Below, piece after piece: positions 1 to 64,000 of a DNA stretch of 64,000 bases. The translations under genes were made by a program, and so were the position numbers. This DNA comes from Hoeflea marina. Lineage in GTDB: Bacteria > Pseudomonadota > Alphaproteobacteria > Rhizobiales > Rhizobiaceae. The stretch covers positions 620,001 through 684,000 of the forward strand of contig NZ_QGTR01000002.1 in NCBI RefSeq assembly GCF_003182275.1, read 5' to 3'. The notes beneath the pieces are model-generated. The model was not told where the DNA came from. It worked only from the letters and a program-made list of their open reading frames with translations, and did no database searches. The stretch's first letter is position 1; the number at the start of each line of letters is the position of its first letter.

Positions 1-26
1 AGCTCGCCAGCCTGTTCCGCCGCTGA
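1..26 (+). CDS. possible 3' end of an upstream gene
   Basis: One forward frame reads LASLFRR and then TGA at 24-26, followed 54 nt later by a strong intrinsic terminator. That is what the tail of a gene entering from the left would look like. Seven residues are far too few to name a protein, and the call rests mainly on the terminator needing a gene in front of it. Confidence 0.25.
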
Positions 27-80
27 GACTGTCCGGCACGACGCAATCCGTCTGGCCGGCACCGCGACGACACCATCATG

Positions 81-115
81 AACCGCGGGGCGCCCCAGGC
101 ACCCCGCGGTTTTTC
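81..115 (+). terminator. intrinsic terminator
   Basis: A perfect 10-bp GC-rich stem (AACCGCGGGG at 81-90 with CCCCGCGGTT at 102-111) closes an 11-nt loop and runs into TTTTTC. It is a textbook rho-independent terminator and would end transcription entering from the left edge, before tRNA-Gln. Confidence 0.85.
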
Positions 116-239
116 TTTGGGGCGAATTTGTCGGCCCGGCCGCACGACAATGCTTGTGGACGGCCGCGCATTTTGCTATCCCCGCCACACTTCGGAGCGA
201 GATCCGGCGTAACCTGCGGGACCGGCCTCCGGACCCTGT

Positions 240-313
240 TGGGGCGTAGCCAAGCGGTAAGGCAGTGGTTTTTGGTACCGCCATCCCTGGTTCGAATCCA
301 GGCGCCCCAGCCA
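240..313 (+). tRNA. tRNA-Gln (anticodon UUG)
   Basis: A full cloverleaf can be drawn by hand. The acceptor stem TGGGGCG (240-246) pairs with CGCCCCA (303-309), with discriminator G310 and a genome-encoded CCA at 311-313. The anticodon stem GTGGT/ACCGC closes a loop whose positions 34-36 (272-274) read TTG, giving Gln. The T arm carries GGTTCGAATCC. No direct repeat of the tRNA 3' end was seen elsewhere in the window, so there is no evidence that it serves here as an integration site. Confidence 0.95.
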
Positions 314-769
314 AGCTTTCATTTTCAAGTCAAGAATCCAGGTTTTCCAGCACTTGTGTTTTAGCTGGGAATCAAGATTCAGGCACTGTGGTACAGGACT
401 GTCTTACACGACTTTCGTACGCCCATGTTCCCAGCCTTGGCTCAGAGCGTATGTCGGCACATCAGCAGTGTTCTCTATCGTCAGCTGGCAAACAGTATGT
501 TCTGCAAACCTGCTGCAATAGCAGGGCGACAATCTATATCGACGCTTAAACGCCTGCAGAAACCACCTGTCCGTCGACCTTGATGCGGGGCTTGTGGCGG
601 TCCAATACTCCGGGTTGGCCGCTCGATGGTTGCAACCGGTGATGAAAAAGGTGTCAGGGTTCAAACGATAGGCTGGCGAAGGGTTAGGTGGGACGCTTTT
701 CGATTTCTCGCATCCATTCGCATAGTTAAGTCCGTCAGGTCGCAGAAGCTGTGACATCAAGGTGCGATA
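314..769. other. gene-free stretch after tRNA-Gln
   Basis: About 450 bp, visibly less GC-rich than its surroundings. I see no gene. Reading frames on either strand show no recognisable domain. One minus frame ends at 546-548 with a hydrophilic tail (KPRIKVDGQVVSAGV) that could be the end of a decayed gene, but it has no start or family I know. Confidence 0.5.
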
Positions 770-1423
770 TCACAGCATCCCCGGATCTCCCGGCGTCAGG
801 CCCATGCGCGTGGCATGCCATGTGGCTTCGGCGCGGGAGGAAATCCCGAGTTTCCTGTAGATCGATTTCAGGTGACTGGCGATCGTGCTTTCCGACACGG
901 CCAGGGACTCGGCAACGTCACAATTGCGCAGTCCGCGGCTGATGAGGGCCAGAACCTCGCGCTCCCGTGACGTCAGCTTTGATGTCTCTTCGGACACCGG
1001 CCCGGTCAGGCGGAAGTGCTCCATGATGCGTCGTGCGATCGACGGCGACAGTGCGGGAACACCCTCGGCAAGCTGGGTAAGTTGCAGCACAATGCGTTCG
1101 GCGGGCTGTTCCTTGAGCAGGTAGCCGCTCGCCCCCCGCGACAGCGCGGCAACGATGTTGGCATCGTCCGCCATCACCGTGGTGACGACACCAAGCGTCG
1201 GCGCGCCGGACTGGCGCAGATGCGAGAGCAGGTCCAGGCCGTTGCCGTCGGGCAGCCCGAGGTCGATCAGGGCCAGGTCGAAGACGAAGCGGTCGACCGC
1301 CGCCCGGCCGGCGCGCAGGTTGTCGGCCATGGTGGCGGTACAGTCGGGAAAGGCTGCGCGCGCAACCTCGCCGAGCCAGATCCGCGTTTCCGACACATCC
1401 TCGACGATCAAGACGTGCTTCAT
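770..1423 (-). CDS. LuxR/NarL-family response regulator
   Basis: A 217-residue two-component response regulator. The N-terminal receiver domain (about 1-120) has the acidic pair in IVEDVSE and the phospho-acceptor Asp54 in LIDLGLPDG. The C-terminal LuxR helix-turn-helix (about 147-206) carries LTSREREVLALI and VSESTIASHLKSIYRKLG. Its ATG overlaps the stop of the sensor kinase gene as ATGA (1420-1423), with GGGGA about 7 nt upstream, so the two are translationally coupled. Probable targets are its own operon and the divergent autotransporter gene, since inverted repeats lie between them; that is inference. Confidence 0.92.
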   Translation of the reverse strand: MKHVLIVEDVSETRIWLGEVARAAFPDCTATMADNLRAGRAAVDRFVFDLALIDLGLPDGNGLDLLSHLRQSGAPTLGVVTTVMADDANIVAALSRGASGYLLKEQPAERIVLQLTQLAEGVPALSPSIARRIMEHFRLTGPVSEETSKLTSREREVLALISRGLRNCDVAESLAVSESTIASHLKSIYRKLGISSRAEATWHATRMGLTPGDPGML

Positions 1424-3573
1424 GGGTGCATCCCCTCGACTGTAGAGAACTGCGCCTTCAGGGTGAAGCCCGGGCCGCTCTCGATGATTTCCATCCGCCC
1501 CTTGAGCCCGGCGAGCCTTACGCGCATGCCGGCAAGCCCGGTGCCGCTGCCGCCGTCGCGCGGTTGATCGCCGGCAGTGCTCTGCCCGTCATCGCTGATG
1601 GTCAATTCCAGCCGATCGTCGGCGTGGCCGATGGCGACACTGACGCTGCTGGCGTTTGCATGGCGGATGGAGTTGCTGACCGCCTCGCGAATGATCGAGC
1701 GCAAGGCATTGGCGGCGACGGGGGAGACGGGTGCATCGTCGGCGCCATGCGAGGACCAGCGCAGGGCGATGCCGGCCGCGAAAAGCCTTTCCGCGGTCTC
1801 GAGCCGCAATTCGGCCAGGCTTTCATCGAGCGATTGCGGAACGCCGGTGACATTGTTGATGATATCCCGCAGATCCGACAGCGCATCCCGGATCATGGCG
1901 TCCTTGCTTTCGGGCTTCGTGCCGTGCAGGGCGCTCAGAAGCTTCGCGCCTATATTGTCATGCATGTCGCGCCCGATGCGGGCCCGTTCCTCGGCTATGC
2001 CCTGGGCATAGGCGTCGCGGCTGGCGCCGGAATGCCTCAGCATCTCGTAGAGGTCGCCCGCCAGATTGACGTCGCGTCGCGAAAACGGCGCCACCGCGGT
2101 GCCCGCGCGAACGAGCCTGAGCGGCGAGACCAGACCGCCGCCGGGGATGCTCAGAGAGCGTCCGTCAGCCTCAAAATGCGGGGCATCCGAATCCGCCGTA
2201 CTCTCCATCTGCAGGGGGCCGAAGGCGCGGAGGAGGAGGTCCTGCCACTTCCGGTTTCGCGCAGCGTCGGGAACGGTCATCGCCACGTTCACCACCTCCT
2301 CGAACATCTGCCGCTGCAGATTTTGCCGGGGCAGGAAATGCCGGGTTATCGCCGCGCGCAGGAGAATGAACAGCACGCTCACCGAGACGACGGAAATGCC
2401 AAAAGCCGGGACTTCATCAAGCGAGGTCACCGAGATGAGGAGAATGTGCACGATGGCGAAGGCGACGACGCCCGCGCCGTAAAGCAGCAAGCGGAATGTC
2501 CATATCTCGATATCCGCCAGGCGATAGCGGATAACGCTGAGCGTCATGCCGCCAAACAGGACGAGCGCTATGGCGAAGCCTGCCACCGGCGGCACATAGG
2601 CCTCGCGGTCCAGCAAAGGCGGGATGGTGTAAAACAGATTGAAAATGGCAATGCAGAGCGCCAGCGAGAAGCCGAACCAGCCGAGCGCCGTGCGGGTCTG
2701 CGGGTCACCCCTCGCGCGCAGATATTGCAGGGCTGCCGCAAGAAACGCCGCCGAAGCGGTCAGCGTGATCGGCAGATATCGCGCCACGCCCGGCACCGAA
2801 AGGCCGATCTGGAAGAATTCGATGACGCTCCAGACGGCAAAGACTGCGGCAAGCACGCCGAGCATGGACATCGGCACCAGGCTGCGCGGATAGACCAGAA
2901 ACAGCGCCAGCAGCAGCACGCAGAAGCCCAGCGATCCGGACGAGTTGAGCGCCGAGAGCGCGCGGAACAGGTGGCCGTCGAGGGCGAGCTCACGGGAGGT
3001 GTAGATGGCGGTCGGAAAGCAGCCGATCAGCAGGGCGGCGTTGCTCAGCAGCAGAATTCTTACCCCAAGGACATTCTGGCGGAAGCCGAGCGCCCAGCCG
3101 GAGATGAGCGCGCTGGTGATGCCGGCGAGCAGCTGGATCCAGAAGACGATGGGCAATGTGGCAACCGGCCGTGAACTGCCCGGCTCGAAGCTCGTCGTCG
3201 AGCCGTCCGCCAATGTGAAGGTGACCGTTCCGGATCGGACAATGTTTGCGATCTGGTGCTGGCGGACGAAGAAATTCCGATAATCCGCATAGGTCTTGGC
3301 GGCATCCGGCTCCTCGACCGCGTCGAAGGGCTGCAGGGTCACTTCCTGCCCGCCACCGGCAACCTTGCGAAGATAGTCGCCCGGCTCGAGGCCCATGGCT
3401 GGCCCGTGCGGATCAACGGCGACGACCCTCAATCCCCGCTCGACATTCTGGCCCGAAAGGGTGACCCCCATCCAGGGCTGGGCGAGTGCGATGTAGAGGG
3501 CCGCGGCAGCCAGAAGAGCCGCCGCAAGCCCGGCGGCCATGACACTCAGGAACGAGCTCTTTCGGTATTCCAA
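1420..3573 (-). CDS. membrane sensor histidine kinase, PDZ plus multi-TM plus HisKA_3
   Basis: A 717-residue kinase of the NarX/DesK type. One N-terminal membrane segment (about 10-31) is followed by a PDZ-like stretch (about 36-110, with VVAVDPHGPAMGLEPGD) and then some eight hydrophobic segments to about residue 405. The H-box is RDMHDNIGAKLLSAL with phospho-acceptor His538, the N-box is NSIRHAN near 634, and the G-box includes GSGTGLAGMRVRLAGLKG. The apparent start is TTG (3571-3573), placed just before a positively charged run and the first membrane segment; ATG at 3540 is an alternative. Its partner regulator follows in the same operon. A periplasmic PDZ sensor domain suggests it monitors envelope or peptide ligands, but the signal is unknown. 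Confidence 0.88.
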   Translation of the reverse strand: MEYRKSSFLSVMAAGLAAALLAAAALYIALAQPWMGVTLSGQNVERGLRVVAVDPHGPAMGLEPGDYLRKVAGGGQEVTLQPFDAVEEPDAAKTYADYRNFFVRQHQIANIVRSGTVTFTLADGSTTSFEPGSSRPVATLPIVFWIQLLAGITSALISGWALGFRQNVLGVRILLLSNAALLIGCFPTAIYTSRELALDGHLFRALSALNSSGSLGFCVLLLALFLVYPRSLVPMSMLGVLAAVFAVWSVIEFFQIGLSVPGVARYLPITLTASAAFLAAALQYLRARGDPQTRTALGWFGFSLALCIAIFNLFYTIPPLLDREAYVPPVAGFAIALVLFGGMTLSVIRYRLADIEIWTFRLLLYGAGVVAFAIVHILLISVTSLDEVPAFGISVVSVSVLFILLRAAITRHFLPRQNLQRQMFEEVVNVAMTVPDAARNRKWQDLLLRAFGPLQMESTADSDAPHFEADGRSLSIPGGGLVSPLRLVRAGTAVAPFSRRDVNLAGDLYEMLRHSGASRDAYAQGIAEERARIGRDMHDNIGAKLLSALHGTKPESKDAMIRDALSDLRDIINNVTGVPQSLDESLAELRLETAERLFAAGIALRWSSHGADDAPVSPVAANALRSIIREAVSNSIRHANASSVSVAIGHADDRLELTISDDGQSTAGDQPRDGGSGTGLAGMRVRLAGLKGRMEIIESGPGFTLKAQFSTVEGMHP

Positions 3574-3602
3574 TGACAGGTCTCTAACTCAAGAGACCGA
3601 AA

Positions 3603-3665
3603 GCTAGCGCATCGCCGCTAGCGCGTCTTCCGCAAAATGCTCATCGACGTCCCCTGTTCAGGGGA
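3603..3665. promoter_or_regulatory. two inverted repeats in the kinase/autotransporter intergenic region
   Basis: GCTAGCG (3603-3609) is repeated inverted as CGCTAGC (3616-3622), and TCCCCTG (3650-3656) is repeated inverted as CAGGGGA (3659-3665). Both lie between the divergent kinase operon and the autotransporter gene, so they are candidates for response-regulator binding sites. Neither has a T-run, so they are unlikely to be terminators. Role inferred from position only. Confidence 0.35.
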
Positions 3666-3799
3666 TACCGGCAGATGCGGGTCAAGGTCATTTTGGCAGG
3701 GTGCATTGCAGGCACCGCAGGGGAACGGAGCTCAGGTGACGCTTTCGCATTCCCTCGGCCGCCGGCCGACCTTCCATTGCCGTTCTGTCAGGGGTACCG

Positions 3800-6040
3800 A
3801 TGAACTCTCGAGACTTGAAATCCCTGCTCAGTGCCACGGCGCTCGGCAGTGCCTGGCTTTTTGCGATGCCGGCGGGCGCCCAGGAATATCTCAACACGCA
3901 GACCCGCGTCATAGCTGCGGGCGTTTCGGATGACGGTTCAGTCGTCATTGCCAATACCGATCCTACCGATGGCACCCCGACGAGACATGGAGTGGTCTGG
4001 ACCGAGGCTACCGGATTTACGCCGCTTGGGGGTGTCGCGCGCGGAATCCTGCAAAAGATGGATGTGCAGGGCATTTCAGGTGACGGCAGTGTTTTCACCG
4101 GATCGGCACTCAACAGTGTTCTGGAAACGGAACCCTATGGGAGCAGGACCTATCGCTGGACGGCCGCGGGCGGGTTTCAAGATCTTGGATCGTTGGGGTC
4201 CAACAATTCATCCGGGCTCGGCATTTCAGCCGACGGCAACGTGATCGTCGGATCGGCCGACGATATGAATGGGCGGCTTCGCGCGATGCGCTGGACCGAG
4301 GCGGGCGGCATGCAGAGCCTCGGTTCGCTGGACGAGCTGGAAGCATCCGCGGTGGCCTATGCCACCTCCGGTGATGGCGCAGTGGCGGTCGGCGTATCCT
4401 CCGGCTCGAACGCACCCAATCAGCGGGCGTTTTCGTGGACCGATTCCACAGGCATGACGGCGCTTGAAACTCTCGGAGCCGGCCACTCCTACGCGTTTGA
4501 TGTGTCCTACGATGGCAGGGTGATCGCAGGCAGTTCGGACCTGGGTGGCCACCAGGTTGCCGTTCGTTGGCAGGACGGCGTCATATCCACCCTCGGACAA
4601 ACCGAGCGCGGATCGATCGCTCGGGCTGTTTCAGGCAACGGCCAGGTTCTGGTCGGCGATATTGATCCGCCAAATTATCCCTCAGGCTTCCGCTGGGACG
4701 AGACCAGCGGCCTGGTGACCGTCGAGGCGTGGCTCCGGTCAAGCGGGGTGAGCATTCTTGACGGCAGCACCTACACGGCCGCTGCGACCAATTGTGACGG
4801 CAGCGTTATCGTCGGCAAGACCTCTCCCGTGTTCCGGCCTCCCTTCCTTGTCTCCGACCTCTACATTGCCCGTGGCAACGGGACCGGTCCATCCACCTGC
4901 AGCTACGTCACCGACACATCCGGTGGCGACAACAGCGGCGGCGACAATGCGGGCGGTGGCGATAATGCCGGTGGCGGCGACGGCAGCGGTGGCGACAATT
5001 CGGGGGGTGGCGATAATGCCGGTGGCGGCGACAGCAGCGGCGGCGACAATTCCGGTGGTGGAGACAACGCCGGCGGCGGCGACAATTCGGGCGGCGGTGG
5101 CGGCATGGGCCTGATCACCCTGACCGATTTGAACGCGACCCTGGGCCACGCGGCTGTCACCAATGCGACCACGGTCAACAGCGTCGGCCTGTTGCTCAAC
5201 GGCGCGGGCAGCCGGCCGCTCGACCGGCGCGCGCCGGCACAGCGCAACATCGCCTGGATCAACGGAGATCTGGGCCGGGACGATCACGGCGCCCGCGACG
5301 GCTCGGTGGCGCTGGGCGAGCTCGGCGTCGGGCGCAATTTCGGCGCGGTGCAGATCAACGGTGCCCTGGGCATCACCGGCAACCGGCAGAATTCCGCCTT
5401 CGGAGGCATCACCGACGCCCTGAGCACCTATGCGAAGCTCGAAGCGATAGGTCAGCTCTATCCCACCAATGCCGGCGGCCTCTGGGGCGTGCTGACGGGC
5501 ACGGCGCTGACTGGCAGCGCCGATATCACACGCAATTACGTGGCCAATGGAGGCTTGATCGCGAGTTCCGCCGGCAAGACCGATCTTTCCGGCTTCGGCA
5601 TCCGCGGCCGCCTGCAGTGGGAGAACATGGTCTCCCATTTCTCGCCCTTTGTCGAAGGATCGCACGCGCGCGGCTGCATGGACGGCTATACCGAGACGGG
5701 CGGGGCGTTTCCGGCGAGCTTCAACAAGCTTTGCGACAGCACAACGCAGGCCAGAATCGGCTTTGATGCCCGCGTTCCGGTTTCAGAAAAGGTCAGCGTT
5801 ATCGGCACGCTGGAGGCGGTCCACCGCTTCCAGGAGAGCGGCAGCAATGTCACCGGCGAGGTTATCGGGCTGGGCGCTTTCGAGCTGGCGGCAGCCCCCT
5901 ACCAGCAGGACTGGGTGCGGGCCGCCATCGGGGCCGAAGCAACCTTCGGAGACATGACCTTCTCAATCGTCGGCAATGTCACCAGCTCCGGCGAGACGAC
6001 GAGCAGCTGGCTCGCGGCAAGCGTGCGCACCACCTTCTAA
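3800..6040 (+). CDS. HAF-repeat autotransporter (type Va secretion)
   Basis: A 746-residue secreted protein. A signal peptide ends at about AGA|QE (residue 27). The passenger (about 30-365) is built of HAF-type beta repeats, each with a W-T/E-G-G or VGSS-like core such as GISADGNVIVGSA and AMRWTEAGGMQSLGSL. A linker (about 373-436) is made only of Gly, Asp, Asn, Ser and Ala. The last ~280 residues form an autotransporter beta-barrel with alternating hydrophobic strands, ending in the aromatic SVRTTF. AGGGG sits 7 nt before the ATG. The gene stands alone, divergent from a two-component system that may control it. Passenger function is unknown; adhesion is the usual guess for such proteins. Confidence 0.85.
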   Translation: MNSRDLKSLLSATALGSAWLFAMPAGAQEYLNTQTRVIAAGVSDDGSVVIANTDPTDGTPTRHGVVWTEATGFTPLGGVARGILQKMDVQGISGDGSVFTGSALNSVLETEPYGSRTYRWTAAGGFQDLGSLGSNNSSGLGISADGNVIVGSADDMNGRLRAMRWTEAGGMQSLGSLDELEASAVAYATSGDGAVAVGVSSGSNAPNQRAFSWTDSTGMTALETLGAGHSYAFDVSYDGRVIAGSSDLGGHQVAVRWQDGVISTLGQTERGSIARAVSGNGQVLVGDIDPPNYPSGFRWDETSGLVTVEAWLRSSGVSILDGSTYTAAATNCDGSVIVGKTSPVFRPPFLVSDLYIARGNGTGPSTCSYVTDTSGGDNSGGDNAGGGDNAGGGDGSGGDNSGGGDNAGGGDSSGGDNSGGGDNAGGGDNSGGGGGMGLITLTDLNATLGHAAVTNATTVNSVGLLLNGAGSRPLDRRAPAQRNIAWINGDLGRDDHGARDGSVALGELGVGRNFGAVQINGALGITGNRQNSAFGGITDALSTYAKLEAIGQLYPTNAGGLWGVLTGTALTGSADITRNYVANGGLIASSAGKTDLSGFGIRGRLQWENMVSHFSPFVEGSHARGCMDGYTETGGAFPASFNKLCDSTTQARIGFDARVPVSEKVSVIGTLEAVHRFQESGSNVTGEVIGLGAFELAAAPYQQDWVRAAIGAEATFGDMTFSIVGNVTSSGETTSSWLAASVRTTF
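4918..5105 (+). repeat. in-frame GGGDN-type coding repeat
   Basis: Degenerate 12-18 bp units coding for GGGDNAGG/GGGDNSGG-like blocks are repeated over about 190 bp in the autotransporter linker. Synonymous changes between units show it is not a recent slippage product. It probably forms a flexible, acidic spacer between passenger and barrel. Copy number could vary between strains. Confidence 0.8.
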
Positions 6041-6386
6041 CCGTTCGCGCCGATTTTCGTATTGTCCTATCGAGCCAGACGCCTTCGGGCTGCGGCGTCA
6101 GCGGAGAGATGCAAGTCTGATCGGTGGCGAATCTTGATGAATGTCTAAGATGTCGACAGTAGGTGCCGATGCCGAGCGCCAGTCTTTGATGGCCTTGGCG
6201 CACGTACGGTTCCGTAGCGCTCGTTGTGCGAGTTCGAATCGTGGTCTTTCCGAACATTTTCGTTGAACGGCTGACCGCTATCAGGAGCCCGATCCTTTCC
6301 AAAACTCCAGACTGCCGATGCGGCCGGTGAACCGGGTTCAGAGCTCCATATTCCTTTCAGATATGCCTCTTGGGTCGCAGGTCCGA

Positions 6387-6572
6387 TCAGATGGCTGCAG
6401 GCACCTCCTGCGTCTTGGCTGCAGATATGGGTTTGCCAAAGTAGAAGAAGGCCGCCGCGGCCACGAAGCCGATGATCAGAATCAGTCCACCCAGAAGTGG
6501 CCGGTAGCTGATCCAGGCGATGCCGATGACGGTCGGGCCAAGGACGAAGGTAAGGCCGAGGCTGGCAAAGCC
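6387..6572 (-). pseudogene. C-terminal remnant of a TMEM43-family membrane protein
   Basis: The frame reads GLTFVLGPTVIGIAWISYRP, continuing through a second membrane helix to a stop at 6387-6389. The IAWxxYRPLLG block preceded by a Leu/Pro-rich helix is the C-terminal signature I associate with TMEM43-family proteins. Only about 61 residues remain. Upstream the frame runs into antisense of the transposase fragment, so the 5' part has been lost, probably by insertion and deletion. Confidence 0.55.
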
Positions 6573-6581
6573 TGTGGCAAC

Positions 6582-6665
6582 GGGTTCGTTGAATCCATCA
6601 ATGGCCGGATGCGCGACGAACTCTTGAACGAGCACCTATTCGACAACCTGCGCCGTGCACGCAGT
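6582..6665 (+). mobile_element. IS3-family transposase (OrfB) fragment
   Basis: The frame reads FVESINGRMRDELLNEHLFD and then NLRRAR. This is the conserved segment around the last catalytic Glu of IS3-group DDE transposases (usual form FVESFNGRLRDELLNE). Only about 28 residues survive; neither the rest of the transposase nor clear terminal repeats are present. It abuts the TMEM43-like remnant directly. Confidence 0.7.
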
Positions 6666-6671
6666 CCGGTG

Positions 6672-6710
6672 GGCAATTTCAAGCGGAAATTATTTCCGCT
6701 TGAAATTGCC
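6672..6710. repeat. perfect 19-bp inverted repeat with 1-nt spacer
   Basis: GGCAATTTCAAGCGGAAAT (6672-6690) is followed by one T and then its exact reverse complement (6692-6710). It lies a few bases after the transposase fragment. It could be a fused pair of insertion-sequence ends or a palindromic relic of a rearrangement. There is no T-run to make it a terminator. Confidence 0.8.
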
Positions 6711-7267
6711 AGTTTGATCAGTCGAATAACTGACGTTATCCGCCAACAGGTTTTGTGGGGATGGCAATGGTAGTGATAATCTTTCACCCCGGACTGTCGT
6801 ACGAGACTGTTGTACATGAATATTAGAAAACATTAATTTAATAGCTTTGTCAATGTCTTGTAAGCAGAGAAGTCCTAAGTTTGGACTGCAGGCCCCAGCC
6901 AGTCCATCAATTCAAGTCAGCAATCGACAGTCTTCGGCGCCATCGGGATTCAGGCATGGTCGTGCGCGGAGGTTGAACGCGGCCGCCTCGTGCGGGCGGT
7001 CGGGATCGATCCGAGCCTGAACACAAGGCATCTCAGCCGGCGAAGCTGATGTCATCCGTGGCGACGCCGAAAATCGGACGCCTGCCGCCCGCCGTGCAGT
7101 GCAGCAGCATCGCGGTCGAAGGCATCAACACCCATCCGGACGGCGACCGGGCAGGGCTTCCCCTGCGATTCCTGCCGCTGGGTCACCGTTCCCCAGGGCA
7201 ACGCCGGGCGCGGCTGGCGACGTCCGGCCGGCACCCTCGTTTGGCGGTCGATCGTCGAGCCCAGGCG

Positions 7268-8596
7268 TCAGTCGGGTTGGCATTTGCGGGTCGAATTTCG
7301 CAGTGCCTTTTCCGCGATGTAGCGGCGGAAGGGTTCGGGCGGCATGGGCGTGGGCGCAGGCACGGCCTGGACCAGATCGAGCAACTCCGACCCTTCGCCG
7401 CAGGCGAGGTCCGCGAGCAGCGTGCCCGAGATGGTTCCCAGACTGACACCGATGCCGCAGCAGGACGACGACGCGTAGAGGCCCGGTCCGAACTTCCCGA
7501 ACATCTGTCCATGGTTCGCCGGATACGAGACGATCCCGCCCCAGGTGTGCGCGATCGGCAGTTCGCGCAGCGCCGGCCACCGATCATCGATGGCTTTCCG
7601 GTGTGCCTTGCGCACCTCGCTGAGCGCCTCGCCATCGAACCTGAGGTCGGGCTGGGCATAATTGGTCGACTTGCGCATGAGAATCCGGTTGTCCGCAGTT
7701 CGCCGCAGCGAGGCCGCACCGTGGATCGCCGGGACCAGCGAGAAGGGCTCGTTGACCGGGAAGCCCGCCGCCTGCTCTGCGGACATGGGTTCCGTCAGGC
7801 TCGCATGGGTGGCGAGGAACATGTAGCGGCCGCGGCCGAAGCCGAACTGCGGCAGGAAGATATTGCTGCACAGCATCACCTTCTCGCAGGTGATCGTGGC
7901 GGCGGGAAGCGTCACCCGGAACGGAGCCTCGCTGGACATCTCGATGACCGGAGACGCATCGGCGAGGATGACGTTGCCAGGCAGGGCGTCGGCAAGGCCG
8001 CGCAGAAGTGCGGCCGGCTGGACGATGCCGTTGCCGTGGATGGCGATGCCGGACCCGTAGAAATCGGTGCCGAGCTGGTGGCGCACCTCTTCCTTCGAAA
8101 CCCAGTCCACCTGGGTGCCGACCTTCTCGTAGCCTTCCTTCAGGCCGCGGAGATAGCTCTCGCCGACGGGATTGGTGCTCGCCTTGATGCGCGGCTTGTC
8201 GGACCAGTCGCAAGCGATGGCGTGCTGCCGGGTGAGCCGACGCAGCATTTCGGTGCCGGCGTTCATCAGCCTGGTCTTCTGCCGCGCGCGGTCAAGCGAC
8301 AGCCCCTTGATGCCGCCTTCCGGAGCGAGCGATTCGGTGACCACGCCCGAATTGCGCCCCGAAGCACCAAAGCCGAGGGGCAGGGCATCCACCAGGATGA
8401 TCCTGTCGTTCGGCCTGAGCTCCGCCAGCCGCCGTGCGCACGAAATGCCCGTGAAGCCTGCTCCGACAACCACCCACTCCGCGGTGTGGTTGCCCTGAAG
8501 CGGCGAGGTCGGCCGATCCTCGAGAATGGCGTTCCATCCGCTCTTCTGTCCGTCTCCCGGCAGGAGTGGTGGTCTGATCGAGGCCCGTATTCCCAT
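7268..8596 (-). CDS. FAD-dependent oxidoreductase, DAO family
   Basis: A 442-residue flavoprotein of the D-amino-acid/glycine oxidase fold. The dinucleotide-binding motif VVVGAGFTGISCARRL lies at about 42-57, followed by an FAD-contacting GFGASGRNSG, and the C-terminal FAD segment includes SSSCCGIGVSLGTISG. Its length and GASGRNSG motif resemble the gamma-glutamylputrescine oxidase (PuuB)-like group, which oxidises secondary amines. ATG at 8594-8596 was preferred over the earlier in-frame start because GGAAG stands about 9 nt upstream. It is transcribed alone, with a predicted LacI-type operator 46 nt before the start, which ties it to the neighbouring catabolic island. The amine substrate is unknown. 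Confidence 0.85.
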   Translation of the reverse strand: MGIRASIRPPLLPGDGQKSGWNAILEDRPTSPLQGNHTAEWVVVGAGFTGISCARRLAELRPNDRIILVDALPLGFGASGRNSGVVTESLAPEGGIKGLSLDRARQKTRLMNAGTEMLRRLTRQHAIACDWSDKPRIKASTNPVGESYLRGLKEGYEKVGTQVDWVSKEEVRHQLGTDFYGSGIAIHGNGIVQPAALLRGLADALPGNVILADASPVIEMSSEAPFRVTLPAATITCEKVMLCSNIFLPQFGFGRGRYMFLATHASLTEPMSAEQAAGFPVNEPFSLVPAIHGAASLRRTADNRILMRKSTNYAQPDLRFDGEALSEVRKAHRKAIDDRWPALRELPIAHTWGGIVSYPANHGQMFGKFGPGLYASSSCCGIGVSLGTISGTLLADLACGEGSELLDLVQAVPAPTPMPPEPFRRYIAEKALRNSTRKCQPD

Positions 8597-8641
8597 GACG
8601 ATGCTTCCGTTCACTAGCTTGCAGGATGATTTCGGCGATAA

Positions 8642-8656
8642 TGAACACGTTTGCAA
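8642..8656 (-). promoter_or_regulatory. predicted LacI-family operator, site A
   Basis: TGAACACGTTTGCAA is the reverse complement of TTGCAAACGTGTTCA and differs from the 15-bp repeat found at 14169-14183 only at the two central bases (AC for GC order). It has dyad symmetry with a central CG, typical of LacI-family sites. It lies 46 nt upstream of the FAD oxidoreductase start. Confidence 0.55.
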
Positions 8657-9000
8657 ATATGTGTCAACTTTATGCGCCGACTTTCCGGAGCGGCGAGGTG
8701 CCCGATTCGGCCCGCCCGGCGGCCACCCCCGGCGATCATGACCATCCCTCGCGGCGGTTTGGGACTGGAGGACGTTGACCTTGCCGAAAGCACGGAGCCG
8801 AAAGCACGGAGCGGGTCATCTGTCGCGAAAATCACAGCATATTCTGATCCCGTCAGGTCATTTCCGTTGTGGAAGCAGAGACGGCGGCGCGTCCGGTTTT
8901 CGTCAGCCTTCACCGCCTTACGAGCCAATGCAGGCCGGCGCGGCAATCGGCCGGGCAATCAGGTCATCTCAAGGCTGCGCTCGACACCTCGTCCCATGTA

Positions 9001-9014
9001 TGCAAAGCTGTTCA
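9001..9014 (+). promoter_or_regulatory. predicted LacI-family operator, site B
   Basis: TGCAAAGCTGTTCA matches sites C and D exactly over its core and is preceded by A in place of their leading T. It lies 65 nt upstream of the HpaI-type aldolase start. Confidence 0.6.
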
Positions 9015-9078
9015 TCATTATCTTCAACAGAGGGACGGGGGTGCCGTCTCTCGAGCGCTCCGGGCGAGGTGGCAGGAC

Positions 9079-9831
9079 ATGAAGCAAAGTTTGCGCAAGC
9101 GGATCCATGAGGGAGAATGCGTCGTCGGGTGTTTTCAGAAGACGCCGGCTCATGCCATCGCGGAAATACTGGGCCTTGCCGGGCTCGACTTCGCGGTCGC
9201 CGACATGGAGCACGGTCCGATCGGCATTGCCGATCTCGACCGCATGGCGCTTGGCGCCCGTTCCGCCGGCCTGCCGCTGCTCATCAGGTCGACCGGGGTT
9301 GTGGCATCGGCGATCTGGCCGGCGCTCGATCTCGGCTGTTCGGGCGTCATGGCCCCGCATGTCCGCAACGGCGCGGATGCGGGCGCGCTCGCCGATGCCG
9401 TCAGATACGGGCGCGGGGCGCGGGGATTTTCGCCCTCGGGTCGGGCCGGCGACTACGGAACGGCCGTTGCGGTCGAATATCGGCAGCGGATGGACGCGGA
9501 CAACGTGATCATGGCCCAGATCGAGGACGCGTCGGCGCTCGATGAACTCGACGCCATTGCCGGCAACCCTGATATCGACGTGCTGTTCGTCGGACCGGCC
9601 GATCTGTCGCTGTCGCTCGGCTGCGAGATGGAGTCGCCCGAACTCGACATGGCGATCGACAAGGTCATCGCGGCCGCGAAGCGGGCCGGGCGGGCGGCAG
9701 GCATCTTCCTGGGGACGCCAGCTCGCTTCGCGCGCTGGAAGGATGCGGGGATGACGGTCTTCGTCATCGGCTCGGACCAATCGCTGCTTTTGACAAGCGG
9801 CAAGGGTATCGCCGCCCTGAAGGGCGCATGA
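9079..9831 (+). CDS. HpaI/HpcH-family class II aldolase
   Basis: A 250-residue metal-dependent pyruvate-type aldolase. Family hallmarks are visible: DMEHG (Asp42, Glu44, His45), Arg70 in LLIRSTG, metal ligand Glu149 in AQIED and Asp175 in FVGPADLSLSLG. Members cleave 2-keto-4-hydroxy acids, such as 2,4-dihydroxyhept-2-enedioate or 2-keto-3-deoxy sugar acids, to pyruvate and an aldehyde. ATG 9079 is preferred because GAGG lies 9 nt upstream and the family N-terminus begins here; the frame stays open further upstream without homology. Operator site B lies upstream. It converges on the SDR gene. In a pathway it would supply the carbon-carbon cleavage step; the substrate is inferred only by class. 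Confidence 0.88.
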   Translation: MKQSLRKRIHEGECVVGCFQKTPAHAIAEILGLAGLDFAVADMEHGPIGIADLDRMALGARSAGLPLLIRSTGVVASAIWPALDLGCSGVMAPHVRNGADAGALADAVRYGRGARGFSPSGRAGDYGTAVAVEYRQRMDADNVIMAQIEDASALDELDAIAGNPDIDVLFVGPADLSLSLGCEMESPELDMAIDKVIAAAKRAGRAAGIFLGTPARFARWKDAGMTVFVIGSDQSLLLTSGKGIAALKGA

Positions 9832-9883
9832 GCCGGGCCGTTCCGGCGGCGGGTTGGTGATGGATCGCTCCCGGATCCGCCCT

Positions 9884-10639
9884 TCAGTCCGCGGTCCAGC
9901 CGCCATCGAGCATGAGCGCCGAGCCGGTCATCAGGCTGGAGGCATCCGACGCAAGATACACCGCGGCGTCCGCGACGTCTTCGGGCCTGCCGAGGCGGCC
10001 GAGCTTGATCTTCTGCATGACCGAGCGGCGGAAGGCCGGGTCGGCGAGCATGGGCCGGGTCATCGGCGTCTCGATGAAGGTCGGACAGATCGTGTTGACG
10101 CGGATGCCATGGGAACCGAGCTCGACGGCCAGCGACTTGGTGAAACCTTCGATCGCCCATTTGGACGCGCAGTAGAGTGTCCGGTTGGCGGCGCCGACAT
10201 GGCCCATCTGGGATGAGATGTTGATGACCGAGCCGGGCTTTTTCCCGGCGATCATTCGAGCGGTGACCGCTTGCGCGGCAAACACGGCCGCGCGCAGATT
10301 GAGCCCGATCACCGCGTCGAAATCGTCCTCCGTGACGTCGCTCAGCGGCTTTGGCCGATTCGTGCCCGCGTTGTTGACGAAGATGTCGTAGACCGGACCG
10401 GCAGCAATCAGGGCCGCGAAGGCCGCGACGTCGGTGACGTCGCAGATCTCGGCCCGAGCCCTGCCGCCGGCGGCCCGGATTTCGGCCGCACCGGCCTCGA
10501 CTTCGGCGCCGGTGCGGGCCAGCAGGGTGACCTCTGCCCCCGCTTCGGCAAGTGCTGCGGCGATCGCCCGCCCGATGCCCCGACCGGCGCCGGTGACAAG
10601 CGCCCGACGGCCCGTCAGGTCGAAGCGCGAAGGCGTCAT
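9884..10639 (-). CDS. short-chain dehydrogenase/reductase
   Basis: A 251-residue classical SDR. The cofactor motif TGAGRGIG (16-23), NNAG (89-92), catalytic Ser142/143 in INISS, Tyr156 and Lys160 in YCASK are all present. A tail of [13 protein letters not shown] is typical of FabG-like sugar and polyol dehydrogenases. Its ATG overlaps the stop of the HisD-like gene as ATGA (10636-10639), so the two are coupled and it is the last gene of a four-gene minus-strand operon (GHR, lacI-type, hisD-like, SDR). It probably interconverts an alcohol and carbonyl in the same pathway. Confidence 0.9.
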
Positions 10640-11946
10640 TCGGCCGCCTCGCCATAGGGGATGTTGCGGCCGCCATATCTGCGCACGCGGATATTGGCCT
10701 GCTCGGCGTGGCCGACGAAGCCTTCGAGCATGCACAGCCGCGAGCAGTAGGCGCCGATATGGGCGGCCGCCTCGTCGGTGGTGATGCGCTGGTAGCTGTG
10801 GGTCTTGAGGAACTTGCCGACCCAGAGACCGCCGGTGTAGCGGCCGGCCTTCTTGGTGGGCAGCGTATGGTTTGTTCCGATGACCTTGTCGCCATTGGCG
10901 ACATTGGTTCGCGCACCCAGGAACAGCGCGCCGTAGGTGGTCATGTTGTCGAGGAACCAGTCGTCGCGGTCGGTCATCACCTGAACATGCTCGCTGGCGA
11001 TCTCCTCGGCCATCTGCAGCATTTCGTCATAGGTGTCGCAGAGGATGACCTCGCCGTAATCCTCCCAGCTCCGCCTCGCCGTTTCCGCTGTCGGCAGGAT
11101 CTGCAGCAGCCGGTCGATCTCGTCCATGGTCGACCGGGCCAGTGCCGCGGAATTGGTCAGCAGCACGGCCGGCGAATTGTAGCCGTGTTCGGCCTGGCCC
11201 AACAGATCGGTGGCGCAAAGCTCGCCGTCCACCGTGTCGTCGGCGATGACCATCGTTTCGGTGGGGCCGGCGAAGAGGTCGATGCCCACGCGGCCGTAGA
11301 GCTGGCGCTTGGCCTCCGCGACGAAGGCGTTTCCGGGGCCCACAAGCATGTGCACCGGCTTGATCGTCTCGGTGCCGATCGCCATGGCGCCGATCGCCTG
11401 GATCCCGCCGAGAACATAGATCTCATGGGCGCCGCCCAGATGCATGGCCGCGATCACCGCCGCATTCGGCCGGCCCTTGAAGGGCGGCGTGCAGGCGACG
11501 ATGCGCGGCACGCCGGCAACCGAGGCGGTGGCCACCGACATATGCGCAGAGGCGACCATCGGGAACTTGCCGGCAGGCACGTAGCAGCCGACCGACTGGA
11601 CCGGTATGGTCTTGTGGCCGAGAACAACCCCCGGCATCGTCTCGACCTCGAGATCTGTCATCGTGGCGCGCTGAGCGCGGGCGAAATTGCGCACCTGTTC
11701 CTGGGCGAACCTGATGTCCTCGAGATCGCGCTCGCTCAGTTCGGTGATCAACCCGTCGATCTCCTCCTGGCTCAGCCGGTAACTTTCCGGGGTATAGCCG
11801 TCGAACCTGGCGCTCATGTCGCGCAGCGCGGCGTCGCCCCTTGTCTCGATGTCCTTGAGTGCGGTCTCGACCGTATGACGCACCTGCGCATCGTCCTTGG
11901 CGCGGTCGCTCTCGGGTTTGCCTTGCTTGAGATACTGGACGGTCAT
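10636..11946 (-). CDS. HisD-like alcohol-to-acid dehydrogenase (copy 1)
   Basis: A 436-residue member of the histidinol dehydrogenase superfamily. The zinc ligands of HisD align as Gln251 and His254 (GQAEHG), Asp353 ([10 protein letters not shown]) and His413 (EGFVGH); the catalytic pair is Glu319-His320 (ASEHVQV). No other histidine-biosynthesis gene is near, and it sits between a LacI regulator and an SDR, so a catabolic role is likely. Known non-histidine members include sulfopropanediol 3-dehydrogenase (HpsN), which oxidises an alcohol through aldehyde to acid with two NAD+. A second, clearly different paralogue lies at 15534-16820. The start follows the regulator gene by only 9 nt. Confidence 0.88.
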
Positions 11947-11955
11947 TGGAAATCC

Positions 11956-13044
11956 TTATCTGGCGTCTGTTTTGGCTGGGTCTGTGGTTTCATCGCTCTC
12001 GCCCTCGCGCAGGGTGACCGGGCGTGTGGTGTCGCGCTGGACGAGGTGGCCGTCATACAGGAACACCTGTTCGGAGAGGCCGAGGCCGCGGTCCGGGCGC
12101 TTGAGGATCTGGATGGTCTGTTCGACCATCTGCGCCACGGGCTGATGGATGGTCGTCAACCGGTAGGCGCCCCATGCGGCGACCGGCACGTCGTCGAAGC
12201 CGACGACGGAGATGTCGTCCGGCACGCGCGCGCCGCGGACGAAACGGATGGCGTCCATGGCGCCAAAGGCCATGGCATCATTGCAGGCATAGATCGCGTC
12301 CAGCCGGGGAAAGTCGGCCATCAGCTGCAATGCGGCCTTGTGACCGCTCTGGTAGGAGAAATCGCCCTGGATATGGCCAAGCAGGTCATGGCCCAGTTCG
12401 TCAAGGCGCTCACGGAAGCCGCCGCGCCGCATCGAATTGGTCCAGGAGCCCGTATTTCCCGAGATCATGCCGATCCGGGTTGTGCCGCTTTCGACGAAGA
12501 TTTCGGCAACGCGCCGGGCGCCGCTGCGGGAGTTCAGGCAAACCGAGGTCGCCGGCGTATCCTCCGCCACCCGGTTGAGGAAGATCAGCGGGACATGCGC
12601 CTCGAAACAGCGCTCGATCATCCGCTGCGAAGCGTTGAGAACGGTAACCACAATCGCCGCCACCCGGTAGGACAGCGCGAGCTGGATCAACTCGTCAGCC
12701 GATTCCATGGGCGAGGTTCCCTTGAGCAGCAGGGGCGTGAGTTGCTCGGCGCGCATGCCGCTCGTCAGCGCTTCCATCAGGGCTGGCTGGAACGGGTTTG
12801 CGAAGTCGGAGGTCAGGACCGCGACGATGTTGCTTTCCTGCTTGTTCAGCATGCGGGCGAGCAGGTTGGGCTCATAGCCCAGCGTTCGGGCGGCGGCGAG
12901 CACCCGCTGGCGCGTGTCGCCCTTGACCGAGGTGCCATCGGTGAAGCAACGCGACACGGTCGCTCTCGAAACCCCCGCGAGCGCCGCCACATCGGCCGAT
13001 GACGCACTGCGCCGGCCCTTGTCGTTGACGTCCATTTCACTCAT
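11956..13044 (-). CDS. LacI-family transcriptional regulator (island regulator)
   Basis: A 362-residue LacI/GalR repressor. The N-terminal helix-turn-helix reads SSADVAALAGVSRATVSRCF (17-36), followed by hinge GYEPNLLARMLN and a periplasmic-binding-protein-like effector domain, ending with the VGFDDVPVAAWGAYRLTTIH signature. ATG 13042-13044 is chosen because GGAG stands 7 nt upstream; in-frame TTG 13077 and ATG 13062 are possible. It lies within the operon between the glutathionyl-hydroquinone reductase and HisD-like genes. Four copies of a 15-bp quasi-palindrome ahead of surrounding units make it the probable local repressor, controlling its own operon as well. The effector is unknown. Confidence 0.9.
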   Translation of the reverse strand: MSEMDVNDKGRRSASSADVAALAGVSRATVSRCFTDGTSVKGDTRQRVLAAARTLGYEPNLLARMLNKQESNIVAVLTSDFANPFQPALMEALTSGMRAEQLTPLLLKGTSPMESADELIQLALSYRVAAIVVTVLNASQRMIERCFEAHVPLIFLNRVAEDTPATSVCLNSRSGARRVAEIFVESGTTRIGMISGNTGSWTNSMRRGGFRERLDELGHDLLGHIQGDFSYQSGHKAALQLMADFPRLDAIYACNDAMAFGAMDAIRFVRGARVPDDISVVGFDDVPVAAWGAYRLTTIHQPVAQMVEQTIQILKRPDRGLGLSEQVFLYDGHLVQRDTTRPVTLREGESDETTDPAKTDAR

Positions 13045-13077
13045 CCGCTCACTCCGCGCCATCTTTCCGTTCAGCAA

Positions 13078-14046
13078 CTAATACGTTGCGCCGCGGGAGT
13101 TGCAAACAGCGGGCAGCGTCCAGCCGAGCGACGGCTGTGGCGGCACGATGCGGGTCGGATTGATGTGCGCGTGGGAGCGGTAATAGTGCGTCATCGACGC
13201 GTTGATGTCGAAGCTTTCGGCAATGCCGGGAAGCGCCAGCATCCGATCGACATAGGCGCAAATCACCGGGTGATCGGCAATGCGCGCGCTGGTGCACTGG
13301 AAGAGCGGGAGGTAGATGGCGTCGAACCGGAGCAGGCAGGCCAGCAGCGCCAGATCCGCCTCCGTGACGCGATCGCCCAACAGATAGAGGCGGTCGGCGA
13401 GCTTTGCGTCGAGCTGGCTCACGGCAGTGCGGATCCGCTCCACATAGTCGTCGAAGACGGCCTGGTCGCGGGCGAAGCCGCATCGATAGACCGCGCCGGT
13501 GAAATTCTGGCCGAGCCAGGACAACTCCGCCGCAAGTTCGTCTCGCAGGTCTTCAGGCCGGAAGTCGACGCGCCTTTCGGCAAACGCCTCGAACTCGCCG
13601 TTCACCATGCCGAAGATATCGCTGTAGCAGTTCGAGACGATGCGCCCCTGGTGACGATCCCACAAGACCGGGGTGGATGCGCGACCCGAGTAGGTCGGAT
13701 CGGTGGCGATGTAGGCCTCGTAAAGAAAGCGGAAGCCGGTGACGGGATCGACCGGGTGATCTCCGGTCTCGAATTCACGGCCATTGGGGCCCATGACGGG
13801 TCTGACCCGCGCCGTCGAAATCGACCCTTCGAGCCCCTTCATCCGCAGCGCCATGGTGACGCGGTGGCTGAGGGGACAGCCCGGGCAGTCAATCAGATGG
13901 TAGCGGCCCGCGACCGCAGGCAGCGCGCCGCCATCGGGCTTGGCCGAAACGGTTCCGCGCAGGTGCTCCTGTCGCGGTTCCCAGCCGGATGCGCCGATCT
14001 GCCTGTCGTCTCCGCCGTTCCAGCGGCCTTCGTGCAGAATTCCCAC
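13078..14046 (-). CDS. glutathionyl-hydroquinone reductase (YqjG/PcpF family)
   Basis: A 322-residue xi-class GST-like enzyme that reductively removes glutathione from glutathionyl-hydroquinones. The redox motif is CPGCPLSHR (Cys54 and Cys57); Cys57 aligns with the catalytic Cys of the usual CPWAHR motif. Further family blocks are GVTLWD-like PVLWDRHQGRIVSN and the C-terminal Y-x-SH-x-x-INPTRIVP. I place the start at GTG 14044-14046, because AGAGG lies 8 nt upstream and the family N-terminus is MGxLxDGxW; the frame extends to TTG 14064. Operator site C overlaps this ribosome-binding region. Why a catabolic island needs this enzyme is unclear: repair of quinone adducts, or a real pathway step. 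Confidence 0.88.
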   Translation of the reverse strand: MGILHEGRWNGGDDRQIGASGWEPRQEHLRGTVSAKPDGGALPAVAGRYHLIDCPGCPLSHRVTMALRMKGLEGSISTARVRPVMGPNGREFETGDHPVDPVTGFRFLYEAYIATDPTYSGRASTPVLWDRHQGRIVSNCYSDIFGMVNGEFEAFAERRVDFRPEDLRDELAAELSWLGQNFTGAVYRCGFARDQAVFDDYVERIRTAVSQLDAKLADRLYLLGDRVTEADLALLACLLRFDAIYLPLFQCTSARIADHPVICAYVDRMLALPGIAESFDINASMTHYYRSHAHINPTRIVPPQPSLGWTLPAVCNSRGATY

Positions 14047-14058
14047 CGGTTTCACCTC

Positions 14059-14073
14059 TTGCAAAGCTGTTCT
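14059..14073. promoter_or_regulatory. predicted LacI-family operator, site C
   Basis: TTGCAAAGCTGTTCT is identical to site D over 14 of 15 bases. It ends 13 nt upstream of the proposed GTG of the glutathionyl-hydroquinone reductase and abuts its ribosome-binding site, so occupancy could block transcription early. The 14047-14232 region between the divergent operons is AT-rich; a TATAAA at 14099-14104 is a possible plus-strand -10 element. Confidence 0.6.
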
Positions 14074-14168
14074 TAAATTGTTGTGAGCAGGCGCTGCATA
14101 TAAAACTCCTGCGATGATTTGGTTATAGGTGGCAAATAAGCCAACATCAACCCATCAGAAAAAAGTTC

Positions 14169-14183
14169 TTGCAAAGCTGTTCA
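14169..14183. promoter_or_regulatory. predicted LacI-family operator, site D
   Basis: TTGCAAAGCTGTTCA lies 50 nt upstream of the amidohydrolase start, at the head of the longest plus-strand operon of the island. Half-sites TGCAAAG and (inverted) TGAACAG agree at 5 of 7 bases. Together with sites A-C it defines the motif. Confidence 0.6.
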
Positions 14184-14232
14184 TTTTTTGTGACGGTGCC
14201 ATGAACACGAATGACCCAGAGGATTTTCGAGG

Positions 14233-15132
14233 ATGGCCGTCGCGCAGACCACACTGAAACCAGCCCCTGTTCCGGAACAGGAGCTGACGCCGCCGAAGCT
14301 GAAGGCGCCGGATGGGGCGTGCGACTGCCACATGCACATCTTCGAGCCGCGCTTCCTGCCGCGCAAGGATACGCCTTACCCGCCGCCCGTCGCCACGGTT
14401 CCGCATTACAACAGGGCGATCCGCAACCGGCTCGGCCTGTCGCGGTCCGTGGTCATTCAGTCGGTCACCCACGGAGCGGACAATTCCAACCTGCTGGCGG
14501 CGCTCGAGAGCTTCGAAGGCACTGCCCGTGGTGTCGCCGTGGTCCAGCCCGACATCGAGGAGGCCGAATTGCAGCGGCTTTCGGACGCCGGCGTGCGTGG
14601 CATCCGCTTCGAGATGAACAACGGCATCCTTTCGCTCGACGCGCTTGAGGATGTGGCCGCCAGGATCGCGCCCTTTGGATGGCACATCGATCTGCAGACC
14701 GACGGGCGCAAGCTGCCCGACCTCGTCGACCGGCTTCTGGCCTTGCCCTGTCATGTGGTGCTCGACCATTACGGCAAATTCATCGATGCGCTGCCGGTCG
14801 ATCATCCCGCGGTGCAGGCGGTGGTCCGGCTTCTGGCCAGCGGTCGCGGCTGGGTCAAGCTGACGGCTCCCTATGCGGGCCGCCACAGGCGCCCGGCTCC
14901 GTGGCCCGAACTGGTGCCGATCGCGCGCGCCTTTCTGGACGCGGCGCCGACCCAGGTCGTCTGGGGCAGCGAATGGCCACAGTCGATGCTTCCCGTTCTG
15001 GGCGAGCCGGTCCCCGATCATGCCTCGCTGCTCGACCTGCTTCTCGACTACACGACCGACGAGGGCGAACTCGGCGCCATCCTGCGCGACAACCCCGCCA
15101 GGCTCTATGATTTTCCAGCGGTGGCATCATGA
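14233..15132 (+). CDS. LigI/galactarolactone-isomerase-like amidohydrolase
   Basis: A 299-residue TIM-barrel amidohydrolase-2 protein. The beta-1 motif is DCHMH (Asp31, His33, His35); HVVLDHYGKF carries the beta-6 His, and VVWGSEWP the beta-8 Asp-equivalent region (WGS-E-W in place of the common WGTDWP). Closest families I recognise are 2-pyrone-4,6-dicarboxylate hydrolase (LigI) and D-galactarolactone isomerase, which act on lactones without a tightly bound metal. It heads an operon with RidA, a HisD-like enzyme and an ABC importer, so lactone opening or isomerisation of an imported compound is plausible. Its last codons overlap the RidA start as ATGA. Operator D lies upstream. Confidence 0.85.
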   Translation: MAVAQTTLKPAPVPEQELTPPKLKAPDGACDCHMHIFEPRFLPRKDTPYPPPVATVPHYNRAIRNRLGLSRSVVIQSVTHGADNSNLLAALESFEGTARGVAVVQPDIEEAELQRLSDAGVRGIRFEMNNGILSLDALEDVAARIAPFGWHIDLQTDGRKLPDLVDRLLALPCHVVLDHYGKFIDALPVDHPAVQAVVRLLASGRGWVKLTAPYAGRHRRPAPWPELVPIARAFLDAAPTQVVWGSEWPQSMLPVLGEPVPDHASLLDLLLDYTTDEGELGAILRDNPARLYDFPAVAS

Positions 15133-15506
15133 TCCGGCATCATCTCAAATCCGCGGACGCGCAGGGCCTTTCCGCGGTTCGTTCCTCCTCGATCGCGGTT
15201 GTCAACGGCACGGCCCACATGACCGTCATTCCGCCGCTGCCGATCCGGCATGACCAGACCGCCGCCGAGCAGGCCGCTGCCATCTTCCAGGAGATCGAGC
15301 GCCGTCTTGAAAGCGTCGGGTCAAGCAAGAGCCGCATCGCCCATATCACCATCTGGCTGTCGCACCTGATGTACTTCCAGGAGGTGACCGAGGTCTGGAA
15401 CGAATGGGTCGACCCCGCCAATCCGCCTGTGCGCGCCTGTGCGCAGGTGAACCTTGCCAACAAGAACCTCAAGGTCGAGATGATCGTCGTTGCCGACGCA
15501 TCCTGA
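15129..15506 (+). CDS. RidA (YjgF/UK114) family protein
   Basis: A 125-residue RidA-fold protein. The segment NPPVRACAQVNLA contains Arg102, the position of the conserved arginine that binds carboxylates in imine deaminases, followed by the family ending VEMIVVA. It overlaps the amidohydrolase gene by 4 nt (ATGA). RidA proteins hydrolyse reactive imines or enamines. Its presence beside amine-oxidising flavoproteins in the same island suggests that an imine intermediate is formed there. Confidence 0.9.
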   Translation: MIRHHLKSADAQGLSAVRSSSIAVVNGTAHMTVIPPLPIRHDQTAAEQAAAIFQEIERRLESVGSSKSRIAHITIWLSHLMYFQEVTEVWNEWVDPANPPVRACAQVNLANKNLKVEMIVVADAS

Positions 15507-15533
15507 AGCCGTTCCCATCCGAAAGTCACCAGC

Positions 15534-16820
15534 ATGAACCAGCCCGACACCTTTCCCGGAATCTCCCTCTACAAGTCCCCGGTGCGCAGCGCCTCCGGCG
15601 ACAATGTCGAAGTTGCGAAGATCGTCTCCGGCGTGCTCGCCGACGTGCGGGAGCGCGGCGATGCCGCCGTTGCCGACTATGCGATGAAGTTTGACAGCAG
15701 CGAGCTCGCGGCCTTCGAGGTGTCGGCGGCTGATCGCCAGGCCGCGGTCGACGGGCTGGACCCGAAGACCCGAGAAGACACGGAGTTTGCCATCGCCAAT
15801 GTCCGCCGGTTCGCCGAGGCGCAGCTGGCTACCGTCCTGCCGCTCGAGATCGAGACCACGCCCGGTGCGTTTCTCGGCCACAGGGTTATCCCGATCGAGC
15901 GCATTGGCGCGTATGTGCCGGGCGGGCGCTATCCGCTGCTCTCCGCTCCTGTCATGACCATTGTCCCCGCAAAGGTGGCCGGCGTCGACGAAGTGGTGGC
16001 CTGCCTGCCGCCCAACGCGCATCCGGCGATGATCGCGGGCTGCCATCTTTCCGGCGCGGACCGCGTCTTCCGCATCGGCGGCGCGCAGGCGATCGCCGCC
16101 ATGGCGTACGGCACCGAAACGGTGCCCGCCGTCGACAAGATCGTGGGACCCGGCAACGCATTCGTCAACGAGGCCAAGCGCCAGGTGTTCGGCCCCGTGG
16201 GCATCGACCAGCTTGCCGGCCCCTCGGAAATCTATGTGCTGGCCGACAGCACCGGCGACGCCGAGATCATCGCGACGGACCTGCTGGCCCAGGCCGAGCA
16301 CGACGTGCGGACCCGGGTCGGCTTGATCACGACCGATCGCGGCCTGGCCGAGGCGGTTGCGACCGAAATCGAGCGCCAGCTCGGAACGCTGTCGACAGCC
16401 CACACCGCCGGCCCGGCCTGGCGGGACTACGGCGAGATCGCGGTGGCGGAAGACGAAGCGGCGATGATCGCCTATTCCGATCACATTGCTGCCGAACACC
16501 TGCAGGTTCACACCGCGGATGCGCGCGGCTTCGCCAAGAAGCTGAGAAATTACGGCTCGCTGTTCATCGGCGAACTGGCGAGCGTCGTCTATTCGGACAA
16601 GTGCGCCGGCACGAATCACACGCTGCCGACCATGGCGGCCGGGCGCTACACCGGCGGGCTCTGGGTCGGCACCTATCTGAAGATCGCCACCCATCAGTGG
16701 CTTGAGGCGGATGGCGTGCGGGCTTTCGCGCCGGCCGCCGCCCGCCAGGCGCGCAGCGAGGGGCTCGAGGGCCATCGCCGTGCCGCGCAGATCCGGCTCG
16801 ACCGGCTTCAGGTGATCTAG
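15534..16820 (+). CDS. HisD-like alcohol-to-acid dehydrogenase (copy 2)
   Basis: A 428-residue histidinol-dehydrogenase-superfamily protein with intact zinc ligands Gln253 and His256 (LAQAEHD), Asp355 (YSDKCAGTNH) and His414 (LEGH), and catalytic Glu321-His322 (AAEHLQVH). It differs throughout from copy 1, so this is not a recent duplication. It lies 27 nt after the RidA gene and 35 nt before the permease genes. Two such four-electron dehydrogenases under one regulator suggest two alcohol groups in the substrate, or two related substrates. A role in histidine synthesis is unlikely given the context. Confidence 0.88.
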   Translation: MNQPDTFPGISLYKSPVRSASGDNVEVAKIVSGVLADVRERGDAAVADYAMKFDSSELAAFEVSAADRQAAVDGLDPKTREDTEFAIANVRRFAEAQLATVLPLEIETTPGAFLGHRVIPIERIGAYVPGGRYPLLSAPVMTIVPAKVAGVDEVVACLPPNAHPAMIAGCHLSGADRVFRIGGAQAIAAMAYGTETVPAVDKIVGPGNAFVNEAKRQVFGPVGIDQLAGPSEIYVLADSTGDAEIIATDLLAQAEHDVRTRVGLITTDRGLAEAVATEIERQLGTLSTAHTAGPAWRDYGEIAVAEDEAAMIAYSDHIAAEHLQVHTADARGFAKKLRNYGSLFIGELASVVYSDKCAGTNHTLPTMAAGRYTGGLWVGTYLKIATHQWLEADGVRAFAPAAARQARSEGLEGHRRAAQIRLDRLQVI

Positions 16821-16855
16821 GGGCGCGACACAGTGCGGGCGAGAGGGAGACGAGG

Positions 16856-17872
16856 ATGAGACGCCAGACCTTTTGGAAATTCGTCGGACCATCGATTTTT
16901 CTGATGGTGCTCTTCATCGCGCTGCCGCTCGCCAGCGTCTTCTGGCAGAGCTTCTTCCATTCGGTTCCGAGCGTGGAGTCGGTGGAAGTGGAAACCTGCT
17001 CGCCGGGCTTTCCCACCCAAATATGCGAAACGGTGCTGAAGTCGCGGGCGGTGCTCGACGAGAACGGCAGGCCGGTGACGACCACGCATTTCGTCGGGCT
17101 CGACTTCTACCGTTCGGTTGTCGAGCCGGATGTGGTCTGGCAGGCGTTTTCGAGCGGCAACCCCGCCGCAATCCTGCGCATCGACTTCTGGCGCGCCCTT
17201 CGCTTCACCGTCACGTTCACCTTCATCACCTTGCCGTTCGTGCTCGGACTTGGACTTGCCATCGCGCTGGCGGTCAACAACTCGACCGCGCGCATGCGGG
17301 GTCCGATCATCTTCGTCTCGCTGCTCCCCTACATCATCACCCCGGTGATCGGCGGCATCTCGATCTACTGGCTGTTCGTGGGAGACGGCATCGTCACCCG
17401 CCTGATCGAGGCGATGCTGGACCGCAATATCGCCGTGATGACCCACGGTTGGGCGGTGGAGGCGCTGATGATGTTCTATCGGGTCTGGCACATCGCGCCC
17501 TTTGCCTTCGTGATCTTCTATGCCGGGCTTCAGGGGGTCAATCGCGACACGCTCGAATCGGCGATGATCGACGGCGCAAGCCGCTTCGAACGGCTGCGCT
17601 ACGTCATCATCCCGCACCTGCTGCCGCTGATCGTCTTCGTCACGCTGATTCACCTGATGGACAGCTACCGCGTGTTCGAGGAGATCGTCGCCTTCAATGC
17701 CCAGTCGCAACGCATTTCACTGCAGTGGCTCACCTACGATTTCCTGCAACCCGACGATTCAGGCAACCGCGCCATCGGTCGCGCGTCGGCCTCGTCGATG
17801 CTGACGATGATCGGAATCGTGCTGATCATCCTGCCCGTCCTTCGCCGCGCCTGGCGCGATCACCGGGCCTAG
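16856..17872 (+). CDS. sugar ABC transporter permease, MalF-like
   Basis: A 338-residue inner-membrane permease. An N-terminal membrane helix is followed by a periplasmic loop (about 45-105) and five more helices. The cytoplasmic EAA-type loop reads ESAMIDGASRFERLRYVIIP, which docks the ATPase. It is followed 10 nt later by its MalG-like partner, then the ATPase and binding protein, forming a complete carbohydrate-type (CUT1) importer within the LacI-controlled operon. Confidence 0.9.
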   Translation: MRRQTFWKFVGPSIFLMVLFIALPLASVFWQSFFHSVPSVESVEVETCSPGFPTQICETVLKSRAVLDENGRPVTTTHFVGLDFYRSVVEPDVVWQAFSSGNPAAILRIDFWRALRFTVTFTFITLPFVLGLGLAIALAVNNSTARMRGPIIFVSLLPYIITPVIGGISIYWLFVGDGIVTRLIEAMLDRNIAVMTHGWAVEALMMFYRVWHIAPFAFVIFYAGLQGVNRDTLESAMIDGASRFERLRYVIIPHLLPLIVFVTLIHLMDSYRVFEEIVAFNAQSQRISLQWLTYDFLQPDDSGNRAIGRASASSMLTMIGIVLIILPVLRRAWRDHRA

Positions 17873-17882
17873 GAGCCAAACC

Positions 17883-19241
17883 ATGTCCGACACCACCATG
17901 CGTCAGCCTTTCGGCCTCAGAATCGCCAGCGTGAGCTTCCTGATCTTCTGGAGCTTCCTTGCGCTGTTTCCGCTGCTCTGGATCTTCACCATGTCGTTCA
18001 AGCTGCCGCTCGACGCCTTCTCCGAGAGCGCACTTGATGTGATCACCGGCCCCATCACCCGCGAGCGCCGCGGCGGCATCTCCATCCTCGACATCTGCAT
18101 CGCCGGCGCGATCTTCTACGCAATTCTCAAGGTCCCCGGGTTGTTCGGCCGCCGCGCCGTGCGGTTCTTCGCCCGCAAGCGCGCCGGACTTGCCGTGCTG
18201 GGCGTCGCCTATGCAGCGTGGCTCTATGTTCTGGTCACCGGATTCGGCGTGACCGGTCCGAGCGTGCTCGGGGCGCTGTTCGGCGGCCTGCTGGTCTGGC
18301 TTTTCGGATTTTCCGGCGAGGATGACGACGAAGGCGGACTGCTGGGCACGCTTCTGGCGGCCGTCTTCTATGTCCTCGCCGCGGGAGCCGGGCTGTGGTT
18401 TGTGCTGCCGCCGCTGCTCTCCGCCGTCGACTCGGCCGCCCTGCAGATTCCGCTTGTCGACTATCTTGCGCATCCTTTGATCGGGGCGACCACCGAGCAC
18501 TATATGTCGGTCTGGTTCGATCGCGGCTTCTATCGCAACTTTCTCAACACGATGCTGGTGACTGCCGGAGTGACGACGGTTTCGCTCACCGTCGGCACGC
18601 TGGCGGGATACGGGCTCGCCCGGTCGACCAGCACGGTCGCCTTCTGGCTCCTGATCCTGGCGCTGGTGTTCCGGGCGTTGCCGCACTCGGTGCTCGTCAC
18701 CGGCTATCTGCCGCCCTTCATTGCCAGCCGCGACATCCTGCAGCCGCTCTGGGACGCCCCGATCATCGGCTCCTTCCTCGGCTTGTTCACAGCCACCCCG
18801 CCGACGCTCTACGGCCAGCCCGTCGCGGTGATTGCCGTCCTGGTGTCGATCAACCAGCCGTTCACCATCTGGATGCTGCGCTCCTTCTTCCAGTCGATTC
18901 CGAAAGAGCTCGACGAGGCGGCGCGGGTGGACGGATGCTCGGACATGGAGGCATTTCGCCGCGTGATCATGCCCGTGATGTGGCCGGGCGTGGTGACCAC
19001 GGGGCTCTTCAGCTTCCTGCTCGCCTACAACGACTACCTCATCTGCTCGCTGCTGCTCAACTCGCAGAACCAGACGATGGTGCCGTCCATCACCCAGTTC
19101 TTCAATTCCGAAACGACCACCACCGACCAGGTCCAGGCCGTGGCCGCGGCTGTGAGCATCACCGCGCCGCTGTTCCTCCTGGTTATGGCGTTCCAGAAAC
19201 AGATAGTCAGCGGCCTGACCGCCGGCGCCGTCAAAGGATAG
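17883..19241 (+). CDS. sugar ABC transporter permease, MalG-like, with extra membrane insert
   Basis: A 452-residue permease, about 150 residues longer than ordinary MalG proteins. The first helix (about 15-37) and the C-terminal core are standard, with the EAA loop DEAARVDGCSDMEAFRRVIM. Between them, about residues 62-185 (18066-18438) hold an additional block with three or four hydrophobic helices and an acidic turn FSGEDDDEGG. The frame is continuous, so the insert is genuine coding sequence. It ends 6 nt before the ATPase gene. What the extra helices do is unknown. Confidence 0.88.
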   Translation: MSDTTMRQPFGLRIASVSFLIFWSFLALFPLLWIFTMSFKLPLDAFSESALDVITGPITRERRGGISILDICIAGAIFYAILKVPGLFGRRAVRFFARKRAGLAVLGVAYAAWLYVLVTGFGVTGPSVLGALFGGLLVWLFGFSGEDDDEGGLLGTLLAAVFYVLAAGAGLWFVLPPLLSAVDSAALQIPLVDYLAHPLIGATTEHYMSVWFDRGFYRNFLNTMLVTAGVTTVSLTVGTLAGYGLARSTSTVAFWLLILALVFRALPHSVLVTGYLPPFIASRDILQPLWDAPIIGSFLGLFTATPPTLYGQPVAVIAVLVSINQPFTIWMLRSFFQSIPKELDEAARVDGCSDMEAFRRVIMPVMWPGVVTTGLFSFLLAYNDYLICSLLLNSQNQTMVPSITQFFNSETTTTDQVQAVAAAVSITAPLFLLVMAFQKQIVSGLTAGAVKG

Positions 19242-19247
19242 ACCAAA

Positions 19248-20300
19248 ATGGCAACGATCACGCTCAGGGGCGTCACCAAGCGGTGGGGCCAGTTCATAGG
19301 GGTCAAGTCGCTCGATCTCGAGATCGCCGACCGCGAGTTCCTCGTGCTTCTGGGCCCTTCGGGCTGCGGCAAGACGACGACGATGCGCATGGTCGCCGGT
19401 CTCGAAACGGCGAGCGAGGGCGACATCCTCATCGGCGGCAAGCGGGTCAACGACCTTGAGCCGAAGGACCGGGACGTTGCCATGGTCTTCCAGTCCTACG
19501 GGCTCTACCCCAACCTGACGGTCTGGGAGAACATTCGCTTCCCGCTGAAGGTCCGCAAGGTCGATCCCTCGACCCACACGGAGCGGGTGCAGCGCGCCGT
19601 CGACATGGTGGAACTCAACGATTTCGTCCACCGCAAGCCGGCGGAGCTGTCAGGCGGCCAGCGCCAGCGCGTGGCGCTCGCCCGCGCCATCGTCCGGGAG
19701 CCGACGGTCTTTCTGATGGACGAGCCGCTGTCCAACCTCGATGCAAAGCTGCGGGTATCGACGCGCGCCCAGATCAAGAACCTCCAGCACAGGCTCGCCA
19801 CCACCACCATCTATGTCACCCATGACCAGATCGAGGCGATGACGCTGGCCGACCGGGTGGTGGTCATGAATGCCGGTGCGGTTCAGCAGGTCGGCACGCC
19901 GATCGAGATCTACGACCGTCCCGCCAACACCTTCGTCGCGGGCTTTATCGGCTCGCCGGCCATGAACCTGTTGAGCGGCGAGATATCGGAGGGTGTCTTC
20001 ACCGGCGACAAGGTCCGCATCGAGGGGCTGGCGACGAACCACAAGGGACCGGTCACCCTCGGCTTCCGGGCAGAGGATTCCGGAATCTCCACCGCGGCGG
20101 GCGAGATTTCGGCGCAGGTCTACTCGCTCGAGCTTCTCGGGGACTGCACGATCGTGACCATGCACGCCGGCGGCGCGCTGCTGTCGGTCAAGGCGCCGAA
20201 GGAATTCCGCGCCGTCATCGGCGACCCCGTGCACGCGACGGTTTCCGCCGCCATCTGCCATCTGTTCGACGCCACCACCGGGGAGAGGATCGAGCCGTAG
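19248..20300 (+). CDS. sugar ABC transporter ATPase, MalK/UgpC-like
   Basis: A 350-residue ATPase energising the two preceding permeases. Walker A is GPSGCGKTTTMRMVAG, the signature is LSGGQRQRVALARAI, Walker B is VFLMDEPLSNLD, and the switch His is in YVTHDQIEAMTLADRVVVM. The C-terminal ~110 residues form the TOBE regulatory domain of CUT1 ATPases (GFRAEDSGI and following). It lies 6 nt after the permease gene. Confidence 0.93.
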   Translation: MATITLRGVTKRWGQFIGVKSLDLEIADREFLVLLGPSGCGKTTTMRMVAGLETASEGDILIGGKRVNDLEPKDRDVAMVFQSYGLYPNLTVWENIRFPLKVRKVDPSTHTERVQRAVDMVELNDFVHRKPAELSGGQRQRVALARAIVREPTVFLMDEPLSNLDAKLRVSTRAQIKNLQHRLATTTIYVTHDQIEAMTLADRVVVMNAGAVQQVGTPIEIYDRPANTFVAGFIGSPAMNLLSGEISEGVFTGDKVRIEGLATNHKGPVTLGFRAEDSGISTAAGEISAQVYSLELLGDCTIVTMHAGGALLSVKAPKEFRAVIGDPVHATVSAAICHLFDATTGERIEP

Positions 20301-20369
20301 GCGCCACAGGAACGACGACGGGCCGGTCGCAAACAGGCTGCAGGACTTCCATCAACCAGGAGAGCTGAA

Positions 20370-21584
20370 ATGAAATTCGAGAAATTCACACTGGGCCTGA
20401 CCCTGCTGATGCTGTCAGCGACCACCGCTGCGGCTGACTGCGCCTTCAAGAACGAAATTCCGATCAAGGCCATCACCTCGGCCTTTCCGGCCTACAAGGC
20501 GATCGCCGACAACATGCAGGAATGCGGCAATGTCCAGGTGGAACTTGACCAGGAAGTCCGCACCAAGAGCGCTCCGGCGCTGGCCGCCAACCCGGCGCTG
20601 TATCACATCAGCAGCGTGCACAACGGCACGATCGTGCCGCTTCTCAACCAGGACACCATCCGTCCGCTCGACGATCTGGTGGCCAAATACGGCCAGGGCC
20701 TCAATCCCAACCAGCTGATCAAGATCGACGGCAAGATCATGGCCATCGCCTTCATGGTGAACATGCAGCACCTGATGTACCGGAAGGACATCTTCGCCGA
20801 TCTGGGCATCGAAGTGCCGACCGACTACGAGCAGGTGCTGGCGGCGGCGAAGAAGATCAAGGAAGCCGGAGTTGTCGATTATCCGCTCGGCGCCACCTGG
20901 ATGGCTGACTGGAACATCGGCATCGACTTCGACAATCTCTTCGTCGGCTATGGCGGTGAATTCGTCAACGACGACAACACGCCCGCGGTCAATTCCGAGG
21001 CCGGACGCAAGACGCTGGAAATGATGCGCAAGCTGTCCGAATACATGAACCCGGAGTATCTGGTCGCCGACGCGACCTATGTTCAGCAGCAGTTTCAGCA
21101 GAAGAAGATCGCCTTCTCCAATTTCTGGGCGTCGCGCGCGGCCAAGATGGACGACCCGGCCGAGAGCCAGGTCATCGGGCTGATCGGCACGGCTTCGGCA
21201 CCGGCGGCAGTGCCCGGCGGCATTCCGGCCGTGATGTTCTCCTGGGATGGCATCGCCATCGCCAAGAACATCACCGACGAGGAAGCAGAAGCCGCATTCC
21301 GCGTCGCGCTCGAAGGCGGTGATACGGAGATGGTCAAGGAGAACAACGATCTTGCCGTCTGGCTGATCGACGGATACCAGCCAACCGAAATGGCCAAGGG
21401 TGCCATCGAGACGATCCAGAACGGCGCCAAGCCCAACCCGTCGACGGTCTGGCGCGGTCTCATCAACGATGCGATCGAGAAGAATGTGGTCGAGTTCATG
21501 ACCGGCAAGAAGACGGTCGACCAGACGCTGACCGATATCGAGGCTGCATACACGACGTCGGCCAAGGAAGCCGGCCTTCTGTAA
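20370..21584 (+). CDS. sugar ABC transporter substrate-binding protein
   Basis: A 404-residue periplasmic binding protein of the extracellular solute-binding family 1 (MalE-like). The signal peptide MKFEKFTLGLTLLMLSATTA is followed by cleavage near AAA|D. Landmark segments are ALAANPALYHISSVH, MAIAFMVNMQHLMYRKDIF and FSWDGIAIAKNI. AGGAGAG lies 5-6 nt before the ATG. It closes the importer set and is followed by a strong hairpin that may favour its expression over downstream genes. The ligand is unknown, but the shared regulon implies the same compound the island degrades. Confidence 0.9.
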   Translation: MKFEKFTLGLTLLMLSATTAAADCAFKNEIPIKAITSAFPAYKAIADNMQECGNVQVELDQEVRTKSAPALAANPALYHISSVHNGTIVPLLNQDTIRPLDDLVAKYGQGLNPNQLIKIDGKIMAIAFMVNMQHLMYRKDIFADLGIEVPTDYEQVLAAAKKIKEAGVVDYPLGATWMADWNIGIDFDNLFVGYGGEFVNDDNTPAVNSEAGRKTLEMMRKLSEYMNPEYLVADATYVQQQFQQKKIAFSNFWASRAAKMDDPAESQVIGLIGTASAPAAVPGGIPAVMFSWDGIAIAKNITDEEAEAAFRVALEGGDTEMVKENNDLAVWLIDGYQPTEMAKGAIETIQNGAKPNPSTVWRGLINDAIEKNVVEFMTGKKTVDQTLTDIEAAYTTSAKEAGLL

Positions 21585-21595
21585 GGGACGACAAC

Positions 21596-21618
21596 GGGGG
21601 CCGGATTTTCCGGCCCCC
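21596..21618 (+). terminator. hairpin after the binding-protein gene
   Basis: GGGGGCCGGA (21596-21605) pairs perfectly with TCCGGCCCCC (21609-21618) across a 3-nt loop. There is no T-run, so it is more likely a partial terminator or mRNA-stabilising hairpin between the binding protein and the amidase genes than a full stop. Confidence 0.5.
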
Positions 21619-21639
21619 AGGCCGGAGCTGGAGAGTTCA

Positions 21640-21816
21640 ATGACATTTGCGGACGACCGAAGCAGAATGATCCTGGTCGCAGCCTTCGAGCGCGAGGCGA
21701 TCGACTATCCCGCCGACCGGCTGGACGAAGCGGCCGAGGACTATTCGCATCTGCGCTCCTTCATGTCCCTGATCCGCGAAGAGCTTCTCAGGCAGCAGGA
21801 ACCGGCTCTTGACTGA
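21640..21816 (+). CDS. small GatC/AtzG-like protein (tentative)
   Basis: A 58-residue frame starting ATG 21640 with GGAG 6 nt upstream and ending TGA 21814-21816, overlapping the amidase start by 8 nt. The protein is helical and acidic (AFEREAIDYPADRLDEAAED, then SHLRSFMSLIREELLRQQ). Small DUF4089/AtzG- and GatC-type partners of amidases have this size, position and overlap, and wrap around the amidase subunit. The assignment rests on context and composition; sequence identity to AtzG was not tested. Confidence 0.6.
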   Translation: MTFADDRSRMILVAAFEREAIDYPADRLDEAAEDYSHLRSFMSLIREELLRQQEPALD

Positions 21817-23272
21817 ACAGCTTGCCTTCAAGTCCGGATCGGGCACCGGTGTCGCCGGTGGCAACACCGATGCGCCGCTCCGGGGCAGCGCCGAAGCGAT
21901 GGCGCTTGCCTTGCGCGACGGCTCGACCACGTCCGAAACACTGATCCGCGCGACCCTCGACCGGATAGCCCGGGACGACGGGGAGGTCCACTCCTTCCTG
22001 AGCGTTGACGCGAGCGCGGCGATCGAGGCGGCGAGGGCTGCCGACCGCGCATTGAGCGCGGGTGACGACAAGGGGCCGCTCCACGGCATTCCGTTCGCGA
22101 TCAAGGACATCTACGATGTCGAGGGACAGTCAACGAGCTGCCAGTCGCACATCCAGTCCGGGCACATGGCCGATCGGGATTCGGCAGTCGTCGAACGGCT
22201 GCGGGCGGCCGGCGCCATCCTGATCGGCAAGCTCGACACATTCGAATTCGCGCTTGGCGGCCCGTCGCCGGACCTGCCTTTCCCGATTGCGCGCAACCCA
22301 TGGAAACCCGGCCACGAATCGGGCGGATCCTCATCCGGCTCGGCGGCGGCGATCGGCGCGGGCTTCGTTCCTCTTGCGCCCGGGACCTGCACGACGGGCT
22401 CCATCCGTGGTCCTGCCGCCTGGTGCGGCGCGGTCGGATTGAAACCGACTTTCGGCCGTGTCTCCCGCAGGGGCGTGTTCCCGCTGGCGCCGAGTCTGGA
22501 CCACTGCGGTCCGCTCGCGCGCTCCGTGCACGATGCGGCGGTCGCCCTCCAGGTGATGGCGGGCCATGATCCGGCGGACCCCGGCAGCCTGGATCAGCCG
22601 GTGCCGGACTACTTGACCGATCTCGAAAAGGGCGTCGCCGGACACACGATCGGTGTTCCGCGAGACTTTTTCGGCAGCCAGGCGACGCTCGACTCCGACA
22701 CGCGCGCCGCCATCAGCCGTGCCGAAGGGCTGCTCAGGGACGCGGGAGCGACGATCGTCGGGGTGGAACTGCCCGAGTACCGGCTGTTCGCGGCGGCCGC
22801 CCGCATCATCATGGCGGCGGAAGCCTTTGCCATCCACCGCGAGAATTTGCGCAGTCGCCTGCACGAATACGGCAACATCGCCGCGCGCCGTTTCGCCATC
22901 GGAGCGGGCATCGGGGCGGCTGACTACATCGATGCCCGGCAGTTGGGGGCACGGCTTCGCGCCACGGTGGACAACCTGTTCGGCAGCTGTGACATGATGC
23001 TGACGGCGATCTCGCTCAGCACCGCTCCGCCGGTGGCCTCGACTTCGCGCCCGGGCGTCTGGCCGCTGCAGGCAAGCCCGTGGAACCTGACCGGCCATCC
23101 CGCCATCGCCGTGCCGATGGGGCTGGCCGAAAACGGCCTGCCGGTCTCCGTCCAGCTCGTCGGACCGCGATGGTCGGAAGCCGCGATCCTGCGGGCCGCC
23201 CGCACGCTTGAGCGGACCAGCGGCTGGGCCGAGGTCTTCCTTCCCTTTGAGCCCAAGGACACAAGATCATGA
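21809..23272 (+). CDS. amidase-signature hydrolase, AtzE/GatA-like
   Basis: A 487-residue amidase. The Ser-cisSer-Lys machinery is visible: Lys99 in FAIKDIYD, the GGSSSGSAA loop at 172-180, and nucleophile Ser198 in TTGSIRGPAAWCG. The start is TTG 21809, overlapping the small upstream gene, with AGGA 8 nt before; no better ATG exists near. Its stop overlaps the next gene as ATGA. AtzE/GatA-type amidases hydrolyse amides or carbamoyl groups. In this operon it would release ammonia or an amine from the imported substrate or an intermediate; this is inference. Confidence 0.85.
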   Translation: MTEQLAFKSGSGTGVAGGNTDAPLRGSAEAMALALRDGSTTSETLIRATLDRIARDDGEVHSFLSVDASAAIEAARAADRALSAGDDKGPLHGIPFAIKDIYDVEGQSTSCQSHIQSGHMADRDSAVVERLRAAGAILIGKLDTFEFALGGPSPDLPFPIARNPWKPGHESGGSSSGSAAAIGAGFVPLAPGTCTTGSIRGPAAWCGAVGLKPTFGRVSRRGVFPLAPSLDHCGPLARSVHDAAVALQVMAGHDPADPGSLDQPVPDYLTDLEKGVAGHTIGVPRDFFGSQATLDSDTRAAISRAEGLLRDAGATIVGVELPEYRLFAAAARIIMAAEAFAIHRENLRSRLHEYGNIAARRFAIGAGIGAADYIDARQLGARLRATVDNLFGSCDMMLTAISLSTAPPVASTSRPGVWPLQASPWNLTGHPAIAVPMGLAENGLPVSVQLVGPRWSEAAILRAARTLERTSGWAEVFLPFEPKDTRS

Positions 23273-24549
23273 CATCGCCTGTAGAAGCGCCACGCATCCG
23301 TTCGGGAGCGGGTGGAGCGGACACGATCGTCGTGGGAGCCGGCATTGCCGGCATCTGCGCCGCCCTCGACCTGCAGCGCCGTGGTGCACGGGTGACGCTT
23401 GTCGATGCCGCGGAGCCGGGCTCGGGCGCATCCTTCGGCAATGCGGGAATCATCGTCAACACCAATCTCAGGCCGGTATTTGCAGGAATGACGCCGCTGA
23501 CACTGGTGCAGATGCTGCGCAATCCATCCTCGCCGCTCAATGTCTTCTGGCACCGCTTCCCGATGATGGCGCCCTGGTTTCTGCGCATGCTGCGCAATTC
23601 GGGCGCGCAGGAGGTGGCGCGGATCACCGAGGCGCTCGGCAGTCTGGCGCGTCCCGGCGCGGGCCACTATCGCGAACTGCTGCAGCAGGCGGGCGCGGAG
23701 GATCTGGTTGCCGCCGACGGCAACGTCGCCCTGATGCGCTCGGAAGCCGAGCTCGAGGCGCAATGGGACCGCATGTCCGCGATCCGACAGGCGGGCGTGC
23801 GGCTCGAAAAGGTCTCCGGCAGGGACCTGCGCGACCTCGTCCCCTCGGTCTCGGCGGAGTACTCGCACGGCCTCTATTCGCCCGCCTTCCAGCACGCGCT
23901 CGACCCGCAGGGGATGATCGGCCGCCTTGCCGATCTGTTCCGGGCGCGCGGCGGGGTCTGGCGGAACGAGAAGGTGCTTTCCGTCACCTGCGCCGGCGGT
24001 CAGGCGACCGGCGTCATGACGCCGAGCGGCAGGATTTCCGCCGGGAGCGTGGTGCTTGCCGCGGGAACCGAGTCGGCGCGCTTCGCCGCTCGTATGGGAG
24101 AAAAGGTGCCGCACCAGGCGGTGGGCGGTTATCACGTCATGCTGCGCAATTGCGGCGTGACGCTGGCTCGACCGATCCTGCCGATGGATTTCCGCTTCGC
24201 GGTCACGCCGATGCGCGGTGCGATCAGGCTTGCGGGAATTTACGAGTTTGGCGGCGAGGGCCGGCGCTTCCGCGCCGACCGGCTCGAGCGCATGCTCGCC
24301 CATATCGGAAAGGTGCTGCCCGGCATTCGCACGGATGACACACGCGTCTGGCGCGGATTCCGTTCCTATCTGCCGGACGGATTGCCGATCATTTCGCAGT
24401 CCGCGTCGACCGAGGGCCTGTTCTACATGTTTGGGTTCTCGTCTTCCGGCATGATCAACGGCCCGACCGCGGGGCGTGCGATGGCCGCCCTCGTGATGGG
24501 CGAGGATCCCGAAATCGACGTCTCGCCCTTTGCGGTCAGCCGGTTCTGA
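23269..24549 (+). CDS. DadA-like FAD-dependent D-amino-acid dehydrogenase family
   Basis: A 426-residue flavoprotein. The FAD motif TIVVGAGIAGICAALDLQ lies near residue 20, GASFGNAGII is the DadA-type second contact, and the C-terminal segment WRGFRSYLPDGLPIIS followed by FMFGFSSSGMINGPTAGR matches the family. It is the last gene of the operon, ATGA-coupled to the amidase, and faces a convergent transporter locus across a terminator hairpin. Such enzymes oxidise D-amino acids or other amino acids to imino acids, which fits the RidA protein encoded upstream. Confidence 0.85.
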   Translation: MTSPVEAPRIRSGAGGADTIVVGAGIAGICAALDLQRRGARVTLVDAAEPGSGASFGNAGIIVNTNLRPVFAGMTPLTLVQMLRNPSSPLNVFWHRFPMMAPWFLRMLRNSGAQEVARITEALGSLARPGAGHYRELLQQAGAEDLVAADGNVALMRSEAELEAQWDRMSAIRQAGVRLEKVSGRDLRDLVPSVSAEYSHGLYSPAFQHALDPQGMIGRLADLFRARGGVWRNEKVLSVTCAGGQATGVMTPSGRISAGSVVLAAGTESARFAARMGEKVPHQAVGGYHVMLRNCGVTLARPILPMDFRFAVTPMRGAIRLAGIYEFGGEGRRFRADRLERMLAHIGKVLPGIRTDDTRVWRGFRSYLPDGLPIISQSASTEGLFYMFGFSSSGMINGPTAGRAMAALVMGEDPEIDVSPFAVSRF

Positions 24550-24617
24550 GACTGCCGTTTCCGCCCCCGGCAGGGGCTAGTCTGTTTCCCGATGGAACGA
24601 TCGTCCTGTTGCCCGCG

Positions 24618-24641
24618 TCCCGCAGCACGATCGCTGCGGGA
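24618..24641. terminator. bidirectional terminator hairpin between convergent operons
   Basis: TCCCGCAGC (24618-24626) and GCTGCGGGA (24633-24641) form a perfect 9-bp stem with a 6-nt loop in the 153-bp gap between converging genes. No T-run follows on either side. Confidence 0.5.
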
Positions 24642-24702
24642 TTGGGGCGTCCGGGCCGACCGCGTTCCGGGCAGGCGACCGGCCGCGGCACTCCCGAAGC
24701 GG

Positions 24703-25398
24703 CTATCGGCGATAGGGCCTTCCGATGCGGTGTTCGATCGCGGAAAACCCGATGGTGAGCACGACCGTCAGGATGACATAGACGAGTGCGGCGCCGAGAA
24801 GGCTTTCATAGACGCGGAAGGTCTGGCTGCGAACCAGGTTGGCGGCCGCCATCACCTCGAAGATTGTGATGGTGGAAACCAGCGACGTGGCCTTGAGGAG
24901 CAGGATGTTCTGTCCCGCCAGCGCCGGCAGCGCATTGCGGAAGGCCTGCGGCATGAGCACCAGCCGGTTGAGCTGCCTCGGATGCAGACCGAGCGACAGC
25001 GCTGCCTCCGTCTGCCCCCTGGGCAGGCCCTGGAGTGCGCCGCGCCAGATTTCGGCGCAGTAGGCCGCCGTGTTGAGTGTCAACGCCAGCACGGCATAGC
25101 CGAAGGCAGAGCGGAGATAGGGCCACATCGGGCTGTAGCGGACCGTCGGCATCTGGCTGAGCACTTCGCCTAGGCCATAATAGATCAGGTAGAGCTGCAC
25201 GAGGACCGGCGTGCCGCGAAAGAACAGGATGAAGCCATGTACGGGCTTGCGCAGCCAAGCATGCCTGGAAATGCGGGCAAATGCCAGCGGAACCGCCAGC
25301 AGGTTGCCGAGCAGTCCGCAGATCACCAGGAGCAGCAGGGTGATCTTCACGCCTTCCGCCAGCTTCCAGAAGAGGACAGTGTAGAACTCGGTGTCCAT
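24703..25398 (-). CDS. polar amino acid ABC transporter permease (HisM/GlnP family)
   Basis: A 231-residue permease with four to five helices and the HAAT-family signature FFRGTPVLVQLYLIYYGL. The coupling loop QTEAALSLGLHPRQLNRLVL precedes PQAFRNALPAL. It overlaps the preceding permease by one base (TGATG at 25396-25400), is last in its minus-strand operon, and ends in a gene-free gap. No ATPase gene is found next to this permease pair. Confidence 0.92.
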   Translation of the reverse strand: MDTEFYTVLFWKLAEGVKITLLLLVICGLLGNLLAVPLAFARISRHAWLRKPVHGFILFFRGTPVLVQLYLIYYGLGEVLSQMPTVRYSPMWPYLRSAFGYAVLALTLNTAAYCAEIWRGALQGLPRGQTEAALSLGLHPRQLNRLVLMPQAFRNALPALAGQNILLLKATSLVSTITIFEVMAAANLVRSQTFRVYESLLGAALVYVILTVVLTIGFSAIEHRIGRPYRR

Positions 25399-26120
25399 CA
25401 GCCATGCCCCCGTTCATGGCGTCCGGTCTGGCGCTCGACGAGATCGAACAGGTGTGACGAGACGACCGACAGGCCTAGATAGGCGAAGGCAACAGCGGAG
25501 AAGAAGAAGAGGTAGCGGTTCTCGGCGCCGCCCGCCATCTTGGCCGTCAGCAGCAGCTCGCTGAAACCCACGACCGAGATCAGGGAGCTTTCCTTGAGAA
25601 CGACGAGCCACAGATTTCCCAGTCCCGGTATGGCCTTGTGAAGCATTTGGGGGAAGACCACCAGGCGCCAGGTCTGGCGCCGCGAGAGGCCGAGCGCCGT
25701 CGCCGCCTCCACCTGTTCCTTTCCAACGGCGATAATGGCGCCGCGAAAGACCTCGGTGCTGTAGGCCCCCTGAACGACGCCGAGCGACAAGCAGGCGGCG
25801 ACGAAGCCGTTGACCTGAAAATCGCGGGCGAGGCCCAGACCGACAACGAGGTCGCGCAGGGCGGATGTGCTCGAATAGTAGATCAGCAGGATCAGGAGCA
25901 ATTCGGGAACGGCCCGGACCGCAGTGGTGTAGAAGGTTGCCATCGCCCTGGCCGGGCGGCTTCGTGACAGCTTGGCCGTCGCGCCGAACAGGCCCAGGAC
26001 GATTCCGAGACAGTAGCTGCAGACGGAGATGGAAAGGGTGAAGAGGGCGCCGCGAACGAACTCGTCTCCCCACCCGGTATCACCGTAGGCGAGGGCGGAA
26101 AACCACGAGAAACCCGTCAT
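25398..26120 (-). CDS. polar amino acid ABC transporter permease (HisQ family)
   Basis: A 240-residue permease, partner of the downstream HisM-like gene. The signature is TAVRAVPELLLILLIYYSST and the EAA loop is QVEAATALGLSRRQTWRLVV with FPQMLHKAIPGL. It follows the binding-protein gene by 67 nt on the same strand. The pair resembles octopine/nopaline (OccQM/NocQM) and histidine permeases. Confidence 0.9.
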   Translation of the reverse strand: MTGFSWFSALAYGDTGWGDEFVRGALFTLSISVCSYCLGIVLGLFGATAKLSRSRPARAMATFYTTAVRAVPELLLILLIYYSSTSALRDLVVGLGLARDFQVNGFVAACLSLGVVQGAYSTEVFRGAIIAVGKEQVEAATALGLSRRQTWRLVVFPQMLHKAIPGLGNLWLVVLKESSLISVVGFSELLLTAKMAGGAENRYLFFFSAVAFAYLGLSVVSSHLFDLVERQTGRHERGHG

Positions 26121-26187
26121 GACCGCGTCCCGCCCCGTTCGGCAACCGTCCCGCGCGCGGGACGGTCACGATGATGCTTTCCATCCG

Positions 26188-26970
26188 TCACTGGTAGATG
26201 TCGAAGTCGAAGTATTTCGATGTGATCTCATCATATTTGCCACTCGCGCGCACCGCCTTGATCGCGGTGTTGAGCCGTTCGCGCAGTTCAGTGTCCTCCT
26301 TGCGGAGGCCGGCTCCATCTCCATAGCCGAAAAGGTCATCATGCGGCAGCTTGACCTTGATCTCGTAGTCGCTGCCGTCTGCCGACTTCAGCCAGTCCGA
26401 GATCTGGATGCCCGAGGCCATAAGCAGGTCGATGCGCCCTGCCTTGAGATCGGCTTCCTCGCTGTCGAGCGTGTCGTAGAGCTTGAGGTCGGCGTGACCC
26501 TTGAAGTACTTCTCCATGTAGGCGGCATGGGTGGTAGAGCCCTGCGCACCGACGACGGCGCCATCGAGGCTTGAGGGATTGGCAGGGTCGAACGGGCGGG
26601 CGTCGGCCTTGGCCCCCACCCACACGGCGGGCGACGTGTAGTATTTGTCGGTGAAGGCGATGACCTTCATCCGTTCATCGGTGATGGACATAGAGGACCA
26701 GATTACGTCGAACTTCTTCTCAAGCAGCGCCGGGATGATGCCGTCCCAGGCGACCTCGACCCATTCGCATTTCGCCTGCATCTCCTCGCAGACCGCGTCG
26801 CGCAACTCGACTTCCCATCCCGTCCAGTTGCCGGCCGTGTCCTTGACCGAAAACGGCGCGTAGGGTTCGGCGGCCAGGCCGAAGCGGATGACTTCGTCGG
26901 CCCGAGCCGGCAGTGATGCTGCGTAGCCTGCACTCACCATGACCAGAGCGGCCAGCATTGCTCTCTTCAT
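26188..26970 (-). CDS. polar amino acid ABC transporter substrate-binding protein
   Basis: A 260-residue periplasmic binding protein family 3 member. The signal peptide MKRAMLAALVMVSAGYAASL is cleaved near ARA|DE. The family blocks YAPFSVKDTAGNWTGWEVEL, FDVIWSSMSITDERMKVIAF and DLLMASGIQISDWL are present. ATG 26968-26970 follows GGGG by about 6 nt and overlaps the amidase stop as ATGA; the open frame further upstream is antisense-like and not used. Ligand predicted to be an amino acid or an amino-acid conjugate. Confidence 0.92.
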   Translation of the reverse strand: MKRAMLAALVMVSAGYAASLPARADEVIRFGLAAEPYAPFSVKDTAGNWTGWEVELRDAVCEEMQAKCEWVEVAWDGIIPALLEKKFDVIWSSMSITDERMKVIAFTDKYYTSPAVWVGAKADARPFDPANPSSLDGAVVGAQGSTTHAAYMEKYFKGHADLKLYDTLDSEEADLKAGRIDLLMASGIQISDWLKSADGSDYEIKVKLPHDDLFGYGDGAGLRKEDTELRERLNTAIKAVRASGKYDEITSKYFDFDIYQ

Positions 26971-28268
26971 ATCATTCCCCTTTTTTTGGTTGGAGCAGCG
27001 CGTTGCTTTGCTATTTGACGACCCAGCGCTGCGGACAGGTCGATGAGGAAGCCATCGGCACCGTGCCGGGCGGCAAGTTGAACGGAGGCCGGAAGGCCGC
27101 CGTGCATGGGAACCGGAATTGCGACTGCCGGAATGCCGACAGTGTTGGCCCACATGCGAAATTCGGCCCCGGCCGCGCCATAGGGCCGCCAGCTGTCTCC
27201 GATCCGTGTGAATTCGTCCGCAATGCGCGGTGCCAGGCCGGGCGCGGTTGGCACCAGAATGGCGTCGACGCCCTCCATCGCGTCGCGCCAGATTGACCGC
27301 TGCACCGCGATGAGAGCGAGCGCGTCCTCGTAACGGGCTGCCGAAATCTCGCGACAGGCCTCCGTGAATGCCCTGACGTCCGCACCCACCATGTTGCCTC
27401 GCTCGGCGATCTTCTCGCCATATTCGCGGGCGAATTCATGGCGCAGGATGTGCTTGCCGGCCTGCACAAGGCCACCCGCGCCGGCAAAGGAAACATCCAC
27501 GATCCTGCCGCCGGCCGAGCGGACGGCGGACAGGGCCTCGTCGCAGGCGCGCTGGACCGGGGCGTCGACCGGTCCATGCAGCCCGATTGGCCGGCCGACA
27601 ATCGTGTCTTCAAGCCGGCACGATTCCCGGGGCGGCTGGCCGGACAGAGCCGCGAAAGCCTGCCTGAGCACCGAGGCGTCGCGCGCCAGCAGGCCGACAG
27701 TATCGAGCGTCGGGGCGACCCTGCGCACCCCATCGAGGGGCAGGATGCCGTTTGTCGGCTTGAAGCCGAACAGCCCGGTTGCCGCCGCCGGCGACCGGTT
27801 TGACCCGCCGCTGTCGGTGCCGAGGGCGAAGTCGCACATGCCCGACGCCACCGCCGCCGCCGAACCGCTGCTGGTGCCGCCGGTGCCGTGCTCGGCCGAA
27901 AGCGGATTGACCACCTGGCCGAACCAGGGGTTGACGGCGCCGCCCACCGCGAGCTCGTGCATGTTGGATTTGCCGATGACGACGGCGCCGGCGGCCGAGA
28001 GGCGACGAACACAGTCCGCGTCCACGGCGGCGGGCACGTCATCGAACAGGCGGGAACCGCCGCTCGTGGGAAGATCCGCGACATCGATCAGGTCCTTGGC
28101 GACAAAGGTCAGGCCATACAGCACGCCGCGGCCGTCGCCATCCTGGCGTGCGGCGCGGGCGCGGGCCCGGCCGGCGTCGAAGCAAGTGACGGCGCGGAGC
28201 CGGTCATTGTCCGCGGCGATGGCTGCCAGAGACCTTTCGACGGCTTGGATCGCGATGTCGTCAGCCAT
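26967..28268 (-). CDS. amidase-signature hydrolase
   Basis: A 433-residue amidase with Lys58 (FVAKDLID), the GGTSSGSAAAVASG loop (130-143) and nucleophile Ser156 (DSGGSNRSPAAATG). Asn replaces the usual Ile after the nucleophile, as in many allophanate-hydrolase-like and aryl amidases. ATG 28266-28268 is chosen for GGAGG 6 nt upstream. It overlaps the upstream oxidoreductase by 8 nt and the downstream binding protein by 4 nt, so it belongs to the same operon as the transporter and the three-subunit dehydrogenase. It may hydrolyse an amide or carbamoyl group on the imported compound. Confidence 0.87.
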   Translation of the reverse strand: MADDIAIQAVERSLAAIAADNDRLRAVTCFDAGRARARAARQDGDGRGVLYGLTFVAKDLIDVADLPTSGGSRLFDDVPAAVDADCVRRLSAAGAVVIGKSNMHELAVGGAVNPWFGQVVNPLSAEHGTGGTSSGSAAAVASGMCDFALGTDSGGSNRSPAAATGLFGFKPTNGILPLDGVRRVAPTLDTVGLLARDASVLRQAFAALSGQPPRESCRLEDTIVGRPIGLHGPVDAPVQRACDEALSAVRSAGGRIVDVSFAGAGGLVQAGKHILRHEFAREYGEKIAERGNMVGADVRAFTEACREISAARYEDALALIAVQRSIWRDAMEGVDAILVPTAPGLAPRIADEFTRIGDSWRPYGAAGAEFRMWANTVGIPAVAIPVPMHGGLPASVQLAARHGADGFLIDLSAALGRQIAKQRAAPTKKRGMI

Positions 28269-29397
28269 GGGCGACCTCCGGCTCCGGGGTTGCCGCGGCA
28301 AAGCGACCGAGATGGAACGGGGCTGCCTCCTCGGGAAGTATCCCTTCGGCAATCCAGCCGGCGACCTTTCCGGAATGGAGCGCCGCAAGGGAGACGCCGC
28401 TGTGACAGGTGACCAGATATGCGCCCGGGGCGATCTCGTCGTAGATCGGAGCATTGTCAGGGGCGAGAATCCGCAGCGCCGACCAGCTTCGGACCAAGCG
28501 TACGGATTTGAGAAACGGGAAATAGCGCACCGCGAGCGCGGCGATGTCCCGGGTGACCTCGAAGGTCGTGGACGTGTCGTAGCCGACATCCTCCCAGCTG
28601 CCGCCGAGAAGGAACGTGCCGTTGCGGTTCTGGCGGACCTGCTCGCTGGGGACGGTCAGCACGGGATCGTGCCGTTCGGTCACCAGGATCTGTCCGCGCA
28701 TCGGAACGATCGGCAGTTTCACGCCCAGACATTCCGCCATCGCGAGGTTGCCGAGCCCTGCGGCCAGCACGACCTTTTGGCAGTCGGTCGTCCCCCGCGC
28801 GGTGACAATCCGGTAGCCTCCGCCGCTTCCCGGCTCGATCCGGGAGACGCGCGCGTCCTGCCTGGACGCGCCCGGCGTCCGGGAAACGGCCGCGTGCAGC
28901 GCCCGCAGGAGCTTGAGAGGATTGGCGGCGCCGTCGATGCTGCAGAAAATTCCACCGGCGAAGTTGTCGGACACGCCCGGCATGTATCTGGCGATCTCGG
29001 CGGGCCGCAGCACGTCGAAATCGAGACCGCTGCGGCGCCGCAGGCGCTCCATCGTCGCGGTGCGGGCGGCGAGATCCTGTTCCTCGGGGCAGAACACCAT
29101 GCCGCCGTTCTGCTCCAGCTCGAGATCGATGGCCGTTGCCGCGGTCAGCCTTTCGGCGAAATCGGCCCAGACCTCGACTCCCTGCAGCGCCCAAGGCGCA
29201 TAGTCCTCCAGCTTGTCGCCCTTCGCCCCGGCGCAGACCAGGCCGAAATTGCCGCGGCTGGCGCGGAACGCGGCCTCGCCCTCGTCGAACATGGCGACTG
29301 ACTGGCCTTTCTCTAGAAGGCCATAGGCAATTGCCGCGCCGACAAGTCCGCCGCCGATGACCGCGATGTCGACGCCCGTGCTCTTTCCGTAAATCAT
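28261..29397 (-). CDS. opine oxidase B/HcnC-like FAD subunit
   Basis: A 378-residue DAO-family flavoprotein. It has IAVIGGGLVGAAIAYGLLEK near the N-terminus, an FAD contact at ASRGNFGLV, and the C-terminal ALRILAPDNAPIYDE then CHSGVSLAALHSGKVAGW. It is the catalytic beta-type subunit seen in HcnC, octopine/nopaline oxidase B and D-hydroxyproline dehydrogenase. It overlaps the A-subunit gene by 4 nt (ATGA at 29394-29397). The complex would oxidise the C-N bond of an amino acid derivative and pass electrons to the A and C subunits. Confidence 0.88.
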   Translation of the reverse strand: MIYGKSTGVDIAVIGGGLVGAAIAYGLLEKGQSVAMFDEGEAAFRASRGNFGLVCAGAKGDKLEDYAPWALQGVEVWADFAERLTAATAIDLELEQNGGMVFCPEEQDLAARTATMERLRRRSGLDFDVLRPAEIARYMPGVSDNFAGGIFCSIDGAANPLKLLRALHAAVSRTPGASRQDARVSRIEPGSGGGYRIVTARGTTDCQKVVLAAGLGNLAMAECLGVKLPIVPMRGQILVTERHDPVLTVPSEQVRQNRNGTFLLGGSWEDVGYDTSTTFEVTRDIAALAVRYFPFLKSVRLVRSWSALRILAPDNAPIYDEIAPGAYLVTCHSGVSLAALHSGKVAGWIAEGILPEEAAPFHLGRFAAATPEPEVAHG

Positions 29398-30788
29398 GAC
29401 AACGCCTCCGGTCCTGCCGGGGCCGAGGCAATGCTGCCCAGCGGTATCGGCTTGAGGGGCGCGCGGATCTCCTGCCGCCCGATCGCGGCGACGCCGCGCC
29501 CTGTCTCCGCGTCGATGATTTCGGCAAGCGCCATCGAACAGCTGCGCCCCTGGCAGAAGCCCATTCCGCAGCGGGTGAAGGCCTTGACCTGGTTGGGTTC
29601 TGTGGCGCCTTCGGCAACCGCGGTCCGGATTTCTCCGGCGGTCACGTTTTCGCAGCGGCAGATCACCGTGTCGGCGACCGCCATGCCGGCGCGGGACAGC
29701 GAAGGCGGGAAGCGGCTCTCCAGAAAAGGCCGGAACGCTTTCTGCCGCGCGCGCTGCCGGAGCGGTTGTTCCGCGCGACGGTCGCGTTCACCAGTGTCTA
29801 TCACCCCCAGCTGCTCGGCGATTGCCAGCACGGCGATCCTGCCCGAAAGCTCGGCCGCCTGCGCGCCCCAGATGCCGGTGCAGTCGCCGGCGGCGAATAT
29901 GCCGGGACGGCTGGTTTCGCCCCATTGGTCAATGAGCGGATTGAAGCAGCTTTGGCCCTTGTTCCATTCCTCGTCGCAGCCCAGTTGCCGGGTCACGTGA
30001 TCGTTCGGGACCACGCCATCGTGCAACAGAACCAGATCGGCGTCGATGATCCGGCGCTCACCCCGACCGTCGGTGAAGGCTACTCGCTCTGCCCGTTGCC
30101 GGCCCAGGATCGATACCTCAGTGGCCGCGCGGTGCCAGGCCACGCCGGATTTCCTGAGGGCAGCGTAGAGGCCAATGCCTTCCCGAATGAGGGAGGGGGC
30201 GTTGAGGGCTGAGAGAAGGTCGCGCAGCGTCGCCGGATTGCCGCTCGCCGGAGTCGTCTCGACAAGGGCGGATGGCGCCGCGCCAAAACTGATCAATTGC
30301 TTGGCGAGCAGCAGCAGCAAGGGCCCGCTGCCGACCAGTACCGAGCGCCCGGCAGGCACGGAGCGGGCCGTTTTCAGCATCAGCTGCGCGGCGCCAGCAT
30401 ACATGACACCAGGAAGCGTCGCGCCACCGATGAGTACCGGGCGTTCCATCGCGCCGGTGGCGATGAGCAACCGCTTCGGAGCAATCGAGCTGACCGCTCC
30501 GGAGGCGTCGATGAAACGAGTGGTGCCGTCGGGCTCGATCCGCCAGGCAGAGACGCCGCTTCGCAGCCGGGAGCCGCTCGCGCTACCGATCAGTTCCGCG
30601 CCCCGGCGATAGCCGGCGACGAGGCCGACCGTGCTGCCGTTGATGTCTCCGGCACCGGCGTAATAATTGCCGCCAAGGCCCGCGCGTTCGTCGATCAATT
30701 CAACCGAAAGACCCAGAGCACGGGCGGTGGCTGCAGCAGACAGCCCCGCGGCACCGCCGCCTATGATCAGAAGATCAGGCCTGCTCAT
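29394..30788 (-). CDS. opine oxidase A/HcnB-like FAD/NAD(P) and [2Fe-2S] subunit
   Basis: A 464-residue subunit with a pyridine-nucleotide-disulfide-oxidoreductase fold. LLIIGGGAAGLSAAATARAL lies at the N-terminus, a second dinucleotide motif SVLVGSGPLLLLLAKQL lies mid-protein, and GIFAAGDCTGIWG is the FAD-binding element. The C-terminus carries a BFD-like [2Fe-2S] domain with Cys377, Cys379, Cys407 and Cys412 (CRC..., then CGMGFC). It overlaps the small ferredoxin-like gene by 14 nt. This is the electron-transfer alpha subunit of the three-part dehydrogenase. Confidence 0.9.
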   Translation of the reverse strand: MSRPDLLIIGGGAAGLSAAATARALGLSVELIDERAGLGGNYYAGAGDINGSTVGLVAGYRRGAELIGSASGSRLRSGVSAWRIEPDGTTRFIDASGAVSSIAPKRLLIATGAMERPVLIGGATLPGVMYAGAAQLMLKTARSVPAGRSVLVGSGPLLLLLAKQLISFGAAPSALVETTPASGNPATLRDLLSALNAPSLIREGIGLYAALRKSGVAWHRAATEVSILGRQRAERVAFTDGRGERRIIDADLVLLHDGVVPNDHVTRQLGCDEEWNKGQSCFNPLIDQWGETSRPGIFAAGDCTGIWGAQAAELSGRIAVLAIAEQLGVIDTGERDRRAEQPLRQRARQKAFRPFLESRFPPSLSRAGMAVADTVICRCENVTAGEIRTAVAEGATEPNQVKAFTRCGMGFCQGRSCSMALAEIIDAETGRGVAAIGRQEIRAPLKPIPLGSIASAPAGPEALS

Positions 30789-31116
30789 CGCATCCGCCCT
30801 CCCGGATCTGGCGTCGGACGCGCATTCCGTCCCTTACCCGCACCAGGCATCCCTGCTGGTTCTTCTGCCCGTCGATCTCGATGAGACATTCGAAGCAGAC
30901 CCCCATCAGGCAGAGCGGTGCCCGCGGCTCACCCGCAACGGCCGAATGCCGGTAGGTTTCGGGTGCGATATGGCGCAGCAGCAGGCTCGCCACGGTGTCG
31001 GTGGCACGTGCAGCGAGCGGTTTCCCGTCGAGTTCCAGGAGAATCTCCGCAGGCTCGTCCCCAATTGGGCGGAACAACGGAAAGGGCGCGGAAAATGAAG
31101 TGGTTAGCTTGTTCAT
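30775..31116 (-). CDS. (2Fe-2S)-binding subunit, HcnA/SoxA-like
   Basis: A 113-residue plant-type ferredoxin-fold subunit. The cluster ligands are Cys69, Cys74, Cys77 and Cys90 (CLMGVCFEC, then QQGC). It is the first gene of the minus-strand operon, divergent from a LysR gene about 100 bp away. With the A and B subunits it makes up an HcnABC / opine oxidase / D-hydroxyproline dehydrogenase type enzyme, normally membrane-associated and feeding the respiratory chain. Confidence 0.9.
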   Translation of the reverse strand: MNKLTTSFSAPFPLFRPIGDEPAEILLELDGKPLAARATDTVASLLLRHIAPETYRHSAVAGEPRAPLCLMGVCFECLIEIDGQKNQQGCLVRVRDGMRVRRQIREGGCDEQA

Positions 31117-31127
31117 GGGGTAACCTT

Positions 31128-31193
31128 AAGTTATAAACATTCACGTCACAAATTCCAAAAAACAACAATTAGCCATCGAAAAGTTATGAACTT
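31128..31193. promoter_or_regulatory. candidate LysR binding sites between divergent genes
   Basis: AAGTTATAAAC (31128-31138) and AAGTTATGAAC (31181-31191) are near-identical and exactly 53 bp apart, five helical turns. The second extends into a perfect AAGTT-ATG-AACTT dyad (31181-31193). The same GTTATGAACTT recurs at 32739-32749. The region is AT-rich and separates the dehydrogenase operon from its LysR gene. Confidence 0.5.
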
Positions 31194-31216
31194 GGGTCGG
31201 CGGACAGGTGCACGAA

Positions 31217-32161
31217 ATGGACGACGAAGCTTTCAAGCCCAGAGAAATAGAGGTGTTCGCGGCGGTCATGATGCACGGCACGGCGACCCGCGCCGCCGAG
31301 GCGCTGGAACTGACACAGCCAGCGGTCAGCAAGACGCTGGCGCGTTTCCAGGAGAAGGCGGGATTTGAAGTGTTCAAAAAGCACCGGCAGAGACTGGTTC
31401 CCACCCAGGAAGCCCACATGCTCTACGCGGAGGTGCAACGGGTCTATGAATCGGCGCGGCAGATTTCGCGCACCGCCCGGGACATACGCAATCTGCAGAA
31501 CGGCCGGCTCAGCATCTGTTCGCTGCCTGCCATCGGACTGACCGTCCTGCCGGGGATTGTCGCCGAGTTTTCCGAGGCCCACCCGGACCTTCCGGTGACC
31601 ATCGACATCCGCTCGTCGGCGACCGCGATCGAATGGGCGGGCCGCCGGCAGATAGATCTTGGTATCGCTGTTACCTCGATGATCGAGAATCCATCCATCA
31701 CCCGCCGGACCCTCGCCGCGACCAAGGCGGTCTGCGTCATGCCGAAGGGACATGCGTTGGGAAGGCTGGATGTTGTTCGACCGGAGGACATCGAAGGCCT
31801 GCGCTTCATCTCATTTGGCACAACCGATCCCCTGCGCCAGCAGATCGACAGGGTGTGCGAGGAGGCCGGGGTGCGGCGCGAGCTGCATATCGAATGCGCG
31901 CTGGCCGCCGCCGTCATCGACTTCGTCGCCAAGGGGGCGGGCATCAGCATCGTCGACGATATTTCGGCCTGGAACCTGCGCCATGCCGTCGACATCCGTC
32001 CGTTCACACCGGAGCTTCAGATCGAACTCAGCCTCTACCGGCCCTGGGGCACGCTGCAGACGGCCGTCGGCACCGCATTCAGCGATCACCTCATCCGCCG
32101 CATCCGCGAGATTTCACGCCAGGCATCGGCGCTGGCGCGAAATCCGGGCGCTTCCGCCTAG
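31217..32161 (+). CDS. LysR-family regulator, NocR/OccR-like
   Basis: A 314-residue LysR regulator. The DNA-binding domain contains REIEVFAAVMMHGTATRAA with LTQPAVSKTLARFQEK (about 9-48), the style of NocR/OccR opine regulators. The effector domain follows (GRLSICSLPAIGLTVLPGIV onward). ATG 31217 has AGG 8 nt upstream; GTG 31208 in the same frame is an alternative start. Divergent to the HcnABC-like operon, it probably activates it in response to the imported compound. Its stop codon TAG shares the palindrome CTAG (32158-32161) with the stop of the convergent RidA gene. Confidence 0.9.
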   Translation: MDDEAFKPREIEVFAAVMMHGTATRAAEALELTQPAVSKTLARFQEKAGFEVFKKHRQRLVPTQEAHMLYAEVQRVYESARQISRTARDIRNLQNGRLSICSLPAIGLTVLPGIVAEFSEAHPDLPVTIDIRSSATAIEWAGRRQIDLGIAVTSMIENPSITRRTLAATKAVCVMPKGHALGRLDVVRPEDIEGLRFISFGTTDPLRQQIDRVCEEAGVRRELHIECALAAAVIDFVAKGAGISIVDDISAWNLRHAVDIRPFTPELQIELSLYRPWGTLQTAVGTAFSDHLIRRIREISRQASALARNPGASA

Positions 32162-32511
32162 GACGGAATTGCCACGGTGAACTGGATCTCGATGGCGATG
32201 TCGGGCAGTCCCAGGACGGCCTGCACGGTGGCGCGCGCCGGTGGCGCTTCCTTCACGATCCAGTCCATCCAGACCGCGTTCATTCGGTCGAAATCGGCGA
32301 TGTCGCGCAGCCAGATCGTTGCGCTGAGGATCGTTGACCGATCTGCCCCGATCTGATTGAGAAATCGGTCCGCTCGTTCCAGCACCTGCCGCGTCTGGCC
32401 CGCCGTGTCCTGGCCGCGGTCCGCCGCCGTCAGGCCGGAGAAATAGGCCACGTTGGCGTGCACGACGACCCGGCTCAGCTTTTCGGTCATCTCGATCCGT
32501 TGAATGCACAT
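32158..32511 (-). CDS. RidA (YjgF/UK114) family protein
   Basis: A 117-residue RidA-type protein. The start MCIQRIEMTEKLSRVVVHAN matches the family N-terminus, and GAGG lies 9 nt before ATG 32509-32511. The conserved arginine lies in PPARATVQAV, followed by IEIQFTVAI. It converges on the LysR gene with overlapping stops and is divergent from the ornithine-cyclodeaminase-family gene. It would hydrolyse imino acids produced by the neighbouring dehydrogenase. Confidence 0.9.
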   Translation of the reverse strand: MCIQRIEMTEKLSRVVVHANVAYFSGLTAADRGQDTAGQTRQVLERADRFLNQIGADRSTILSATIWLRDIADFDRMNAVWMDWIVKEAPPARATVQAVLGLPDIAIEIQFTVAIPS

Positions 32512-32738
32512 GGATTGTCGCCTCGTTCTCTCGCGTGGGGTGGCGTGTCGCCGGCGTGGCTGGCGGCAGGACCGGACGGACCGGAGCGGAGCAGGTTTTG
32601 ACCGGGGAAGGCTTCGGGTCAAATGACCTGGCACCGGGCGCTCCGGTGCATTTTTCATGATGTCGCCTCGGTCCGCATGCGCTCAAGGCTCGCGAACGCA
32701 AGCGATGATGAGAGAACGGCGAAACATGGATGCCTGAG

Positions 32739-32749
32739 GTTATGAACTT
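32739..32749. promoter_or_regulatory. third copy of the GTTATGAACTT motif
   Basis: The 300-bp region 32512-32811 separates the divergent RidA and cyclodeaminase-family genes. It holds GTTATGAACTT identical to 31183-31193, 63 nt before the cyclodeaminase start. It is a candidate site for the LysR regulator encoded at 31217-32161. Confidence 0.4.
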
Positions 32750-32811
32750 CGCGTCCCGCCCTCCGGTCGGGCGTGCTACCACTGGCGGCATTCGAGAATT
32801 CAGGGGGTGCC

Positions 32812-33831
32812 ATGTCCCGTCCTTCACCGATCGGCGCGCTGAGCGCCTCCCGCCTGTTGACGATAGACGGCGCCACCGTGGGCTCGCTGGTCGGCGCCTC
32901 GGAGGCGATCGAACTCGCCGCAACGGCGCTGATGAAGACCTCCAGCGCGACCGCCGTCCAGGACGTCAGACGCACCCTCGACCTGCCCGGCGAGCCGGGC
33001 ACCTGCCTGTCGCTGATGTATGCATCGCTCGGCGCGGGAGCGCGGTTCGGCGCCAAGGTCCAGTCGGTCTTTCCCGCGAATTTCCGCTCGGGGCTGCCCT
33101 CGCATCAGGGCGGCGTGCTGCTGTTCGAGGCGTATGGCGGCAGGCCGGTCGCCTTCATCGACGCCCACGCCATCACCGGGATCCGCACCGCCGCCGCCTC
33201 CTCGGTGGCCACCCGCGCGCTCGCCCGTCCGGAGGCCTGCAGGCTTGCGGTCCTGGGCTATGGCGAGCAGGCGGAGCGCCATATCGCGAGCCTGGCCCTG
33301 GTTCGTCCGATTACGCATATCCGGGTCTGGGGCCGCGATCCCGGCAAGGCGGCCCGCTTCGCCGAGGCGCAGTGCGCCCGCGGTTTCCATACGGAACCTG
33401 TGCCGAACGCCCGCGACGCCGTCCGCGATGCCGATATCGTATGCACCGTGACCTCGTCGAGCACCCCGGTTCTGCAGGGCGAATGGCTTCCAAGCGGCTG
33501 CCACGTCAACGCGGTCGGCGCAAGCATCCCGGCGCTCCGGGAGATCGATCTCAACTGCGTCATCCGGTCGAGGATCTGGGTCGACTACATGCCCATGGCG
33601 ATGAGTGCCGCCTCCGACATCTACGAGCCGCTGGCGAACGGACTGCTTGAGCCATCGCGCCTGGTGGGAGAAATCGGCGCGGTCCTGAATGGGGCATGCG
33701 CCGGACGCACCGAGGCCGGGGAGATCACCCTGTTCCGCTCGCTCGGCGTGCCGGCCCAGGACATCGAGCTTGCCGACTATATCTATTGCAAGGCGAGAGA
33801 CCTTGGTCTCGGCACCGAAATCAACATGTGA
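32812..33831 (+). CDS. ornithine cyclodeaminase/mu-crystallin family protein
   Basis: A 339-residue NAD(P)-binding protein. Family motifs are PGTCLSLMYASLG, FRSGLPSHQGGVLLFEAYGG, and DAHAITGIRTAAASSVATRA, with the Rossmann turn VLGYGEQAERHI and the downstream VGASIPALREID. GGGGG lies 6-7 nt before ATG 32812. Members include ornithine cyclodeaminase (end of opine pathways), delta1-pyrroline-2-carboxylate reductase and L-alanine dehydrogenase, and sequence by eye does not decide among them. The 8-nt gap to the aminotransferase gene indicates a two-gene operon. A GTTATGAACTT motif upstream may link it to the LysR regulator. Confidence 0.88.
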   Translation: MSRPSPIGALSASRLLTIDGATVGSLVGASEAIELAATALMKTSSATAVQDVRRTLDLPGEPGTCLSLMYASLGAGARFGAKVQSVFPANFRSGLPSHQGGVLLFEAYGGRPVAFIDAHAITGIRTAAASSVATRALARPEACRLAVLGYGEQAERHIASLALVRPITHIRVWGRDPGKAARFAEAQCARGFHTEPVPNARDAVRDADIVCTVTSSSTPVLQGEWLPSGCHVNAVGASIPALREIDLNCVIRSRIWVDYMPMAMSAASDIYEPLANGLLEPSRLVGEIGAVLNGACAGRTEAGEITLFRSLGVPAQDIELADYIYCKARDLGLGTEINM

Positions 33832-33839
33832 GATTGCCC

Positions 33840-34988
33840 ATGCTTCCTTCCCAGCGCCATCTGTTCGCAATCCCCGACGGCGTGATCTATCTCGACGCCG
33901 CCTACATGTCGCCGATCCCGTCAAGTGCGGTGGAGGCCGGAATCAGGGGCGCACGCGTCAAGGGCGCTCCCTGGGAGATGACGATCGACTCCTTCTACGA
34001 CGAGGTCGAACGGGCGCGCGAACTCGCTGCCGGCTTCATCGGGGCCTCCGCCGCTGACATCGCCGTCATCCCGGCGACGAGCTACGGCATCGCAGTGGCG
34101 GCCGCCAACGTGCCGACACCTGCCGGCTCGATCATCTTGATGATGGAAAACGAACACACCTCGCACCGCTATGCCTGGTACGAACTGGCCGGGCGCTCCG
34201 GGGCCAGGGTGGTGACCGTGCAGAGGCAATCCGGGCAATCCTGGGGCGAGGCGATGGTGGCCGCCATCCTTGGCTCCGCCGCGCCGGTTTCCGTCGTGGC
34301 GGGCACGCTGGTGCATTGGTTCGAAGGCATGAGCGTCGACATCGACCCGGTCGCAGAAGCCGCGCATGCGGTCGGCGCGAGCCTGGTGCTGGACGGAACC
34401 CAGTGGGTCGGGGCGGTGCCCTTCGACGTGACGCGCGTCAGGCCGGATTTTCTGTCCTTTGCAACCTACAAGTTCCTCATCGGTCCCTACCGCCTTGGCT
34501 TTCTCTATGCCGACCCGGCCTGGCATGAGAAAGGTCGACCGATCGAATTTCATTCCTGGAACCGCTCAGGCGGCGAACGCTCGGATTTCTATCTGGAGAC
34601 GATGCCGGATTACCTTCCGGGTGCGCGCAGGTTCGACATGGGCGAGCGATCGGATTTCGCCGTCCTTCCCGTCGCCATCGAGGCCATGGAACTGCTGCGA
34701 AACTGGGGCATCGAGGCCGTCAACGAAAGGTTGACGTTTCTCAACCGGCGTATCTGGGCAGAGGCCGAACGCCAGGGGTTCGGAGGTCCCGAGCCAAGAC
34801 ACCGCGCGGGCCACATAGCAGTCGTGGAACTCGGCCAGAAATACCGCGCCGACCTCGGTCAAGCACTGCGGGAAAAGGGGGCATTCGTCACCGTGAGGGG
34901 AACGAAGCTGCGGATCACGCCCCATGTCTACAACGAGGAGAGGGACGTCGTCAGGCTGTTCGAACTCGTCGCCGATCTCACGGCGTAG
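33840..34988 (+). CDS. class V aminotransferase (PLP, fold type I)
   Basis: A 382-residue PLP enzyme of the cysteine-desulfurase/kynureninase group. The start MLPSQRHLFAIPDGVIYLDA matches the family opening LDxAxxxP. NEHTSHRYAWYEL is the usual His region, VLDGTQWVGAVPFD holds the PLP-pairing Asp185, and ATYKFL contains the Schiff-base Lys211. It follows the cyclodeaminase-family gene by 8 nt. The reaction could be transamination, racemisation or lyase activity on an amino acid; not resolved. Confidence 0.88.
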   Translation: MLPSQRHLFAIPDGVIYLDAAYMSPIPSSAVEAGIRGARVKGAPWEMTIDSFYDEVERARELAAGFIGASAADIAVIPATSYGIAVAAANVPTPAGSIILMMENEHTSHRYAWYELAGRSGARVVTVQRQSGQSWGEAMVAAILGSAAPVSVVAGTLVHWFEGMSVDIDPVAEAAHAVGASLVLDGTQWVGAVPFDVTRVRPDFLSFATYKFLIGPYRLGFLYADPAWHEKGRPIEFHSWNRSGGERSDFYLETMPDYLPGARRFDMGERSDFAVLPVAIEAMELLRNWGIEAVNERLTFLNRRIWAEAERQGFGGPEPRHRAGHIAVVELGQKYRADLGQALREKGAFVTVRGTKLRITPHVYNEERDVVRLFELVADLTA

Positions 34989-34999
34989 CGGGACGCTGT

Positions 35000-35039
35000 C
35001 CGCAGGCTTTCCGGCAGCCGGCGCGGCTGCCACCTGCGG
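35000..35039. terminator. nested hairpin between convergent genes
   Basis: An outer stem CCGCAGG (35000-35006) with CCTGCGG (35033-35039) encloses a perfect inner stem GGCAGCCG (35013-35020) with CGGCTGCC (35024-35031). It sits in the 70-bp gap between the aminotransferase and a converging LysR gene and is probably a bidirectional terminator, although no T-run follows. Confidence 0.55.
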
Positions 35040-35058
35040 CCGCGGCCGGGCACTGCGC

Positions 35059-35955
35059 TCACCCCTCCAGCATCGTCCGCGTCACCTCGTCGGACTGCGC
35101 GGTGATCTCGCGCGTGATGCGGCGCAGGCCGTCGAGCCCGAGCGCCAGCAACTCCGGATCAGCCGGAGACCGGGAATAGATCAGGCATCCCATCCGTTCG
35201 AAGACCGGGGCATTCTGCACCGGGTGTAGCAGGCCGGCGCGCAGCTGGTCAAGAACCATGCGGGCAGGCAGATAGGCGCTGCCGCCGAATTCGAGAATGT
35301 AGCGCACGGCGATCGAGCCCAGCCCAGCGGAGAGCGAATGGGGCAGGCCGGCGAACTCGGTGTCGTGGTTGTGCCTGAAATCCTCGCCCCAGTCGACCAG
35401 CGTGTAGCCCTCCCGCCAGGCGATGTCGGTCACGTCACAGCGACCGCGCGTGGTCATCAGCATGAGCCGGTCGCCGAGAAATTCCTCGATGACCAGACCT
35501 TGTGCCCGTTGCGGCTCATACATGACCGCGATGTCGAGCACGCCGTCGCGCAGGTGCCGCATCAGGCCGGGCGAGTAGTCCGATTCCACATGCACCGACA
35601 CCGCCGGCGCTTCGCGGTGCATCCATTCCACCCAGGGCAGTTCGATCTGGTCCCAGAGACTGAGCGCCACGCCGAGGCTGATGGAAGCGCTGAAGGCTTC
35701 GGGCAGCGCGACGTCATTGCGGGCGCGCTGCCACAGCCGGCGCATGCTTTCGCCGTGTTGCAGCAGGCGCTGGCCGGAGGGGGTGAGGATGGCGCCGCCA
35801 CGTCCGCGCGCAAACAGGGTGCGGCCGAGTTCAGTCTCCAGCGAGCGGATCCGGGCGCTGACCGTCGATTGCGTGACATTGAGGTTTTCCGCAGCCCGGT
35901 GAAAATTTCCGGTTGTCACGATCTCCAGGAATGTCCGTATCTGGTCGATATGCAT
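35059..35955 (-). CDS. LysR-family transcriptional regulator
   Basis: A 298-residue LysR regulator. The helix-turn-helix reads MHIDQIRTFLEIVTTGNFHR then LNVTQSTVSARIRSLETELG. An effector-binding domain follows (ASISLGVALSLWDQIELPWV, with VLDIAVMYEP). ATG 35953-35955 is chosen because the family starts here; the open frame upstream lacks homology. It is divergent from the 917-residue glycosidase-like gene, which it probably controls. Confidence 0.9.
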   Translation of the reverse strand: MHIDQIRTFLEIVTTGNFHRAAENLNVTQSTVSARIRSLETELGRTLFARGRGGAILTPSGQRLLQHGESMRRLWQRARNDVALPEAFSASISLGVALSLWDQIELPWVEWMHREAPAVSVHVESDYSPGLMRHLRDGVLDIAVMYEPQRAQGLVIEEFLGDRLMLMTTRGRCDVTDIAWREGYTLVDWGEDFRHNHDTEFAGLPHSLSAGLGSIAVRYILEFGGSAYLPARMVLDQLRAGLLHPVQNAPVFERMGCLIYSRSPADPELLALGLDGLRRITREITAQSDEVTRTMLEG

Positions 35956-36056
35956 GTCAGTGTCGCATCCGGTTCGAGGCTGGCGGGTCCGGAGCGGCCG
36001 CCTTGCCATGGTCGGCGACGCCTATCCGGTCCCGTCCGATTTCCGAGCCTAGCATC

Positions 36057-36073
36057 GATCGGAATATTCGATC
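36057..36073. promoter_or_regulatory. candidate LysR operator
   Basis: GATCG (36057-36061) and CGATC (36069-36073) flank an AATATT-containing centre, fitting an AT-centred dyad of the LysR type. It lies about 100 bp from each of two divergent starts (the LysR gene and the glycosidase-like gene). Confidence 0.35.
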
Positions 36074-36173
36074 AATTGCCGCGATTATATTCGCTTTTCC
36101 GCTTGAGGCGGGTGACCTAGCATTCCTCATTCGCCGCGACAGGTGATGGCAGATCAGGAATGGCTCGGACGCA

Positions 36174-38927
36174 ATGGATCACACCACCACGATGTCCCCC
36201 GGCGCAGCCGCGACGGTCAGCTGCGGCTTCCTCGGCGGTCCGGACCCGTCCAGCCTGCCGCAGATCGCCTGGGCGCTGGGCGAACTGGCGGATGCGCTCG
36301 CGGGACTCGGAGTCCGTCTGATCACCACGGCGGACGGGGGCGAAGCGGTCGCGGTGAGCTTCGCCCTGGGCGCTTCGCCGGCGATCGAACAAATCGCAGC
36401 ATTGTCGGCGGTCGACCTGCCGGCTGCGCCGGACTCCTTCGCAATCTTCGCCGGGGCGGATGATCGCATGCACGTCTATGGCGCCGACATCCGCGGCCTC
36501 GTCTATGCGGTCACCGAACTCGCCGATCGCGCCCGCTGTGGCCGGATCGTTCCCCGCGCTGCGGATTTCGCCGTCCCTCTGGTGGAGACGCCGGCTGCCA
36601 GGGTGCGCAGCATCTCGCGCTGCTTCCAGAGCGACGTCGAGGATCTGCCCTGGTTTCATGATCGGGAGGGCTGGCGGCAGTATCTCACGCAGCTTGCGAC
36701 CCACCGGTTCAACCGCATCTCGCTGACCCTGGGAATGCAGTACAACTACCCCTACGGCAACGAATTCCTGTCCGACGTCTATTTCTATTTCGCCTATCCG
36801 TTCCTCGTCGCCGTCCCTGGCCATGACGTGCAGGTCTCCAATTTCGGCGAGGACGAACGGCGGCGCAACCTGGAAAGCCTCCGCTTCATCGCCGCCGAGG
36901 CCGACCGTCGCGGTCTCGACTTCCAGCTCGCCCTGTGGACCCAGTCCTACGATTTCGACAGCTGTCCCGCCGCCAACCACCAGATCACCGGCGTCGGTCC
37001 CGACAATCTCGCGCTGTATTGCCGCGACGCGTTGGCCATGATCCTGGCCGAGGTGCCTGAGATCAGCGGGCTGACCCTGCGCGTCCATGTCGAATGCGGG
37101 ATTCCCGAAGGGGACTATCGGTTCTGGAAGACCTATTTCGAGGCGGTCGAGGGCGCTGGCCGCACGATCCGTCTCGATCTCCACGCCAAGGGCATTGACG
37201 AGCAGTTGATCGCCACGGCGCTGGCCACCGGCATGCCGGTCACGGTATCGCCGAAATACACCTCCGAGCATCTGGGGCTTCCCTATCACCAGGCCTCGAT
37301 CCGGCAGCTGGAACTGCCGCCGGCGCAGGATACCGATCCCGACGAACGGGCAGGCCGGGATCTTTCAACGCTCTATTCCGGCGAGGATGCCGACAAGCAC
37401 GCCGCGAAGTGGAAGTTCAGCGAGGGCTCGCGCAAGTTCATGCGCTACAGCTACGGCGACCTCATGCGCGAGGATCGCCCCTACGGCATCATGTTCCGGA
37501 TCTGGCCCGGGACCATGCGCATCCTGCTCTGGGGCGATGCCGCACTTGCCGCCGGCTACGGCCGCAATGCAAGCTTCTGCGGCGCCGACGGAATCGAGCT
37601 TTGCGAGCCCTTGTCCTTCAAGGGCCGCATGGGCACCGGCATCAGTGGCAGTCGCACGGGCTATCAGGACGACACCCTTGCAGGCAGCCATGACTGGCGC
37701 AAATTCGCCTACACCTACCGGGTCTGGGGGCGGTCACTCTACGACCCCGACGCCGATCCGCAGGCCTTCCGCCGCCATTTCGCGGCGCTCTTCGGGGCGG
37801 CGGGCGGACACTGCGAGGCAGCGCTGGGCAGCGCAAGCCGTATCCTGCCGCTGGTCACGCTGGCGCACACACCGACGGCATCGAACAATTCCTATTGGCC
37901 CGAAATGTACCAGAACATGTCGATCGTCCACGAGGCGCCGTATCTTCCCTATGGCTACGAACTGTTCAAGCCGGCGCGGTTCGGCACCGTGGGCGCCTGC
38001 GATCCACAACTGTTCCTGTCTCCCGCCGAGCTCGCGATGGCCATGCACCGAGGCTATGACATCCGCAAGCTGTCGCCGCTGACCTGGGCCAACTGGCTCG
38101 ACCGCTTCGCCACCGAGGCCGCCGTCGAGCTTGCCCGCGCCCGGGCGCAGGTGCAGCAGCCCGATGTCGATGTCGAGTTCCGCCGGCTCTCGGTGGATGT
38201 GACCATCCTCGGCGCCATCGGCCGCTTCTTTGCCGCCAAAATCCGCGCAGCCGTTTTCTGGGAGCTCGGCCTGCTCTCCTGCGAGAGCGATGCGGCGGAC
38301 GAGGCCATCGCGCAGTATCGCCTGGCCCGCGAGGCCTGGGCGGTGGCGGCGGAGGTCAGCAGGGACGTCTATCTGCCGGACATCACCTATGGTCCGCACA
38401 GCTGGCTGCGCGGACGCTGGGATGACCGGCTGCCCGCCATCGATCTCGACATCGCGGAGATGGTCCGCGTCGCTGCCGAACGCCGTCCCTCCGCTCATGC
38501 CGCAACCGGTCTGGGGCGAGGGCGGATCGCGCAGATCCATGCCTGGTCGGCATCGCAGCTGCATCCCTGCCGCCATGTTCCGCCCCCGGGCTTCATTCCC
38601 GGCGCCGATCTGGAGCTCTCGTGTGCGCCGCTCGGCGCCTCCCCCCACCCGGTCATCCTGCATTACCGCCACGTCAACCAGGCCGAACCCTGGCAGTGGC
38701 TGGAAATGGATCCGGTCAAGGGCGGTCACGCCGGCCGGATCGCGGCCGCCTACACCGCGTCGCCGTTCCCGCTGCAATACTATTTCGAGATCCGCGACGG
38801 CGCCGGGTCCGGCTTCTGTCCGGGCTTCGTCGATGACCTCTCCAACACGCCGTATTTCGTTCTCCCCGGCCTCGGCCGGCAAAAAGCGGAAAGACCAAAC
38901 CACAACAACAAGGAGCAGCTGCAATGA
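36174..38927 (+). CDS. large glycoside-hydrolase-like protein of unknown specificity
   Basis: A 917-residue protein with no signal peptide, so presumably cytoplasmic. Residues about 60-135 look like the alpha/beta domain that precedes catalytic barrels in GH20/GH67-type enzymes (VYGADIRGLVYAVTELADR). The middle looks like a TIM barrel, with RVRSISRCFQSDVEDLPWFH, ATHRFNRISLTLGMQYNYPY, GLTLRVHVECGIPEGDYRFW and a HAKGIDEQLIATAL strand. Glu in HVECGIPEGD is a candidate acid/base. The C-terminal ~150 residues look beta-rich. It overlaps an ABC binding-protein gene by 4 nt (ATGA), and a LysR gene is divergent. I cannot assign it to a characterised family; uronic or aminosugar oligosaccharide hydrolysis is a guess. 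Confidence 0.75.
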   Translation: MDHTTTMSPGAAATVSCGFLGGPDPSSLPQIAWALGELADALAGLGVRLITTADGGEAVAVSFALGASPAIEQIAALSAVDLPAAPDSFAIFAGADDRMHVYGADIRGLVYAVTELADRARCGRIVPRAADFAVPLVETPAARVRSISRCFQSDVEDLPWFHDREGWRQYLTQLATHRFNRISLTLGMQYNYPYGNEFLSDVYFYFAYPFLVAVPGHDVQVSNFGEDERRRNLESLRFIAAEADRRGLDFQLALWTQSYDFDSCPAANHQITGVGPDNLALYCRDALAMILAEVPEISGLTLRVHVECGIPEGDYRFWKTYFEAVEGAGRTIRLDLHAKGIDEQLIATALATGMPVTVSPKYTSEHLGLPYHQASIRQLELPPAQDTDPDERAGRDLSTLYSGEDADKHAAKWKFSEGSRKFMRYSYGDLMREDRPYGIMFRIWPGTMRILLWGDAALAAGYGRNASFCGADGIELCEPLSFKGRMGTGISGSRTGYQDDTLAGSHDWRKFAYTYRVWGRSLYDPDADPQAFRRHFAALFGAAGGHCEAALGSASRILPLVTLAHTPTASNNSYWPEMYQNMSIVHEAPYLPYGYELFKPARFGTVGACDPQLFLSPAELAMAMHRGYDIRKLSPLTWANWLDRFATEAAVELARARAQVQQPDVDVEFRRLSVDVTILGAIGRFFAAKIRAAVFWELGLLSCESDAADEAIAQYRLAREAWAVAAEVSRDVYLPDITYGPHSWLRGRWDDRLPAIDLDIAEMVRVAAERRPSAHAATGLGRGRIAQIHAWSASQLHPCRHVPPPGFIPGADLELSCAPLGASPHPVILHYRHVNQAEPWQWLEMDPVKGGHAGRIAAAYTASPFPLQYYFEIRDGAGSGFCPGFVDDLSNTPYFVLPGLGRQKAERPNHNNKEQLQ

Positions 38928-39994
38928 AAAGCATCATCAAGGGCCTGCTGACAGGCGCCGCCATCCTCTGCGGCACACTGCATGGCCAGGCGGAGACACT
39001 GAGGCTTCTGACCTGGGGCGGCTACGCGCCCGACGCCGTCATCAAGCTGTTCGAGGAGAAATATCCCGACATCGACGTCGCTGTGACCTTTTCCAACAAC
39101 GAGGAGATCGTCGCCAAGCTGCGCGCCACCGGCGGCGCCGGCTTCGATCTGGCGCAGCCCAGCGTCTCCCGCATCGCCGCGGCCCAGAGCGAATACGGCA
39201 TCTACAAGCCCCTTGACCTCTCCCAGGTCGAAACCGAGCGGCTGCAGCCCGACATGATGAAGGCGATGGAGACCAATGCCCGCATCGATGGCGCCATCTA
39301 TGCGGTGCCGCATCTCTGGGGCACGCAGGGATTGATCGTCAACAAGGCCGAGGCTCCCAACATCACCGGCTGGCAGGATCTGTGCGACCCGCAATACAAG
39401 GGCCGGGTGTCGATGCGTCTCAAGCGCGCCGTGCTCATCGGCATGGCCTACGAAATGGGCGAGAAGCCGTTCGAGCTCTTCCACCAGCCCGAGGCCTACC
39501 AGAAGGTTCTCGATCAGGTGGCCGACAAGCTGATCGCCTGCAAGGCGAACGTGAAGACCTACTGGACCGGCGGCGACGACCTCTCGAACCTGATGCTGTC
39601 CGGGGAGGTCATCATCTCCGACGCCTGGGACTCGACCGCCTACAAGCTCTACGGCCAGAACCACGACATCGTCTTCGTGCCGCCGCGCACCGGCGCGCTG
39701 GCCTGGATCGACACCTTCGCGCTGCCCGCCAAGGGCGAAGCCGATGCCGCGGCCTACAAGTGGATCAACTTCGTCATGCAGCCCGAGATCGTCACCATGA
39801 TCTCGGAATCGTCGGGTGCGATCAGCGCGGTGAAGGGCTCGATCGAGCTGATGCCGCCGGCGGCGCGCGCAGCGGTTCAAGCCGCGTTCGACGAAAAGGC
39901 GCTGGCCAATCTGCAATACCTGCCGAGCGTCCCGGCCGGGGCAGAGGAAATCGAAGGCATGGTGCTCGACCGCATCAAGGCTGCAGGCAACTGA
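38924..39994 (+). CDS. PotD-like ABC transporter substrate-binding protein (orphan)
   Basis: A 356-residue periplasmic protein with signal peptide MKSIIKGLLTGAAILCGTLH (cleavage near GQA|E). LRLLTWGGYAPDAVIKLFEE, YAVPHLWGTQGLIVNK and the GEVIISDAWDS region are the polyamine/organic-cation binding family signature. GGAG lies upstream of the ATG, which overlaps the preceding gene by 4 nt. No matching permease or ATPase gene lies in this window; the downstream gene is an unrelated convergent nnrS-like gene. The coupling to a glycosidase-like gene is unusual for this family. Confidence 0.88.
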   Translation: MKSIIKGLLTGAAILCGTLHGQAETLRLLTWGGYAPDAVIKLFEEKYPDIDVAVTFSNNEEIVAKLRATGGAGFDLAQPSVSRIAAAQSEYGIYKPLDLSQVETERLQPDMMKAMETNARIDGAIYAVPHLWGTQGLIVNKAEAPNITGWQDLCDPQYKGRVSMRLKRAVLIGMAYEMGEKPFELFHQPEAYQKVLDQVADKLIACKANVKTYWTGGDDLSNLMLSGEVIISDAWDSTAYKLYGQNHDIVFVPPRTGALAWIDTFALPAKGEADAAAYKWINFVMQPEIVTMISESSGAISAVKGSIELMPPAARAAVQAAFDEKALANLQYLPSVPAGAEEIEGMVLDRIKAAGN

Positions 39995-40146
39995 GCCCGG
40001 CCCCCGGCGCCCGAAGACGGATGGCACCGGCGGCGAGACCGAGACTGCGCGTCAACGGGGTCAGCCCGGTGGCGCGCATCGGCACCTGATGTCCGGGATG
40101 GCGGTTCCGGGGTGCAATCCGTCAGGGCGTCAGCCGCCACACGCCC

Positions 40147-41337
40147 TCACGCACTCCGGCGGCTCGTCACCAGCATCGGGCCGCAATCGGCGCAGAAAAG
40201 TGCGAAGGCGATGATCCAGAAGGCTCCTGCGGCGCCGACCAGCGCGAAGTGGTGCTGCGGCAGCACATTGGCCAGCGGCCGCAGCACCGCGGCCAGCATG
40301 ATGGCGGCGTAGGAGGCGCTTGTCAGTCGCGAGGCCTCGAGCGGCCTGCCGGTGTGGCCGCAGCTGACCCGGCTCATGACGGCGATCATCATGGTGGCGG
40401 TGGTGCCCACCGACAGAAGGTGCAGCACCGAATAGCTGTCGATGACGCCCAGCGCCCCGAGCGCGATGCCGGCCAGCCCCAGCGGCACGAAGCCGTAGGC
40501 GAGATGCAGGATGAGCAGCAGGCTTTCCGGCGTGGTCTCCCAGCCGCGCCAGCGCAGGAGGCGGAGCGAGTGGAGGAGTGCGGCCAGCGCCGCCACGAGC
40601 GCCAGCGGCGGAAACTCCGGCAGCACCACCCAGCCCGCCAGTGCCAGCAGGCTCGACAGGATGGCCAGGAGATCGAAGCGGCCGTGCGGGGCAGGGAACC
40701 GCTCCCCTCCGCGCTTCTTGAGCCAGTTGCGGGTGAAGCTCGGAATGATGCGGCCGCCGATGACGATGATCAGCATCACATAGGCGGAAATGGCCAGCCG
40801 GTGGGCCATGCCGGAATCGTCGCTGCCCAACACCGCCAGATGGAACAAGAGATTGGCGACGCTCAGGGCGAGGAGGCCGGTGAGGATCTTCATGTCGCCC
40901 CACTTGCGGCCGGCGATCACCTCGCGCGCGCAGATGACCATGAGCGAGGGCAGGAACACCAGGTCGATGCCGACGGCGGCCGGCACGCCGATCAGGCCGG
41001 GGGCGAGCATGGCCAGCCGGCCCGCGACCCAGACCGCAAACAGCGCCATCAGCGGCGTGCCCGACACCGGCAGGCGGCCGGTCCAGTTCGGCACCGCGGT
41101 CAGCAGAAACCCCGCCAGCACCGCCGGCGGGAATCCGAACAGCATCTCGTGGCCGTGCCACGGCGCCCCGCCATAGTCGCCGGCCACCTCCAGGCCCAGG
41201 GTCAGGGCGGCAAGCCACACCGCCATCGCCGCCACCGCCCAGACACCCGCGCCGAGGAAGAACGGCCGGAATCCGTAGGAGAACAGGATCGGCCCGGTGC
41301 GGGCGATGCCGCGCGGCATGGCGATACGGTTCTGCAT
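40147..41337 (-). CDS. nnrS: NnrS family membrane protein
   Basis: A 396-residue integral membrane protein with about 12 hydrophobic helices. The family opening FSYGFRPFFLGAGVWA and the metal/heme-binding APWHGHEMLFGF (His61, His63) are present, as are PSFTRNWLKKRG and the later helices. NnrS proteins relieve nitric-oxide stress linked to denitrification. ATG 41335-41337 has AAGGAG 7 nt upstream. It stands alone here, with no nor or nir genes in the window. Confidence 0.92.
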   Translation of the reverse strand: MQNRIAMPRGIARTGPILFSYGFRPFFLGAGVWAVAAMAVWLAALTLGLEVAGDYGGAPWHGHEMLFGFPPAVLAGFLLTAVPNWTGRLPVSGTPLMALFAVWVAGRLAMLAPGLIGVPAAVGIDLVFLPSLMVICAREVIAGRKWGDMKILTGLLALSVANLLFHLAVLGSDDSGMAHRLAISAYVMLIIVIGGRIIPSFTRNWLKKRGGERFPAPHGRFDLLAILSSLLALAGWVVLPEFPPLALVAALAALLHSLRLLRWRGWETTPESLLLILHLAYGFVPLGLAGIALGALGVIDSYSVLHLLSVGTTATMMIAVMSRVSCGHTGRPLEASRLTSASYAAIMLAAVLRPLANVLPQHHFALVGAAGAFWIIAFALFCADCGPMLVTSRRSA

Positions 41338-41478
41338 GGCTGGCTCCTTCAATGGGTTTGGTGGCCGGTTCGCTGCGACCTGTCCTGGACGCGATGGCCT
41401 GGCGCGTCTTTGCGCCAGAGCAAGTTCGGCGGATCTGTCAGCCGCCCTCCGACGCCAGCCGCGGACCGACGTCCGGCT

Positions 41479-42489
41479 TCACCGTTCCGGGACCGGGTCC
41501 GGCGGGGTGGGCTTTGCCCCGCTCTCGCGCGCCGAGCCGGCAAGCAGCCGCCGCGCCCGGTAGGCGCCCCACTGCTGGTCGACCAGAACGCCCACCAGGA
41601 TCACAGTGCCCATCACGGCGAAGTTGAGCGAGGAGGGGATGCCGAGCAGGTTGACGAGGTTCTGCAGCACCTGCAGCAGGATGGCGCCCAGCACCACCCC
41701 GATGATCGAGCCCTCGCCACCCCGGAGCGAGAAGCCGCCGAGGACGGCGGCGGCAATGGCGTAGAGCTCGTAGAAATTGCCGTGCGAGGACGGCGAGACC
41801 GAGCGCGTGTACATGGCGAAGAAGATGGCGGCGAGCGCCGTCAGCCCGGCGCAGATCACATAGGCCGCGCCGATGACCAGGTTGGTGCGGATGCCCGAGA
41901 ACCGCGCCGCCTCCTCGTTCTTGCCGACGGCGAAGAGGTAGCGTCCGAACACCGAGCGGTGCAGCACCACCCAGGCGATGGCCGCCACCACCAGAAGCAG
42001 CAGGATCGAGGTCGGCACGCCGTAGATCCGCGCGGTGAAGAAATCCAGCCCCGGATAGGTCGAGCCGAAGGGAAAGCCCGCGGTGGCGTCCCCGGTGTAG
42101 CCGCGGGCGACGCCGCGATAGATCAGCAGCCCGCACAGCGTGACCACGAAGGGCGGCATCTTCAGCCGGGTGATCAGCAGTCCGTGCGCAAGCCCGAGCA
42201 GAAGGCCAAGGATGATGACGATGACAAAGGCTATCGGCCACGGCACGCCGCGGTTTCCCACTATGTCGACGAAGAGCACGCCGAGCAGGGCGATCATCGA
42301 GCCGGCGGAGAGGTCAATGCCGCCGGTGATGATGACGAAGCCCTGGGCGATGGCGAACAGGCCGAAAAGCCCGATCAGGTTGGCGGTGTTGGCGATGTTG
42401 TTGGGCGAGAGGAACAGCGGGTTCTGCAGATAGACGCCGAGGCCGACCACCAGGATCAGCACCAACAGACCGAGATCCTTCTTCTTCAT
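41479..42489 (-). CDS. ribose-type ABC transporter permease (RbsC-like)
   Basis: A 336-residue permease of the CUT2 family, with about 10 helices. Signature segments are GFVIITGGIDLSAGSMIALL, LKMPPFVVTLCGLLIYRGVA and VFGRYLFAVGKNEEAARFSG. ATG 42487-42489 follows GGAAG by about 7 nt. It is the last gene of a binding protein, ATPase, permease operon and carries a charged, proline-rich tail of about 30 residues. Confidence 0.93.
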   Translation of the reverse strand: MKKKDLGLLVLILVVGLGVYLQNPLFLSPNNIANTANLIGLFGLFAIAQGFVIITGGIDLSAGSMIALLGVLFVDIVGNRGVPWPIAFVIVIILGLLLGLAHGLLITRLKMPPFVVTLCGLLIYRGVARGYTGDATAGFPFGSTYPGLDFFTARIYGVPTSILLLLVVAAIAWVVLHRSVFGRYLFAVGKNEEAARFSGIRTNLVIGAAYVICAGLTALAAIFFAMYTRSVSPSSHGNFYELYAIAAAVLGGFSLRGGEGSIIGVVLGAILLQVLQNLVNLLGIPSSLNFAVMGTVILVGVLVDQQWGAYRARRLLAGSARESGAKPTPPDPVPER

Positions 42490-42520
42490 CCTGGCTTCCT
42501 TCCGCCGTATCGGTTCCTGG

Positions 42521-44080
42521 TCATGGCACGACCCTGTTGCCAACGGCGAGCAGCAGCACGTTCTCCTCGCTGAACTGCGCGCGCGTCAGTATGCCGGATA
42601 TCCGTCCCTCGCACATCACCGCGATGCGGTCGGAGACCCCGATCACCTCCTCCATGTCGCTGGAGATCATCAGGATGGTGACGCCGGCGTCTGCCAGCGC
42701 CCGCATCAGCAGGTAGATTTCGGACTTCGAGCCGACGTCGATGCCGCGCGTCGGCTCATCGAGGATGATCACCCTGGGCTGCATCGCCAGCCACTTGGCC
42801 AGCACCACCTTCTGCTGGTTGCCGCCCGACAGCGTCGCCGTCAGCGTCGCGACGTCCGGCACCTTGATGCCGAGTTCGCCGCGGCTTGCCTCCGCCTGGC
42901 GCCGCTCGCTGCCGGCGGAGACAATCCAGTTGCTGGCATGGGCATCAAGGTTGGGCAGCGAGATGTTCTCGGCGACGGTGAAGTCGAGCAGTATGCCGGT
43001 GGCCTTGCGGTCCTCGGGCACCAGGAAGATGCCGTGGCCCACCGCGTCGCTGGCCGAACGGACGGCGATCTCCTTGCCGTCGAGCGACAGCCCGCCGCCA
43101 TGGACCGGATCGATGCCGAAGATGGCGCGCGCCAGTTCCGTCCGGCCGGAGCCGACGAGGCCCGCCAGCCCGAGGATCTCGCCGCGGTGCAGATCGAGAT
43201 CGACCGCCTGGCGCGGATAGGCGGCGGTGCGGATGCCGCTGAGCGCCAGCGCCACGCCGCCGCGCGCCGTCTTCGGCGCCGCGTAGTCGACCTTGAGATC
43301 GCGGCCGATCATCAGCTTGACCAGCCGGTCATGGCTGATTTCCGCGCGCGTGAGCCTGCCGGCGAGCCGGCCGTCGCGCAGCACCACCACCCGGTCGGCG
43401 GCGCGCTGCACCTCGGTCAACCGGTGCGAGACGAAGATCACCGCGATGCCGCGCCGGCTCAGCCGCGCCATGATGGCGAGCAGCTTCTCGCTCTCGGCGA
43501 TCGGCAGGCTCGACGTCGGCTCGTCGAAGATCACCAGCCGCGCCTGCTGCGACAGCGCCTTGGCGATCTCGACCAGCTGCTGCTGGGCCAGCGACAGCCT
43601 GCCCACCAGCGTATCGGGGGAGAAGCCGGCGCCGAGCTGGTCGAGCAGCGGCGCCACCGCGGCGCGCTGGCGCCTGGTGTCGACGATGTTGAGGCAGCCG
43701 AAACGGCGGGGCTCGCGGCCGATGAAGACGTTGGCGGCGACGTCGAGATTGTCGAACAGGTTGAGTTCCTGGTGGACGAAGGCGATTCCTGCGGCGATCG
43801 ACTGGCTTACACTCAGACGGGTGTGCGACACGCCGTCAATCTCGATCGTGCCGCCGTCGGGCGCGGCGATGCCGCCCAGCAGCTTGAGCAGGGTCGATTT
43901 GCCGGCGCCGTTCTCGCCCACCAGCCCGATCACCTCGCCCGGGCGGACCTCGAGGTCGAGCCCGGCCAGCGCCTGCACCCCGGGATAGGACTTGCGCACC
44001 CCCTTGAGCCGCAGGAACGGCTGCGCTGCGGCCGGCTCGGCGGATTCCTGCTGGGCGGCGTCGGCGCTCTCTGCTGTCAT
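42521..44080 (-). CDS. ribose-type ABC transporter tandem ATPase (RbsA-like)
   Basis: A 519-residue duplicated ATPase. The first half has canonical Walker A GENGAGKSTLLKLLGG and signature LSLAQQQLVEIAKAL with Walker B LVIFDEPTSSLP. The second half has the degenerate Walker A typical of RbsA (GLVGSGRTELARAIFG) and signature LSGGNQQKVVLAKWL with VIILDEPTRGIDVGSKSEIY. ATG 44078-44080 is preferred over the in-frame TTG 44086. It lies between the binding-protein and permease genes. Confidence 0.94.
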   Translation of the reverse strand: MTAESADAAQQESAEPAAAQPFLRLKGVRKSYPGVQALAGLDLEVRPGEVIGLVGENGAGKSTLLKLLGGIAAPDGGTIEIDGVSHTRLSVSQSIAAGIAFVHQELNLFDNLDVAANVFIGREPRRFGCLNIVDTRRQRAAVAPLLDQLGAGFSPDTLVGRLSLAQQQLVEIAKALSQQARLVIFDEPTSSLPIAESEKLLAIMARLSRRGIAVIFVSHRLTEVQRAADRVVVLRDGRLAGRLTRAEISHDRLVKLMIGRDLKVDYAAPKTARGGVALALSGIRTAAYPRQAVDLDLHRGEILGLAGLVGSGRTELARAIFGIDPVHGGGLSLDGKEIAVRSASDAVGHGIFLVPEDRKATGILLDFTVAENISLPNLDAHASNWIVSAGSERRQAEASRGELGIKVPDVATLTATLSGGNQQKVVLAKWLAMQPRVIILDEPTRGIDVGSKSEIYLLMRALADAGVTILMISSDMEEVIGVSDRIAVMCEGRISGILTRAQFSEENVLLLAVGNRVVP

Positions 44081-44152
44081 AGGCAATCCGGATTTGCGGA
44101 AACGGATGGCGCGGCGATGGATGCCGCGCCATCCGGCACTGGGACGGTGCCG

Positions 44153-45103
44153 TCAGCCGTTGATCTTGGCCTTCAGGTCGGCGGAGAATTCGTCGACATT
44201 GTCGGCATTGATCACCTTGGTGGGGATGATGATGATGCCGTCTGCCGGAATGCCGGACTTGTCGCCCTCCAGATACTTGGCCATCAGCTTCATGCCCTGG
44301 TAGCCCCACTCGAAGGGCTGCTGCACCACCGTCGAATAGAAGCTGCCTTCCTTGACGGCGCCGAGCGTCACCGGATCCTCGTCGAAAGCGACGACGGTGA
44401 TCTGGCCGAGCTTGCCGGCGGCCTGCAGCGCCTCGTAGATCTTGGGCGGGTTGTAGGAGTAGAAGCCGACCATGCAGGTGATCTCCGGATTGGCCACCAG
44501 CACGTCATCGACATTGGTCCGCGCCCGGGCAAAATCGACATCGTCGCCGCGCACGTCGACCAGTTCGATGCCGTGACCCTCGATCGCCTGGCGGAAGCCC
44601 GCGATGCGCTCGACCGCGTTGTCGGCGCCGAGGAAGCCGACGAAGCCCATGCACTTGCCGCCATTGGGAAGAGCCTTGACCATTTCCTCGCCCGCCTGCA
44701 CGCCTGCCAGCGTGTTGGACGAGCCGATATAGGCGATGCGGTCGCTCTGCGGCGCGTCCGAGTCGGTGGTGAACAGCGGCACCTGCGCGGCGATCCGGTT
44801 GAAGGCGTCGATCGAGTTCTTCGGATCGGCCGACGAGATCATGATGGCGTCGGTGCCTGCCGCCACCAGATCGTCCATCAGCGCGTTCTGCAGCGCCGCC
44901 GTGCCCTGGGCCGGATACTTGAACTGCAGTTCGTAGTCGGGCAGTTCGCCCTGCGCCTTGTTGACGCCCGCCTCGGCCAGCTTCCAGAAATCGGAAGCGG
45001 CGTTGACCACGAAGGCCATCTGCTTCTTTTCCTGGGCCTGCGCCGGAGCGCCGAGCACCAGGCTCGTCGCCAGAATTGCGGTGACTGACAGTAATGTCCT
45101 CAT
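44153..45103 (-). CDS. ribose-type ABC transporter substrate-binding protein
   Basis: A 316-residue periplasmic binding protein family 4 (RbsB-like) member. The signal peptide MRTLLSVTAILATSLVLGAP is cleaved near AQA|QE. MAFVVNAASDFWKLAEAGVN, DAIMISSADPKNSIDAFNRI and VPLFTTDSDAP are the family blocks; IRYIGT-like AYIGSSNTLAG follows. GGGAGG lies 6 nt before ATG 45101-45103. It is the first gene of the operon; an AT-rich dyad at 45226-45241 lies upstream. The sugar is unknown. Confidence 0.93.
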   Translation of the reverse strand: MRTLLSVTAILATSLVLGAPAQAQEKKQMAFVVNAASDFWKLAEAGVNKAQGELPDYELQFKYPAQGTAALQNALMDDLVAAGTDAIMISSADPKNSIDAFNRIAAQVPLFTTDSDAPQSDRIAYIGSSNTLAGVQAGEEMVKALPNGGKCMGFVGFLGADNAVERIAGFRQAIEGHGIELVDVRGDDVDFARARTNVDDVLVANPEITCMVGFYSYNPPKIYEALQAAGKLGQITVVAFDEDPVTLGAVKEGSFYSTVVQQPFEWGYQGMKLMAKYLEGDKSGIPADGIIIIPTKVINADNVDEFSADLKAKING

Positions 45104-45225
45104 CTCATCCTCCCTTGCCGTGCTCCTCACGGCCCTAGTTGAAAGAAAATCCTCCTGCGTCGGCCAGCCGGGGTCCGGTCGGGCCGAAAGTCGCAACCTC
45201 CATTGCGGCATCTACTTTAAGCTGA

Positions 45226-45241
45226 TTAATAATATTAGTAA
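45226..45241. promoter_or_regulatory. AT-rich dyad upstream of the first ribose-type operon
   Basis: TTAATAAT (45226-45233) and ATTAGTAA (45234-45241) match as an inverted repeat at 7 of 8 positions. Similar AT-rich elements overlap promoters at 47127-47140 and 47267-47284, so they may be sites for a shared regulator such as the LacI protein at 49524-50612. Confidence 0.35.
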
Positions 45242-45273
45242 ACATGTCTCGATTTCCCTTCCGGCGTGCCTGG

Positions 45274-46290
45274 TTACTCGCTCGTTTCCGTGTTGCGCAG
45301 CCGGTCGAAGGCAACGGCGAGCACGATGAAGCCGCCGACGAAGGTTCCCTGCCAGAAGGTGGAGATACCGAGCAGCGTCAGGCTGTTGCGGATGATCTCG
45401 ATCAGTCCCGCTCCGACCACGGCGCCGAGCGCCGTGCCGCTGCCGCCGGCGAGATTGGCGCCTCCGATGACGGTGGCGGCGATGACGGTCAGTTCCATCC
45501 CCGAGCCCAGGCCCGTGGTCACGGAGCCGAGCCACCCGACCATGAGAAAACCGGTCAGTCCGGCGCAGAAGGAGACGAACATGTAGACCGACACCTTCAC
45601 CGCGCGAACCGGCACGCCGGTGAGGATGGCTGCCTTCTCGTTGCCGCCGATGGCGAACAGGTGGCGGCCCCAGCGCGTCCAGTTGAACAGGAAGGCTGTG
45701 ATTGCGGTCAGCAGCACCATGACGATGACCGGATTGGGTATGGGCAGACCGAAGACGCGGACCGATCCGCCGCCGATGGCGAACAGGATCGCCTGGTCGG
45801 GGCCGAATTCGTAGATGAGCGCGTTGTTCGACATCACCATGCCGATGCTCCGCGCGATGGACATCATCCCCAGCGTGACCACGAAGGCCGGCATGCCCGC
45901 GATGGCGATGAGGACCCCGTTGATGGCGCCGACCGTCAGCGAAGCGGCGATGGCGGCCGGAAAGGCGATGGTGATCGGCAGTCCCGCATGCATGATGACC
46001 GTGGTGGTCATGGCCGAGATCAGCACCGTCGAGCCCACCGAGAGGTCGATGCCGCCGGTGATGATCACCGCCGTCATGCCGATGCCGACAATGGCGACGA
46101 AGGCGAAGTTGCGGGTGACGTTGAAGAGGTTGTTGGGCGTGGCGAAGGTGCTGGTCAGGAGCGACATCGCGATGACCGACAGCACGGCGGCAAGCAGGAC
46201 CCAGAAGATCTGACGGCTGACCAGCCAGGCGACGAAACCGCTATGGGTCCGCTGGCCGATGGCCTTTTCGAGGGACAGGTCGGTGGTCAT
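45274..46290 (-). CDS. ribose-type ABC transporter permease (second system)
   Basis: A 338-residue CUT2 permease. GIGMTAVIITGGIDLSVGST, GMPAFVVTLGMMSIARSIGM and WGRHLFAIGGNEKAAILTGV are the signature segments. ATG 46288-46290 follows GGAG by 8 nt. It lies 11 nt after its ATPase gene. The matching binding protein is not in this operon and is probably the one encoded on the plus strand at 48329-49318. Confidence 0.92.
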   Translation of the reverse strand: MTTDLSLEKAIGQRTHSGFVAWLVSRQIFWVLLAAVLSVIAMSLLTSTFATPNNLFNVTRNFAFVAIVGIGMTAVIITGGIDLSVGSTVLISAMTTTVIMHAGLPITIAFPAAIAASLTVGAINGVLIAIAGMPAFVVTLGMMSIARSIGMVMSNNALIYEFGPDQAILFAIGGGSVRVFGLPIPNPVIVMVLLTAITAFLFNWTRWGRHLFAIGGNEKAAILTGVPVRAVKVSVYMFVSFCAGLTGFLMVGWLGSVTTGLGSGMELTVIAATVIGGANLAGGSGTALGAVVGAGLIEIIRNSLTLLGISTFWQGTFVGGFIVLAVAFDRLRNTETSE

Positions 46291-46301
46291 GTCGGCGTCT
46301 C

Positions 46302-47096
46302 CTATGCCCGTTCGATGGCGCCGGTGATCAGCCCGGTCACCTCTTCGGGCGAACTGTCGGCGACGTTCTTGTCGGCGACCTTTTCGCCCCTGCGCAGCAC
46401 CACGAGCCGGTCGCAGACGGCGAAGACGTCGGGGATCCGGTGACTGATCAGGATGATGGCGATGCCCTGGTCGCGAAGGCGGCGGATGAGGCTGAGGACT
46501 TCCGCCACCTGGCGCACGCTGATGGCGGCGGTGGGCTCGTCCATCAGCACGATGCGCGGATTGGACAGCCGCGTCCTGGCGATCGCCACGGCCTGGCGCT
46601 GGCCGCCCGACATGCGCCGCACCAGGTCGCGCGGCCGGGTTTCCGATTTGAGCTCCATGAACAGTTCGCCTGCGCGCTTGTACATGCCGCGGTAATCGAG
46701 GATTTCCGGAACAGGCAGCCACCAGCGCCGTCGCCGGTACCAGGGCCGCTCGGCTTCCTCGGGGGTCCTGGCCGTCAGCGTCAGTTCGCGCCCGAGGAAG
46801 ATGTTGGCCGCCGCCGTCAGGTTGTCGGCCAGCGCCAGATCCTGGTAGACGATCTCGATTCCCTTGGATCGGGCGTCCTTCGGCCCGTGTAGGCTGACGG
46901 GCTCGCCATTGAGGCGAATATGGCCGCTTGTGGGATGAAAGTTGCCGGCGATGATCTTGACGAGCGTCGTCTTGCCCGCGCCGTTGTCGCCGACCAGCCC
47001 GACCACCTGGCCCGCCTCGAGTGTCAGCGAAATGTTGGTGAGCGCGGTGATCGCGCCATACTGCTTGGAAATGTCCTCCAGCTCCAGAACCGCCAT
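46302..47096 (-). CDS. ribose-type ABC transporter single-domain ATPase (second system)
   Basis: A 264-residue ATPase with one nucleotide-binding domain, unlike the tandem RbsA type, resembling the fructose-type FrcA arrangement. Walker A is GDNGAGKTTLVKIIAG, signature MSGGQRQAVAIARTRL, Walker B IVLMDEPTAAIS, and switch His in LISHRIPDVF. An unusual basic, Trp-rich stretch (PWYRRRRWWLPVPE, about 117-130) is inserted before the helical subdomain. A promoter can be drawn at 47135-47164. Confidence 0.92.
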   Translation of the reverse strand: MAVLELEDISKQYGAITALTNISLTLEAGQVVGLVGDNGAGKTTLVKIIAGNFHPTSGHIRLNGEPVSLHGPKDARSKGIEIVYQDLALADNLTAAANIFLGRELTLTARTPEEAERPWYRRRRWWLPVPEILDYRGMYKRAGELFMELKSETRPRDLVRRMSGGQRQAVAIARTRLSNPRIVLMDEPTAAISVRQVAEVLSLIRRLRDQGIAIILISHRIPDVFAVCDRLVVLRRGEKVADKNVADSSPEEVTGLITGAIERA

Positions 47097-47126
47097 GCCG
47101 GCCCCCTCCCATGGGCGTCGCGTGCG

Positions 47127-47164
47127 TTAATATACTTATAGAATGCGATCCGCGTCAGCGTCAA
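47127..47164 (-). promoter_or_regulatory. sigma70-type promoter with overlapping AT-rich element
   Basis: On the minus strand TTGACG (complement of 47159-47164) and TATAAG (complement of 47135-47140) are separated by 18 bp, 39 nt before the ATPase gene. The -10 region overlaps an AT-rich element TTAATATACTTATA (47127-47140) similar to those at 45226 and 47267. Confidence 0.45.
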
Positions 47165-47249
47165 TGCGGCAAATCGGGGAGACCGGTAACCTGGAGATAC
47201 TGCAGAAAAGCGAATGAAAGCAATCGGATACTGCTGCGGGATTTTATTG

Positions 47250-47284
47250 TTGACTGAACCAAGGCTAATTAATTACTATTAATT
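47250..47284 (+). promoter_or_regulatory. sigma70-type promoter with overlapping AT-rich dyad
   Basis: TTGACT (47250-47255) and TACTAT (47274-47279) are separated by 18 bp, ending 21 nt before the epimerase start. The -10 is embedded in an AT-rich imperfect dyad AATTAATTA/CTATTAATT (47267-47284), a plausible repressor site. Confidence 0.45.
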
Positions 47285-47299
47285 CAGGAGGAGGGCATC

Positions 47300-48280
47300 A
47301 TGCTTCTGCTGGTTACAGGGGCTACCGGCAAGGTCGGCCAGGTGCTGCTGGAGCGCCTGCTTGGCGATCCGCGCTGGGCGGGCGCCACGATCCGCGCACT
47401 GTGCCACAACCGCGCCGTGGCCGCCCATCCTTGGGTCGAGACCATCCATGGCTCGATAGCCGACGCCGACACGGTCCGGCAGGCAGTGGCCGGCTGCACC
47501 CATGTGCTGCATATGGCGACCGTCAAGGAGGATGCGCGGCAGGCCATGGATGTGTCCGTCAAGGGCATGTTCTGGCTGCTGGAGGCGTTTCGGACCAGTC
47601 CGACTGCGCGCCAGTTCCTGCTCGTCAGCGGCGATTGCGCGGTCGGACACTGCTTCGTCGCCTATGACGAGCCCGTTACCGAGACCTCCGAGAGGCGACC
47701 CTATCCCGGAGTCTACGCGCTGTCGAAGGTGCTCGAGGAGGTGATGCTGGAGCAGTACTACATCCAGTACGGCATCAACGGCTGCTGCCTGCGTGCGCCG
47801 TGGATCATGGAGAAGGACGATTTCCGCCACGCGCTGAGCTTTGGACCCGACCAGTTCGGCGGACCGGACTGGGATACGCTGATCAGCCCCGCCGATCGCG
47901 CCCGCCACCATGCCGAAGGCAAGGTGCCGGTTCTGCTCGACAGCCGCGGCGATCCGCTCAAGCGCAATTTCATCCATGTGACCGACCTGGCGGAAGCCAT
48001 CGTGTCCGCGCTCGACCATCCCCGCGCGTCCCGCCAGCTCTTCAATGTCGCCATGAACCGGCCGGTGGATTACGCCGCCATCGCTGCCCATCTCCGCGCC
48101 AGCCGCGGCCTTGCGGGCGTCCGCATCAGGACGCCGTTCCATTCCAACTGGCTCGACAATTCAAAGGCCCGGCAGTTGCTGGACTGGGAGCCGGGATATG
48201 ACCCCATTCGCCTTGTCGATGCTGCTTTTGCTTACCAAAGGGCCGCGGATGATCCGCGCAAGGTCTGGTACGCGGGCTGA
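47300..48280 (+). CDS. NAD-dependent epimerase/dehydratase (extended SDR)
   Basis: A 326-residue extended SDR. The cofactor motif is TGATGKVGQ (7-15), the catalytic pair is in YALSK, and the active-site serine region is LVSGDCAVGH; FIHVTDLAEAIVSAL is the typical later motif of sugar epimerases. AGGAGGAGG precedes the ATG. It forms an operon with the binding-protein gene downstream and is divergent from the second ribose-type ATPase/permease pair, so it probably acts on the imported sugar. Confidence 0.9.
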   Translation: MLLLVTGATGKVGQVLLERLLGDPRWAGATIRALCHNRAVAAHPWVETIHGSIADADTVRQAVAGCTHVLHMATVKEDARQAMDVSVKGMFWLLEAFRTSPTARQFLLVSGDCAVGHCFVAYDEPVTETSERRPYPGVYALSKVLEEVMLEQYYIQYGINGCCLRAPWIMEKDDFRHALSFGPDQFGGPDWDTLISPADRARHHAEGKVPVLLDSRGDPLKRNFIHVTDLAEAIVSALDHPRASRQLFNVAMNRPVDYAAIAAHLRASRGLAGVRIRTPFHSNWLDNSKARQLLDWEPGYDPIRLVDAAFAYQRAADDPRKVWYAG

Positions 48281-48328
48281 ATCGGCCGGAGTCCATTGTG
48301 GACAAAGTCACCAGAGGAGGAGGAAATC

Positions 48329-49318
48329 ATGAAGAAGCCAATGCTTGCAATAGCCGGAATGGCCGTCATCGCGGCCCTCGCCGGAGGGGCGCACGCCGCC
48401 GACAAGAAGATTCTCGCCGTCGTCGTGAAGGGACTGGACAATCCGTTCTTCACCGTGATGGGGCAGGGCTGCGCCGACTGGAACACCGCCCACGCCGATT
48501 CCGAATACGAATGCCTCTACACCGGCCCGGCGCTAAGTTCGGACGAGGCGGGTGAAGTGCAGATCGTCCAGGACCTGATCAACCGCGGCGTCGCCGGCAT
48601 CGCCATTTCACCCTCGAATGCGCCGGCCATGGCCAACATGCTGCGTTCGGCCGCCCCGTCGATGCCGATCATGACGGTTGACGCCGATCTGCTGCCCGCC
48701 GACAAGGACCTGCGCAAGACCTATTTCGGCACCAACAACTATGACATGGGCGTCGGCATGGCCACCGAGCTCCAGAAGCTCAAGCCGGAGGGCGGCACGG
48801 TCTGCCTGCAGCTCGGCAACGTGGCGGCGGCCAACATCAACGAGCGCGCCGCAGGCTTCCGCGACACCATCGCCGGCAGCAAGGGCGTCGATCGGCTGAG
48901 CGACACCAATGGCTGGACCGAGATCGACGGTTGCCCGGTCTTCACCAATGACGACATCCCGACCGCCAACCAGCAGATGGCCGACGTCTTCACCGCCCAT
49001 CCGGACCTCACCGCCTTCGTTCTCGTCGGCGGCTGGGCCCAGTTCGGTCCGCAGGCCTATGCCCAGAATACCGACCAGGTGATGGACAAGCTCAAGAGCA
49101 AGGATCTGATCATTCTGGCGGGCGATACGCTGCCGCCGCAGATCCAGGCGTTCCAGGAGGGTCGCAGCCATTTCCAGATCGGCCAGCGCCCCTATCAGAT
49201 GGGCAATGAGGCGCCGGATATCCTGATCACCCTGATCGACGGCGGCACTGTCGAGGATCCGAAGTTCACCGGCCTCGACCTGTGCACGCTCGACGATCCG
49301 GGTATTTGCGCGAAGTAG
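48329..49318 (+). CDS. ribose-type ABC transporter substrate-binding protein (second system)
   Basis: A 329-residue family-4 periplasmic binding protein. The signal peptide MKKPMLAIAGMAVIAALAGG is cleaved at HAA|DK. KILAVVVKGLDNPFFTVMGQ and the GVAGIAISPSNAPAM motif are typical. GGAGGAGG lies 7 nt before ATG 48329. It follows the epimerase gene by 48 nt and is followed by a hairpin. It is the likely ligand-binding component for the ATPase and permease at 45274-47096. Confidence 0.92.
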   Translation: MKKPMLAIAGMAVIAALAGGAHAADKKILAVVVKGLDNPFFTVMGQGCADWNTAHADSEYECLYTGPALSSDEAGEVQIVQDLINRGVAGIAISPSNAPAMANMLRSAAPSMPIMTVDADLLPADKDLRKTYFGTNNYDMGVGMATELQKLKPEGGTVCLQLGNVAAANINERAAGFRDTIAGSKGVDRLSDTNGWTEIDGCPVFTNDDIPTANQQMADVFTAHPDLTAFVLVGGWAQFGPQAYAQNTDQVMDKLKSKDLIILAGDTLPPQIQAFQEGRSHFQIGQRPYQMGNEAPDILITLIDGGTVEDPKFTGLDLCTLDDPGICAK

Positions 49319-49336
49319 AACTCCCGTCGCGCAATG

Positions 49337-49364
49337 GAACGGACGCGCTCCCGTGCGTCCGTTC
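49337..49364 (+). terminator. terminator-like hairpin
   Basis: GAACGGACGC (49337-49346) pairs perfectly with GCGTCCGTTC (49355-49364) across an 8-nt loop, 18 nt after the binding-protein stop. No T-run follows. Confidence 0.6.
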
Positions 49365-49523
49365 GCCCGGAATGGCACCGGTGCCCCGCGCTTCTTGCTT
49401 GTGCAAGTCTTTGCAATAATTGTACGTTTGAAGAGAAAGTCACAGATGTCGGTATGAGTCCGATTCGCATCACGAGTCGGGCATATCGCGATTGTGCGCG
49501 TCCGTTCTGGAAGACAAGTGAAG

Positions 49524-50612
49524 ATGACTGACAGCAAAGTGGCAAAGAGATCCGGCAGCAAGTCCAGCACCCTGCGCCGCCGGGTGACAATGACGGACGT
49601 CGCCAAGGCCGCCGGGTGTTCGCAGGCGACCGTCTCCTTCGTTCTCAACCGCACCGCCGGCATGAAGCTGTCGCAGCAGACCCGCGACCGGGTGCTGGAG
49701 ACGGCGCGGACGATGGGATATCTGTCGCCCACCTTTCCGGTCAAGGCCGCAAGTCCGGCGCAGTTTCCGCTGATGGATGGCGTCATCGGCTTCGCCGTGG
49801 ACCAGCTCGCCACGAGCCCTGAGGCGGTCGTCGCCATCGAAGGCGCCCGCCAGGCCTCCTGGAACGCCGGCAATGTCATCCTGGTGGCGCAGACGCTCTG
49901 CGATCCGGACATGGAGCCGCGCACGCTCAAGGCGCTGACATCGCAGGGCATATCGGCGCTCATCTACATGGCGATCTTCACCCGAGAGATCGTCGTTCCG
50001 GACTACCTCAGGACGGTCGATATCCCGGTGGTGCTGCTCAACTGCTACACCGCCGACCATGCCTTTCCGGCCGTGGTCCCCAGCGAGATCGCCGGCGGGC
50101 AAAGCTCGACCCGTCATCTCATCCGCCACGGCCACAAGCGCATCGCCACCATCACCGGCGAACCCTGGATGGAGGCGGCGCAGGACAGGCTCAAGGGTTA
50201 CCGGCGGGCGCTGGCGACGGCCGACATTCCGTTCGATCCGGATCTGGTGGTGGAGGGTGACTGGTCGGCCAGCGCCGGCTACGCGGCGACCGTCAGGTTG
50301 CTGGCGCTGGCGGAGCGGCCGACGGCGATCTTCTGCCAGAACGACCGCACCGCGATCGGCTGCTACGAGGCGCTCAAGGAGGCGGGGCTGTCGATTCCGG
50401 AGGATATCTCCGTCATCGGCTATGACGACGAGGAAATCGCCCGCCACATGCACCCGCCGCTCACCTCGTCGATCCTGCCGCACCGCGCCATGGGCATGTG
50501 GGCGGTGGAACGCATCGACATTCCGGCCACCGGCGCCAGGCGGCACCCGATCACCAAGCTCGAATGCCCGCTGGTCGAGCGCGCTTCCGTCGGTCCGCCG
50601 CCGGCGCGGTGA
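49524..50612 (+). CDS. LacI-family transcriptional regulator
   Basis: A 362-residue LacI/GalR regulator. The helix-turn-helix VTMTDVAKAAGCSQATVSFV (21-40) is followed by the hinge and a ligand domain ending VIGYDDEEIARHMHPPLTSS. ATG 49524 is the family start; the open frame upstream lacks homology. It lies downstream of the epimerase/binding-protein operon and probably regulates the surrounding sugar transport genes. AT-rich dyads ahead of three units are candidates for its sites. Its own leader holds CTTGC...GCAAG near 49396-49409. Confidence 0.9.
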   Translation: MTDSKVAKRSGSKSSTLRRRVTMTDVAKAAGCSQATVSFVLNRTAGMKLSQQTRDRVLETARTMGYLSPTFPVKAASPAQFPLMDGVIGFAVDQLATSPEAVVAIEGARQASWNAGNVILVAQTLCDPDMEPRTLKALTSQGISALIYMAIFTREIVVPDYLRTVDIPVVLLNCYTADHAFPAVVPSEIAGGQSSTRHLIRHGHKRIATITGEPWMEAAQDRLKGYRRALATADIPFDPDLVVEGDWSASAGYAATVRLLALAERPTAIFCQNDRTAIGCYEALKEAGLSIPEDISVIGYDDEEIARHMHPPLTSSILPHRAMGMWAVERIDIPATGARRHPITKLECPLVERASVGPPPAR

Positions 50613-50731
50613 ATTTCACGTCGTCGGAGGACGAAGCGACAACTCAAGGACCTGCAGCGCGTCCGCGATTGAATGAACCGGAATCGCTCGCGCCGGCGAA
50701 GGGACGATCGCAGCCGGCGCCGTTGGGCCTC

Positions 50732-50932
50732 CTACAGGGCGCAGCCCGGCTTGACGCCGAACCGCTTGAAGATCGCCGCCGCGGGGCAGAAGCCGGTGAA
50801 CGCGGTCTGCAGCAGATTGGCGCCGATGAACGCCGTCAGCCAGACGAACAGGGGTGAAACCCAGACGGTGAGCGCCACCGAGACCAGCACCATGGCGCCG
50901 GCAAACGCGAAGATCAGTCGATCCATGTTCAT
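50732..50932 (-). CDS. DUF2892 (YgaP transmembrane-type) small membrane protein
   Basis: A 66-residue protein with two membrane helices (RLIFAFAGAMVLVSVALTVW and the next) and the ending TGFCPAAAIFKRFGVKPGC. The N-term MDR, the G-N and the CP motif followed by a cysteine-ending tail are typical of DUF2892 proteins related to the membrane part of YgaP. GGAG lies 6 nt before ATG 50930-50932. It stands alone; function not known, sulfur or redox metabolism is suggested by the family. Confidence 0.85.
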   Translation of the reverse strand: MNMDRLIFAFAGAMVLVSVALTVWVSPLFVWLTAFIGANLLQTAFTGFCPAAAIFKRFGVKPGCAL

Positions 50933-51112
50933 GTCATTCTCCTATCCAAGATCATTTATATATGGAGATATGAATGTAATGCGGGATTGGCAAGGGGCAG
51001 AGCGCGGGAAGAGAAAGAATCTTCGCCTTTGCTGCCGGAAGCAACCGGCGGCATGCGGCACGGCGTGCCCGAGCGGCGCTGGCAACCTGCGGCGTTGATC
51101 CGCTGCCTGCCG

Positions 51113-52207
51113 TCAGCCCCGCGCGACTGCGATGTGGTTGTCGAAGCCGATGTCGAGCCGGGCCTCGGCGAATTCGCCTTCGCCGGTCGAGCGGATGAAG
51201 CCGGCGCCATGGGGCGCCACGCCGCAGACATTCCTGATCCGGAGCTCGTCGACGATCCGCCCGCTGTCGCCCTCGAAGCTGATGGCGACATTGCCGCGCG
51301 GCGAGGTGATGGCCACCAGGCCGCTCGTGGCGTTGCATTCGATCGAGCCGACATAGCCGCGCAGGCTCACCAGCGGCTCCTCGGGCAGGTCGATCAGCCT
51401 GAGCGCCGACAAGTCCGCCGAGAGATGGCCGACCAGCTGGTGCACCTGGGTCGCGTCGCCCTGGTTCTGGCAGGCGAACCACACCCGCCCCCTGCCGTCG
51501 CGCGCCATGTGGCGGAGCGACAGCTGGTGCAGCTCCGGCGCCAGCGCGTGGCGGGCGACGAGCGCACCGGTGGCGATCTCGATCACGGCGATATTGGGCT
51601 TCATGGTGGCGAGATTGAGCTGCACCCGCTCCATGTCCGGATGGGTCTCGATGGCGCCGTTGGCGATCACCATGTGCCGGCCGTCGGGCATGATCTCGAT
51701 GTCGTGCGGGCCGACGCCGTGGCTTTCGAACTCGCCGATCCGGGTCATGCGGTCGGCGACGTCATAGATGCCGATCATGCCACGGGCGGCGTCGAAATCG
51801 TTCTCCGTCGCATAGACCAGCCGGCCGCCGAGCGAGAAGGCGCCGTGGCCGTAGAAATGCCGGCCCTCCGGCGAGGATATCGTCAGCGGCGGCGTCCTGC
51901 CGGCGGGGTCGAACTTGACGGCGAAGGTGCCCGGCCGCCGCGCGAAGGCGATGGCCGAGCTGCCGTCCGGCGCCATCACCACGTCGTGGCCGCGATCGGG
52001 CAACGGTGTCCTGTGCAGGATCTCGCCGCGTTCGGTCAGCATGGCGACGCCATAGCCGTCCCGGGTCATGTAGGCGGAGGCAAACAGCGCGTCCGAGCGC
52101 TCGAGGGCGCGGGCGGCCCCCGGGGCAAGCAGGCCCGCCACGCCGGCGCCGAACCCGGCGAGGAACCGCCGGCGGTCGATCAGGGGAGTGGGTGAGAAGA
52201 GGTGCAT
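51113..52207 (-). CDS. DUF1513 protein, TAT-exported
   Basis: A 364-residue protein whose N-terminus IDRRRFLAGFGAGVAGLLAP is a twin-arginine signal. The body is a beta-propeller-like repeat fold (HDVVMAPDGSSAIAFARRPG, GHGAFSLGGRLVYATENDFD and GVGPHDIEIMPDGRHMVIAN). Its ATG overlaps the stop of the upstream imelysin-like gene by one base (TGATG). DUF1513 proteins accompany imelysin and di-heme oxidase genes in iron-regulated loci of alphaproteobacteria; their biochemical role is not established. It is the last gene of the operon. Confidence 0.88.
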   Translation of the reverse strand: MHLFSPTPLIDRRRFLAGFGAGVAGLLAPGAARALERSDALFASAYMTRDGYGVAMLTERGEILHRTPLPDRGHDVVMAPDGSSAIAFARRPGTFAVKFDPAGRTPPLTISSPEGRHFYGHGAFSLGGRLVYATENDFDAARGMIGIYDVADRMTRIGEFESHGVGPHDIEIMPDGRHMVIANGAIETHPDMERVQLNLATMKPNIAVIEIATGALVARHALAPELHQLSLRHMARDGRGRVWFACQNQGDATQVHQLVGHLSADLSALRLIDLPEEPLVSLRGYVGSIECNATSGLVAITSPRGNVAISFEGDSGRIVDELRIRNVCGVAPHGAGFIRSTGEGEFAEARLDIGFDNHIAVARG

Positions 52208-53298
52208 CAGTCGCCGTCCAGCGTGGAGAACCCGGAAATGAGTCCGAACATCACCGGGATCGTTTCCTTGAAATTGTCGATCAGACCCGTCAGCACGATG
52301 TCGCCATAGGCGAGGCGGTTGTACCCCGCCTCGTCCGTGGCGAGTCCGGCGATGTCCCCGGGTACCTCGGCAAACACGGCCCTGGCCTCGTGGAAGCCGA
52401 ACAGAGTGCCGTCGAGCCGGCGCGCATCGCTGGCCGGAACAAGGTCCTGCAACTGCGCTGCCACGAACAGGCTTTCGAGGCCTTCGATGTTGCCGCCGAG
52501 CGTCCGGCCGAAATTGCCCGACCGCCAGAACAGCGCCGCCTTCGGCTTCATCGCCTTGCGGCTGTCCTGCACCACCGGCTCGAGCCGTTGCACGTGGATA
52601 AGCTCGATGCCGTCGCCGATCATCGTCAGGAGCCGGCTCAGCTGCTCGTCGCCGTCGCGAAACATCGGATTGAGCGCGTCCGGCTCGAGCCACAGCCTGG
52701 AGAATCCATCGGGATCGTTCCATTCGGCGGTGAACTGGCCTGCGATGTCTGAGACATTGTCGGCAATGGCGGCCGCGAAGGCGCAGCGCATCGGTGCGGT
52801 GCCCGCCGCAATCTCCTCGCTGCCGGTGCCGGCGAGCACGAAGTCGAGCGCGGGAAGGCCCTGCAACGCGACGCTCTTGCCGGCAAGCGCCACCGGATCG
52901 GTGACGCTGTCGTCGCCGGTGCGGATGGCTTCCTGCACCTGCGCCAGCCCGCGGCTGCGCCGATCCGGCCAGAACATCACGCGCTCGAGCCGGTTGTCGG
53001 CGGCAAGCGGGCCAAGACGGATGAACTCGACCCGGCTCCAGCTGTCGATCAGGTCGGCGAATGCCGCAGTGGTTGCCGCGAATTTTTCGGCGTCGGGCGC
53101 CGAGCAGAGCTGATGGGTGGCGGCGGCCAGCCGTTCGGCCGAGCCGGCGAACGCCTCGAAGCCGGGGCGGATCCCGTGGCTGATGACCCGCTCGATCACC
53201 TCGGAGCGGTCGGCGGCGGCATGCGCCGCGCTCCCTGCCGCGACGCTGAGGAAAACGCCCAGGCAGAGGGCGGCGAGAGAGAAGCGGGAATGGGTCAC
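52207..53298 (-). CDS. imelysin-like (M75) periplasmic protein lacking the GxHxxE motif
   Basis: A 363-residue exported protein; the signal peptide ends near AHA|AA. It has the imelysin fold pattern (RVEFIRLGPLAADNRLERVM, FWPDRRSRGLAQVQ), but the GxHxxE iron-binding motif reads GLPALD, with the His and Glu replaced by Pro and Asp. A second imelysin with the intact motif lies upstream in the operon. It overlaps the di-heme gene by 4 nt (ATGA). The altered motif suggests a structural or partner role rather than metal binding. Confidence 0.85.
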   Translation of the reverse strand: MTHSRFSLAALCLGVFLSVAAGSAAHAAADRSEVIERVISHGIRPGFEAFAGSAERLAAATHQLCSAPDAEKFAATTAAFADLIDSWSRVEFIRLGPLAADNRLERVMFWPDRRSRGLAQVQEAIRTGDDSVTDPVALAGKSVALQGLPALDFVLAGTGSEEIAAGTAPMRCAFAAAIADNVSDIAGQFTAEWNDPDGFSRLWLEPDALNPMFRDGDEQLSRLLTMIGDGIELIHVQRLEPVVQDSRKAMKPKAALFWRSGNFGRTLGGNIEGLESLFVAAQLQDLVPASDARRLDGTLFGFHEARAVFAEVPGDIAGLATDEAGYNRLAYGDIVLTGLIDNFKETIPVMFGLISGFSTLDGD

Positions 53299-54902
53299 AG
53301 GCTCTCCAGATAGGCAAGCAGCGCGTCACGCTCGGATGGATCGACACCGGCAAAGCCGTCGCGTGCGGCCTGCGCTTCGCCGCCGTGCCAGAGCACGGCT
53401 TCGGTGAGGTTTCGGGCGCGGCCGTCATGCAGGAAATTCGTATGGCCGCTGACGGTCTCGGTCAGGCCGATGCCCCAGAGCGGCGGCGTGCGCCACTCCG
53501 TGCCCGAGGCAGCCCCCACCGTCTGTCCGTCGGCAAGGCCTTCGCCCATGTCGTGCAGGAGGAAGTCCGAATAGGGCCAGATCAGCTGGAACGACTGCGC
53601 CTTGTGCTCGGAATCGCGGCGGGTGACGAATTTCGGCGTGTGGCAGGAGGCGCAACCCAACTGCTGGAACAGCTGCTTGCCGGCGAGGACCTCCGGCCTG
53701 TCGACATTGCGGCGCTGCGGCACGGCGAGGTTCTGCGAGTAGAAGGTGACGAGATCGAGGACCGGATCGGGCGCCTCGACGGTTCCAAGCCGCGGCTGTA
53801 CGCCGGTCGGCAGCGCCAGGCAGTCGGCCTGCCGGGCGGTGCAGTCGCCATGCGAATAGGGTGCGTCCGGCGTCGAGATGCCGATGTCGCCGGCAAAGGC
53901 GCCGGCGGTCTGTTCGCGGATGCGGGCATTCTGCGCCTTCCAGCCGAAGCGGCCGATCTCGAGTTCGCCCTTGCCGTCGCGCCGGAGCGCGATGCGCCCG
54001 GAAATGCCGTCGCCGTCGGCGTCGTCGGGGTCGGCCCGGCCGATGATGTCGGCGGGATGGATCGCCTCGATCAGACCCATGCCGATCATCTGCGGCGTCA
54101 CCCGTGGCGACAGCGTGGTGCCCGGATCGAGCGGACCGTAGGCGAGGTTGTCAACGCCATAGCTGGGCCGGCGCAGCGAAACGGTCGAGCCGTCGCCGAG
54201 GGTGACCGGAACCTCGGTGTACTCGACCGTCATCCGGCCTTCGGAGGCAAGTCCGGGCACGGCGAGATCCTGCAGCTGTTCGCCATAGGTCGGGTCGGGA
54301 ATGGTCAGTGCCACATAGGAGGCAAGGGCGGCGCGCTCGGCATCGCTTGTCGCCGGCCGCGCCAGCCGGAAGAACATGGTGTTCGCCTCGCCGTCCACCG
54401 GCGGATGGCCGCGGCCGTCCTTGAGGTGGCAGCTCTGGCAGGACCGCGCATTGAACAGCGGCCCAAGCCCGTCGGAGGCCTGCGTGGAGGAGGGCGAGGA
54501 GACCCATAGCTTGCGGAACAGCCCGTCGCCAAGATTGAAGTCGCGTTGCTCGGCGAAGCTGAGATTGGCGGAGAAATGCGAGAAGGCCGACCGGTTGGGC
54601 AATTTGGTCGATGTCGCCGCGCCTCCGGACATCGCTTCGAACGCCTCGGCCCTTGAGAAATCCGTGGGCGGAGCAGTGATCGCGCGCACCCGCGCCAGAT
54701 CCTTCTTGCTCAGGTCCGTGCGCACGGTTCCGAGCTTCGACGGCGCGGGGGTTTCCGGCTCGACAGTCGGCGAGGTCACCTGGCCGGGCGGGTGAAGCCG
54801 TGCCGCGCCGGCATCCGCGGGCTGGCCGGCGGCGGCCACAGGCAGCGCCGCGACCCAAAGGGCAGCAAGGGCCACAATTCCTCTCCGGCCTGGGCGCGTC
54901 AT
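53295..54902 (-). CDS. di-heme cytochrome c oxidoreductase (DHOR family)
   Basis: A 535-residue periplasmic protein with a signal peptide cut near AAA|G. Two heme-attachment motifs are present, CQSCH (155-159) and CASCH (417-421). DHOR-type blocks such as FRKLWVSSPSSTQASDGLGP and GISGRIALRRDGKGELEIGR lie between, and the C-terminus holds TPPLWGIGLTETVSGHTNFL. ATG 54902 has AGGA 6 nt upstream; ATG 54917 is an alternative. It lies between two imelysin-family genes, where it may oxidise or reduce iron during uptake. The 137-bp gap to the upstream imelysin is the largest in the operon. Confidence 0.88.
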   Translation of the reverse strand: MTRPGRRGIVALAALWVAALPVAAAGQPADAGAARLHPPGQVTSPTVEPETPAPSKLGTVRTDLSKKDLARVRAITAPPTDFSRAEAFEAMSGGAATSTKLPNRSAFSHFSANLSFAEQRDFNLGDGLFRKLWVSSPSSTQASDGLGPLFNARSCQSCHLKDGRGHPPVDGEANTMFFRLARPATSDAERAALASYVALTIPDPTYGEQLQDLAVPGLASEGRMTVEYTEVPVTLGDGSTVSLRRPSYGVDNLAYGPLDPGTTLSPRVTPQMIGMGLIEAIHPADIIGRADPDDADGDGISGRIALRRDGKGELEIGRFGWKAQNARIREQTAGAFAGDIGISTPDAPYSHGDCTARQADCLALPTGVQPRLGTVEAPDPVLDLVTFYSQNLAVPQRRNVDRPEVLAGKQLFQQLGCASCHTPKFVTRRDSEHKAQSFQLIWPYSDFLLHDMGEGLADGQTVGAASGTEWRTPPLWGIGLTETVSGHTNFLHDGRARNLTEAVLWHGGEAQAARDGFAGVDPSERDALLAYLESL

Positions 54903-55039
54903 TGTCTGTCCTGTCATTGCAAATGGCCCGCGCCTTTCGGGCGCTGGCCATCTTTACGGTCTGGCGGCCTCAAAGACCATGCGGCGAAACCGCCGGATCG
55001 GCCGGCGCCCCGCCCGGGCGGGGACTCCGGCCGGAAGGC

Positions 55040-56314
55040 CTACTGGAAGACCGCGTTGGGGTTGTCCAGGCTGTCGGAACCCTCGAAGGCGGCGGTGCCG
55101 AGATCGAGCGTGGCGATGACGCGCTCGATCGAGCGGGTCTGGTCGACCAGGCCGTCGATGGCCGCCTGGACCACGGCATTGCCCTCGGCATTTCCTTCGC
55201 CGATCATCTGGTCGTAGGCTTCCACGGTTTCCGAGCGCTTGGTCATCACGTGCATCAGCTCGACCGACCCGGCGAGCTTCGCCCTGAGTTCCTCGTCGAG
55301 CGCCGCATCCTTCCCGGCCACCAGATCGGAGACCGAAGGTCCGCTGAGCTTGCTGCCGTCGATGCGGGTATAGCTGCCGGTATAGGCATCGGCGATGCCG
55401 ACCGTGTCGTAGAGATTGGAATTGGCCGTATTGTCGGAGAAGCAGTCATGCTCCTCCTCCGGATCGTGCAGCAGCAGGCCGAGCTTCATGCGCTGGCCGG
55501 CCAGTTCGCCGTAGGACATCGAGCCCATTCCGGTGAGGATGGCGACCATGGCGGCCTTCGGGTCATCGGCGAGCGCCTTGCGAGCGGCGCCGGCTTCCTC
55601 CCAGTTGCCGACCATCTCGTCGAGATCGGCGACCAGCAGATCGACGGCAGCCTTCAGATAGGCGGCGCGGCGGTCGCAATTGCCGTTGCTGCAGCCTTCG
55701 CCGACGACGTAATCGGTGTAGGGACGGTTGCCAGCGCCCGGGCCGGTGCCGTTGAGGTCCTGGCCCCAGAGCAGGAATTCGATGGCGTGATAGCCGGTGG
55801 CCACATTGGCCTCGACATCGCCGGCTTCCTGCAGCGTGTCGGCGAGGAAGTCGGGCGTGATGACAGAGGCATCGACCGGTTCGCCATTGATGATGACCGA
55901 AGGATTGGCAATCACGTTGGCGGTGTAGAGCGCGTTTTCGTCGTTCTCTGCGCCGTAGGAGGCATCGACATAGTCGATCAGGCCCTCGTCGAGCGGCCAG
56001 GCATTGACCCGTCCTTCCCAGTCATCGACGATGACATTGCCGAACCGGTAGACCTCGGTCTGCTGGTAGGGCACGCGGGCGTCGATCCAGGCAGCGCGCG
56101 CGGCCTTCAGGCTCTCCTCGCTCGGTTGGGCGAGGAACGCGTCGATCGCGTCCTTCAGCGTTCCGGCCGTGGTCAGCGAGTCGGTGTACTTGGCCAGCGC
56201 CACGTCGGCATAGTGCGAAGCCACTTCGGCCTGCGTCGGCGCGGCCTGGGCCGGCAGGACCAGCGTGCTGGCGCCGCCGAGCAGCGCGAGTGCGAATAGG
56301 GTGGTGCGTGTCAT
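55040..56314 (-). CDS. imelysin family (M75) iron-regulated protein
   Basis: A 424-residue exported protein with signal peptide MTRTTLFALALLGGASTLVL (cut near AQA|AP). The imelysin motif GYHAIEFLLWG supplies GxHxxE. Other family blocks are AWIDARVPYQQTEVYRFGN, RVNAWPLDEGLIDYVDASYG and the Cys-containing EEHDCFSDNT. GGAG lies 8 nt before ATG 56312-56314. It follows the Cys-rich gene by 13 nt. Imelysins bind iron in the periplasm or outer membrane and are iron-repressed in many bacteria. Confidence 0.92.
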   Translation of the reverse strand: MTRTTLFALALLGGASTLVLPAQAAPTQAEVASHYADVALAKYTDSLTTAGTLKDAIDAFLAQPSEESLKAARAAWIDARVPYQQTEVYRFGNVIVDDWEGRVNAWPLDEGLIDYVDASYGAENDENALYTANVIANPSVIINGEPVDASVITPDFLADTLQEAGDVEANVATGYHAIEFLLWGQDLNGTGPGAGNRPYTDYVVGEGCSNGNCDRRAAYLKAAVDLLVADLDEMVGNWEEAGAARKALADDPKAAMVAILTGMGSMSYGELAGQRMKLGLLLHDPEEEHDCFSDNTANSNLYDTVGIADAYTGSYTRIDGSKLSGPSVSDLVAGKDAALDEELRAKLAGSVELMHVMTKRSETVEAYDQMIGEGNAEGNAVVQAAIDGLVDQTRSIERVIATLDLGTAAFEGSDSLDNPNAVFQ

Positions 56315-56327
56315 TGATCTCTCCCCG

Positions 56328-56855
56328 TCAATGCAATGTCGTCCCCGAGCGCATCTCTGCGGCGTCCGGATGACGGTTCGGTGAAAGCACCCCTTCCAGG
56401 GCACCGGTCGGTATCGGCATCAGCGTCAGCCCGCGGCCGCGCAGCAAGAAGGCATAGGCTCCGGCCGAGAATGCCATCTGGTCGGCGCGGGCAGGGTGGG
56501 CGATGGCGCGCAGGCAGACAGCTGTTGCTTCGTTGTCGTCATGCTGAAGGCCGGAGACGATTCCCAGGATCAGGGCCTCGTCCCGGCACAGCCCGACGCA
56601 TCCGCTCGCCATCATCCGGAGCGGGCAGCGGGCGCACAGGCCGGCAATGCAGATGAAGTCCTGGAAGGCGGAAAGCACCGGCCCGGCATCCCGGGGACCC
56701 AGAGCGGCGTCATAGAGCGTGGCAAGTGCCTCGACGCGGTCCGGCGAACGCTGAGACAGGCCATGGGTCCAGTGGCGATACCCCTCCAGCACCAGCCGTT
56801 CCGGCGGGCGCGCCAGATAAAGTGCTGCAACGGCCTTGATGTCCTGTGCGTCCAC
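56328..56855 (-). CDS. Cys-rich protein of unknown function in the iron operon
   Basis: A 175-residue protein, first gene of the iron operon, starting GTG 56853-56855. No domain is recognised. The centre carries a cysteine cluster, CIAGLCARCPLRMMASGCVG then LCRDEA, with five or more Cys within about 25 residues, which could hold an iron-sulfur cluster or zinc. It has no signal peptide, so it is cytoplasmic. The position directly behind a RirA-like box and 13 nt before imelysin suggests an iron-sensing or regulatory role; this is inference. Confidence 0.65.
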   Translation of the reverse strand: MDAQDIKAVAALYLARPPERLVLEGYRHWTHGLSQRSPDRVEALATLYDAALGPRDAGPVLSAFQDFICIAGLCARCPLRMMASGCVGLCRDEALILGIVSGLQHDDNEATAVCLRAIAHPARADQMAFSAGAYAFLLRGRGLTLMPIPTGALEGVLSPNRHPDAAEMRSGTTLH

Positions 56856-56867
56856 GGCGGGGCTCTC

Positions 56868-56894
56868 TAAACATGAATATTTAAATCATGTTTA
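56868..56894 (-). promoter_or_regulatory. RirA-type iron-responsive operator (TGA-N9-TCA)
   Basis: TAAACATGA (56868-56876) and TCATGTTTA (56886-56894) are perfect inverted repeats around a 9-nt AT-rich spacer. The core TGA-N9-TCA is the iron-responsive operator described for rhizobial RirA. It lies 13 nt upstream of the operon's first start codon, right where repressor binding would block transcription or elongation. Confidence 0.7.
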
Positions 56895-57023
56895 TGGCCG
56901 GAGAAAATTCGTGTCAATGCGCGAAGTCCAAAAAAGCCGTCGACAGCCGGGCGCCGCATCCGGCCCGGCGCGGCGGCGGCCGGGTCGCGAAGTCAATGCC
57001 CTCGCAACCCGACCAGCCCCTCG

Positions 57024-57704
57024 TCAGTGTCCGAGCAGCTTGAGCAGTTCCTGTGCTGCGGCTTCCGACGACGCGGGGTTCTGCCCGGTCACCAGCTTGC
57101 CGTCGACCAGTACGAAGGAGCCCCAGTCCGGGCCCTTCTCGTAGCGGCCGCCCTTGGCCTTGAGCATGTCTTCGACAAGGAATGGCACGACCTCGGTGAG
57201 GCCGACCGCTTGCTCTTCGGTGTTGGTGAAGCCGGTGACCCGCTTGCCGAAGACCAGGGGCTTGCCGTTGGCGCCCATGGTGTGGCGGAAGACGCCGGGC
57301 GCGTGGCAGACCGCGCCGATCGGTCGATCGTCCGCCGCGAAGGCTTCGATGAGCCGCTTGCTGTCGGCGCTTTCGGCCAGGTCCCACAGCGGGCCGTGGC
57401 CGCCCGGATAGAAGATCGCATCGAATCCGTCGGCCGTGACGTCGGCAAGTGTTGCGGTCGAGGCCAGTGCCTTCTGGGCGTCCGGATCGCCCTTGAAGCG
57501 GCGCGTCGCGTCCGTCTGGGCGTCGTCGGCGTCGCTCTTCGGATCGAGCGGCGGCTGGCCGCCTTTGGGCGAGGCGAGCGTGACCTCGGCGCCCTCGTCC
57601 TTGAGCGCATAGTAGGGGGCAGCGAACTCCTCGAGCCAGAAGCCGGTCTTCTCGCCCGTGTCTCCGAGCTTGTCGTGCGAGGTGAGTACCATGAGGATCT
57701 TCAT
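57024..57704 (-). CDS. DJ-1/PfpI family protein (Hsp31-like)
   Basis: A 226-residue class I glutamine-amidotransferase-like protein. The nucleophile elbow is AVCHAPG (Cys133), and the acidic residue is in GFWLEEFAAPY; PGGHGPLWDLA is the second loop. ATG 57702-57704 has AGGA 8 nt upstream; the frame further upstream is not conserved. It directly follows a CurA-like reductase gene. Members are glyoxalase III or deglycase-like enzymes for reactive aldehydes, fitting a detoxification pair. Confidence 0.9.
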   Translation of the reverse strand: MKILMVLTSHDKLGDTGEKTGFWLEEFAAPYYALKDEGAEVTLASPKGGQPPLDPKSDADDAQTDATRRFKGDPDAQKALASTATLADVTADGFDAIFYPGGHGPLWDLAESADSKRLIEAFAADDRPIGAVCHAPGVFRHTMGANGKPLVFGKRVTGFTNTEEQAVGLTEVVPFLVEDMLKAKGGRYEKGPDWGSFVLVDGKLVTGQNPASSEAAAQELLKLLGH

Positions 57705-57705
57705 G

Positions 57706-58761
57706 TCATGTTCCTGTGTGAGTTGGAGTGGTGGAGCCGACACGGATCACCCGCTTGCCGAAATTCTCGCCCTTGAGCAGGCCGATGAAGGCCTCGGGCG
57801 CCGCTTCCAGCCCGTCGATGATCTCTTCGCGGTAGACGATCTTGCCGGCTCCGATCCAGGCGCCCATCGCCTTGGCGAATTCGGGATAGAGCGGGGCGAA
57901 GTCGTTGAAGATGATGAAGCCACGGACGGTCAATTGCTTGCGCAGGATCTGCCCCATGAGCCAGTTCATCCGGTCGGGACCTTCGGGCAGGCTGGTGGCG
58001 TTGTACTGCGAGACCAGGCCGCAGACGGGCATGCGCGCGCCGGTGTTGAGCTGCGGGATCACCGCGTCGAGCACCTTGCCGCCGACATTCTCGTAGTAGA
58101 CGTCGATCCCGTCCGGCGTGGCTGCCTTGAGCTGTGCCGCGAAATCGTCGGCCTTGTGGTCGAGGCACGCGTCGAAGCCCAGGTCCTTGACGGCGTAAGC
58201 GCATTTGTCCGCTCCGCCGGCGACGCCTATGACGCGGCAGCCGAGGATCTTGCCGATCTGGCCCACCGTGGCGCCCACAGGGCCGGTGGCGGCGGCCACG
58301 CAGATCGTCTCGCCGGGCTTCGGCTTGCCGATCTGGGTCAGGCCGGCCCAGGCGGTGAAGCCGGGCATGCCCATGATCCCGAGCGCCCAGGACGGATGCG
58401 CCGGCTCGCGGCCGAGCGAGGTGACGCCGGTGCCGTCGGAAAGCGCGTAGTCCTGCCAGCCGTTGAAGCTGAGAACCCAGTCCCCCTCGCTGAACGCATC
58501 GAGATTCGACCTGACCACCCTGGCCACCGTGCCGCCGACCATAACGGCATCGATCTCCACCGAGGCCGCATAGGACTTTGCGTCGCTCATCCGGCCGCGC
58601 ATGTAGGGATCGAGCGACAGGAACTCGGTGCGAAGCAGCATCTGGCCGGGGCCGGGCACGGGAACATCCACGGTCTCGAGCCGAAGGGTGTTCGCGTCCG
58701 GCTCGCCCTTCGGGCGACTGGCCAGCACGAAGCGGCGGTTGTGATCGGGGGATTGGGTCAT
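57706..58761 (-). CDS. NADPH-dependent MDR oxidoreductase (CurA/alkenal reductase-like)
   Basis: A 351-residue zinc-free medium-chain reductase. LSLDPYMRGRMSDAKSYAAS near the N-terminus, the MPGFTAWAGLTQIGKPKPGE segment and the cofactor stretch VAAATGPVGATVGQIGKILG, with YYENVGGKVLDAVIPQLN, are typical of CurA and plant alkenal reductases. These enzymes reduce the double bond of alpha,beta-unsaturated carbonyls. The stop is one base before the DJ-1 start, giving a two-gene aldehyde-detoxification operon. Confidence 0.92.
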   Translation of the reverse strand: MTQSPDHNRRFVLASRPKGEPDANTLRLETVDVPVPGPGQMLLRTEFLSLDPYMRGRMSDAKSYAASVEIDAVMVGGTVARVVRSNLDAFSEGDWVLSFNGWQDYALSDGTGVTSLGREPAHPSWALGIMGMPGFTAWAGLTQIGKPKPGETICVAAATGPVGATVGQIGKILGCRVIGVAGGADKCAYAVKDLGFDACLDHKADDFAAQLKAATPDGIDVYYENVGGKVLDAVIPQLNTGARMPVCGLVSQYNATSLPEGPDRMNWLMGQILRKQLTVRGFIIFNDFAPLYPEFAKAMGAWIGAGKIVYREEIIDGLEAAPEAFIGLLKGENFGKRVIRVGSTTPTHTGT

Positions 58762-58833
58762 GGGGATTGGTCCCGGAAATGAGGGCGCGGCCGGAGGCCG
58801 CGCGATTGAATCGGAGCGCGCGAGGGGCGCCGT

Positions 58834-61464
58834 CTAGTTCGGCAGGGCGTAGGCGATGATCGAGTCGCCCGCCTTGGTGCCGGTCGACCCGTGTCCACCG
58901 GCGACCACCACCAGATACTGGCGGCCATCGCGGCCGAGATAAGTCGCCGGCGTCGCCTGACCGCCGGCCGGCAGCCGCGACCGCCAGATTTCGGCGCCTG
59001 TCTGCAGATCGTAGCCCCGGACGTAATAATCAAGGGTGCCCGACAGGAATGCGACGCCGCCCTTGGTGACGATCGGTCCGCCGATGCCCGGGACCCCCAT
59101 TTCGAAGGGCAGCGGCACCGGCGCCAGGTCGCGCACCGTTCCGTTGACGTGCTGGTAGACCGTCTTGCCGCTGGTCAGGTCAACGCCCGCGACATAGCCC
59201 CAGGGCGGCTGCTGGCAAGGCAGGCCGGTGGGCGAGGTGAATGTGCCCATCTTGGCCGCAAAGGGCGAACCGAGATTCTCGTTGAAGACGGGCTGACCCT
59301 CCGCGGTCACAACCCGTGTGGTGTCGTCCGGGCGCTTGATCATCTGCGAGGTGAAGGCGAGATAGACCGGCATGGCGAACATCACCTGCCGCTCGGGATC
59401 GACGGCGACGCCGCCCCAGTTGAAGGTGCCGAAATTGCCCGGATAGACGATGGTGCCCCTTTCGCTGGGCGGGGTGTAGCGGCCCTCGTAGTTCAGCTGG
59501 TTGAAGCGGATGCGGCAATAGAGCGTGTCGAGCGGCGTCGCCCCCCACATGCTGGCCTCCGTCAGCGGCTTGGGATTGAACGAGATGGTCGAGATCGGCT
59601 GCGTCGGGGCGGTGGTGTCGCCCTCGACGGCGCCGGCAGGGGCGGGCGCCTCGGTCACCGGCAGGATCGGCTCGCCTGTTCGGCGGTCGAGCACGAAGAT
59701 CTCGCCCTGCTTCGTCGGCTGCACCAGCGCCGGAACGGCCGCGCCGTCGATGGTGAGGTCGATCAGGCTCGGCTGCGCCGGAACGTCCATGTCCCACAGG
59801 TCGTGGTGAACCGTCTGGTAGGTCCAGCGCAGTTCGCCGGTGTCGGCGTCGAGCGCGATCACCGAGGACGAGATTGCCTCCACTTCGGCGCTGCGGTTGC
59901 CGCCATACTGGTCGGGTGACTGGTTGCCCATCGGCAGGTAGACGAGGTTGAGCTCGGGGTCGTAGGACGACACGCTCCAGGAATTGGGCGCGTTCTCCGA
60001 ATAGGTCTCGCCTTCGGCGATCGGCGCAGTCTGGTCGGGCTTCTTCGAATCGAAGTTCCACAGCAGTTCGCCGGTGTAGACGTCATAGGCTCGGATGACG
60101 CCCGAGGGCGATGTGGTGGAGGCATTGTCGTTGACAGTGCCGCCGACGATCACCGCCCTGGCGGTGACCACCGGAGGCGAGGTGGAATAGGCCGAGCCCG
60201 GGGTGATGTTGGGCATGTTGGCCCAGAGGTTGACGGTGCCGTCCTCGCCGCCGAAGCCCGGGCAGATTTCGCCCGTCTCCGCGCTGATCGAGATCAGTCG
60301 GCCATCGGATGTCGGCACGAAGATGCGGCGGATGCAGTCCGCTCCCGGCGCTGCGGCCGGTACGGAGGCCGGCTCGCGCTCGACCCGTGGATTGGGCGCG
60401 GACGGCGCGGCCTGGCCGGTGACGACATTCTCCGCCACGCCGGCGGCCTCCGTGGTCACGCCGGCTGCGCTTTCGTCGGCCAGGCGTGCTTCGCCGGCCG
60501 GTGTCTCGGTCGCCTGGGGAGTCCCTGCCGCCGCCGGCGCTGCGGCGGTTTCGGTCGTATCGGCTGCAATGGGGCCGGCGCCGGCCCCGGTGGCCGCAGA
60601 GCCGGTATCGGTCAGTGCGGCCCTTGCGGCATCGCTGGCGCCGTCGAAATAGCTCACGCCGCGGCAGGTCATGTGCTGCGTCGTTGCCGTCGGCGGCTGC
60701 TTGAGCAGCGGGTCGAAGCGCCATTTCTCCTCGCCCGTCACGGGGTCGAGCGCGATCACCGTCGAGAACGGGGTGCACACATACATGGTGTCGGCGACCA
60801 CCAGCGGCGTCACCTCATAGGTGGTTTCCACCGGGTCGGTGTCGGCGTTCCGGACCTGTCCGGTCTGGTAATGCCAGGCGACTTGCAGGTCGGCGACATT
60901 GTCCGGCGTGATCTGGCCGAGCGGCGAATAGCGCCGCCCGTACGGGGTGCGGCCGTAGGCCTGCCATTCGCCGTCGGGAACGCCGGCGGTCTTAATCACC
61001 GGGCTTTGCTGCATGCGCTCGTCGCTGAAGGCGCCCGCGGTGTCGTGGGGCTGCTCGCGCACGGCAAAGGCAGCCACCAGGCCGGCGATGACGATTGATG
61101 CCGCAAGCGCGGCGCTCGGCAGTCCGTAGCGCCGGCGCGGCATGCCCTGCGGATGCAGCGAGCGCACCACCGGCGGTATCATGAGGACGATGCCGATGAT
61201 CACCAGCAGGGTTCCCCGTGCCGACAGTGCCCACCAGTCAAGACCGACTTCCCAGACCGACCAGGCGAGTGTCACCACCAGGGTGGCGGCGTAGAGCGCA
61301 AGCGCTGCGGGGCGTCGTGTCCAGAGCAGAAAGGCGCAGGCCAGCAGCGCGAGCCCCAGGGCGATGAAAAACCACGACCCGCCGAGCCATGCCAGCCAGA
61401 TGCCGCCGCCCCCCAGTGCCAATCCGATGACCATGAGGATGATCGACATGAGGGTGGTAAACAT
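58834..61464 (-). CDS. gcd: membrane-bound PQQ-dependent glucose dehydrogenase family
   Basis: An 876-residue quinoprotein. Five membrane helices (1-135) precede a periplasmic PQQ beta-propeller (ITPDNVADLQVAWHYQTGQV, VIALDPVTGEEKWRFDP, ELRWTYQTVHHDLWDMDVPA and others). The membrane anchor passes electrons to ubiquinone. Residues about 276-376 (60337-60639) are an Ala/Thr/Pro/Glu-rich low-complexity insertion absent from typical ~800-residue Gcd. ATG 61462-61464 has AGGA 8 nt upstream; the frame extends to TTG 61503. Glucose is the usual substrate, but quinate-type relatives exist. No PQQ synthesis genes lie in the window. Confidence 0.88.
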   Translation of the reverse strand: MFTTLMSIILMVIGLALGGGGIWLAWLGGSWFFIALGLALLACAFLLWTRRPAALALYAATLVVTLAWSVWEVGLDWWALSARGTLLVIIGIVLMIPPVVRSLHPQGMPRRRYGLPSAALAASIVIAGLVAAFAVREQPHDTAGAFSDERMQQSPVIKTAGVPDGEWQAYGRTPYGRRYSPLGQITPDNVADLQVAWHYQTGQVRNADTDPVETTYEVTPLVVADTMYVCTPFSTVIALDPVTGEEKWRFDPLLKQPPTATTQHMTCRGVSYFDGASDAARAALTDTGSAATGAGAGPIAADTTETAAAPAAAGTPQATETPAGEARLADESAAGVTTEAAGVAENVVTGQAAPSAPNPRVEREPASVPAAAPGADCIRRIFVPTSDGRLISISAETGEICPGFGGEDGTVNLWANMPNITPGSAYSTSPPVVTARAVIVGGTVNDNASTTSPSGVIRAYDVYTGELLWNFDSKKPDQTAPIAEGETYSENAPNSWSVSSYDPELNLVYLPMGNQSPDQYGGNRSAEVEAISSSVIALDADTGELRWTYQTVHHDLWDMDVPAQPSLIDLTIDGAAVPALVQPTKQGEIFVLDRRTGEPILPVTEAPAPAGAVEGDTTAPTQPISTISFNPKPLTEASMWGATPLDTLYCRIRFNQLNYEGRYTPPSERGTIVYPGNFGTFNWGGVAVDPERQVMFAMPVYLAFTSQMIKRPDDTTRVVTAEGQPVFNENLGSPFAAKMGTFTSPTGLPCQQPPWGYVAGVDLTSGKTVYQHVNGTVRDLAPVPLPFEMGVPGIGGPIVTKGGVAFLSGTLDYYVRGYDLQTGAEIWRSRLPAGGQATPATYLGRDGRQYLVVVAGGHGSTGTKAGDSIIAYALPN

Positions 61465-61680
61465 CAGCGCAGTCCTAAATTGATTTTGAACAATCACGCC
61501 CAACCGACCTGTGTCCGGGGAACAGGTTCGCGCGGCATGGCGTGCCGTGCACTCTCAACGAATGAATGAACGAAAGGTTCCGTGATCGATGGGCGGCGGC
61601 GGAAAAAGACCGTCCGCGCGCCGCGACGCGCGAAGCGCCCCCGCGGAGAGGGCGCTCCGGGTTCGGCAGGGGCGGTCCGC

Positions 61681-62595
61681 TCAGGCGGCGGCGCTGGCCG
61701 GCAGGTCGAGCGGCAGGGTCGGGCGGCTGGCGAGCGCCTTTTCGACGATGCCGCTCACCCGGGCGCGCTCGGCGCCCTGCAGCGGCATGCGCGGCCCGCG
61801 CACCCGGTCGTTGGACTTGATCGCGATGGCTTCGGCAAGCTTGATGTTCTGGACCAGATTGGTGGAGACATCGAGGTCGAGCAGCGGCCGGAACCAGCGG
61901 TAGATTTCGCGTGCCTCGTCGAGGCGGCCGGCGAGCACCAGGCGATGGATCGCCACGGTCTCCTTCGGGAAGGCGACGACGAGGCCGGCGACCCATCCAT
62001 GCGCGCCCATCACCAGGCTTTCCATCGCCAGGTTATCGACGCCGGTGAAGACGTCGAAACGGTCGCCGAAGCGCGAAAACACGTCGGTGATGCGACGGAT
62101 GTCGTCGGTGGATTCCTTCATCGCCACGAAGCGCTTGTCGCCGGCAAGTTCCTCGAACATGTCGAGCGTCACGTCGACGCCATAGGCGACCGGGTTGTTG
62201 TAGACCATCACCGGCCGATCGCCGGCCTCGGCCACGGCACGCAGATGCATGAGCGTCTCGTGCGGCGCCGACTTGTAGGGCACGCCCGGCAGCACCATGA
62301 AGCCGTCGGCGCCTGCGGCGGCCGCATCCCTCGCGCGGGAGCCTGCCCGCCGCGTGGCGCTTTCACAGATCGTCATCAGCACCGGCTTGCCGCCGGCCAC
62401 CGACCTGGCGAGCTTGAGAATTTCGATTTTCTCCGATGGCTCAAGCGTCATGGCCTCGCCCAGCGAGCCGCAGACGATGATGCCGTCAACCCCGGCCTCC
62501 ATCTGCAGGCCGAAGCAGCGCTCCATTTCCGCATGGTCGAGCTCGCCATCGGTTTTGAATTTGGTTGTCACGGCCGGAAAAACACCACGCCACAT
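61681..62595 (-). CDS. DapA-family aldolase/dehydratase (not canonical DHDPS)
   Basis: A 304-residue class I lyase of the dihydrodipicolinate-synthase superfamily. The Schiff-base Lys160 lies in AMKEST and Tyr132 in VYNNP. The substrate loop reads GSLGE where true DapA has GTTGE, so lysine synthesis is unlikely. Relatives include delta1-pyrroline-4-hydroxy-2-carboxylate deaminase (hydroxyproline pathway) and keto-deoxy sugar acid lyases. ATG 62593-62595 follows GGAGG by 8 nt. It is divergent from a GntR gene across two copies of TGATATATCA, which probably control it. Confidence 0.88.
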   Translation of the reverse strand: MWRGVFPAVTTKFKTDGELDHAEMERCFGLQMEAGVDGIIVCGSLGEAMTLEPSEKIEILKLARSVAGGKPVLMTICESATRRAGSRARDAAAAGADGFMVLPGVPYKSAPHETLMHLRAVAEAGDRPVMVYNNPVAYGVDVTLDMFEELAGDKRFVAMKESTDDIRRITDVFSRFGDRFDVFTGVDNLAMESLVMGAHGWVAGLVVAFPKETVAIHRLVLAGRLDEAREIYRWFRPLLDLDVSTNLVQNIKLAEAIAIKSNDRVRGPRMPLQGAERARVSGIVEKALASRPTLPLDLPASAAA

Positions 62596-62617
62596 CTGCA
62601 AGCCCTCCATCTGGAAT

Positions 62618-62672
62618 TGATATATCAGCAGGATGTCGAGCTTCTTGCCTTTTGTCAAGTCCTGATATATCA
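62618..62672. promoter_or_regulatory. duplicated TGATATATCA operators
   Basis: The perfect 10-bp palindrome TGATATATCA occurs at 62618-62627 and 62663-62672, 45 bp apart, in the 101-bp gap between the divergent DapA-family and GntR genes. One copy sits close to each gene, and a TTGACA on the minus strand (complement of 62653-62658) lies between them. FadR-type GntR regulators bind such short palindromes. Confidence 0.65.
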
Positions 62673-62696
62673 GTTGGACAGTCATCAGGAGCAGTC

Positions 62697-63335
62697 ATGG
62701 AACCGACGCAATCCCACGCCCATGCAGCCTATCGCGATCTCGAGCAGCGTATCGTCACGCTGGACCTGCGCCCGGGCATGAGTGTGACCGAGCGACAGCT
62801 CATCGATCTCGTCGGACTGGGCCGCACCCCGGTTCGCGAGGCGCTGCAGCGGCTTTCCTGGGAAGGCCTGATCGAAATCCGGCCCCGCTCCGGAATCCTC
62901 GTCACCGACATCAGGCCGGAGGACTACCAGCGCGTGATGGAACCTCGCCTGGTGCTCGAGCCTGTGCTGGCGGCCAGCGTCGCCCGCCATGCGGACGCCG
63001 GCCACCGGCAGCGCCTGGCCGTCATCATCGACGCCATGGAGGACGCGGCAAGCGATGGTGATGTCGAGAGTTTCCTCAAGGCCGACAAGGCTTGCGACGA
63101 GGTGCTCGCCGATGCATGCCCCAATCCCTTCATCACCCGTGTGCTGACGCCTCTGCAGACCCATTCGCGCCGGCTCTGGTTCCGTTTCGGCGCCGCGACC
63201 GGTCCCGCCATCTCGGCCGGCCTGCACATCGCCGTGATGCGTGCGATCTGCGCGGCCGACGAGCCGGCGGCGGAGGCCGCCATGCGCGCGCTGATGCGCC
63301 ATCTGCGCGACGAGGCCGCCGGCCATTTGCAATAG
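62697..63335 (+). CDS. GntR-family (FadR/FCD type) transcriptional regulator
   Basis: A 212-residue regulator. The winged helix-turn-helix includes RIVTLDLRPGMSVTERQLID then LGRTPVREALQRLSWEGLIE, and the C-terminal helical FCD domain holds the ligand-binding His/Asp pattern (MEPRLVLEPVLAASVARHAD, ADKACDEVLADACPN and GLHIAVMRAI). GGAG lies 6 nt before ATG 62697. It probably represses itself and the divergent DapA-family lyase through the TGATATATCA pair, responding to the lyase substrate. Confidence 0.92.
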   Translation: MEPTQSHAHAAYRDLEQRIVTLDLRPGMSVTERQLIDLVGLGRTPVREALQRLSWEGLIEIRPRSGILVTDIRPEDYQRVMEPRLVLEPVLAASVARHADAGHRQRLAVIIDAMEDAASDGDVESFLKADKACDEVLADACPNPFITRVLTPLQTHSRRLWFRFGAATGPAISAGLHIAVMRAICAADEPAAEAAMRALMRHLRDEAAGHLQ

Positions 63336-63571
63336 GTGCTGCAGAGCCTGCAAAATCCGGCCGGTCCGGCCATGCTGGCCAACATCTCCCGTTCGCAGTC
63401 CGGACCACGACGCGCGTCGGCCCTCTCGGGAGCCGGTCGATTCAATTCTCGATGGGTTCCGCGCATAAATCGGACCGGCAACGGTTGCTTTTGCCCGCTC
63501 GGGCGAGATCTGGCTCAGGAGCCGACGGAAGAGCGCGGCTGACGCAGACGTGACCCGAAAGGAAAAGAGCG

Positions 63572-64000
63572 ATGAAGTCCACCACCCTTTTCACAGCGAC
63601 CTCCTTGCTCGCGGGGGCAGTGTTAGCCCTGCCGGCCTTTGCCCAGAACGCACCGGTCGACGCCCGCCCTGCCAATGCCCCTCAGCAGCAGCCGCAATCG
63701 GCTGATCAGACCCGTGCGCCCCAACCGCAAACGTCGCCGGAGATCGCCTCCGAAGTCGTCGCCACCGGCCTGCCGCGTCTTTGGGCGCTGGAGTTTCTGC
63801 CCGACCGGCGCATGCTGGTGACCGCAAAGGCGGGCGCCCTGCACGTCATCTCCCAGGACGGCGAGGTTGGCCAGGCGATTTCGGGCGTGCCGGATGTCGA
63901 TGCCTCGGGCCAGGGCGGGCTCCTCGATGTCGCGCTGGCGCCGGACTTCGTCGAGACCGGCCGGATCTTCCTGTCCTTCTCCGAGCCGCGCGACGGCGGC
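63572..64000 (+). CDS. soluble PQQ-dependent aldose dehydrogenase, 5' part
   Basis: 143 codons before the window edge. The signal peptide MKSTTLFTATSLLAGAVLAL is cut near AFA|QN. A Pro/Gln-rich linker follows (about 28-58). The PQQ-type six-blade propeller then opens with VVATGLPRLWALEFLPDRRM and SGQGGLLDVALAPDF, as in YliI/Asd sugar dehydrogenases. AGGA lies 8 nt before ATG 63572. The 236 bp before it hold nothing notable. A second periplasmic PQQ enzyme near gcd suggests oxidative sugar metabolism in the periplasm. Confidence 0.88.
   Translation, partial: MKSTTLFTATSLLAGAVLALPAFAQNAPVDARPANAPQQQPQSADQTRAPQPQTSPEIASEVVATGLPRLWALEFLPDRRMLVTAKAGALHVISQDGEVGQAISGVPDVDASGQGGLLDVALAPDFVETGRIFLSFSEPRDGG

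Follow-up and report, generated by a model that had tools for sequence, protein, structure and literature searches.

Four palindromic elements in a 64,000-nt stretch of the Hoeflea marina genome, which we call the window, are very probably the operators of a LacI-family repressor encoded between them (11956-13044, minus strand), and the four transcription units that they precede are probably under its control. Judging from the DNA alone, we put the probability of this reading at roughly 0.88. If it is correct, genes on both strands spread over about 17 kb are joined as one regulatory unit, with a named regulator and an operator that can be tested. With a single regulator for one such unit, the substrate could be found through the inducers of a single promoter.

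A search of the window for the 15-mer TTGCAAAGCTGTTCA with up to three mismatches returned four matches, at 8642-8656 (minus strand, two mismatches), 9000-9014 (plus, one), 14059-14073 (plus, one) and 14169-14183 (plus, none). This agrees with an earlier note on this DNA, which had reported four copies of a 15-bp quasi-palindrome at these places, 13 to 65 nt from the starts of four units, and no further copies in the window. The motif stands, but its length is refined. The operator core is an even palindrome of 14 bp, approximately TGMAMASSTKTKCA, whose half-sites come in two forms, TGCAAAG and TGAACAG. O1 (TGCAAACGTGTTCA, 8642-8655, minus strand) lies 45 nt upstream of the FAD oxidase gene DAO1, and O2 (TGCAAAGCTGTTCA, 9001-9014, plus) 64 nt upstream of an HpaI-type aldolase gene. 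O3 (TGCAAAGCTGTTCT, 14060-14073, plus) is 13 nt upstream of the minus-strand GHR-lacI-hisD1-SDR unit, where it adjoins the presumed Shine-Dalgarno sequence, and O4 (also TGCAAAGCTGTTCA, 14170-14183, plus) is 49 nt upstream of the amidohydrolase operon. These distances use start codons set by reading and alignment (ATG 8596 for the FAD oxidase, ATG 9079 for HpaI, GTG 14046 for GHR and ATG 14233 for the amidohydrolase). Taken alone, the 15-mer count is only mildly unusual, since 3 of 100 shuffles of the window reach at least four matches (mean 0.74). A matrix made from the window's sites scores them, by construction, at 19.1-21.8 bits; the next match in the window, at 49402, scores 13.9.

The sites, their positions and their conservation together with the lacI gene are evident from comparison with relatives; the gene is present in all four loci. 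In the fully syntenic Pseudooceanicola locus, L011, the window-only matrix ranks four counterparts first to fourth (19.7-21.8 bits; next 11.4), and each precedes the same unit as in the window, that of HpaI lying at 13994-14007. O3 and O4 have counterparts in L009, L010 and L011, loci whose LacI orthologues are 76-81% identical. All nine orthologous units in these three relatives carry a site, two GHR sites being weak. The L010 GHR site, at 13.9 bits, does no better than the strongest chance match in the window, and a locus is expected to give about 0.19 hits of that score. With the same matrix the top rank goes to the amidohydrolase site in L009 and in L010 and to the DAO1 site in L048; at such scores simulated loci gave 0 hits. 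The earlier note's expectation of conservation upstream of the same genes is thus borne out, and its LacI-type four-site regulon gains support from counterparts that precede the corresponding units.

The converse search is consistent with this. A matrix built from nine sites of the relatives ranks the window's four first (19.5-22.8 bits; next 12.9), a result that is partly circular because those nine were chosen for their resemblance to the window motif. Its top four window matches all lie in the intergenic DNA that separates the four units, two regions that make up 668 of the 64,000 bases; only one of 500 column-permuted matrices equalled this placement. When the GHR/amidohydrolase intergenic region is aligned four ways, no stretch is better conserved than O4, and conservation of O3 is moderate.

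The regulon is smaller in two relatives. In L009 hisD1 and SDR are on the other strand, and no site above 7.5 bits was found in their vicinity. The 35 kb of the L010 contig that were examined hold no hisD2, and their DAO1-like (25%) and HpaI-like (28%) genes are distant only. The HpaI-like genes of L009 (32%) and of the L010 contig (28%) are misses if they are counted as orthologues. The conservation footprint is also shallow, because a regulator of 76-100% identity is found in four distinct loci only. When lacI relatives were sought at E 1e-90 in 385 genomes of the class, 394 of the family and 394 of the family of L011's genome, the only one beyond the two query genomes was in G745, and this is L010 again. 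A 1.5-kb GC profile gave no sharp island edge.

The earlier note had also held that random placement of the motif across the genome would count against a regulon. Exact matches to the degenerate palindrome are concentrated, with three of the five places in the 5.26-Mb genome inside the cluster, two near a lacI-type gene on contig C11, and none for the reversed control. The 15-mer with up to two mismatches gave ten matches at nine places, four of them in the cluster, and four for the reversed pattern, so that outside the cluster it runs at about control level, as it does in the genomes of the relatives. All three places with no more than one mismatch are in the cluster. An exact copy of the 15-mer also occurs in the L012 genome, inside an open frame of 343 aa.

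The regulator itself is of an ordinary type. The 362-aa protein has an N-terminal LacI helix-turn-helix (PF00356, E 3e-14), with the recognition helix SRATVSR in all seven aligned orthologues, and a periplasmic-binding-protein-like effector domain (PF13377, E 2.4e-21), and its putative operators are even palindromes near the starts of the targets. An arginine at AA-20 has been linked to G at half-site position 6 (PMC2978694, in excerpt); the window regulator has this arginine, and the G is present in 26 of 26 half-sites of 13 chosen sites. The centre of the operator departs from the family's usual CG pair, as the 13 close-clade sites have GC (9), CG (2) or GG (2). This does not exclude membership, because exceptions are known: the excerpted text of PMC4052901 counts 1173 CG-centred cases among 1303 LacI-family regulators, with 49 having another pair and 29 being degenerate.

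More distant orthologues, with 57-58% identity, have an identical recognition helix but a different hinge helix (ARMLQTRTS versus ARMLNKQES in the window regulator). In three of them a pair of operator-like sites, 91-94 bp apart, precedes GHR in a region that faces a TRAP-type transporter rather than the amidohydrolase operon, and the longest invariant alignment block lies within the distal palindrome. The central pair is CG in all six sites of this clade. Singly, the sites are not significant: at the five scores tested, the expectation per locus is 0.4 to 5.8 hits. One of them is only the 12th-ranked match in L045, and in both L012 and L045 a match elsewhere scores higher.

How might the repressor act? 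The DAO1 promoter consists of TTGACA (8667-8662) and CATTAT (8643-8638), with O1 in the spacer and overlapping CATTAT by two bases. In three of three genomes, including L011 and the L009 contig, the order is TTGAC, operator, -10 position, and the spacing is fixed. This is the one promoter that reads as a sigma-70 site; a sigma-70 scan of 14030-14260 found none, and a scan of 8560-9110 gave no promoter-like match at O2. The TTGCAA half of O4 may double as the -35 element of the amidohydrolase operon. The spacer site at DAO1 and the GHR site 13 nt before the start codon fit steric repression, with lacI autoregulated. Beyond the DAO1 promoter, we infer the other promoters, binding, repression rather than activation, and an inducer. 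A dimer of the 11956-13044 protein would bind the 14-bp palindrome at all four promoters and block RNA polymerase: at DAO1 it would sit between the -35 and -10 elements, at the amidohydrolase operon over the presumed -35, and at the GHR-lacI unit close to where transcription starts, so that lacI too would be repressed. Release of the repressor, and with it the joint switching-on of the four units, would then come from a small molecule; the ABC transporter's substrate, or an early product made from it, is the probable candidate. Looping between O3 and O4 was considered and dropped. Their spacing is 107-111 bp in the close clade and 91-94 bp in the other, and we make no claim for a loop because it does not keep to one helical phase.

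Because similar palindromes also occur close to a lacI-type gene on C11, the sites could instead have another binder, the local lacI gene being incidental, or there could be crosstalk. The C11 protein is a paralogue with 34% identity, and near its gene, at C11 6628 and 7504, are two GC-centred palindromes (TGCACAGCTGTGCA) that fit the same degenerate pattern exactly. Its recognition helix, SRSAVSR, differs, however, while the sites accompany a window-type lacI gene in four loci and the 57-58% orthologues also have operator-like sites at GHR, which makes this account improbable. We give slightly more weight, though still little, to a LacI protein that activates some units, or both activates and represses them. 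O2 lies in no clear promoter, and the excerpt of PMC4052901 predicts a dual LacI-family regulator, PckR. Yet the DAO1 and GHR operators occupy the positions of blocking sites, and the L011 HpaI operator, read by eye, stands a few bases after TTGACC as a spacer site would. An alignment of the two HpaI upstream regions did not bring their operators together. A chance origin, to which the shuffled windows lend something, is next to negligible; a matrix that knows only the window finds the corresponding sites at equivalent positions in other genomes, and the conservation across L009, L010 and L011 leads us to reject chance.

The gene cluster, for uptake and breakdown, is rare. Upstream of the minus-strand DAO-family FAD-dependent oxidoreductase gene DAO1 (7268-8596, PF01266) lies the plus-strand HpaI/GarL-type aldolase gene (9079-9831, PF03328). 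The next unit, on the minus strand, comprises an SDR oxidoreductase (9884-10639), hisD1, a histidinol-dehydrogenase-like dehydrogenase (10636-11946), lacI, and GHR, a glutathionyl-hydroquinone reductase-like GST (13078-14046, its GTG start placed by visual comparison with L010 and L011). The plus-strand operon encodes a PF04909 amidohydrolase resembling PDC hydrolase and 4-sulfomuconolactone hydrolase (14233-15132), a RidA-like protein (15129-15506), the histidinol-dehydrogenase-like hisD2 (15534-16820), a sugar-type ABC transporter with two permeases, an ATPase and a binding protein (16856-21584), and an AtzE/GatA-type amidase with the D-amino-acid-dehydrogenase-like FAD enzyme DAO2 (21809-24549), these two being adjacent also in L048, L050 and L010. 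Co-regulation and conserved content suggest that the four units form one catabolic pathway.

The best PDB sequence matches of hisD1 and hisD2 are 8v35 and 8wwe, the latter an (R)-DHPS dehydrogenase, which raised the DHPS (HpsN) pathway as a candidate. It is unsupported. HpsN has the motif G-R-Y-A/S-H with the sulfonate-binding His126 and HisD has G-S-A-P-L (PMC11382572, in excerpt), but hisD1 reads GKFPM and hisD2 GRYPL. Neither carries the HisD motif, yet both score above the cut-off of the NCBIfam hisD domain. For DAO1 the PDB yielded no relative at E 1e-10, and the binding protein has weak PDB matches, mostly to sugar-binding proteins, that are not decisive for the substrate. A literature search for this gene set returned nothing at the stricter term match, and glutathionyl-hydroquinone reductase was absent among the matches listed at the looser one.

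The system resembles the local LacI-family regulons of the PMC4052901 excerpt in its helix-turn-helix, its sugar-binding-protein-like sensor domain, its even palindrome near the starts of neighbouring operons, its probable autoregulation and its ABC transporter with catabolic genes. It is unlike them in its mostly GC centre and in its targets, an unassigned amine/amide/aldolase set in place of a known sugar pathway. One could speculate, and we do so tentatively, that the hinge helix sets the central base step, with CG and GC switching under a constant recognition helix, and that the regulon serves an undescribed amide/amine catabolic route. An amide or amine compound might be imported by the sugar-type ABC transporter and processed by the amidase, the FAD oxidases, RidA, two dehydrogenases that are neither HisD nor HpsN, the lactonase-like amidohydrolase and the HpaI aldolase. 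If true, the change between CG and GC within one orthologous LacI group would be a natural case of a hinge choosing the central step, and the clade difference in operator centre offers a small natural test of that choice.

In the window, the 15-mer taken as a LacI-type operator candidate occurs four times with up to three mismatches, just where the earlier note had placed its copies. Its 14-bp palindromic core lies at 8642-8655 before DAO1 (an FAD oxidase gene), at 9001-9014 before the HpaI-type aldolase gene, at 14060-14073 before the GHR-lacI-hisD1-SDR unit (GHR being a glutathionyl-hydroquinone reductase-like GST), and at 14170-14183 before the amidohydrolase operon. Genome-wide, the expected restriction to the cluster stood for the closest matches and did not stand for looser ones: at 0-1 mismatch the entire 5.26 Mb holds three places, all inside the cluster, and at up to two mismatches the cluster holds 4 of 9 places, against 4 matches for a reversed-pattern control. 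The same loose scan gave 3, 4, 8 and 19 matches in the genomes of the relatives L009, L010, L011 and L012, against 4, 7, 3 and 15 for the control, so at this threshold the 15-mer is unspecific outside the cluster.

A degenerate 14-mer, TGMAMASSTKTKCA, was composed once the relatives' sites had been seen. It matches exactly at five places in the query genome (three in the cluster, two on another contig, C11), at two in that of L009 (both on the contig carrying the cluster), at none in that of L010 and at four in that of L011 (three in the cluster, one on a different contig); counting each palindrome singly, the reversed control gave 0, 1, 0 and 0 places. The C11 matches (6628-6641 and 7504-7517) are identical, perfect, GC-centred palindromes, TGCACAGCTGTGCA, close to where two genes begin, one for an ABC ATPase and one for an inositol-monophosphatase-family protein. 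Another lacI-type gene (C11 about 1481-2473) lies a few kb away, and the palindromes are probably that regulator's own operators.

The upstream sites are conserved in relatives that carry the regulator. A collection scan returned lacI orthologues in an uncultured Rhodobacteraceae (L009, 81%), a Rhizobiaceae MAG (L010, 76%), a Pseudooceanicola MAG (L011, 81%) and Mameliella (L012, 57%), and a single short weak match (L013); a plasmid collection added matches at 57-58% in Tritonibacter and Pseudorhodobacter (L044, L045). L011 has the complete cluster, arranged as in the window. Nine orthologous units were counted over the three close relatives (3 amidohydrolase, 3 GHR, 2 DAO1 and 1 HpaI), and each of the nine is preceded by a site. 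Under a matrix built from the window alone, the four L011 counterparts take ranks 1-4 (19.7-21.8 bits; next 11.4). Rank 1 also falls to the amidohydrolase sites of L009 (20.5 bits) and L010 (18.1 bits) and to the DAO1 site on L009's contig (21.0 bits). The GHR sites score lower, at rank 3 in L009 (14.8 bits) and rank 2 in L010 (13.9 bits, equalled by the best non-site of the window). Simulated sequence of each locus's composition gave no matches at the strong-site scores, and 0.04 and 0.19 matches per locus at the L009 and L010 GHR scores.

Conversely, a matrix of the nine relatives' sites puts the four window sites at ranks 1-4; the lowest of them scores 19.5 bits and the next match 12.9 bits, and 3 Mb of sequence simulated with a first-order Markov model held no match of at least 19.5 bits. 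This test is partly circular, because we chose the nine sites for resemblance to the window motif. Its top four all fall within the two intergenic regions separating the units, which 1 of 500 column-permuted matrices equalled. On these sequence comparisons, the proposal of one LacI-type regulon over four units appears right; the predicted regulon is real and ordinary in kind, with a slightly unusual operator centre.

The proposed binder (11956-13044, minus strand) combines a LacI HTH with a sugar-binding-protein-like sensor, and its recognition helix SRATVSR is identical in all seven orthologues. The central pair of the 13 close-clade sites is GC in nine, CG in two and GG in two. In the available text of PMC4052901, CG is the centre for 1173 of 1303 regulators, with another pair in 49 and a degenerate pair in 29; compared with these, the mostly GC centre here is slightly unusual. 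In the 57% clade the centre is CG in 6/6 sites (Fisher p 0.001 between clades, the sites not being independent), these six being chosen by us, though with a matrix favouring GC. According to the available text of PMC2978694, residues 51 and 54 of the hinge are linked to a central CG, and residue 55 to position 2 of the half-site. By our numbering from TVSR, A51 and L54 are kept in both clades and residue 55 is N in the close clade and Q in the other; the stretch following the conserved ARML reads NKQES (4/4) and QTRTS (3/3), respectively.

In L012, L044 and L045, GHR is annotated opposite a TRAP-type transporter (DctM and NMT1-like domains), with two operator-like sites between them, 91-94 bp apart. 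Individually these are not significant (0.4 to 5.8 matches expected per locus, five scores tested); in L045 the distal site is at rank 12, and both L012 and L045 have a higher-scoring match elsewhere. Their identical placement in all three loci and the alignment, whose longest invariant block lies in the distal palindrome, speak for them as putative operators. A further operator-like site in L045 (8893-8906, 16.9 bits) is flanked by a second lacI-type gene and a gene for an HpaI-like aldolase; near it lies a homologue of hisD1 that shares 80% identity with the window's.

The DAO1 promoter (minus strand) consists of TTGACA and CATTAT separated by 18 nt (a 10/12 sigma-70 match), and the operator sits inside the spacer, touching the second hexamer. 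TTGAC-to-operator spacing is ungapped in L011 and on L009's contig, where the second hexamers are weaker (CATCTT, CAACAT). The two operators of the DAO1/HpaI intergenic region are 359 bp apart in the window versus 198 bp in L011, and this region of the window also holds a 14-nt stretch, CCGAAAGCACGGAG, in head-to-tail repeat (8784-8811). The GHR operator stops 13 nt short of the GTG start, adjoining the presumed Shine-Dalgarno sequence, and is 107-111 bp from its neighbour in the four close loci. In this unit lacI comes second, after GHR, and is therefore probably under its own control. At the amidohydrolase promoter the left operator half, TTTGCAAAG or CTTGCAAAG, is almost invariant across four genomes, with TTGCAAAG identical in all four. 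This half could double as a -35 element; a promoter scan found no consensus promoter in the region. L009 has a pair of operator-like sites upstream of its amidohydrolase gene (8859-8882), overlapping by four bases.

The cluster is rare and scattered among Rhizobiaceae-like and Rhodobacteraceae-like bacteria, which suggests horizontal transfer. Searches at E 1e-90 recovered the regulator from none of 385 genomes of the class besides the query genome, from the query and L010 alone among 394 genomes of the family, and from L011 alone among 394 genomes of the L011 genome's family. Seventeen other genomes of the genus gave only distant LacI relatives (best 38%).

The regulon comprises a sugar-type ABC transporter for uptake, an amidase, two FAD oxidases/dehydrogenases, RidA, a lactonase-like amidohydrolase, two HisD-fold dehydrogenases, an SDR, the GHR-like GST and the HpaI-type aldolase. 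This set would fit an amine or amide substrate whose carbon part ends in aldol cleavage. The best PDB matches of hisD1 and hisD2 are DHPS dehydrogenases. Both lack the HpsN and the HisD signature, as given in the available text of PMC11382572, which leaves no indication of either DHPS oxidation or histidine synthesis. A weak IS3-transposase-like remnant (6318-6770, E 0.00094) lies at one cluster edge, about 500 bp past the FAD oxidase gene on its downstream side, and beside the cluster is an open frame of 746 aa with HAF repeats (3800-6040).
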